The position numbers were made by a program, and so were the translations under genes. The notes beneath the pieces were generated by a model that worked only from the letters and a program-made list of their open reading frames with translations, was not told where the DNA came from and made no database searches. Below are positions 1 to 32,649 of a stretch of DNA of 32,649 nt, piece by piece. Location: contig CALMBD010000156.1 in NCBI GenBank assembly GCA_937861115.1, positions 1 to 32,649 on the forward strand, in the 5' to 3' direction. Numbering within the stretch: position 1 is the stretch's first letter; each line of letters starts with the position of its first letter. The DNA comes from an uncultured Bacteroidota bacterium (lineage in GTDB: Bacteria > Bacteroidota > Bacteroidia > Chitinophagales > Saprospiraceae).

Positions 1-2
1 GC

Positions 3-206
3 GCAATAGCCTGCACACTTTGTCCGGCGGGCAAATACAGTGAAATAGAAGGAGCAGTAGAATGTTTGAATTGCGCCGCGGGCTCGTTCAATGCAACCCC
101 CGGCGCAATAGTGTGCACACTTTGCCCGGCAGGTAAATACAGCGACACGGAAGGAGCGGTAGAATGTCTGAGTTGTGCCATTAATACCTACAGTGCCCTC
201 GATGGC
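3..206 (+). repeat. 102-bp in-frame tandem repeat (two visible units)
   Basis: The unit starting at 3 (GCAATAGCCTGCACACTTTG) is repeated at 105 (GCAATAGTGTGCACACTTTG). The period is exactly 102 bp, or 34 codons, and the first ~70 bp of each unit are nearly identical. The unit encodes two half-repeats of about 17 residues with paired cysteines. The first unit begins at the window edge, so more copies may lie upstream. A more diverged Cys-rich stretch follows to about 290. Confidence 0.85.
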
Positions 207-1754
207 GCGACGGAATGCTTGTCCTGCGGCGCCGGGTTTTACAGCCCTGCCGGATCCACGGCCTGCTCGGAATGCAACATCACGTTTGTCGCGACGCCCG
301 ATGCCGAATCCTGTGGCGGCAACATGGACGGCTCGATTGCGATCATGAGCGTGGCCGGGGGCACGGCGCCGTTCCAGTATTCGATCGATAACGGGGTAAA
401 CTATTCAGCGCTCTCCTCCTTTGCCGGACTGGCAGCCGGGCCGTACCAGGTGCGCGTAAAGGATGCTTTCGACTGCGAAAGCGCCGCGCAGACCGTTACG
501 GTCGACCTGGGCGATTGTCCCGCCGGGATCAGTGGTGCCGTACTTTGGGAGCATGACGGCGTCAGTGGCGTAAAAGATGTGGCCGTCAACTGGAGTGGCA
601 ATGGGTCGGGCGCTGTATCTACACCGCTCAGCGGCGATTACGCCTTTACTGTACCTGTCGGTTCGACCATTGCGATCACGCCGGTCAAGAACATCAATAA
701 ACTCAATGGCGTGACCACTGCCGATGCAGCGGCCATTCAGCAGCATATCGCCAACAATGCGCCCATTTCAAACGCCTATAAACAGGTGGCTGCCGATGTG
801 AACAAGAGCAATTCGATCACCACAATCGATGCGACAATCATTAATCAGTCATTGCTGGGTAACCCGTCGGCGCTGAACCAGTTCAAAACTTCCTGGCGCT
901 TTACGCCGGCAACACCCGCGCTAAGCATACCACCCTGGGGCTTTTCCGAAAAGATCACGCTGGCCGGAATAACGGGCAACGTGCCGGACCAGGATTTCTT
1001 CGGGATCAAAACCGGCGATGTTGTGGCGACATTTGCAAATCCGGCGAACTTCGGCGCCGGCGAGGTCTTGGCCTTTAACATACAGGACCATGACCTGCAA
1101 TCAGGGGAGGAGGTGCTGGCAATGTTCAAAGCCGGCCAGTTAGAAGATATTGCCGCCTTCCAGTTCGCATTGCATTTTGACCCGGCACAATTGCAACTGT
1201 CGGAAATTCAACCACTCTCGGGGCTGCCACTAACGATTAACAATTTTGGCACATATAACCTTGCCGAAGGAGAAATCCGGACGGTGTGGTCGCAACCGGA
1301 AGGCGTCTTCCTCGAAGAAGCGGCGCCGGTATTTTACCTGAAATTCATGGCCCTTCAAAGCGGGTCAAAACTGAGCGAAGTGCTATACCTGGATGCATCG
1401 GTATTGCCGGCCGTGGCTTACAACAGTGCATTGATGGAGTCGGCCGTGTCCCTGCATTTCAGTACCCTGACCGGTACCGGTAACCCGGCAACCGCCTCCC
1501 GTGTACGGCTCCAGGTGCAACCCAACCCGTTCCGCGACGAAACAACGGTGGCGTTTAACCTGCCCGGCGCCTGCGAGGCGCAACTGCGCGTGGTGGATGT
1601 GAACGGCCGGGAGTTGCTGCGCCTCGACAAGGCATTTCCGGCAGGCTACAGCGAAGAACAGATCGTTCTTGGTACGGCAGCCGGCGTTTTTATATGTGAA
1701 CTGATAACTCCCTTCGGTGTGGCCGCCAAAAAGATGACGGCCACCGGAAAGTAA
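3..1754 (+). CDS. T9SS-sorted surface protein with GCC-type Cys-rich repeats, SprB-like repeat and dockerin/cohesin-like tail (5' end outside window)
   Basis: The frame is open from the first bases of the window, so the gene starts upstream; the TTG at 66 is internal. The visible part is 583 residues, numbered from the codon at 3. Residues 1 to about 96 are Cys-rich repeats of the GCC2/GCC3 (ephrin-receptor-like) kind, with CTLCPAGKYS occurring twice 34 residues apart. Residues about 98-165 resemble a SprB repeat (GGTAPFQYSIDNG ... LAAGPYQVRVKDAFDC). From about 175 the protein carries the tail shared with three other genes here: WEHDGVSGVKD, dockerin-like loops NINKLNGVTTAD (from 230) and DVNKSNSITTID (from 265), SWRFTP/PPWGFSE, a cohesin-like domain (AFQFALHFDP), and a T9SS type A sorting domain (VQPNPFRDETTV to the C-terminal K) from about 500. 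No catalytic domain is visible. Likely an exported adhesin or structural surface protein; the missing N-terminus could hold another function. Confidence 0.9.
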   Translation, partial: AIACTLCPAGKYSEIEGAVECLNCAAGSFNATPGAIVCTLCPAGKYSDTEGAVECLSCAINTYSALDGATECLSCGAGFYSPAGSTACSECNITFVATPDAESCGGNMDGSIAIMSVAGGTAPFQYSIDNGVNYSALSSFAGLAAGPYQVRVKDAFDCESAAQTVTVDLGDCPAGISGAVLWEHDGVSGVKDVAVNWSGNGSGAVSTPLSGDYAFTVPVGSTIAITPVKNINKLNGVTTADAAAIQQHIANNAPISNAYKQVAADVNKSNSITTIDATIINQSLLGNPSALNQFKTSWRFTPATPALSIPPWGFSEKITLAGITGNVPDQDFFGIKTGDVVATFANPANFGAGEVLAFNIQDHDLQSGEEVLAMFKAGQLEDIAAFQFALHFDPAQLQLSEIQPLSGLPLTINNFGTYNLAEGEIRTVWSQPEGVFLEEAAPVFYLKFMALQSGSKLSEVLYLDASVLPAVAYNSALMESAVSLHFSTLTGTGNPATASRVRLQVQPNPFRDETTVAFNLPGACEAQLRVVDVNGRELLRLDKAFPAGYSEEQIVLGTAAGVFICELITPFGVAAKKMTATGK

Positions 1755-1763
1755 TGATTCCCG

Positions 1764-1805
1764 TGACGGGCATGGCGGAACCATTGTGTTGCGTCGTGCC
1801 CGTCA
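1764..1805 (+). terminator. possible weak terminator hairpin
   Basis: Inverted repeat TGACGGGCA (1764-1772) and TGCCCGTCA (1797-1805), starting 10 nt after the stop codon of the upstream gene. The 9-bp stem is perfect with a 24-nt loop, but no T-run follows, so termination is uncertain. Confidence 0.35.
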
Positions 1806-1870
1806 TAACAATACAGTTACCTGTAACTTGCACGACAGTTGGCGATTTCTGCACGGTTATTATATGAATC

Positions 1871-1901
1871 TTGTCTGTGTTTTGTAATCGTTGTTAATTT
1901 G
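1871..1901 (+). promoter_or_regulatory. possible Bacteroidota-type promoter for the M43 protease gene
   Basis: TTG at 1871-1873 is followed after 20 nt by TTAATTTG at 1894-1901, one mismatch from the Bacteroidota -7 consensus TAnnTTTG, with consensus spacing to a -33 TTG. It lies about 42 nt before the start codon at 1944. This is pattern matching only. Confidence 0.35.
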
Positions 1902-1943
1902 TAAGGTATCCGGGGCAAATACTCCATACCGGAACCTCTTCAT

Positions 1944-4900
1944 ATGTGCAAATTATATCCTCCCGCCCTGCGCACTGCATTTGCCTGTTTCCTTTTTATT
2001 TCCACCCGTCTGACCGCGCAGACAGATGGCGATTTCTGTGGTAGCGACCTGGTGCGCTTGCTGGCGATGCAGCATCCCGAATGGCAGCAGCGCCATAACT
2101 TGCAAGAGCAACAGGCATACGAGTATTTTAAAAATAAATCCGCTCAGTCATCCGGCAAACCAGGGGTGCAGGTGGTAACGCTGCCGGTAGTGGTGCACAT
2201 TATACACGACAATGGGGCCGAAAACATCCCGGACGCCAAGGTACTGGCTGGAATCCAGCAGTTGAACGAGGCGTTTGCCAACTCCAACTACTACGATCAG
2301 GGCACCGGGGCAAATACCATGATCCAGTTTTGCCTCGCCAAACGCAGCGCCGACGACATGGCAAGTACCGGCATTACCCGGGATCAAAGCCCGCTGACCC
2401 AAATGACCATTGAACTGGACGATATCGCGGTAAAAGATATAAACCGTTGGCCGCCAACTGAATACATTAATATATGGGTTGTTCGTGAAATCTGCCGGCT
2501 TGGCGTAGGATGCAGTGTGGCCGGCTATGCCTATTTGCCGTCTTCTCACGGCGGACCGGAGGATGGTATTATGATCGAAGCGAAATGGCTGGGCTCTTCT
2601 CCCGGCAATACGGGGGTTCTCGTCCATGAAATGGGGCATTACCTGGGGCTTTATCACACGTTTGAAGGCGGTTGCCAGAATGATGATTGCCTGATCAACG
2701 GCGACCGGGTATGCGATACGCCACCGGATCAAAGCACGCTTTGGGTGCCGTGCGATCAGGTGGTCAATTCCTGTAATACGGATGCACAGTCGGGTTTTCC
2801 AAGTGACCAACCGGACATGATCCTCAATTTTATGGATTATACGGATTTTTACTGCTTCAACGACTTCACCCCCGGTCAGAGTGACCGAATGCACTGGCAT
2901 ATCGAAAATGTCAGGCAAAGCCTGCTCGAATCGAAAGGTTGCGAGAACCCCTGTCCCGCTTTGGTGACGGCATTCTTCACGGCCTCTGCAAACGCCATCA
3001 ATGTCGGCCAAACCGTCAACTTTACAAACGGCAGCATCAACGCTTCCGGCTATACCTGGCTGATAGACGGCGTACCTTTTTCAACCAGCGCCAACGCCTC
3101 CTACACTTTCGCTTCAACGGGCTCCTTTACCATCGGCCTGGTGGCCGACCCGTCCGACCCTGTATTGTGTTATAGCGCAGAATATCAGGTGGTTGTCAAC
3201 GTTAGTTGCCCGGTTATTGCCGATTTTACCGTTGATAACATAAATCCTGCCGTAGGTGAAGCGGTCACCGTGACGAATCAAAGTCAAAATGCAACGCAGT
3301 ACGAGTGGTTCCTGAACGGGGTCTCTCAGGGTGTTTCATTTACCGGATTTATCCCGAATACTGTCGGTGTTTATACCATTCGCCTGGTCGCAACAAATGG
3401 TTTTTGTGAAAAAACGAAGAGCATTTATCTCTCCGTACGGGATTCCTGTTCCAATGTAACGTTTCAGAAAACCTGGGGCGATGCAGCCGATAATCGAGGG
3501 ACTTACACCGTTTTGCTGGCCGATGGCAATATACTGGCAGGCGGCACTACGGTTCTGCCGAATAACGGAACCGATATCTACCTGTTGAAAACGGCGCCGG
3601 ATGGCACGACCCTGATGCAGAAGCGTTACGGAGGGCCGGGGACAGACGGCATCCGGCAATTGCTGGCCTTGCCCGACGGAGGATGGGTGCTGGTTGGCGA
3701 CAACCCCGGTCCGAACGGCCCCCGACCCCTGGTTGCGCGGTTTTCGTCCGGCGGCGCGCTCCTTTGGCAAAAGACGATGAACACCGTTGATGTCGTGAAT
3801 GTATACACCGACATCATAATGACCCAGGACGGTAACTTGTTGTTAGGTGGCGCTATTCACACCAATAGCACCATCGCGTTTACCTGTATTCTCACCAAAC
3901 TGGACCTGAACGGAAATACGATTTGGTCGAAACTGTATGATGGCAGTTATGTTGATTTTATTCAGGGAATATGCGAATTGCCCGATGGCGATATTGCCGC
4001 AGCGGGATTCACCAATTCCTTCGGGCTTAACCTTTTCTCTATCCACGATGGTATGGCCATGCGGTTCAGTTCTACGGGCGCCCTGAAGTGGGTAAACGCT
4101 TACGGCTCCAGTGAGAATGAATGGCTGACGGAGATATTTCCCACCTCTGACGGCGGTATAATGACCATTGGCGCCACTTCCGGATGGAACGGTCCCGCCG
4201 GTGGTATTTATATGGACGACGGATGGATGATAAAACTGGGGCCGGGTGGCGCAATGGAATGGTCGGAGGTCATGCGCAGCGACCAGAATATCGATTTCGG
4301 CGTGGTTGGCGCCAAACAAACCGGCGACGGCGGCTTTGTATTTGCAGGCAACGACCTGGCTACGATCGGGTCGAATACACCGCTGCTGCTGAAAACAGAC
4401 CCGATGGGCAATATCGAGTGGTCGCGCATATACGGCGGACAAGGCGCAGGCCGGATTGTATCGGTCGATATTGCCCCTGGGGGGTATATATTTGCCGGAT
4501 ATACGACCAGCGCCGGTTCCCCGGATGTGTGGTTGCTGAAAACCGACGAGGCGGGTTTTGCAGGACTATGTGCGGAGGTGCCGCATACCATCACAACAGA
4601 ATCCGTGCAACCGGTCCTTACTCCGGGTATAATCGCCACGCTTCCATCGCCGCCGCTTTTTAATGCCACCTTGACGGTCGGCGATCTTTCCTTTTCTGAA
4701 AACGCACCCTGCGCACCGAATTGCACGAATGATACGGATTGCGAAAGTACCTGGATCAAAAGTGCGGGCGTCGCAAACTCCACCGAAGAAGGCAGCACGA
4801 ACCTTCTCCGGGCTTCCGACGGCAATTTTTACATCAGCGCATACCGGGGCGATAGTACGTTGCTCCTCAAAATGACACCCGACGGTCTTGTCATCTGGAC

Positions 4901-7900
4901 GCGTGCTTTCAAATTCACATCCGGCACTGACGAACGTGTCAGTCAACTGATTGAAGACAGCGATGGAAAACTTGCAGGGAGCGGGGTGTTTTCAAATGGT
5001 GGATTGTTGATTGGTTTTACCTTCCGGTATGATCCTTCTTCGGACCAGGTGCTGTGGGCCTTTGAAAATCCATCCAGTCCGCAGACTTTTTACTTTACCA
5101 TGATGGAAAAAACGCCCGGCGGCAATTACCTCGCATTCAATTCTTACCACCAGTCGCCGGCGCCCGGAAGTTTCGATGATGCGCATCTGGTTGAGATAGA
5201 CCGGAATACGGGCCAATATACCGGTTTGAAGACGGCATTTTCCTATGGCAGTTCGGAAGGCGTTCTCGAAGCGCAGATGTACAACGGAAAAATATATGCC
5301 GCCGGGAGGTACACCTATGGAAACGTATTGTCCGGGATGCGGGGCAGCCTCGGTTGCTTCGATGTGCAGGGCAATGAAATATGGTCGCGCATGGCTTTTT
5401 TTGATCCCCAAGCCCAGGCCCGGAATTATGCCACAGATTTTGTGATCGACGCAGGTCACATGATTACGATCTATTACGGCGATTTTGACGGTATAGATGG
5501 CTTTTCCGATCAATTCGCAGTGAGCAAAACCGACCTCAACGGCAATATGGTATGGTCAAAAATATACACAATTGCCGGGTTTCCGATGGTGTATGCCAAG
5601 AGCATCATTGCCATTGCAGACGGGTATATTATCCTGGCCACCAACCAGGCCCTCGACCAGCCGTTGAGTGTTTATTTGATCCGGATCGACAAAAACGGGA
5701 ATCTCGTCTGGGCGAGGGATTACCGCGATATGACGGTATTCCGCGGAGAGAAATTTCTGGTCGCATCGGGCGACTACCTGTACTTTGCGGCAGGCTATAA
5801 TGCTTCCGATATTGCATTGGCCAAAGTGAACCTCAGCGATGGTCTTGTCGGCAGTAATTGCGCCTTGCCGCTGGACCTGACCGTAACAGTACAGGATTTC
5901 AGTACGCTTCTGAGTCCCGTCAATCTGATCAAATACCCCAGCCCGATCATTCAAAGTTCGCGTTTTGTAACGCCGCAGTCGCTCAACCTCGCCACGGAGG
6001 ATATTTGCAAGCAAAATTGCGCCCAGGAAATTTGCAACAACGGCATCGACGACGACGGCGACGGCCTGTTCGATTGCCTCGACCCGGACTGCGATTGCCA
6101 GGCCTGCGACGGAAGCCAGGCCAGATTCTGGTATTTCGGCGATGGTGCAGCGCTTGATTTTTCTTCCGATCCGCCGACGGTGCTGGCCAATGGCGCTACC
6201 TTCAGTCGCGAAGCATCTGCCGTCGCGACCGACATACTCGGCAATTTGTTGTTCTATACAGATGCCCAGACCCTGTATGCCCGCAACCACCAGCCGATGC
6301 CGAATGGCAGCAATCTGGACGGGCATGCTTCCACCACCCAGACCCTGATCCTGCCGGAGCCTGAAAGCCCCGGACGTTTTTATGTTTTTACGCCCAACAG
6401 TTTCGACAACCTGCCCAGTGGCAAAGGGTTATCGTACTCGGTGGTCGACATGTCATTACAAAGCAGTCTAGGCGATGTGCCGGCGGGGCAGAAAAACATC
6501 AGTCTCGTGCCTCAGAACCTGTTTACCGAAAAAATTTCGGCTACACGCCATTGCAACGGCAAAGACTGGTGGATATTGACCAAAGAACGCCAGAACAACC
6601 GATTCCGGGCATACCCGCTTATGGCAGGCGGCCTCGGCACTGCGGCGACTTCAGATATAGGCACCGCCGGCTCAACGGCCCTGCCCAACACGATCGGCTG
6701 CCTCAAATTTAGTCCCAACGGGGAAAAGGTGGTCAATACCCTGTTCAGCACTGGCGGGTTTGAAATATTCGACTTTGATAAAAGCACAGGGCTGCTCTCG
6801 AATGCGGTCACCATTACTGACCCGTCGTTCGGGGGAGCCTATGGGGTGGAATTTTCCCCCGATGGGAAACTGCTTTACCTCACCAACCTGATCGCGCCAT
6901 CTCACATCTGGCAATTCGACCTGACGGCGGGCGACGGAACGGCGATCAGGGCTTCGGCCCTGGTACTGGCCGAATTTCCGGACGAATACCGCTTCGGCCA
7001 GTTGCAGCGCGCGCCGAACAGCAAAATCTATGTCACCAATACCTTCCCGCTACAGTTTACGCCGGGACTGGGTATTATCCACAAGCCCAATATCGCCGGC
7101 ACGGGCTGTCAGTACCAGCAAGGTGGCCTCAACCTGACGCCGGGCAGCGCCAACCTGGGTTTGCCGTCGTTTCCACAGGATTTTCTGGTGAAGTCGATAC
7201 AGGCAGATATTACAGGGCCGGATACGGTTTGTCAGTTGCCCGCCAGCATAGTATACCAGTTGAAGACTGATAACCCTTGCGCACTGGATTCGGTAGCGTG
7301 GTCGCTGAGTGGTCCGGGCACTATTGTTTCCCAATCAAACGATCAAATTGAAATTGCGTTTGCCCAGCCCGGAAGCGTTACGCTCATCGCCACGGCCTTT
7401 ACAGAATGTAGTACGGGAGCAGACACCATGTCGGTTTATCTTGTTGACGATCAAACACCTGTGCTCGATCTGGGGCCCGACATCCTGGTCTGCGACAACG
7501 GGGTGAAAGTATTGCACGCGGGACCGGGGTTTCAAAAATACCGTTGGAGCGACGGCACGACCGATTCCACAACGACGGCGTATTTGTTTGGGAAATACTG
7601 GGTAGATGTCTGGGACCTGTGCGGGAACAAACAGACCGATACTGTAACGATATCGCTGTTGCCCCCCACGGCCCTCGACCTGGGTCCCGACCAGGTCGTC
7701 TGTGCCGGAACCTCGGTGGGTTTCGTGCGACCCGTAATATTCAACTCCTGGATGTGGTTGCCACCAGACGGTCTCGACTGCGACACCTGTAAAACCATAC
7801 ACGCTGCCGTCACCGCCCCGATGACGTATATCGTTATTGCACAAAGCGGGGAGGGGTGTCTTTCCGCCGATACCATCACCCTGCAGATCGTGACGGATAC

Positions 7901-8906
7901 GATTTTCGCCAGCTTCGACACCGTAGTTTGCAGAAATGAAACCCTTTTCATTCTGGGCCATGAACTTGGAGCAGATACCGTTGCCGTTGTTTCCATAATA
8001 ACAGCAGGCGGCTGCGATTCCGTGCTAACCGTGACGGTTACCGGCCTTGATACCGCGTATTCCGAGGTCGAACTGTTTGTTTGCCAGGGGAGTACACTGG
8101 ATGTGTACGGCATTCCTGTCAGCACCGACACCGTGCTGCAATTCATATTTGCCACTGCTAACGGTTGCGATTCCATTGTCCGGGTTGAAGTGAGTGTGCT
8201 TGATACGATACTGAACCAGGTGACTTTGCAGGCATGTCCCGGCGGGTTTGCACTTTACAACGGGGAGGAGATAGCGGTCGGCGAAACGCAGGTGTTCCAA
8301 TTCCCGGTCGGGCAGGCATTCTGTGATTCGACGGTGGTGGTGCAGGTCGTTCCGTTTGCCGTTCCGTTTATTCAATTGCCGGGTATAGACACCATCTTGA
8401 TCGGTGATTCGGTATTGCTGAATCCGACATATAGCGGAAATCCGCCTTTCAGTTGGCAATGGACACCCCTGGCGCCGCCCGATTGGTTGAGTTGTTACGA
8501 TTGCCCTTCACCCCTGGCTAACCCGCTGGTCACAATGTCTTATCAGGTCAGCATCACCGATGGAAACGGCTGCACGGCTGCGGACTCCTCGGTCATTGTT
8601 GTTTTGCCCTGCGGACTGCCGTACGTTCCGAATATCTTTTCCCCCAACGACGATGGTCTCAACGACCGTTTTTACCCGCTCGGCCCGGATTGTATCTCAA
8701 AGGTGCGCTACCTGCGCATTTACGACCGATGGGGCGAGCTGATATTTGAGCGGACCGATTTTCCGCTCAATATCGAGTCGCTCGGATGGGACGGCCGCTA
8801 CCGGGGAAAGCCGCTCGGTCCCTCCGTACTGGTATGGATTGCAGAATTTGAATTTCCGGACAGAACGACGGTGAAAAAATACGGTGACGTAACTTTGATA
8901 AGATAG
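1944..8906 (+). CDS. giant secreted M43-type (pappalysin-like) metalloprotease with PKD, propeller-like and Ig-like domains and T9SS type B tail
   Basis: 2320 residues; ATG at 1944 followed by a signal peptide (cleavage likely after LTA25, before Q26). The zinc site HEMGHYLGLYH is at 228-238, with the downstream Met-turn-like NFMDY at 295-299; this is the M43/metzincin pattern, so a peptidase domain spans about 55-335. Two PKD-like domains follow (about 337-420 and 421-505). Then come two regions of repeated 'LLLKTxPDG.xxWSRxYGG' strands typical of quinoprotein-like propellers (about 506-925 and 931-1350), an Asp-rich Cys loop NNGIDDDGDGLFDC starting at N1365, and a third propeller-like region (WYFGDGAALDF, about 1394-1750). 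Ig/PKD-like domains fill about 1752-2227. The end (FSPNDDGLNDRF from 2232, YDRWGELIF, GWDGRYRGKPLG) is the type B T9SS sorting domain. It is probably released or surface-anchored and degrades extracellular protein; substrate unknown. Unlike four neighbours it lacks the shared dockerin/cohesin-like tail. Confidence 0.88.
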   Translation: MCKLYPPALRTAFACFLFISTRLTAQTDGDFCGSDLVRLLAMQHPEWQQRHNLQEQQAYEYFKNKSAQSSGKPGVQVVTLPVVVHIIHDNGAENIPDAKVLAGIQQLNEAFANSNYYDQGTGANTMIQFCLAKRSADDMASTGITRDQSPLTQMTIELDDIAVKDINRWPPTEYINIWVVREICRLGVGCSVAGYAYLPSSHGGPEDGIMIEAKWLGSSPGNTGVLVHEMGHYLGLYHTFEGGCQNDDCLINGDRVCDTPPDQSTLWVPCDQVVNSCNTDAQSGFPSDQPDMILNFMDYTDFYCFNDFTPGQSDRMHWHIENVRQSLLESKGCENPCPALVTAFFTASANAINVGQTVNFTNGSINASGYTWLIDGVPFSTSANASYTFASTGSFTIGLVADPSDPVLCYSAEYQVVVNVSCPVIADFTVDNINPAVGEAVTVTNQSQNATQYEWFLNGVSQGVSFTGFIPNTVGVYTIRLVATNGFCEKTKSIYLSVRDSCSNVTFQKTWGDAADNRGTYTVLLADGNILAGGTTVLPNNGTDIYLLKTAPDGTTLMQKRYGGPGTDGIRQLLALPDGGWVLVGDNPGPNGPRPLVARFSSGGALLWQKTMNTVDVVNVYTDIIMTQDGNLLLGGAIHTNSTIAFTCILTKLDLNGNTIWSKLYDGSYVDFIQGICELPDGDIAAAGFTNSFGLNLFSIHDGMAMRFSSTGALKWVNAYGSSENEWLTEIFPTSDGGIMTIGATSGWNGPAGGIYMDDGWMIKLGPGGAMEWSEVMRSDQNIDFGVVGAKQTGDGGFVFAGNDLATIGSNTPLLLKTDPMGNIEWSRIYGGQGAGRIVSVDIAPGGYIFAGYTTSAGSPDVWLLKTDEAGFAGLCAEVPHTITTESVQPVLTPGIIATLPSPPLFNATLTVGDLSFSENAPCAPNCTNDTDCESTWIKSAGVANSTEEGSTNLLRASDGNFYISAYRGDSTLLLKMTPDGLVIWTRAFKFTSGTDERVSQLIEDSDGKLAGSGVFSNGGLLIGFTFRYDPSSDQVLWAFENPSSPQTFYFTMMEKTPGGNYLAFNSYHQSPAPGSFDDAHLVEIDRNTGQYTGLKTAFSYGSSEGVLEAQMYNGKIYAAGRYTYGNVLSGMRGSLGCFDVQGNEIWSRMAFFDPQAQARNYATDFVIDAGHMITIYYGDFDGIDGFSDQFAVSKTDLNGNMVWSKIYTIAGFPMVYAKSIIAIADGYIILATNQALDQPLSVYLIRIDKNGNLVWARDYRDMTVFRGEKFLVASGDYLYFAAGYNASDIALAKVNLSDGLVGSNCALPLDLTVTVQDFSTLLSPVNLIKYPSPIIQSSRFVTPQSLNLATEDICKQNCAQEICNNGIDDDGDGLFDCLDPDCDCQACDGSQARFWYFGDGAALDFSSDPPTVLANGATFSREASAVATDILGNLLFYTDAQTLYARNHQPMPNGSNLDGHASTTQTLILPEPESPGRFYVFTPNSFDNLPSGKGLSYSVVDMSLQSSLGDVPAGQKNISLVPQNLFTEKISATRHCNGKDWWILTKERQNNRFRAYPLMAGGLGTAATSDIGTAGSTALPNTIGCLKFSPNGEKVVNTLFSTGGFEIFDFDKSTGLLSNAVTITDPSFGGAYGVEFSPDGKLLYLTNLIAPSHIWQFDLTAGDGTAIRASALVLAEFPDEYRFGQLQRAPNSKIYVTNTFPLQFTPGLGIIHKPNIAGTGCQYQQGGLNLTPGSANLGLPSFPQDFLVKSIQADITGPDTVCQLPASIVYQLKTDNPCALDSVAWSLSGPGTIVSQSNDQIEIAFAQPGSVTLIATAFTECSTGADTMSVYLVDDQTPVLDLGPDILVCDNGVKVLHAGPGFQKYRWSDGTTDSTTTAYLFGKYWVDVWDLCGNKQTDTVTISLLPPTALDLGPDQVVCAGTSVGFVRPVIFNSWMWLPPDGLDCDTCKTIHAAVTAPMTYIVIAQSGEGCLSADTITLQIVTDTIFASFDTVVCRNETLFILGHELGADTVAVVSIITAGGCDSVLTVTVTGLDTAYSEVELFVCQGSTLDVYGIPVSTDTVLQFIFATANGCDSIVRVEVSVLDTILNQVTLQACPGGFALYNGEEIAVGETQVFQFPVGQAFCDSTVVVQVVPFAVPFIQLPGIDTILIGDSVLLNPTYSGNPPFSWQWTPLAPPDWLSCYDCPSPLANPLVTMSYQVSITDGNGCTAADSSVIVVLPCGLPYVPNIFSPNDDGLNDRFYPLGPDCISKVRYLRIYDRWGELIFERTDFPLNIESLGWDGRYRGKPLGPSVLVWIAEFEFPDRTTVKKYGDVTLIR

Positions 8907-9001
8907 CCATACTGACTTGCGAACCGGCGGCCTTGTTCAGTTACTGCTGAATTTCCTGTGTTGAGCGCGGTTTTTATGCTGTTTTATCCGCGTCCGCCGT
9001 A

Positions 9002-9049
9002 GCGCCGGGTCAACGGTCCCTGCTTTTTCCGGGACCGCTCACCTGGCGC
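9002..9049. terminator. composite hairpin between the protease and SDR genes
   Basis: Outer stem GCGCCGGGT (9002-9010) pairs with ACCTGGCGC (9041-9049) with one G-U. After a symmetrical 3x3 internal loop, the inner stem CGGTCCC (9014-9020) pairs with GGGACCG (9031-9037) around a 10-nt loop containing TTTTT. That is 16 pairs in all. It lies 95 nt after the protease stop. There is no T-run after the stem, so it could be a factor-dependent terminator, an RNA-stability element or a leader structure. Confidence 0.45.
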
Positions 9050-9100
9050 CTGAATGGCGGTAGCAGCACAAATTTCCCGACAATTATTACACGACGCACC

Positions 9101-9130
9101 TTGCGGAAAGATTTGATTGTCCTATTTTGC
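9101..9130 (+). promoter_or_regulatory. possible promoter of the SDR gene
   Basis: TTG at 9101-9103, a 19-nt spacer, then TATTTTGC at 9123-9130, an imperfect match to TAnnTTTG. It sits about 32 nt before the ATG at 9162, a plausible leader length. This placement also argues against the upstream TTG at 9117 as the start, since the -7 box would then be inside the coding region. Confidence 0.3.
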
Positions 9131-9161
9131 TACCCAAAAACATTACTGCATAACGAATTAC

Positions 9162-9902
9162 ATGGACTGGAACAACAAAGTTGCCATCATTACCGGCGCC
9201 GGCACCGGTATCGGAAAAGCCACCGGTGAACTGCTGGAGTCGAAAGGCTGCCGGGTTTACAACCTCGATATAGCCGGATCAGGCGACTCGCCGTATTTTA
9301 TCCACTGCGATGTGCGCGACCGGCAGGCTATCCGCGCGGCTGTACAGGCCGTGCACGACCGCGAACAACGTATTGATTTTCTGTTTTCCAATGCGGGCAT
9401 CCACCTGTTCGCCGGCATTGAGGAGACGACCGACGAAGAGTTTGATAACGTGACGGCCACCAACATACTGGGTACATTTTACCTGTTGCAATCCGTGCTG
9501 CCCCACATGAAGGCGCAGCAAAAAGGCAGCATCGTACTCATGGGGTCCGATCAGTCGTTTGTCGGCAAGGCCCGGAGTGCCGTGTACGGCTTGACAAAGG
9601 GCGCCGTCGGCCAACTCACCAAAAGCACCGCGATCGATTACGCGCCATTCAATATTCGCGTCAACTGTATTTGTCCGGGCACCATCGACACACCGCTGCT
9701 GCACAGGGCCGTGGAGCGCTTCTCCACCCTGAGCACAACACCCAGTGCTGACGTGTACCGCTCGCTCGACGGCATGCAACCGCTGGGCAGGATCGGGCGA
9801 CCCGAAGAGATCGCTTCGGTCGTGGCGTTCCTGTTGTCCGACGACAGTTCGTTCATGACGGGCAGCCTGGTCAGTGCGGATGGTGGCTACGTGTGCCAGT
9901 GA
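9162..9902 (+). CDS. SDR-family NAD-dependent oxidoreductase
   Basis: 246 residues from the ATG at 9162, the usual classical-SDR length. An in-frame TTG at 9117 would add 15 residues with no family counterpart. The cofactor motif TGAGTGIG is at 11-18. The acidic residue D36 at the end of the second strand (VYNLD) suggests NAD(H) rather than NADP(H). NAG is at 77-79, N101 is in the catalytic Asn position, and the catalytic triad is S129, Y142 and K146 (YGLTK). The PG motif is at 172-173 and the C-terminus has the usual MTGSLVSADGG. No signal peptide, so cytoplasmic. The substrate cannot be read from sequence; many close-looking SDRs act on sugar acids, sugar alcohols or 3-hydroxyacyl groups. 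It stands alone between the protease gene and the convergent GH43 gene. Confidence 0.93.
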   Translation: MDWNNKVAIITGAGTGIGKATGELLESKGCRVYNLDIAGSGDSPYFIHCDVRDRQAIRAAVQAVHDREQRIDFLFSNAGIHLFAGIEETTDEEFDNVTATNILGTFYLLQSVLPHMKAQQKGSIVLMGSDQSFVGKARSAVYGLTKGAVGQLTKSTAIDYAPFNIRVNCICPGTIDTPLLHRAVERFSTLSTTPSADVYRSLDGMQPLGRIGRPEEIASVVAFLLSDDSSFMTGSLVSADGGYVCQ

Positions 9903-10026
9903 GCAGGGCAGTGTGCATCTCCTCGAAAACGCTTGGTAAAAGGGTTTGCTGCGGCCTGCTGCGCCGCCGGGCCGGGGCGTGAAGGATCAATTGTATGCGT
10001 AAGATTTCCGGATTTGAGCCTGCCGG

Positions 10027-11019
10027 TTATTTTTTCAACCTGTTTTCTGCCACGCCCTCAAACGTAATCGTTACGGGCCTGATATAGCCCCGGTCGTCGA
10101 ACTCCAGTTTGTCGATGCAGGTGACCCGGTGGTTGGGATGTGTTTCGGTAAGCGGACGCCGATGGTAAACGATATACCAGTCGTCCGTCTGCGGCGCCCG
10201 GATCAACGAGTGATGCCCCGCGCCCGTTGCGACGGCCGTATCCTGTTGCAGTACCACGCCGATGCGCTCAAATGGCCCGAAAGGGGTGTCTGCCATGGCA
10301 TACGCCACGCTGTAGTCGGGGCCGCCCCAACCGCCTTCCGACCACATGAAGTAATATTTACCGTTGCGGATAAACATAAAAGGCCCTTCCACATAGCGCT
10401 CCGGCGTGATCTCCCGGAAGATCGTCCCGTCGGCATAGGGTTCGAGTCCGGTAAAATCATCTTTGAGTTTTACGATGTTGCAATGTCCCCACCCACCGTA
10501 GATCATATAGAATTGCCCGTCTGAATCCCGGAACACGAACTGGTCGATGGGTTGGGCGCCGTTGTGGAAAGTGCCGATGAGGGGCTTGCCCAGATAGTCG
10601 GCAAACGGCCCTTCCGGCTTGTCCGATACGGCTACACCGATGCCTCCCTGTTCCTCATCGCTCTGAATGTCGTTTGCTGCAAAGAACAGGAAATATCGCC
10701 CGCCGTTCTGAACAATCGCCGGCGCCCACATTGCCTTGTGCGCCCATTTAACCGCGCCGGTATCCAGGATGTGCGCATGTTTTTCCCAGTGGACCAGATC
10801 CGGGGAGGAAAAGGCATCGAGAAAAACCTGTTTTTCGTAGACGTCGGAAAAAGTGGGGTACACCCAATACTGCATGTCGAATACTACTGCTTCAGGATCG
10901 GCATACCAGCCGGGGAAGACGGGATTTCCGGATGTTTTCTGGGCGGATGCGAGCACGGGAATGGCTGCGATGACCAGAAGCCGGATTAATATGCCTGTAT
11001 ACCATGCGGAAGGTTTCAT
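10027..11019 (-). CDS. secreted glycoside hydrolase family 43 (GH43) enzyme
   Basis: 330 residues with a clear signal peptide (hydrophobic 9-25, cleavage likely after ASA26). It is a single five-bladed-propeller catalytic domain with the GH43 landmarks: general base D41 in GWYADPEAV, MWAPAIV at 97-103, the pKa-modulating Asp at about D159 (PIDQFVFRDSDG), and the general acid E211 in RYVEGPFMF. H269-H270 (GAGHHSL) corresponds to the conserved late His. Family activities include beta-xylosidase, alpha-L-arabinofuranosidase and arabinanase; this sequence alone does not say which. It has no carbohydrate-binding module, no T9SS tail and no dockerin-like segment, so it is probably periplasmic or exported by another route. 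It starts 25 bp downstream of the CDGSH gene on the same strand and is likely co-transcribed with it. Confidence 0.92.
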   Translation of the reverse strand: MKPSAWYTGILIRLLVIAAIPVLASAQKTSGNPVFPGWYADPEAVVFDMQYWVYPTFSDVYEKQVFLDAFSSPDLVHWEKHAHILDTGAVKWAHKAMWAPAIVQNGGRYFLFFAANDIQSDEEQGGIGVAVSDKPEGPFADYLGKPLIGTFHNGAQPIDQFVFRDSDGQFYMIYGGWGHCNIVKLKDDFTGLEPYADGTIFREITPERYVEGPFMFIRNGKYYFMWSEGGWGGPDYSVAYAMADTPFGPFERIGVVLQQDTAVATGAGHHSLIRAPQTDDWYIVYHRRPLTETHPNHRVTCIDKLEFDDRGYIRPVTITFEGVAENRLKK

Positions 11020-11044
11020 ATTTGGCGTTGCTGTTTAAAACGGC

Positions 11045-11269
11045 CTATACTTTTTTGGGCGGCAAATCAAACGCAACAGCCTCGTGTTCCAGGTGGTCCC
11101 TGTGGGAGCCGTCGCAAAAGGGCTTGTTTTTTGACAGGCCGCAGCGGCAGAGACTGACCAGGGTTCGGCCCTGCAGTCCGTAGGCATTGCCCTGGGCATC
11201 CACAATTTCAAAATCTCCCTCTACCCGGAGCGATCCGTTGGAGTTTACCGTAATCTTTGTTGTCGACAT
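11045..11269 (-). CDS. CDGSH iron-sulfur domain protein
   Basis: 74 residues from the ATG at 11269 (MSTTKITVNSNGSL). An in-frame ATG at 11335 would add 22 residues of low-complexity sequence that small CDGSH proteins do not have. The cluster ligands are C41, C43, C52 and H56 in CRCGLSKNKPFCDGSH, the complete 3Cys-1His motif for a redox-active, pH-sensitive [2Fe-2S] cluster. There is one motif only, with no transmembrane helix or signal peptide, so it is a soluble cytoplasmic protein. The stop codon is 25 bp before the GH43 start, suggesting an operon, though the functional link is unclear. Its physiological role is unknown; electron transfer or Fe-S/redox sensing is the family-level guess. 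Confidence 0.88.
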   Translation of the reverse strand: MSTTKITVNSNGSLRVEGDFEIVDAQGNAYGLQGRTLVSLCRCGLSKNKPFCDGSHRDHLEHEAVAFDLPPKKV

Positions 11270-11596
11270 TGCTATAAATTGAATTTCCGGCAAGGTAGGG
11301 ACATTTTCGGGGCTTGTCCCCTTGCCATGTGTCACGTTTTGTACGTCGCCGGGAAACAGGGGGTGTTATGAAGTATCTGTCGGAAAACGCCGCAACATAT
11401 TTTTATCCGGAAATACTCCGTGATTCAAAGAATATCCGGTTCATTTGTGTGGGAAATCCGGAGTATAGCAAATACCATAACCTGTACGCTTTTGTTCACG
11501 TGCCATGCTGTATGACAAGCATTGGCACAGTCTTCTTACGCCAGCAGTGCCCGTCCGGGCGGCCTGCATTTTTTGACTTGATAAAACACGAATCGA
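11270..11596. other. divergent intergenic region
   Basis: 327 bp between the divergent CDGSH and 897-residue-protein genes, so promoters in both directions are expected. An imperfect hairpin pairs GGCAAGGTAGGGAC (11289-11302) with GTCCCCTTGCC (11316-11326), with a small bulge. On the minus strand CTACCTTGCC lies about 25 nt before the CDGSH ATG and weakly resembles a -7 box. A 96-codon frame over 11314-11604 has no recognisable protein features and overlaps the next start, so it is not called as a gene. Confidence 0.5.
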
Positions 11597-14290
11597 ATGA
11601 TTAAAAATGGATTACCTGTCCTTTTTTTGTTGCTGGCTGTAGCATTGGCACACGCCCAGTACCCGGAGAGCTTCAGTACCCTCAACAAGGACTACGCCGT
11701 CACAACCGTCAATGATTTTGCGGGCATAGCCTCCACCGGTTGGGCTTCCGGCATGAACAGCGGGGTGGGAACGGACGATGATTTCTGGGCCTCACAGGTT
11801 GCCGGCGGCGCTGTTTCGCCACCTACATGCATGATTGACGGCCCTGATTTTGTTTGCAACAATTCCGCAGGTATTGTGTACACCGCGCCGGCCGGCATGA
11901 GCGGCTACAGCTGGGGTATCATCGGCGACGGATCGATATCGGGCTCCACTACCGGACAGTCGATAACGGTGACATCCGGAAATTATCTCAATAACTATAC
12001 TGTCTCGGTAACGATTACCGATGGTATAGGGGGGACCAGCAGCTGTTCAAAAGTGAGCAATATCTTTCTTGCTAAGCCGCCGGCCAACATCACCGCCAAT
12101 CCGAGCGAGATTTGTCTGGGCGCTACACTGGATCTTTCTATTGCCGCCGCTGCCAGCAGCACGATTTCCTGGACGGGCGAAGGCATCGCCAATCCCGCCG
12201 GCAATCCGTCTACCACTGCAACGCCGACTTCCAGCGGTCCGCATACATATGGCGTAACCGTGACGACCGATCAAGGCTGCTCGAATACGGGTACCGTATC
12301 CGTTGGTGTAAATCCCCTGCCGGTCTGTTCCATCAATGGCCCCGGCGGCTCTAACGATACACTTTGTCAAGGATCTCAATACGTGTTCACGGCGGCTCCC
12401 GGCATGAGCGCCTACAATTGGGGGGTCAGCCCCAACGGCGCCATAATCGGCAGCAATACAGGTTCTTCCGTAACGATTACGCCCAACAGCAGTTCATCTT
12501 TGGTCGTGTTTGTTACCATTACTGATGCCAAAGGCTGTACATCCACTTGCACCCAATTCAGGCCGCTCAACACCGCGCCCACCTGCTCCATGGACGGGCC
12601 GCTTACCGTATGCGGCGGCTCGACGGGTAATGTGTACACCGTCACCACCAATGGAACTTTATACTACTGGAGTATTAGCGGCGATGGCGTTATCACCAGC
12701 CCTGCCAGTGGTTCTCCTTCCGTCACCGTCACCGCCGGGGCCTCCGGTTCGTACACAGTGAGCGTGGGGACGCAGTTCAACTACAATACCTGCGTCCGCA
12801 CCTGCTCTCAGACCGTAACGGTCAACACTGCTCCCGCGCCTGCAATAACCGGACCCGTGTCGGTGTGCCCCGACGGGAGTGCGACGCTCGATGCCGGAGC
12901 AGGCTACACCAGTTACGCCTGGTCGAACGGCGGCGGCAATGCCCAGACGGCTACTTTCAACAACCTGCTGGCAACTACAACCTATACGGTGACGGTAACC
13001 GGCGCCAACGGCTGTACCGGTACAGGCACTTTTACGGTGAACGTCGCATCCTGCACGGTCGACTTTAGCGGCAAAATAGTCTGGGAAAATAATGATACCA
13101 CCGGTGTGAAAGACGCCATCGTCAACCTCGCCGGCTCGGCCAACGGGAGCGACGTGACCGATGTCAATGGCGAATTTTCGATCATGACAGGTGTGCCCAG
13201 CGGCAGTTTTACACTCAAGCCGGTCAAAAACCTCAACAAACTCAACGGCGTAACCACCGCCGACGCTTCTGCCATCCAGCAACACGTTGCGGCCATCTTA
13301 CCAATCACCGACCCCTACAAACTGGTTTGTGCCGACGTGAACAAAAGCAACTCGGTGACATCGCTCGATGCCTCGATTATTATACAGGCCGTCCTCGGCA
13401 ACCCCGCAGCACTCAACCAGTTCAAGACCTCCTGGCGGTTTGTGCCGTCGTCGCACGTCATGCAGAATCCGCCCTGGGGCTTTCCGGAGCAACGCACTTA
13501 CACAAATATCTCCGGCCTGCAAGCCAACCAGAATTTTATCGGGATGAAGACCGGCGATGTGACGGGCAGTGCGAACCCGGCGAATCTGGGCGCCCCTGAA
13601 CCGCTGATGCTGCGCGCCGACGACCGGGTGCTGAGCGCCGGCGAGCAAATCAGCGTCGATTTTGCCGCCGACAAGAAGGCCGGCCTCGCGGCATTTCAAT
13701 ATGCGCTGCGTTTCGACCCGCTGGCACTCGAATTTGTCAGTATTGAACCATTGACCGCACTTCCCCTGACGACCGACAATTTTGGCCTCTTCAACGTGGA
13801 AGACGGCGAAATCAGGGTAGCCTGGGCCCAGCCCACGGGTGTGGATGTCGAAGCCTCGGCGCCGATATTCCGGGTACACTTTAACGCCCTTGCTCCTGGT
13901 GTTTTGCTGAGCGATGTGTTGAAAATCGATCCCGGTGTACTGCCCGGACTGGCCTACACGAGCGCGCTGGAAGAAATGGCGGTAGAGCTGCAATATGGCC
14001 TTGTAACTGGCACCAACACACCCGGAATGGCTGATTTTGCCCTGCTGCAGAACCGCCCCAATCCGTTCAACGGTACGACTACAATCGGTTTTGTGTTGCC
14101 GGCGGCATGTGAGGCCCGGTTGCGTATAGTCGACGTGTCGGGGCGGGTGATAACGGAGCGTACAGCGCAATATCCGGCGGGAACACACGCGGAATTGTTT
14201 GAATTGGATGGCGCGTCGGGTGTTTTGTATTATGAATTGATAACGCCGTTCGGCACTCAGACGAAGCGGATGCTTGTATCGCGGAAATAA
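11597..14290 (+). CDS. secreted Ig/PKD-repeat protein with dockerin/cohesin-like tail and T9SS type A sorting domain
   Basis: 897 residues; ATG at 11597, signal peptide with cleavage likely after AHA20 (before Q21). A short unassigned N-terminal part is followed by about five Ig/PKD-like domains between roughly 75 and 485. Each starts with a Cys-containing 'xxCxIxGPxxxC' strand and ends with a VTVT/VxVN strand (examples: GPDFVCNNS, GPGGSNDTLCQGS, GPVSVCPDGS). From about 489 the shared tail runs for 409 residues: WENNDTTGVKDA, loops NLNKLNGVTTAD (from 545) and DVNKSNSVTSLD (from 580), SWRFVP/PPWGFPE, cohesin-like AFQYALRFDP, and the sorting domain NRPNPFNGTTTIGF from about 816. No catalytic residues are visible. 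Likely a surface adhesin or scaffold: if the cohesin and dockerin readings are right, it is nearly all protein-binding modules. A terminator follows. Confidence 0.9.
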   Translation: MIKNGLPVLFLLLAVALAHAQYPESFSTLNKDYAVTTVNDFAGIASTGWASGMNSGVGTDDDFWASQVAGGAVSPPTCMIDGPDFVCNNSAGIVYTAPAGMSGYSWGIIGDGSISGSTTGQSITVTSGNYLNNYTVSVTITDGIGGTSSCSKVSNIFLAKPPANITANPSEICLGATLDLSIAAAASSTISWTGEGIANPAGNPSTTATPTSSGPHTYGVTVTTDQGCSNTGTVSVGVNPLPVCSINGPGGSNDTLCQGSQYVFTAAPGMSAYNWGVSPNGAIIGSNTGSSVTITPNSSSSLVVFVTITDAKGCTSTCTQFRPLNTAPTCSMDGPLTVCGGSTGNVYTVTTNGTLYYWSISGDGVITSPASGSPSVTVTAGASGSYTVSVGTQFNYNTCVRTCSQTVTVNTAPAPAITGPVSVCPDGSATLDAGAGYTSYAWSNGGGNAQTATFNNLLATTTYTVTVTGANGCTGTGTFTVNVASCTVDFSGKIVWENNDTTGVKDAIVNLAGSANGSDVTDVNGEFSIMTGVPSGSFTLKPVKNLNKLNGVTTADASAIQQHVAAILPITDPYKLVCADVNKSNSVTSLDASIIIQAVLGNPAALNQFKTSWRFVPSSHVMQNPPWGFPEQRTYTNISGLQANQNFIGMKTGDVTGSANPANLGAPEPLMLRADDRVLSAGEQISVDFAADKKAGLAAFQYALRFDPLALEFVSIEPLTALPLTTDNFGLFNVEDGEIRVAWAQPTGVDVEASAPIFRVHFNALAPGVLLSDVLKIDPGVLPGLAYTSALEEMAVELQYGLVTGTNTPGMADFALLQNRPNPFNGTTTIGFVLPAACEARLRIVDVSGRVITERTAQYPAGTHAELFELDGASGVLYYELITPFGTQTKRMLVSRK
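13061..14287 (+). repeat. copy of the shared ~410-residue C-terminal tail module
   Basis: One of four copies in this window (about 525-1751, 13061-14287, 16707-17939 and 24915-26174), given here as the reference. Domain order is the same in all: small beta domain, dockerin-like double loop, Trp-rich linker, cohesin-like domain, T9SS type A sorting domain. Lengths are about 409, 409, 411 and 420 residues. Nucleotides differ mostly at third codon positions within the conserved blocks, so these are old, selected copies rather than recent duplicates. Confidence 0.85.
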
Positions 14291-14801
14291 TTGTCATAAC
14301 AACGTATTTCCATACAAAAAATACAGAAAATCAGCCGGTTATTCTTCAAATGGCTTCACTTCGAGCCATCAGACGAATGGCCGGCTGATTTTTTTATTCG
14401 GTCATGCCACCGGCCATGTTTTCCTAAACCCGGTATTAATAGCGATAAAAAGCAAGTTTTTTTACGAAAAAGCTTCGCAGGTTGAAAATTTTGCATGATT
14501 TTTGCATATTATTTTAACATATATTACTCTGAAGTTTAATCTGCTTTAATCCGGCAAAAATCTCATGAGGGCTGTTTAAAGTGCGCCGGTGTTTCCCACT
14601 CTTTTCGCTCTCCTCTTCATCCGGTGAATATCACGGATGGTCCGTTAATATCCCAATTCTGTAAGGAGCCTTGCCGCCCGATGGCGTACGAGGAGCTATC
14701 TTAATGGCTTTGCTTTCCTGTCCGGCACGCCCGCCGGAGGGAGTGGCACTTTAATATCCTGTTCATTCGAAATTATCCCCCTCACACTTAAAAATCTGCT
14801 C
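14291..14801. other. intergenic region upstream of the multicopper oxidase gene
   Basis: 511 bp. The first ~105 bp hold the terminator of the upstream gene. An AT-rich stretch at 14440-14540 has a near-direct repeat (TTTTGCAT twice at about 14490-14507) and a sigma70-like pair TTGAAA (14482) and TATTAT (14507) 19 nt apart, which is weak evidence. The remaining ~250 bp up to the ATG show no convincing gene, tRNA or known riboswitch. A long 5' leader is possible. Confidence 0.5.
14327..14396 (+). terminator. strong rho-independent-like terminator
   Basis: AAAATCAGCCGG (14327-14338) pairs with CCGGCTGATTTT (14381-14392), ending in a run of Ts. The intervening segment forms its own hairpin, ATGGCT (14350-14355) with AGCCAT (14364-14369). 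The A-tract and T-tract flanks would allow termination in both directions. It lies 37 nt after the stop of the 897-residue protein. Confidence 0.8.
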
Positions 14802-17800
14802 ATGATGAAAGTTCTACGTTTACCCTTCCGCTCAAATGATTCAAGCAGGCAATTTCAGTTCGGCTGTTTACGGAAAAAAGCCTTGTTATTGCTTTGCCTG
14901 GGGTTGGGCTCTACCGTGTTTGCACAATTGAAGGACCCGGCAAGTCACCCCAAATTTGTAAATCCTTTGCCCGATCCGTCTGTCATTGACGCGACTGCCG
15001 GCGGCGATTATTCCATGGAAATGGCCCCTGCAACGCAGTGGCTGGGCCTTGTGGATGTCAACGATGATCCCTTGTACACAAATGTGTGGGGTTATGGCCT
15101 GACCGGTGTCGGCGTCACTTTTCCCGGGCCGACTTTTTGGGCCAAGGAGGGGAATCCTGTTGATGTTACCTGGATCAACAACCTGCCCGATAACCACCTG
15201 CTTCCGATTGATTTGTCCATTCACGTGGCGCACCCGCATACCTGGTTCGGCCATGGTATACCGACCGTAGCGCACTTGCACGGCGGTCATACCGAATCGG
15301 AAAGCGACGGGATACCTGATGCCTGGTTTACCAGAAATAATACCTACAAAGGCCATGATTATGTCAAGGCAAAATACCATTACGACAACGACCAGGAATC
15401 CGCCACGCTTTGGTATCATGATCACGCGCTGGGCATTACCCGCCTGAACGTATACGCAGGTCTTGCAGGATTTTACCTGCTCCGCGACGACAACGAACTG
15501 AGCCTCGGATTGCCCAGTGGGGACTATGAACGGGAAATTGTATTTCAGGACCGGGATTTCGACGAAAACGGACAGTTGATCATGCCGGCCGACGGCGGCT
15601 CGCAGGGGGATTGCCAGGTCGGCGCCGAGGGTGGTCCGTTCGTGAATGAAGAACCGATCATTCCTGAAGCCGAGCAAACCCCGGGAACGCCGAGTGTTAT
15701 GGCCGAATTTTTTGGCAACTATATCATCGTGAACGGTATGACGTGGCCTTACATGAGTGTGGAGCCCCGCCAATACCGCCTGCGCCTGCTCAATGGCTCG
15801 GACTCGCGCTTTTACTTTCTGGAATTACAAAGGGGCGCTTCCGGCGACAGTATTGTAGTACCCATCCTTCAAATCGGAACGGATGACGGCCTGCTGTACA
15901 ACCCGGTAGCGGTCAATCATTTGCTGCTGGCTCCCGGCGAACGCGCCGATATCATTGTGGACTTCACAGGTCTGTCGGTAGGTCCGGGCACGGTACTGAC
16001 CTGGTTCAACTACGGCGCCGACGATCCGTTTGGAGGCGACCCTGAAGGACCTGCAGCAGAAGACCTCGACGACGATCTTACCCGGCCTACCGCCCAGATC
16101 ATGCAGTTTCGTGTCGACCTTCCGTTTAACGGAGGTGTTCCGAATACCAGTTTTAATACAGGCTCCCAGATGCGCGAGAATCCTATCACAATACTGAGTT
16201 CCGGCATTTCCCGCAAACTGGTACTTTTCGAAGGGCGCGATGCGTATTGCCGCCTGCGGCCTCAGTTGGGCATTCTGGATGAAAATTCCTATATCAACGG
16301 TTCACTCATGTGGGACGAACTCATTACCGAGAACCCGGACCTGAATGCCATTGAATACTGGGATATTTACAATACAACGGCAGACGCACACCCCATTCAC
16401 CTGCACCAGGTGACATTTCAGATACTGGACCGCACCACTTTCGACGGCCAGGTCGAATTTATCCCGACGGGTGATCCGATTTCCGGCGGTTCAAAACAGG
16501 TCCTGACACTGAATTCACCGGTGACGTTTGCTCCGGGTTGGGACGCTCCCGACAGGGAAAAAGGCTGGAAAGATACCGGCGTTATCCCGCCAGGCGGCGT
16601 CATGCGCGTGGCGGCCAAATTTGACCTGCCCGGCAAGTACGTTTGGCACTGCCATATCCTGTCGCATGAAGACCACGAAATGATGCGCCCGTTCTGGGTC
16701 GGCCCGATGATGAGCGGCAGGATCATTTGGGAGCACGACGACGCAAGCGGCGTCAATGAAGCCACTGTAAATATCACCGGCGCGGCAACGCACTCGTCCA
16801 GGTCCAACAAGGATGGCATTTACTTCCTTCCCATCGGTCCTGCAGCGGGCGTTTCAACGATCAAACCGGTAAAAAACATCAACAAGTTCAACGGCGTGAC
16901 GGCAGCCGACGCCTCTTCCATTCAGAAGCACGTTGCCAATATTTTCCCGATCACTGATCCGTACAAAATGGTTTGTGCCGACGTCAACAAAAACAACGCT
17001 ATTACTACGCTCGACGCCTCGCTTGTTGTGCAGGCGCTGCTGGGCAACCCGATCGCCAATAGTATTTTCAATACGTCCTGGCGCTTCGTACCCACCGATC
17101 ACGCCATGAGCAATCCGCCATGGGGCTTCCCGGAGCAGCGGACCTATACTGATATCAGCACGAGTTATTCCGATCAGGATTTCTTCGGTATGAAAATCGG
17201 TGATGTGACAGCCACCTATTCCAATCCGGCCAACTTCGGCGGTGTCGCGTCGATGGTGCTAAACGCCGGAGATCAATGGCTGGAGGCGGGTCAACCCCTG
17301 TCTGTGGAGTTTAAAGCCGACCAAATGGATGACCTGACAGCATTCCAGTTCGCTTTGGCCTTCGACCCGTTACAGTTGAAATTCGAGAGCGTCGAGCCCT
17401 TGCAGGGCCTGCCGCTTGCGCCGACCAATTTCGGTACATTTAATGCAGATGCCGGAGAACTCCGGGTCGTATGGGCGGAGGCTGCAAGCTATCAGGTGGA
17501 AGAAGCCGCTCCCGTATTCCGCCTGCATTTCACCGCAATGCAAAGCGGGGCAAAGCTCAGCGATGTACTGAATATGGATGAATCGGTACTGATGAACCGT
17601 GCTTACAACAGTAATCTGGAAGAAACGGCCGTTGAACTGAGGTTTACGGAAGTGACCGGTATCGACAACCCGGAGGCGAACTTCGGTGTACAAATGCTGG
17701 TGCGGCCCAACCCGTTCCGCGACGAGACCACTGTTTCGTTCACCCTGCCCGAGGCCTGCGAGGCACAATTGCGCGTACTGGATGCGAGCGGGCGCGAACT

Positions 17801-17942
17801 GTTGCGCAGCAACAATTCGTACCCTGCCGGAAACAACAGCGAGACGCTGCGGCTGGACGGCAGTTTTGTTACCGGTTTGCTGTATTGCGAGTTGGTAACG
17901 CCGTTTGGAGTGGTGACGCAGAAGATGGTAGCTGCGCGGTAA
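14802..17942 (+). CDS. CotA/bilirubin-oxidase-type multicopper oxidase fused to dockerin/cohesin-like tail and T9SS type A sorting domain
   Basis: 1046 residues. The signal peptide has an unusually long n-region (hydrophobic 26-41, cleavage likely after FA41). Residues about 45-635 form a three-cupredoxin multicopper oxidase with all copper motifs: HLHGG at 158-162, HDH at 206-208, HPIHLHQ at 530-536 and HCHILSHEDHEM at 616-627. Here C617, H530 and H622 are type 1 ligands and M627 is axial. HPIHLH followed by a non-Gly matches CotA and bilirubin oxidases rather than plant laccases. Such enzymes couple one-electron oxidation of phenols, pigments or metals to O2 reduction. From about 636 the shared tail follows directly: WEHDDASGVNEA, NINKFNGVTAAD (from 692), DVNKNNAITTLD (from 727), SWRFVP/PPWGFPE, cohesin-like AFQFALAFDP (848-856) and the sorting domain RPNPFRDETTV (from about 968). 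The enzyme is therefore probably displayed on the cell surface. The active site looks intact. Confidence 0.94.
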   Translation: MMKVLRLPFRSNDSSRQFQFGCLRKKALLLLCLGLGSTVFAQLKDPASHPKFVNPLPDPSVIDATAGGDYSMEMAPATQWLGLVDVNDDPLYTNVWGYGLTGVGVTFPGPTFWAKEGNPVDVTWINNLPDNHLLPIDLSIHVAHPHTWFGHGIPTVAHLHGGHTESESDGIPDAWFTRNNTYKGHDYVKAKYHYDNDQESATLWYHDHALGITRLNVYAGLAGFYLLRDDNELSLGLPSGDYEREIVFQDRDFDENGQLIMPADGGSQGDCQVGAEGGPFVNEEPIIPEAEQTPGTPSVMAEFFGNYIIVNGMTWPYMSVEPRQYRLRLLNGSDSRFYFLELQRGASGDSIVVPILQIGTDDGLLYNPVAVNHLLLAPGERADIIVDFTGLSVGPGTVLTWFNYGADDPFGGDPEGPAAEDLDDDLTRPTAQIMQFRVDLPFNGGVPNTSFNTGSQMRENPITILSSGISRKLVLFEGRDAYCRLRPQLGILDENSYINGSLMWDELITENPDLNAIEYWDIYNTTADAHPIHLHQVTFQILDRTTFDGQVEFIPTGDPISGGSKQVLTLNSPVTFAPGWDAPDREKGWKDTGVIPPGGVMRVAAKFDLPGKYVWHCHILSHEDHEMMRPFWVGPMMSGRIIWEHDDASGVNEATVNITGAATHSSRSNKDGIYFLPIGPAAGVSTIKPVKNINKFNGVTAADASSIQKHVANIFPITDPYKMVCADVNKNNAITTLDASLVVQALLGNPIANSIFNTSWRFVPTDHAMSNPPWGFPEQRTYTDISTSYSDQDFFGMKIGDVTATYSNPANFGGVASMVLNAGDQWLEAGQPLSVEFKADQMDDLTAFQFALAFDPLQLKFESVEPLQGLPLAPTNFGTFNADAGELRVVWAEAASYQVEEAAPVFRLHFTAMQSGAKLSDVLNMDESVLMNRAYNSNLEETAVELRFTEVTGIDNPEANFGVQMLVRPNPFRDETTVSFTLPEACEAQLRVLDASGRELLRSNNSYPAGNNSETLRLDGSFVTGLLYCELVTPFGVVTQKMVAAR

Positions 17943-18362
17943 TGGCCGGAAATGCCATGTAAATCTGCGTCGATCCGGGTATGGATCACGATTTGCCTGC
18001 ACAGGTAATGTGGCGGATGCCGGGATCGACGCAGATATTTTTGATAGTAACATGAGTCAGAATGGCCATCGCTAATTGCCTCTTCTCCTATTGGACCCTA
18101 AATTCGGGATGAGTCACGCGAATCAGGGGTTGATTCTAAAGGATGCACGGGCCACACAGTTGATTGCAGATGCCATCGTCTTAAGGTCAAGGCAGGGTAC
18201 GCAGTTTACTGGCGGCGCAACCTGAAAAAGGGACTAAATATCATGTATTTCTATTATACATATTTTAAGCTCCAGAAAGAATGCGCGATATAACAAATGC
18301 AGTTGATCTTTATGGCGATTATTGACCACCATAAAGAGTTAATCAACACTTTTACCCGTCTT
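17943..18362. other. intergenic region before the 2604-residue protein gene
   Basis: 420 bp. It starts with the terminator described separately. From 18057 to 18362 no gene, RNA or clear promoter was recognised; 18240-18290 is AT-rich and the likely promoter area. An in-frame ATG at 18297 would add 22 residues before the signal peptide and is not preferred. Confidence 0.5.
17963..18043 (+). terminator. terminator hairpin after the multicopper oxidase gene
   Basis: ATCTGCGTCGATCC (17963-17976) pairs perfectly with GGATCGACGCAGAT (18023-18036), a 14-bp stem with a 46-nt loop, followed by ATATTTTTG. It begins 20 nt after the stop codon. Confidence 0.7.
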
Positions 18363-21300
18363 ATGAAAAGGTTTTTCCGATTTTATGCTTTAACACTGAC
18401 ACTGACATTTCTTTCAACCGGCACATTTGCGCAAAACAAAAGTTGGCTGGTAAAAATGCAAGACCCGGACGTCAATTTCTGGGAACTTCAAAAAGAGTTC
18501 AACGATTACTGGAAAGACCGCACCGACTACAAAGGCAACGGCTACAAGGTATTCAAACGCTGGGAGTATATCAATGAAACCCGCGTTTTGCCGGACGGAA
18601 AACTGCAACCGGCGGATTATGTCCTGAAAGAATATGAGAAGTATATGGCAGAAGCCGCGCAGCTCAAATCGGCTTCGGGCACCTGGAGTATCGTTGGGCC
18701 GACAATCTATCCGACAAATAATACGGGCCAGCCTACCGGCAAGGGAAGGGTAAATGTCATTACTTTCCATCCAACCGACGTCAATACACTGTTCATCGGC
18801 GCTCCTTCGGGCGGTATTTGGAAAAGCGTTAACGGCGGCGCCAACTGGACCAATCTTTCTGCCAATATTCCCTATCTCGGGGTATCTGCCATCCTGATAG
18901 ATCCTTCCAATCCGGATATTATTTACATAGGCACCGGCGACCGGGATTCGGATGACGCACCGGGCGTTGGCGTTTACAAATCCACAGACGGAGGCGTTTC
19001 CTGGGTCCCCATGAATGTAGGCATGGGCAATACAACGGTGGGTATGATGCTGATGCATCCTTCTGATCCGAATACCATTCTCGCTGCTACGTATACCGGT
19101 ATCTTTAAAACCACGAACGGAGGTGTAACCTGGTCGCAAACCCTGGCCGGCGACTTCAGGGACATCAAATTCAAGCCCGGCAACCCCGATGTCGTATATG
19201 CCACCAGAATCATTACGCCGGCACAATATTATCGCTCTACCGATAACGGGACTACATGGGGGCAGGTCACCACGCCTGTTTCCGGTGTCGGTTCCCGTAT
19301 GGTCATCGGCGTTTCACCGGCCAATCCCGACTATGTATACCTGGTTCAGATCAAAAGTTCAGACGCGAATTTTAAAGCCTTGCTCCGGTCTGTTGACAGT
19401 GGGCTTACCTTTACCGAGCAGTCTAACGCTCCAAATATCTTCGATTATCTCTGCGACGGGAGTGGTACTGCCAGTCAGGCGACGTACGATCTGATTATCG
19501 ACGTCGACCGCACCAACGCTGAAATTGTCTATGTCGGCTCTATCAACAGCTGGAAAAGTGTTAACGGCGGGGTAACATGGTCGCCGGTAACACACTGGGT
19601 CGGAAGCAACTTTGCACCCGGAAACCCAACGGCAAATTGTGCAGTATCTGTACACGCCGACCACCACTGGTACCAGTGGTCTCCGTTGCACAGCCCTGCA
19701 AGGTTGTACCTCGGCCACGACGGCGGCATTGCGTATACCGCCGACGGCGGCACAACCTGGACAGACATCACCACCGACCTCGCTATCGGCCAGGTGTATA
19801 AAGTTGGCCAAAGTGCGCAGACTGCGAATAATATCATTGCAGGGTTTCAGGACAACGGGGTTTCTGCCACCAACGACGGGGTCAATTTTACCACAGTAGG
19901 CGGGGGCGATGGTGGTGAGTGCGCCATCAATTACAATAATGCCAATTTTTGTTACAGGGAATCGCAGTTGGGCAATCTAACGCGTTCCTCGGCCGGTCTG
20001 TTCGGTTCGTATTCCAATATTATTTCCGCTATTAATGATCAAGCGGCATTTATTGCGCCCTACATGCTCCACAGGACTAATCCGGGTACCATGTTTTTTG
20101 GACGCGAAAACGTATGGCGCAGCACAAATGTCGATGCCATTCCATCCGGTTCGGTGACATGGGAAACCATCAGTTCCTTTGCCGCAGGCACAACCATCCG
20201 GGTTGTGGAACAGTCTCCGGCAAATCTGAATATCGTATATATTTCCAGAGGGTCCGGTTCAGGATCTGCGATGTACCGATCAGACAACGCCAACGCCGCC
20301 GCCAATGCCGTGGTTTGGAATGCCATAACCAAGCCCGGCGGGCTGACGGCGACCGATATTAAAGCGCACCCCGTCAATGAAAATATTGTGTTTGCTACTG
20401 CCGGCATGCAGGTTTTCAAATCGACAGACAAGGGCTTAACCTGGGCAGACATCACCGGTAATCTGCCGGCATTGTTTATCAATTGTTTGGTACTCGATAA
20501 GGACGCCAACGAAGGCATCTATATCGGCAACCAAACCGGTGTATGGTACAAAGACGCCGATATTACCGAGTGGGTATTGTTCAGTTCCGGTTTGCCGCCG
20601 GTGGATGTGCGGGAACTGGAAATCTACTACGATGCCAATCCCGACAACAGCCGCATTACCGCTTCCACCTATGGCCGCGGGATTTGGCAAAGTGACCTGA
20701 TTGAAGTCAATGCCATCAATCCGTCCGGTCTGGCCGCTGTAGCTATCAGCACCACCCAAATTGATCTCTCCTGGACGCTCAACGCATCGAATAACAACGT
20801 GCTCATTGCCACTTCTCCGACCACTATCTTCGGAGTACCGGTGGACGGTACGGCATATACCGCCGGTAATTCCCTTCCGGGTGGCGGAACGGTCATTTAC
20901 GTGGGCAACATGGTTAATTTTAGCCATACCGGACTTACCGCAGGTTCTGACTATTGTTACAAGATATGGTCTGTTAACGGCAGTAATCAATACTCGGCAG
21001 GCCTGCCGCCTGTTTGCGCCAGAACATTCTCGCACAACTGGACCGGTAATGTCAACACCGATTGGTTCAATGCAGGAAACTGGGGCCCTGGTACCGTGCC
21101 GACGATTTTGGATGGCGCCTATATTCCGGCCGGCCGGCCAAACTACCCGTTGATTAATGCCGCAGGGGCCAGGTGTTCGCACCTGACCATCGAACCCGGC
21201 GCCTCGGTAAGCATGGATGCATCAACATCCTACATCCTTCAGGTATCGGGAGACTGGATAAATAATGGGACGTTTAACCGCGGTGTCGGTACGGTTGAGT

Positions 21301-24300
21301 TCAATGGGAACAACGCATTGCAAAATATTGCCGGGGCATCAACAACAGACTTTTATGTGCTGCGGGTTGACAAAGGGTCAGCCAACAACATCCTGGATGC
21401 AGTTGCACAAATCACCTTAAATGCGGCAGTGGACGCTCCACTTGCCTTGATATCGGGAACGTTCAGGCTGTCGAATGCTGCGAGCACGATCACCGCTATT
21501 ACAGCAAACGGCCAGACTACCGCCAATGCGCTGGGCCTAAACAAACGCATTTGGGTCAGCGCGGGGACCTTGAATGTAAATTCACGCTGGAGAATCAACC
21601 ATGGCGAATTGAGGATTACCGGCGGAACGGTAAACATCGGCAACGCCAACAATATGGAATTGGATTACCTGAACAGCGGAGCAATTATTCTGGAAGGCGG
21701 CGCATTGAATGTTTCCGCAGGCATCTGGGGCAATGCCTCTAACCAGAGCTCAACAGGTATAATCGCTATATCCGGAGGAACCATGACCGTGGGCGTATTC
21801 TCCAACGGTTTTGCCAGAGGTATGCTGGAGGCCGGTCCGAACTGCATTTTTATAGCAAGTGGCGGTACTATAGTAATTCAACGGAGCAATGGCCATACAC
21901 AACAATACCTTAACCAATCAACGATTTCATCAGTTACCGGAGGTTTATTGCAAATTGGAAATGCCGCTACCCCTTCAAGTCAAACCATCCGAATCAACAG
22001 CACAGTCCCGGTGTACAACCTGACGGTAAACGCCACGAACTCGCCGACAGCGCAATTGCTTACCAATAACTTGACTGTACTGAATGACCTGACCATTTCA
22101 GGGGGGACCCTCAATGCCAACAACCTGAACCTGAATGTGGGCAGACACTGGACGAACGGCGGAAGTTTCATTCCGGGTACCGGGGTAGTCACTTTTGACG
22201 GAACGGTGAATCAAAACCTCGGCGGCGTCAGCCCAACGACCTTCAACAACCTTACACTCAATAATGCAAACGGGCTTACGCTCAACGGCAGCGTAAATAC
22301 AACCGTAAACGGAACCCTGGCGCTGAATTCAGGTGTCATCACAACGGGCAGTAATACGGTTATTATTCCCTCGACGGGCGCTGTATCCAGAACTTCCGGC
22401 CATATTTTTGGCAAACTGCAAAAACATGTGGCAAGCGGTGCAGGCATCAGCCGGACCTTTGAAATCGGTGATGTCGCGGCTTCCGGTTATACCCCGGTCT
22501 CTGTAACCTTTGCCTCCGTCTCTACGTCCGGCAACGTGATAGCGCAGTCCGTATCGGGCGATCACCCGCAGATTGGTTCCGCGACCCTCAATGCTTCCAA
22601 AAGTGTCAACCGCTATTGGTCGCTGACCAACAGCGGAACCGCCTTTACTACATATGATGCTGTATTTAACTTTCTGACTGCCGACCTGGATCCTGCCGTC
22701 AATACTTCAAACCTGGTTGGTGGAAAGTATAATGCGCCAAACTGGACCTATCCGGCAATAGGGGCCAGAACGGCGAATAGTACGGAAATTACGGGTGTTG
22801 CCTCCTTCAGCGATTTTCAACTGGCCGAACCTTCCTGTGTTGATCCGGACGTTCCCGGACTGACAGCTACCGTCAACCCAACCTGTTCGGGTCAACCGAC
22901 CAATTTAAGTATTGCCACGGGCAATTTGAATGGAGCAGCCGACTGGCAGTGGTATTCAGGCTCTTGCGGCGGCACGCCCGTTGGAACGGGATCAAGTGTG
23001 AACGTTTCGCCTGCCGGCACTACTACATACTTTGCAAGAGGCGAAGGCGGCTGTGTCGTTACGCCCGGCGCCTGTGGAAGTATTTCCATTACGGTAAATG
23101 CCAATCCAATTGCCGCACCGACGCCGTCACCGGCATCGGTTTGTGTCGGCAGCATCCTCAATATAAGCGGTAATGCCGGCGGCGGCTCTGGCAACTATAC
23201 GGCCCACGCCTGGACTTGCTCGGGATGCAGCGGTCTGGTCGCGCTCAGCAATGTGGGCACGCCTACGCTTCAGGTAGACGCTGTCGGTGGTGCGCCCGGC
23301 TCGGCCACGCTCACCTACCAGGTTACGGATAATAACGGCTGCACCGCTTCTGCCACCGTAGCGCTCACCATTAATGCACGGCCGGTACCGACGTTCACCG
23401 CATCCCCCGGCGCCAGTGTTTGTGTGAATACAGGTGTCACTTATACCACCCAGTCGGGGCAATCCAATTATATCTGGAGTGTACCGGGCACGGCGGGAGT
23501 GGATTATACCATCACCTCCGGCGGCATCGGCAGCACGGACAACACGGTCACGCTGCAATGGCTGAGCTCGGGCAGCAAAACAGTGACGGTCAACTATACC
23601 GATGCGAACGGCTGTACAGGTGCGAATCCGGCATCAAACACCAACACCGTAAATGCGTTGCCGACGACATCCAACGCAGGAAGTAACCAAACCATTTGCG
23701 CAAATGGCAATGCTGCACTTTCTGCCAATACCCCTGTGGTAGGCACGGGCCTTTGGAGTGTGGTCAGCGGACCAAATACAAGTCCCAGCCAGTTTGGCAA
23801 CCCTTCTCTGCCTTCCGTGAATTTTGTGCCGGCAGGCGGTCCGGGGGTCTACCTGATTCGCTGGACCATTTCCAACCCACCCTGTCCCGCTTCGACCAGT
23901 GAACTGACCGTTACGGTTGTAGCGACACCAACATTTGCCAATGCAGGTTCCGCCCAGTCAATTTGTGCAAACAGCAGCGCGACCATGGCGGCCAACACAC
24001 CGGTCGTGGGCACAGGCACCTGGAGTATATCGGCTGGCCCAAACCTTTCTTCTAGCCAGTTCAGCAATGTCAACGACCCTGCGGCTATGTTTACCCCGAC
24101 AACACCGGGCATTTATTCATTGGCGTGGAGCATCGCCAACCCGCCCTGTATGCCGTCGGTGGATGCTGTAACAATTACGGTGAACACCTTGCCGGCGACG
24201 CCGACCATCACACCAAGCGGCCCTACAACGTTCTGCACGGGCGGCAGTGTGCAGTTAACGAGCTCTGCAGCGAGTGCCTATTTGTGGAGCACCACCGAGA

Positions 24301-26177
24301 CGACCCAAAGCATTACGGTGACAACCAGTGGTTCGTACACGGTACAAATAACGGACGCGAATGGCTGCACCGCCACTTCTGCGCCGACAGATGTAACGGT
24401 GCTTGAGCAGCCTGTGGCGAATGCCGGTACTGACGCCGACGAATGCGATCTGAACACGACGCTGGCTGCAGTACCGAGTGTCGGCACGGGCACGTGGACA
24501 TACACAGGTCCCGGCACGGCGACATTTGCACCGGATGCCAATGACCCGGCAGCCGTAGCGACGGTAACTGCCTATGGTGCTTACACCTTCACGTGGACGG
24601 AAGTAAACGGGATATGCACGGACGACGATGTTGTGACGATAAACTTCAATGCTCCTCCTGCCGTCACCCTCAACGATCCGGCAGATGTATGCCTGACCGG
24701 TGCCGACATGAACTTTACCGGTACTCCCACTGATGCCAACGGCTCGTTCACCACGACGGCAGGCGCCGGATTCACGGATAACGGCGATGGTACAGCGGTG
24801 CTGGATGTGAGCGTGGCGGGTATTGGAACTTATGACGTGACCTATACCTACACCGACGGCAATGGCTGCCAAGCATCGGAAACGGTGAGTGTATCGGTTA
24901 CCTCCTGTGCGCTCAACTTTACCGGTCGCGTCATCTGGGAGGCCGATCACCTGACAACGATGACAGGGGTAAAAGATGCAACGACGACCCTCAGTGGCGA
25001 CGATAACGATACCGATATTACGAACGTAACGGGTAATTATTCGCTGGATGCTACCATGGGCACCGAATTTGAGATCAAACCGGTCAAAAACAAGCCGATG
25101 CCATTTGCGATCAATGGCCTGACTGCGGGCGATGCCTCCCGGATACAGCAGCACGTGATCGGGGCATTCCCCTTCACGGACCCGTACAAATTGATTGCAG
25201 CAGACGTCAACAAATCCAATTCGGTAACGGCACAGGATGCCAGTTTGGTTTCGCAAGCCGTTCTCGGCAACCCGATTGCTCAGGGCTTTTTCATCAATAC
25301 AACCTGGCGCTTCGTTCCGAAAGCCTATGTGTTCCCTGTGCCGGCAAGTCCGTGGGGATTCCCGGAGAAGATTGTGCTGACCGGTGTAAGCGGTTCGCTG
25401 ACCGGCCAGGATTTTATCGGTTCAAAACTGGGTGATGTAAACAATACGGCCAATCCGGCCAATCTGGCGCCCTCAACACTGCCCGACCTGGTCTGGAAGG
25501 TACAAGACCGGGTACTGGAACAGGATGAAACGTTTGTTGCAGAATTCTGTGCGTACAACTTCGATGCCTTGCTGGCCTTTCAGTTCGGTCTGAATTTCGA
25601 CCCGACCAAGATACAGTTGCTGACCATTGAAACGATACCGGGCAGCCCTATGGACACGGGTAACTTTGGCGCATACAACGCTGCTAACGGCGAGATCCGC
25701 GCCCTGCTGGCCATGGCCCAGGCACTCTCAGTACCTGCTGGAACGCCGGTCTTTCGCCTGAAATTCAAAGTATTGCAAAGCGATATGAAACTGAGCGAGG
25801 TATTGTTTCTGGATGAACTGGTACTGCCGGCCATTGCTTACGACAGCGCATTTGCAGAATCAGGTGTGGAATTGCAATATTCTACCGTGACCGGCACGCA
25901 TGACCAGCCGGGTGCAGGCAGTCTGCAACTATTTCAAAACCGCCCCAATCCCTTCAACGGCACAACCACCATCGGCTTTATCCTGCCGGATGCCTGCGAA
26001 GCGCAACTGCGCATATTCGACGTGTCGGGACGACTGTTAATGGAACGCGTTGCGCAGTACCCGGCCGGTAAACAGGAGGAAGTGTTTGACTTGACAGGGT
26101 TTACGGGCGTGTTGTACTACGAACTGGTGACATCGTTCGGTACCCTGGGCAAGCGAATGCTGTTGACGGGGAAATAA
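18363..26177 (+). CDS. giant secreted Asp-box (sortilin/GH74-like) propeller protein with FnIII, beta-solenoid, Ig-like repeats and dockerin/cohesin-like T9SS tail
   Basis: 2604 residues from the ATG at 18363, chosen because it gives a clean signal peptide (MKRFFRFYALTLTLTFL, cleavage after FA23); the in-frame ATG at 18297 adds a charged 22-residue leader. Residues about 100-775 are a propeller with at least eight Asp-box-like strands (SVNGGANW, STDGGVSW, TTNGGVTW, STDNGTTW, SVNGGVTW, TADGGTTW, STDKGLTW), as in sortilin/VPS10 and GH74-type proteins. A fibronectin type III-like domain covers about 783-890. Gly/Asn-rich short strands (about 891-1490) look like a beta-solenoid. Some eight Ig/PKD-like domains span about 1495-2182, two of them nearly duplicate. 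The shared tail starts near 2185: loop DVNKSNSVTAQD from 2281, PWGFPE, cohesin-like AFQFGLNFDP, and sorting domain NRPNPFNGTTTIGF from about 2520. Its first dockerin-like loop is disrupted (NKPMPFAINGLTAGD). No catalytic acids could be assigned, so adhesion or glycan binding is as likely as hydrolysis. Confidence 0.9.
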   Translation: MKRFFRFYALTLTLTFLSTGTFAQNKSWLVKMQDPDVNFWELQKEFNDYWKDRTDYKGNGYKVFKRWEYINETRVLPDGKLQPADYVLKEYEKYMAEAAQLKSASGTWSIVGPTIYPTNNTGQPTGKGRVNVITFHPTDVNTLFIGAPSGGIWKSVNGGANWTNLSANIPYLGVSAILIDPSNPDIIYIGTGDRDSDDAPGVGVYKSTDGGVSWVPMNVGMGNTTVGMMLMHPSDPNTILAATYTGIFKTTNGGVTWSQTLAGDFRDIKFKPGNPDVVYATRIITPAQYYRSTDNGTTWGQVTTPVSGVGSRMVIGVSPANPDYVYLVQIKSSDANFKALLRSVDSGLTFTEQSNAPNIFDYLCDGSGTASQATYDLIIDVDRTNAEIVYVGSINSWKSVNGGVTWSPVTHWVGSNFAPGNPTANCAVSVHADHHWYQWSPLHSPARLYLGHDGGIAYTADGGTTWTDITTDLAIGQVYKVGQSAQTANNIIAGFQDNGVSATNDGVNFTTVGGGDGGECAINYNNANFCYRESQLGNLTRSSAGLFGSYSNIISAINDQAAFIAPYMLHRTNPGTMFFGRENVWRSTNVDAIPSGSVTWETISSFAAGTTIRVVEQSPANLNIVYISRGSGSGSAMYRSDNANAAANAVVWNAITKPGGLTATDIKAHPVNENIVFATAGMQVFKSTDKGLTWADITGNLPALFINCLVLDKDANEGIYIGNQTGVWYKDADITEWVLFSSGLPPVDVRELEIYYDANPDNSRITASTYGRGIWQSDLIEVNAINPSGLAAVAISTTQIDLSWTLNASNNNVLIATSPTTIFGVPVDGTAYTAGNSLPGGGTVIYVGNMVNFSHTGLTAGSDYCYKIWSVNGSNQYSAGLPPVCARTFSHNWTGNVNTDWFNAGNWGPGTVPTILDGAYIPAGRPNYPLINAAGARCSHLTIEPGASVSMDASTSYILQVSGDWINNGTFNRGVGTVEFNGNNALQNIAGASTTDFYVLRVDKGSANNILDAVAQITLNAAVDAPLALISGTFRLSNAASTITAITANGQTTANALGLNKRIWVSAGTLNVNSRWRINHGELRITGGTVNIGNANNMELDYLNSGAIILEGGALNVSAGIWGNASNQSSTGIIAISGGTMTVGVFSNGFARGMLEAGPNCIFIASGGTIVIQRSNGHTQQYLNQSTISSVTGGLLQIGNAATPSSQTIRINSTVPVYNLTVNATNSPTAQLLTNNLTVLNDLTISGGTLNANNLNLNVGRHWTNGGSFIPGTGVVTFDGTVNQNLGGVSPTTFNNLTLNNANGLTLNGSVNTTVNGTLALNSGVITTGSNTVIIPSTGAVSRTSGHIFGKLQKHVASGAGISRTFEIGDVAASGYTPVSVTFASVSTSGNVIAQSVSGDHPQIGSATLNASKSVNRYWSLTNSGTAFTTYDAVFNFLTADLDPAVNTSNLVGGKYNAPNWTYPAIGARTANSTEITGVASFSDFQLAEPSCVDPDVPGLTATVNPTCSGQPTNLSIATGNLNGAADWQWYSGSCGGTPVGTGSSVNVSPAGTTTYFARGEGGCVVTPGACGSISITVNANPIAAPTPSPASVCVGSILNISGNAGGGSGNYTAHAWTCSGCSGLVALSNVGTPTLQVDAVGGAPGSATLTYQVTDNNGCTASATVALTINARPVPTFTASPGASVCVNTGVTYTTQSGQSNYIWSVPGTAGVDYTITSGGIGSTDNTVTLQWLSSGSKTVTVNYTDANGCTGANPASNTNTVNALPTTSNAGSNQTICANGNAALSANTPVVGTGLWSVVSGPNTSPSQFGNPSLPSVNFVPAGGPGVYLIRWTISNPPCPASTSELTVTVVATPTFANAGSAQSICANSSATMAANTPVVGTGTWSISAGPNLSSSQFSNVNDPAAMFTPTTPGIYSLAWSIANPPCMPSVDAVTITVNTLPATPTITPSGPTTFCTGGSVQLTSSAASAYLWSTTETTQSITVTTSGSYTVQITDANGCTATSAPTDVTVLEQPVANAGTDADECDLNTTLAAVPSVGTGTWTYTGPGTATFAPDANDPAAVATVTAYGAYTFTWTEVNGICTDDDVVTINFNAPPAVTLNDPADVCLTGADMNFTGTPTDANGSFTTTAGAGFTDNGDGTAVLDVSVAGIGTYDVTYTYTDGNGCQASETVSVSVTSCALNFTGRVIWEADHLTTMTGVKDATTTLSGDDNDTDITNVTGNYSLDATMGTEFEIKPVKNKPMPFAINGLTAGDASRIQQHVIGAFPFTDPYKLIAADVNKSNSVTAQDASLVSQAVLGNPIAQGFFINTTWRFVPKAYVFPVPASPWGFPEKIVLTGVSGSLTGQDFIGSKLGDVNNTANPANLAPSTLPDLVWKVQDRVLEQDETFVAEFCAYNFDALLAFQFGLNFDPTKIQLLTIETIPGSPMDTGNFGAYNAANGEIRALLAMAQALSVPAGTPVFRLKFKVLQSDMKLSEVLFLDELVLPAIAYDSAFAESGVELQYSTVTGTHDQPGAGSLQLFQNRPNPFNGTTTIGFILPDACEAQLRIFDVSGRLLMERVAQYPAGKQEEVFDLTGFTGVLYYELVTSFGTLGKRMLLTGK
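23676..24210 (+). repeat. two near-duplicate Ig-like domains, 267-bp period
   Basis: Within the 2604-residue protein, AGSNQTICANGNAALSANTP (from 23676) recurs as AGSAQSICANSSATMAANTP (from 23943). Both are followed by VVGTG.WS...GPN.S.SQF and later W.I.NPPC. The period is 89 codons. Neighbouring Ig-like domains are much more diverged, so this pair arose by a later internal duplication. Confidence 0.8.
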
Positions 26178-26196
26178 TAGGGTTCTCCGTTCCTGG

Positions 26197-26230
26197 AAAC
26201 CGTCCCTTAAGGGCTTTCAGACGGTTTTTT
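26197..26230 (+). terminator. rho-independent terminator after the 2604-residue protein gene
   Basis: AAACCGTC (26197-26204) pairs with GACGGTTT (26220-26227), an 8-bp stem with a 15-nt loop, running into a T-tract that ends at 26230. It begins 19 nt after the stop codon. Confidence 0.75.
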
Positions 26231-26302
26231 AGTGGTGGCACACGGGTATTTCCTTCCTGTTTTCTGCGGAAAACAGGAAGGAAATACCCGTGTGCCACCA
26301 CT
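26231..26302. repeat. perfect 34-bp inverted repeat with 4-nt loop
   Basis: The left arm 26231-26264 begins AGTGGTGGCACACGGGTATT and ends CCTGTTTTC. The right arm 26269-26302 is its exact reverse complement, and the loop is TGCG. All 34 pairs are Watson-Crick, which is unusual for a chance or merely terminating hairpin. It abuts the T-tract of the preceding terminator. The 5' arm contains GTGG, the tetranucleotide typical of REP elements, but no transposase is nearby and no second copy was seen in the window. Confidence 0.93.
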
Positions 26303-26590
26303 TGGCGAGCTCATTTCCCGGATTTTCATTTGGACTAACAAAGAGCTGCCTTCCTTGACAACGGCCTTTTTACTTCACCGCGCCGTTTTCCCGGTTCACT
26401 TCAAACCGCCGGGCATTTCACTGTTTTTCGCTGGCCAATAAGTGTCTGCAGGCTGTAAATTGGGTCTGTTCATTGGATAGTAATAGCCCGATACCGCAAA
26501 CAGGGTGCTGAAAGTAGTTGGTTACTGGGCAGGCGTGTGTGCGGCGACGCGCGGCGTCTGCCTGATTTTCTTCACTATAATTGTTGAGCC

Positions 26591-27211
26591 ATGTCAGGGA
26601 AAAATATAAAGACAACCAAGCATTCCGGCGATCCCGCCGTTTGGTGGAATATGCTTCCGGCCTGTTGGAAAATGGCATTTAACGAAGCGATACTGGGCAG
26701 GGAGGCTACCGAAAAGTCGCCCTCTGAAGATGCCTTGAAAAGTCTGCAAAACATCAGCGTATTGCGCTTTTCCGGGCCGCGCGCACCATTTCCGAATATG
26801 GGTTTTGAACTGTCCGACCTCGCAGGACTGGAGCAACTGACCCGGCTTGAAATTCTGATAGTCACCTACCAGCAACTGGTCTCCCTGAAGGGAATTGAAC
26901 GGCTTACGGGCCTTAAGGCGCTTTACCTGTACAACAACAGTATTGAAGACCTGAGTGGTCTTGAAAAACTGGACGACCTGGAAGAACTGTATATCCAGAA
27001 CAACAATATCTCCTCGCTGGAGCCCATCCGGCACCTCCGCAGCCTGCGTGTATTGTACTGCTCCGGCAATGCCCTGACCACCCTTGGGGGACTCACCACC
27101 GCGCACAACAAAACCCTGCGCAAATTCCAGTGCCTGCCCAACGAATACCTGCCGGACTATGAGCTGGTCCGTGTGAAAAAAAGCCTTGGTATTCGCTGTC
27201 TGGGAGGGTAG
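26591..27211 (+). CDS. cytoplasmic leucine-rich-repeat protein (SDS22/internalin-type repeats)
   Basis: 206 residues, ATG at 26591, no signal peptide or membrane segment. Residues 1-50 are a non-repeat region containing VWWNMLP. About four repeats of 21-23 residues span roughly 76-168, with the LxxLxxLxxLxLxxNxI pattern (LTGLKALYLYNNSIEDLSGL, LDDLEELYIQNNNISSL, LRSLRVLYCSGNALTTL). The C-terminal ~35 residues look like a cap. These repeats make a curved protein-binding surface; the partner is unknown. It is the only evidently cytoplasmic plus-strand protein between giant exported ones. Spacing of 413 bp upstream and 883 bp downstream suggests it is monocistronic. Confidence 0.82.
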   Translation: MSGKNIKTTKHSGDPAVWWNMLPACWKMAFNEAILGREATEKSPSEDALKSLQNISVLRFSGPRAPFPNMGFELSDLAGLEQLTRLEILIVTYQQLVSLKGIERLTGLKALYLYNNSIEDLSGLEKLDDLEELYIQNNNISSLEPIRHLRSLRVLYCSGNALTTLGGLTTAHNKTLRKFQCLPNEYLPDYELVRVKKSLGIRCLGG

Positions 27212-28094
27212 GGGACACCGAATATTTTTGTCGGACCGGGTTGCTGTATCTGTCTTTTATTTTGCGGGTTGAAGAAGCCATTTGGCGTAGGAAAGCGCCG
27301 CCGAAAATTATCCTGATTCCATCGCATTGAAAAATTTCACACGAAGTATAAAGCGTGTAAAAATATTGTTATGTTTAAGTGTTGTAAAAATAGATGTTTT
27401 AAGGTGTTCTTTTTCGACGAAAGTAAACAAGAGTAATAGTCTGATAATCAGGATATAATTTCAAGCCACCCTTTAACATGGAAAACTTAATACAGTCGAA
27501 TTTGCCCTAAATCAACACCTTGGCTATATGTTTGCAGCCTATTTCAGTATTTTAATCGCATAATAAAACCTCATATGGGTGAAGAATAATCTTGAGTGTA
27601 TTGCAGCGCAATACACCCTTCTTCTACGTTACCGCTATTCTGTCGCGCCATATTCATTTGTCCTATATATTCCGATCGTCTGGTCACGACCAACAACCAA
27701 TCGGTTCTTTATGCCGATACTTACATATACTTTATTTTAATCCATATCTCTGAAAGTTTAATTAGGTTTCCATGTTTATACATATACTTTCATATGTATT
27801 CTTTTGCTTGCTTTCTATTGCCCTGCTTGCAAGGGCCCGACACCTCCTGTGGTGCAAGCAATTGAAAACTTCCGCAATATTTTCAGACCATGCAATGCAC
27901 CGTTTCTCTACCTCGGGCGAAACGGCATCCATATTCACAATCATGTCGAGCAGCCTGTCCCGCCGGGTCAAGGTGCAGATTTTGACTATTCAGACGGGTT
28001 TTTCCTGATGGAATAGTGCTCAATTGTTTGTTGAATAACCTGATGATTTGATCATTCAATTTTCCTTTTTCTGTTTTATCCATCCCCATTGGTT
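27212..28094. other. long AT-rich intergenic region
   Basis: 883 bp, more AT-rich than the rest of the window (27300-27780 especially). It holds the short palindrome at 27596-27616. From about 27780 to 28090 several overlapping short frames exist on both strands. On the minus strand, one frame starting MDKTEKGKLNDQIIRLF (from 28083) and another containing DRLLDMIVNMDAVSPEVEKR look protein-like but are in different frames, as in a decayed gene. None has a recognisable domain. The promoter of the downstream beta-helix gene must lie here; no clear box was found. Confidence 0.5.
27596..27616. promoter_or_regulatory. short perfect palindrome, possible operator
   Basis: GTGTATTGC (27596-27604), AGC, then GCAATACAC (27608-27616). 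The perfect 9-bp arms around a 3-nt centre fit a dimeric regulator's binding site. It lies far from either gene (385 nt after the LRR stop, 479 nt before the beta-helix start) and has no poly-T tail. Confidence 0.4.
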
Positions 28095-31000
28095 ATGAAA
28101 AATAACTTTTACGCAATGTTTTTTGTGAAAAGCACCCAATCCCCAATTTCGGGATTGTTGATTGCCGCAATTTTCACCGTGGTGCTGTCCTCAGAGGTGC
28201 AGGCACAATGCGTTTTGCTGAATGATAACTTTAATTCAAATCCGGTATTGGCAGCAGTCAATACCGATGGAGCCTGGTATCCTGATCGTTTCAGGCCTGC
28301 AGGATTTGCGATGGACAATTTAGGCGGAGAAAACGTCCTGAAAATATCCATTGACGGTATAAACGACGGTGCTTTAAACCGTCCCGGCGGCCAGCAGGGA
28401 ACCTTTTACAATACGCAGGGGCGTAAGTTCAACCAATGTGGCAAGTGTGTTACACTAATGCGGGGCGATATCTATATTCCTGCAGACTGGGCGACCAAAC
28501 ATCGCCGCACAGATATGTGGGCGACCGCTTTTAATAACGTAGATGCAGTTTCAAATTATCCGATCATCGGCTTTGCCAATGTGGACGGCTCAAGCCCGAC
28601 ACTAAGGTATTGGGATGAATCTGTCCCCATGGGTGGCGCCTGGGTTAATGTAGCCGGCCTCGTGTATGACACCTGGATTACGCTCGAATTTGCTATTTCC
28701 GGAACCGATATTGTATACAAAGTGAATGGTTCCACTGTTGGCACAGTTCCGGCCACGGGTTCCGTATATTTCGGCAATATCATCATGCAGGCATATAACT
28801 TTAACGATCCTGCGCTCCCGCTGGCCAACCAAAGTACCGACTCCTATGATGCGTATTGGGATAACCTGTACACTTCAGGAAATACCGGTGCGAATATTGT
28901 GCTGAATACCACTACGCTGGAGTCATTCTGCTCTTTGCAGGAAGCAATTAATGATGCCGGCACCCTGGCCGGACATACCCTTCAACTGGAGGGGAACCTT
29001 ACCGAGGATATTATCTCGCTCAACAAAGCCCTGACCATTGACGGCAATGGTAAAACCCTTACCTCAACTTCTATAAATTACGGCATCGAGGTGTCTGTGG
29101 CGGGCGCCACAATCCAGGACCTGACTGTGGAAACGGCTGGTACCTTTGGTATCCATTCGACTTGCGGGTCAGACAATCTCACGCTCACCAATGTAACTGT
29201 AGACAATTGCGGTGGCACAGGTATCGCACTGAACGGCTCCGACAATTGTGTGCTCACCAATATTACCTCCACCAATAATGGTGGTAACGGCGTCTCAATA
29301 ACCAATTGCGACAACCTTTCGATCAATGGTATTACTACCAGCGGGAACGCTTTTGGGGGCGGCTTCAATGCCGGCATCGGTCTGTTTACCAGCAGCAGTA
29401 CTTGCCCGCCCGCAGGCATCAACGGGTTTTCGCTCACCGGCACTATAAGTATCGCTGAAGACGTAAAGGTTTATGCCCAGAAAGAAAATGCGGCTGATGT
29501 GATTACCGGCCTGAGCGGCAGCTCAATTGCCTGGGCTGTAGGAACCAGTGCCACCGATCGCTCTTACTGGCCTGACAAAACAACGGCTTACGCCGTCGTA
29601 GATGCCTTGTTTGAACCACCCTACAGCTTGCCCAACACAACCGTGTTTGTGGAGGAAGTAGCTACCGGCAATCTTTATGTCGACGACGATCCCAACGGCG
29701 ATGCCTCGCCAGCAATGTCAATCCAGACGGCCATCAATTTTGCGGCTTCGGGCAAGACCGTCTTCGTTGAAGACGGTATCTTTAATGAAAGAATAACCGT
29801 CACTAAATCGCTGACTATCGACGGCAACGGCATGGCATCCTCTGTACTGTATGGTACAGGTCTTCCGGCAGGCGCCAGCGGTATTACCATCAGCAGCGGT
29901 ATTACCAATGTCACCATCCAGGATCTTGGCGTGACTGCCTTTACCGGCAGTTCTCCGAACAGCACCGGAGGTATATACGCTGTCGGCGGCAACAATAACC
30001 TGACGCTCAAACACCTGGACGTGAGCAATAACCCCAGTTGCTCCGGTATTTACATCGAGGGCAACGCAGGTATCAGCGATGTTATGATCGACGACGTCAA
30101 ATCACACGGGCACGGTAGCGGCGCCCGGGGCATCGTCATCTGGAACGGCCTGAAGAGTAACATCACCATTCAGAATTGTGAAGTGTACAGCAATAACTGC
30201 TGTGGCATCGAACTTCAGGATGGTACTGCTACAGGCGTCACGCTGTTCAACAACAATGTTCATGACAATGCCGACAGCGGTATCAGCCCCATTGGGTTGA
30301 CCGGACCGGGGGCCAACCTGATCGATATGAATACGGTCACCAACAATGGCCGTTTTGGAATTGAAATCAAACTGCCTAACGGCTCGGGGGCCACTTCAGG
30401 CCCGGGCAGCATTGTTGTTCAAAACAATACGGTCACCCGTACCGTGACTATTGTCCCCGAATTACGTGATATCGCCGGTATTTCGGTATACCGCCGCGGA
30501 TTTGTCATCGGAAACAACAATGTCAATATTCCTACGGGCGTGGTGGTACAGAACAACACGGTATCGGGCTACACGCAGCCAAGCAGCAGCGATGGCTTTG
30601 GTATCGTCATTGAGGGTACCAATCACACGGTAAGCGGCAATATTGTGTCGGGAAACAATGTAGGTATACAACAGCAGGCGGGACACCTGCCTTATGTTGA
30701 AAACACCGGTACAGACGGTGACCAAAGCAACCTGGCCGACCTGTATTTCGGACGTGGCAACGCACCGTTTACTTGCGGCAATACCATCAGCGGTAACACC
30801 TTGAGCAGTAATACGGTCAATACCCGCGACGTAGGTGCTGCCGTGAACACCCTGGCCGGCGTCGTAAAAAATACGAATACCGGCGAGACATTCTGCTCGA
30901 TTCAGGGGGCGAATGACGACTCCAATACGCTCAACGGGCACTCGATCGAAGTATCGGCGGGTACCTATGTGGAGAATATAGCTATTACCAAATCACTCAA

Positions 31001-32649
31001 CATTCTCGGCCCAAATGCAGCCATCGACCCTAATACGGGTATCCGTGTAACGGAGGCTATTGTTAAACCGGCCGTCATAGCACTCGAACCTGTAACAACC
31101 GGTGCCATTTTCCGTCTTGGAACTACCAGCCATATCGATGTGACCATCAAGGGTCTGACCATCGACGGCAGCAACCCTGCCCTGGGTGCGGGCCGTACCC
31201 TGAACGGCGTTGCTGTTCACACCGGCGCAGGCATAGTGAACAGTATCGGCTCCTTCGATGTCAATCCCGGTGGTCGTGATGTTAAAATGACCATTCAAAA
31301 TAACATCATCAAAAACCTGGAGCGCTACGGTGTGCTGGCCGACGGGGTCACACCGGCAGTGGCACTGGCCGGCACCGATGTCAGCCACAATAAAATCGAC
31401 AACCTGCCTTCGGGTAACAACTTTGGCGGAGGCCGCGGCCGCGCCATCGCTTTTGAAGAAAACCATTACGGCAGCGCAACCTATAACGTCATTAGCCGGG
31501 TAAATGTCGGCTGGCAGGACGATAACTATTATCTCGCTTCGCCAGGTGCAGGTACGGTAGTGGACAACAATACCATTTCGACCTACCATCGCGGTATCTT
31601 CCATAACCTGCAATATTCAAACGCAACGGACGCCACTATCTCAAACAACAATATTTCGGTAGAGACAAGCGGCGACTTCCCGGCATCTACGACCAATTTC
31701 GGGGTGGAACTCGCCTCCATCCAGAGTGCTGTGGGTGCGACCGTGACCAACAATAACTCTACGGGAAATACCTACGGCATTTTGCTATGGAACCTGCCGA
31801 CATCCACAAATATCAATGTGTCGGGCGGTACCTTGTCCGGTAACCAATACGGCGTAATGGCTACCAGCAACGATCCCCAGTTTGGTGCGGCTGCAGCCAG
31901 TAACAGTACGGTCAGCGGATTGAATATTACCGGTTCTACAGTAGCCGGTATCGCCGTCGATAACTCGTCGAACATCGCTGCCGTGAACCTGACAATCAAA
32001 GACGATTGTGAAATTGTTGGTACGGGCCAGTTGCTCACCGGCATTTCCGTACTCGGCGCCAATGCACATGCCACTGTACAAGACAACGATGCATCCATTC
32101 ATGGTTTCGCCATCGGCATCGATGTGGACGGTGGTTCCGCTACGATAACAAACAACCATATCTATGATAACGGCATCGGCGTACGTTTTACCAATGCAGG
32201 CGCCGGTACGGTTAATGACCTCAATAACTTCGACGGCGGCGGCGATCCCGACAATGGTGTCGATATCCAGGCCACCGCATCGGCTGGCATCGTGACTGCC
32301 ACGCCGAACAATTCATTCGCAGGGGATACCTATGGCATTGAAAACCTCAGCGCAACGGATATAGATGCATCTAACTGCTACTGGGAATCAGCCACCGGCC
32401 CCGGTCCGGTTGCTTTGGGTAGCGGTACGCCTATTACAACCAAAGTGATATACTGCCCGTGGCTGAATGCAGCCCCTCCGGGCGGCATAGCAGTTGGGCG
32501 TGTCCACAATACCAACACCGGACTCGATTTTTGTACAATCCAGGAGGCTATCGACGATGCGGCTACAATTAACGGACATATCATTACCGTTGACCCCGGC
32601 ACGTATAACGAACAGGTACTGGTAAACAAGGAGTTAACGATAAAGAGGG
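28095..32649 (+). CDS. giant secreted right-handed beta-helix protein with N-terminal lectin-like domain (3' end outside window)
   Basis: One frame stays open from the ATG at 28095 to the window end, at least 1518 codons with no stop. The signal peptide includes hydrophobic 18-33, with cleavage likely after VQA37. An in-frame ATG at residue 8 is an alternative start. Residues about 39-258 look like a concanavalin A-like jelly roll (DNFNSNP, GDIYIPADW, WITLEFAISGTDIVYKVNG, YWDNLYTSG). The rest is Asn/Gly/Thr-rich beta-helix of the pectate-lyase/NosD kind (NNTVSGN-type turns, NCYWES...GPGPVALGSG). It is divided by four openers of the form 'F-C-x-I-Q-x-A-I ... GTYxExIxIxKxLTIxG', at about 28920, 29715, 30890 and 32530. 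No lyase or hydrolase residues could be assigned. The C-terminus, probably a T9SS sorting domain by analogy with the neighbours, is not visible. Likely a surface carbohydrate-binding or adhesive protein. Confidence 0.9.
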   Translation, partial: MKNNFYAMFFVKSTQSPISGLLIAAIFTVVLSSEVQAQCVLLNDNFNSNPVLAAVNTDGAWYPDRFRPAGFAMDNLGGENVLKISIDGINDGALNRPGGQQGTFYNTQGRKFNQCGKCVTLMRGDIYIPADWATKHRRTDMWATAFNNVDAVSNYPIIGFANVDGSSPTLRYWDESVPMGGAWVNVAGLVYDTWITLEFAISGTDIVYKVNGSTVGTVPATGSVYFGNIIMQAYNFNDPALPLANQSTDSYDAYWDNLYTSGNTGANIVLNTTTLESFCSLQEAINDAGTLAGHTLQLEGNLTEDIISLNKALTIDGNGKTLTSTSINYGIEVSVAGATIQDLTVETAGTFGIHSTCGSDNLTLTNVTVDNCGGTGIALNGSDNCVLTNITSTNNGGNGVSITNCDNLSINGITTSGNAFGGGFNAGIGLFTSSSTCPPAGINGFSLTGTISIAEDVKVYAQKENAADVITGLSGSSIAWAVGTSATDRSYWPDKTTAYAVVDALFEPPYSLPNTTVFVEEVATGNLYVDDDPNGDASPAMSIQTAINFAASGKTVFVEDGIFNERITVTKSLTIDGNGMASSVLYGTGLPAGASGITISSGITNVTIQDLGVTAFTGSSPNSTGGIYAVGGNNNLTLKHLDVSNNPSCSGIYIEGNAGISDVMIDDVKSHGHGSGARGIVIWNGLKSNITIQNCEVYSNNCCGIELQDGTATGVTLFNNNVHDNADSGISPIGLTGPGANLIDMNTVTNNGRFGIEIKLPNGSGATSGPGSIVVQNNTVTRTVTIVPELRDIAGISVYRRGFVIGNNNVNIPTGVVVQNNTVSGYTQPSSSDGFGIVIEGTNHTVSGNIVSGNNVGIQQQAGHLPYVENTGTDGDQSNLADLYFGRGNAPFTCGNTISGNTLSSNTVNTRDVGAAVNTLAGVVKNTNTGETFCSIQGANDDSNTLNGHSIEVSAGTYVENIAITKSLNILGPNAAIDPNTGIRVTEAIVKPAVIALEPVTTGAIFRLGTTSHIDVTIKGLTIDGSNPALGAGRTLNGVAVHTGAGIVNSIGSFDVNPGGRDVKMTIQNNIIKNLERYGVLADGVTPAVALAGTDVSHNKIDNLPSGNNFGGGRGRAIAFEENHYGSATYNVISRVNVGWQDDNYYLASPGAGTVVDNNTISTYHRGIFHNLQYSNATDATISNNNISVETSGDFPASTTNFGVELASIQSAVGATVTNNNSTGNTYGILLWNLPTSTNINVSGGTLSGNQYGVMATSNDPQFGAAAASNSTVSGLNITGSTVAGIAVDNSSNIAAVNLTIKDDCEIVGTGQLLTGISVLGANAHATVQDNDASIHGFAIGIDVDGGSATITNNHIYDNGIGVRFTNAGAGTVNDLNNFDGGGDPDNGVDIQATASAGIVTATPNNSFAGDTYGIENLSATDIDASNCYWESATGPGPVALGSGTPITTKVIYCPWLNAAPPGGIAVGRVHNTNTGLDFCTIQEAIDDAATINGHIITVDPGTYNEQVLVNKELTIKR
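28909..32648 (+). repeat. four diverged beta-helix modules with a common opening motif
   Basis: The openers are: ESFCSLQEAINDAGTLAGH (from about 28918), MSIQTAINFAASGKTVFV (from about 29715), ETFCSIQGANDDSNTLNGH (from about 30886) and LDFCTIQEAIDDAATINGH (from about 32523). Each is followed by a TY/IF.E.I.ITK.LTI.G-type strand, except that the fourth is cut by the window end. Spacing of about 800, 1170 and 1640 bp shows modules of unequal length. Openers 1, 3 and 4 keep a Phe-Cys pair, while opener 2 lacks it. Confidence 0.75.

Follow-up and report, generated by a model that had tools for sequence, protein, structure and literature searches.

Why do proteins with unrelated front ends finish in one and the same tail of about 410 residues, and what could such a tail be for? 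Four genes of an uncultured Saprospiraceae bacterium raise this question. They lie in the window, by which we mean the whole analysed stretch of 32,649 nucleotides, and their tails occupy 525-1751, 13061-14287, 16707-17939 and 24915-26174. An earlier note had given these open reading frames and coordinates correctly, and the tails indeed have the same order and are co-linear over their full length, the latter three being 50, 52 and 46% identical to the first. The signature strings listed there as shared hold as consensus strings and not as exact ones everywhere: GVKDA is exact in two of the four tails (the others read GVKDV and GVNEA), and PPWGFPE is likewise exact in two of four. Pfam agrees with the description of the front ends as unrelated, and BLAST with low-complexity masking found no pair of window front ends at E<1e-5. 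The front ends and tail modules are:

3..524, + strand: front end 1, Ephrin_rec_like Cys-rich repeats and SprB, gene truncated at the start of the window (Pfam)
525..668, + strand: tail 1, first half of CarboxypepD_reg/CnaB-like sandwich (alignment; strands seen in the tail 2 model)
669..866, + strand: tail 1, dockerin (PF00404 E 1.8e-5, over cut-off; own profiles)
867..1064, + strand: tail 1, cap, probable last sandwich strands (own profile; model of tail 2)
1065..1466, + strand: tail 1, T-type cohesin (PF00963 E 2.4e-4, below curated cut-off; own profile)
1476..1751, + strand: tail 1, T9SS type A sorting domain (aligned to tails 2-4; Por_Secre_tail only at E 0.061)
11597..13060, + strand: front end 2, four PKD_6 stretches and Ig_7 (Pfam)
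13061..13207, + strand: tail 2, first half of CarboxypepD_reg/CnaB-like sandwich (model strands E2-8 to E47-55)
13208..13405, + strand: tail 2, dockerin (PF00404 E 2.3e-4, just below cut-off; model helices 66-76, 85-91, 101-111)
13406..13600, + strand: tail 2, cap (SWRFVP..PPWGFPE..GDV; model strands 125-129, 145-151, 159-163)
13601..14002, + strand: tail 2, T-type cohesin (PF00963 E 2.9e-6, over cut-off; Foldseek cohesins)
14012..14287, + strand: tail 2, T9SS type A sorting domain (TIGR04183 23.1 bits, cut-off 23)
14802..16706, + strand: front end 3, multicopper oxidase (Cu-oxidase_2/_3, Pfam over cut-off; PhsA and CueO are the closest NCBIfam models, neither reaching its cut-off)
16707..16853, + strand: tail 3, first half of sandwich (alignment)
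16854..17051, + strand: tail 3, dockerin (PF00404 E 3.8e-4, below cut-off; over cut-off in genome search)
17052..17249, + strand: tail 3, cap (own profile)
17250..17654, + strand: tail 3, T-type cohesin (PF00963 E 1.5e-4 and under cut-off in the protein scan; over cut-off in genome search)
17661..17939, + strand: tail 3, T9SS type A sorting domain (TIGR04183 26.3 bits)
18297..24914, + strand: front end 4, Sortilin-Vps10/Asp-box propeller, then Ig-like domains (Pfam, NCBIfam)
24915..25067, + strand: tail 4, first half of sandwich (alignment)
25068..25274, + strand: tail 4, dockerin (PF00404 E 2.2e-4, just below cut-off; over cut-off in genome search)
25275..25478, + strand: tail 4, cap (own profile)
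25485..25889, + strand: tail 4, T-type cohesin (no Pfam match; alignment with the other three)
25896..26174, + strand: tail 4, T9SS type A sorting domain (TIGR04183 25.3 bits)

The tail combines familiar modules in a new order: a beta-sandwich resembling CarboxypepD_reg, into which a type I dockerin is apparently inserted, then a cohesin and finally a type A T9SS sorting domain. As the sorting domain makes up just the last fifth, the view that the tail is a T9SS signal only was rejected. Searched against PDB sequences, the tail profile matched the ScaB dockerin (4uyq_B, E 1.9e-6), the ScaB cohesin (4ums, E 1.3e-6) and NagJ (2jh2, E 2.3e-3), and Foldseek with the tail model returned cellulosomal cohesins with 2w1n as top match. 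The tail 2 dockerin reached 27.6 bits in the genome search, over the PF00404 cut-off, and the tail 4 cohesin scored 222 and 128 bits with our own profiles, which include tail 4. In the protein scan one of the four window dockerins and one of the four window cohesins passed the Pfam cut-off, which we count against a reading of the tail as an assembly device. The identity of these two modules as dockerin and cohesin was absent from the earlier note.

The AlphaFold2 (AF2) model of tail 2 (pLDDT 92.3, pTM 0.73) has three parts, which are joined by low-confidence linkers at residues 173-177 and 316-323 (pLDDT <50). PF13620 (CarboxypepD_reg) matches three proteins below its cut-off and only with positions 1-53 or 3-52 of its 82; the match ends at 52-53, where the dockerin starts, and the strands resume after the dockerin, as seen only in the AF2 model. 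The PF13620 matches and the model suggest that the dockerin is inserted inside a carboxypeptidase-regulatory-like sandwich, with the cap as its probable last strands. Among 100 aligned dockerins both putative calcium F-hand repeats align, and the second is canonical (D1 in 100, N3 in 91 and D12 in 100), whereas the calcium loop of the first is non-canonical, 59 of the 100 having Leu at position 5. Within a single dockerin the repeats agree at 6.0 of 16 positions, compared with 5.1 between sequences and 1.5 after shuffling; repeat symmetry is present, and little of it is molecule-specific. Pattern matching found recognition dyads in repeat 1 of 40 and in repeat 2 of 95 out of 107 dockerins, and no clean specificity code in these dyads emerged from the alignment of 100.

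Two cohesin types have to be distinguished: the T-type of the tails, and a second, S-type, found in multi-cohesin proteins that contain no dockerin. The S-type profile matched the PDB cohesin 1g1k (E 4.8e-10), and an S-type cohesin modelled alone (AF2 pLDDT 86.8) gave a Foldseek TM of 0.75 to CaCohA2, which comes from a cohesin-dockerin complex. In a tree the T-type separates from other cohesins with 5 changes versus 60.8 in shuffled data. T-type cohesins keep a Gln in 98% as well as G/W/F positions common to the S-type, and the Pfam scores of both types overlap. PDB cohesins are matched less strongly by the tail profile than by the S-type profile, a rough comparison between profiles of different depth.

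A profile HMM built from the four tails recovers those four with E-values no worse than 1.3e-213, as its construction implies; the next copy in this genome follows at E 2.5e-185. Far beyond the window, at least 22 dockerin-to-cohesin tails occur on 17 contigs of this genome, the best match in each of the 37 genus genomes has E 1.4e-56 or better, and the tail is also found in other genera of the family. This bears out the proposal that what is reused is a complete multi-domain tail and not the sorting signal alone, and a local duplication of four genes was rejected. That the tail is a single device holds in part. Within the stretches examined of its own genome (25 dockerins, 37 cohesins) the unit is nearly fixed, with 22 of the 25 dockerins followed by a cohesin; the three dockerin tails that lack one count against assembly. 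Elsewhere the parts separate: the S-type proteins lack dockerins, some other genomes have a cohesin without the rest of the tail, and in family f37 dockerin and cap match in 19 genomes, and a single f37 genome has a Pfam cohesin at 1e-4. No S-type cohesin was found in any of the eight of these 19 genomes tested, so the dockerin there has another role or a partner that escaped detection, which again speaks against assembly. Six genus-mates have 7 to 29 Pfam cohesins per genome. In the other genera of family f1, four of five genomes have tails and at least three S-profile cohesins in one frame, and the fifth (G236) lacks the tail and gives a single weak S-profile match (E 0.0055). Over 395 genomes, 77 have cohesin and dockerin, 33 only cohesin, 33 only dockerin and 252 neither; both modules within one protein are common in other classes of the phylum.

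Three-cohesin proteins were detected with our own profile in all six genomes examined; Pfam counts two and three cohesin stretches in the two such proteins of the window's genome. All six genomes contain a cassette in which a cohesin-dockerin-cap-cohesin-type A gene is followed by a three-cohesin gene, PorP/SprF and a PorE-like gene, and a second one with a cohesin-type A gene and a three-cohesin gene. PorP comes next in the second cassette in five of six genomes and the contig ends in the sixth, so that PorP/SprF adjoins the scaffold gene in 11 of 12 cassettes. A tailed gene adjoins the second cassette in four of six genomes, and its absence beside the scaffold in two counts against the assembly reading. 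For the type B signal, checked in the window's genome alone among the six, CHU_C is over cut-off in both three-cohesin proteins and TIGR04131 in one of the two. The type A domain is over the TIGR04183 cut-off in three of the four window tails, the fourth being assigned by alignment, and the PorU sortase is encoded (1216 bits). According to sections of PMC9143113, type B proteins associate with PorP-like proteins and type A proteins are self-anchored; as their own sorting route should already tether type A proteins, a second tether looks redundant, which argues against assembly. Gene-neighbour and co-occurrence evidence is also confounded by relatedness.

With a dockerin and a cohesin in the tail, the assembly device suggested before is the natural reading, although, judged from sequence, the tail would be one component of a cohesin-dockerin system and not self-contained. 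We think it fairly probable that T9SS exports a cohesin-dockerin assembly system of which the tail forms the cargo end; this system would follow a cellulosome-like logic without being a cellulosome, the binding being what we infer. The T9SS would export the tailed proteins and PorU would cleave after the cohesin, upon which they may stay on the surface or be released. Their dockerins would plug, in a calcium-dependent manner, into S-type cohesins of PorP-held scaffold proteins, a docking that may cluster enzymes and adhesins, and the T-type cohesin would remain on each cargo as a stalk or second-tier socket.

Instead of docking on scaffolds, the dockerin could plug into the T-type cohesin of the next protein and so build a polymeric surface coat that branches at the multi-cohesin proteins. 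We consider this unlikely, although 22 of the 25 dockerin proteins have both modules in the same tail and, among the matches listed in the genus, the spans cover both; the conserved Gln and G/W/F positions and the overlapping Pfam scores also fit, and the low-confidence linkers of the model could let the modules reach a neighbour. However, the separate clades of T-type cohesins and their weaker, roughly compared PDB matches allow for a changed role, and self-association of newly exported proteins would require control. Quite unlikely in our view is a rigid stalk, in which the modules are calcium-stiffened spacers or an intramolecular clamp between front end and outer membrane and join no proteins. 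It would suit the f37 genomes without detectable cohesins, the non-canonical repeat 1 and the self-anchoring of type A proteins described in parts of PMC9143113, but it leaves unexplained why S-type multi-cohesin genes stand beside tailed and PorP/PorE-like genes in six of six genomes, and why cohesin and dockerin are associated over the 395 genomes. A local paralogous expansion of a sorting tail without assembly function finds some footing in the clustering of the window tails and similar clusters in two other genomes (G007 and G009); it is contradicted by the census inside and outside the genus and appears very improbable.

In the clostridial cellulosome, scaffoldins carry the cohesins and enzymes the dockerins, and anchoring scaffoldins hold the complex. 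Module profiles and cohesin fold match here, as do dockerin cargo, multi-cohesin proteins, single-cohesin exported proteins and more than one cohesin type, whereas T9SS export, dockerin and cohesin on the same cargo, a dockerin apparently within a beta-sandwich and a putative anchoring through type B signal and PorP in place of SLH are different. A cellulosome proper was rejected, as glycoside hydrolases and carbohydrate-binding modules (CBMs) are not the main cargo: in 19 of the 25 dockerin proteins of this genome Pfam (E<=0.1 or 0.05) found no CBM, GH family, cellulase or SLH, and these 19 carry HYR, PKD/Ig, SprB, multicopper oxidase, Vps10 and similar domains, with one sub-threshold ChitinaseA_N match (E 0.006). 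NCBIfam places the propeller protein closest to a glycosylhydrolase family, with a score below cut-off, and one relative in G009 has an alpha-amylase domain. The NagJ cohesin of C. perfringens pairs with a dockerin on another carbohydrate-active enzyme. It (2jh2/2ozn/2w1n) is also non-cellulosomal, but belongs to a Gram-positive carbohydrate-active enzyme.

The closest precedent found is the cellulosome-like complex of Ca. Stygibacter (Cloacimonadota), for which a cohesin-dockerin system is predicted, its scaffoldin-like protein carrying a conserved surface-attachment domain at the C-terminus; in contrast, it has GH18, GH57 and peptidase dockerin enzymes and one 3,755-aa scaffoldin with CBMs, belongs to a different phylum, and the portions of PMC8542988 considered contain no dockerin-cohesin tail shared between proteins. 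A seagrass metagenome assigned 65.7% of cellulosome modules to Bacteroidetes, with cohesin genes in two Bacteroidetes MAGs (PMC8547425, in extract), and extracts of PMC10266427 report dockerin matches in Alistipes, Bacteroides and another Bacteroidales; unlike here, these extracts give annotation counts and describe no tail or cassette, and the former names SLH domains where we find T9SS. PMC8547425 mentions both Saprospiraceae and dockerins, untied to each other in its extract, and the PMC9304909 text mentions neither dockerin nor cohesin. Non-cellulosomal as well are the ANME archaea, where some proteins combine a dockerin with several cohesins, although the cargo differs, e.g. ABC-transporter binding proteins (excerpts of PMC9012536). 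In the SprB/SprF and PG1035/PorP/PorE complexes, PorP-like proteins and PorE accompany a type B CTD protein, and the three-cohesin gene neighbourhood suggests a similar grouping here, but cohesins and dockerins go unmentioned in the abstract of PMC9143113.

Tentatively, and with considerable doubt, one may go further and picture a self-assembling Saprospiraceae surface coat, in which dozens of unrelated T9SS-exported proteins would share one plug-and-socket tail, each cargo docking on a PorP-held three-cohesin hub and receiving the next, so that a branched, calcium-switchable lattice would be tied to the type IX secretion/gliding apparatus. If the modules bind, the reuse of the whole tail would be explained, cohesin-dockerin pairs would work on a diderm surface, and the system would be a Gram-negative surface assembly platform; cohesins and dockerins are here joined to T9SS export, in a family that is abundant in wastewater according to parts of PMC9304909.

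The four tails of the window (525-1751, 13061-14287, 16707-17939 and 24915-26174, all on the plus strand) are genuine and co-linear, as the earlier note had claimed, with the other three 46-52% identical to the first in the alignment. Its front-end assignments (Cys-rich/SprB, Ig-like, multicopper oxidase and Asp-box propeller) were recovered with Pfam, and BLAST among the four found them mutually unrelated. In a protein scan every tail matched Dockerin_1 and three matched Cohesin; a single dockerin and a single cohesin among the four tails scored above the curated Pfam cut-off. In the genome search four dockerins and two cohesins of the window exceeded it. Further features of the window are:

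1944-8906: M43 metallopeptidase of 2320 aa that lies between tailed genes and carries a CHU_C type B sorting domain
9117-9902 (+): short-chain dehydrogenase
10030-11019 (-): GH43
about 26230-26305: long inverted repeat (a possible terminator), seen by eye directly past the fourth tailed gene
26591-27211 (+): leucine-rich-repeat protein
28089-32648 (+): beta-helix/NosD-like giant; its frame continues past the window

A profile built from 58 tails matched solved structures of a dockerin (4uyq_B, E 1.9e-6) and of cohesins (4ums, E 1.3e-6; NagJ cohesin 2jh2, E 2.3e-3). In the AF2 model of the tail (pLDDT 92.3, pTM 0.73), five strands, the dockerin helices and three further strands come first; a low-confidence linker at 173-177 leads from there into the cohesin sandwich, and another linker at 316-323 connects that to the sorting domain. 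In three own-genome relatives a PF13620 match, below cut-off, ends at position 52-53 of 82, at the dockerin start, and the dockerin therefore appears to sit inside a carboxypeptidase-regulatory-like sandwich, whose closing strands are probably formed by the cap after the dockerin (SWRFVP..PPWGFPE..GDV). Among 100 aligned dockerins repeat 2 is canonical, and in repeat 1 loop position 5 is Leu for 59 of them.

The cohesins of the tails (T-type) and those of multi-cohesin scaffold proteins (S-type) are distinct. In a tree of 183 distinct cohesins, the 97 from tails separate from the 86 others in 5 changes, where shuffling gave a mean of 60.8 (0/500 as low), on 137 columns that leave many forks open and with near-copies that favour such clustering. 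The two main types share a Gln (98% and 86%), a G (90% and 93%) and a W (74% and 86%). Of the two profiles, that of the S-type matched PDB more strongly (1g1k, E 4.8e-10), and the structural match of the S-type cohesin reached TM 0.75. A third group, located directly before the tail dockerin, held together in 10/10 cases (SH-aLRT 82; loci L040, L041, L158, L160, L164, L166, L168, L170, L172 and L089), in frames that, where uncut by the stretch end, run to 2789-3166 aa.

The tail profile was matched in 37/37 genomes of the genus at E 1.4e-56 or better, with spans for the matches listed and E-values for the weakest. It was also matched in 20/23 genomes of the same order (best 3.7e-33, the rest 1e-14 or weaker), by E-values that the sorting domain alone could produce. 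A core profile at 1e-6 hit 44/395 genomes of the phylum. Strong near-full-length matches (E 1e-45 or better) occur in the own genome and 4/5 others of its family, and outside it in two genomes of the same class (G272, G130); G407 (3.7e-26) and G109 (2.3e-9) match more weakly over most of the profile. The family member G236 lacks tails and has one weak S-type match. In another family, f37 (19 genomes), only dockerin and cap are covered among the matches listed, and the S-type cohesin was found in none of the eight f37 genomes searched. Nested dockerin and cap are abundant there without detectable cohesins (G342, with 135 first-look dockerin candidates, G271, G306 and others), and several matches contain an in-frame stop. 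By title, the 55 named relatives' loci divide into 39 from Saprospiraceae, 14 from other Bacteroidota and 2 from Thermoanaerobaculia, which makes Saprospiraceae the probable source of the window. The last two (L075 and L077, from Thermoanaerobaculia MAG.385 by contig title) have the tail with 48 and 45% identity and are either misbinned contigs or the result of transfer.

Pfam cohesins and dockerins each occur in 110/395 genomes and together in 77 (odds ratio 17.8, kinship ignored). By eye, and among the matches listed, both stand in one frame, in both orders, in at least 23 genomes of other classes (examples with dockerin and cohesin are contigs G435:C7, G317:C25, G128:C7 and G258:C33), so proteins bearing both are common across the phylum, and the family stands out by this particular tail. 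Cohesin-dockerin systems are already known outside Clostridia: PMC8542988 predicts one in Cloacimonadota with a C-terminal surface-attachment domain, and PMC8547425 and PMC10266427 count such modules in Bacteroidetes. Searches for dockerin or cohesin in open-licence papers gave no account of the tail or of a Saprospiraceae system.

A census of the own genome covered the window and 20 further stretches, on contigs picked from genome-search matches, with weak matches elsewhere left out. It holds 25 dockerins and 37 cohesins, distributed over 22 dockerin-then-cohesin proteins on 17 contigs (the L047 protein truncated by the contig end), three proteins with dockerin and cap without cohesin, and five cohesin-only frames, one a contig-end fragment. 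The proteins at L055:4787-5803 (-) and L052:4355-5377 (+) end directly after the cap, without cohesin or sorting domain; one has a serine-protease-like GSSGSP motif, and the other is short and secreted-looking. The multi-cohesin proteins and a single-cohesin neighbour are:

L039 236-5014 (-): three cohesins (Pfam counts two), SprB repeats, CHU_C type B signal
L039 4882-5706 (-): one cohesin and a type A domain
L040 3532-8355 (-): three cohesins, HYR repeats, CHU_C
L041 654-10151 (-): four cohesins at the front, a fifth ahead of the dockerin, then the tail

Cassette loci were opened in six genomes (G000, G005, G009, G011, G022, G035). All six contain a cassette in which a cohesin-dockerin-cap-cohesin-type A gene, a three-cohesin gene, PorP/SprF and a PorE-like gene follow one another, and all six a second one pairing a cohesin-type A gene with a three-cohesin gene. 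In that second cassette PorP/SprF comes next in 5/6 genomes (in G000 the contig runs out), and 4/6 have a neighbouring tailed gene. PorP/SprF is above cut-off in L040, L157 and L158 with Pfam and NCBIfam; in L040 and L158 it is followed by an OmpA/SPOR protein, for which CHU_0125_OmpA and T9SS_PorE are the leading NCBIfam models, each matched below cut-off. The remaining genes of both kinds were located by phmmer from these proteins, and the type B signal check covered the two own-genome scaffolds of L039 and L040.

As expected from the family, tailed proteins would be exported by the T9SS and their type A domain removed by PorU, which is present. Since type B proteins are reported to associate with PorP-like proteins (PMC9143113), the three-cohesin proteins are likely hubs held at the surface. 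Module identity, genomic neighbourhood and co-occurrence suggest that the tail dockerins may bind these hubs. Against such binding count f37, the odd first dockerin loop and an apparent redundancy with type A anchoring; a role in clustering, not anchoring, would answer this redundancy.
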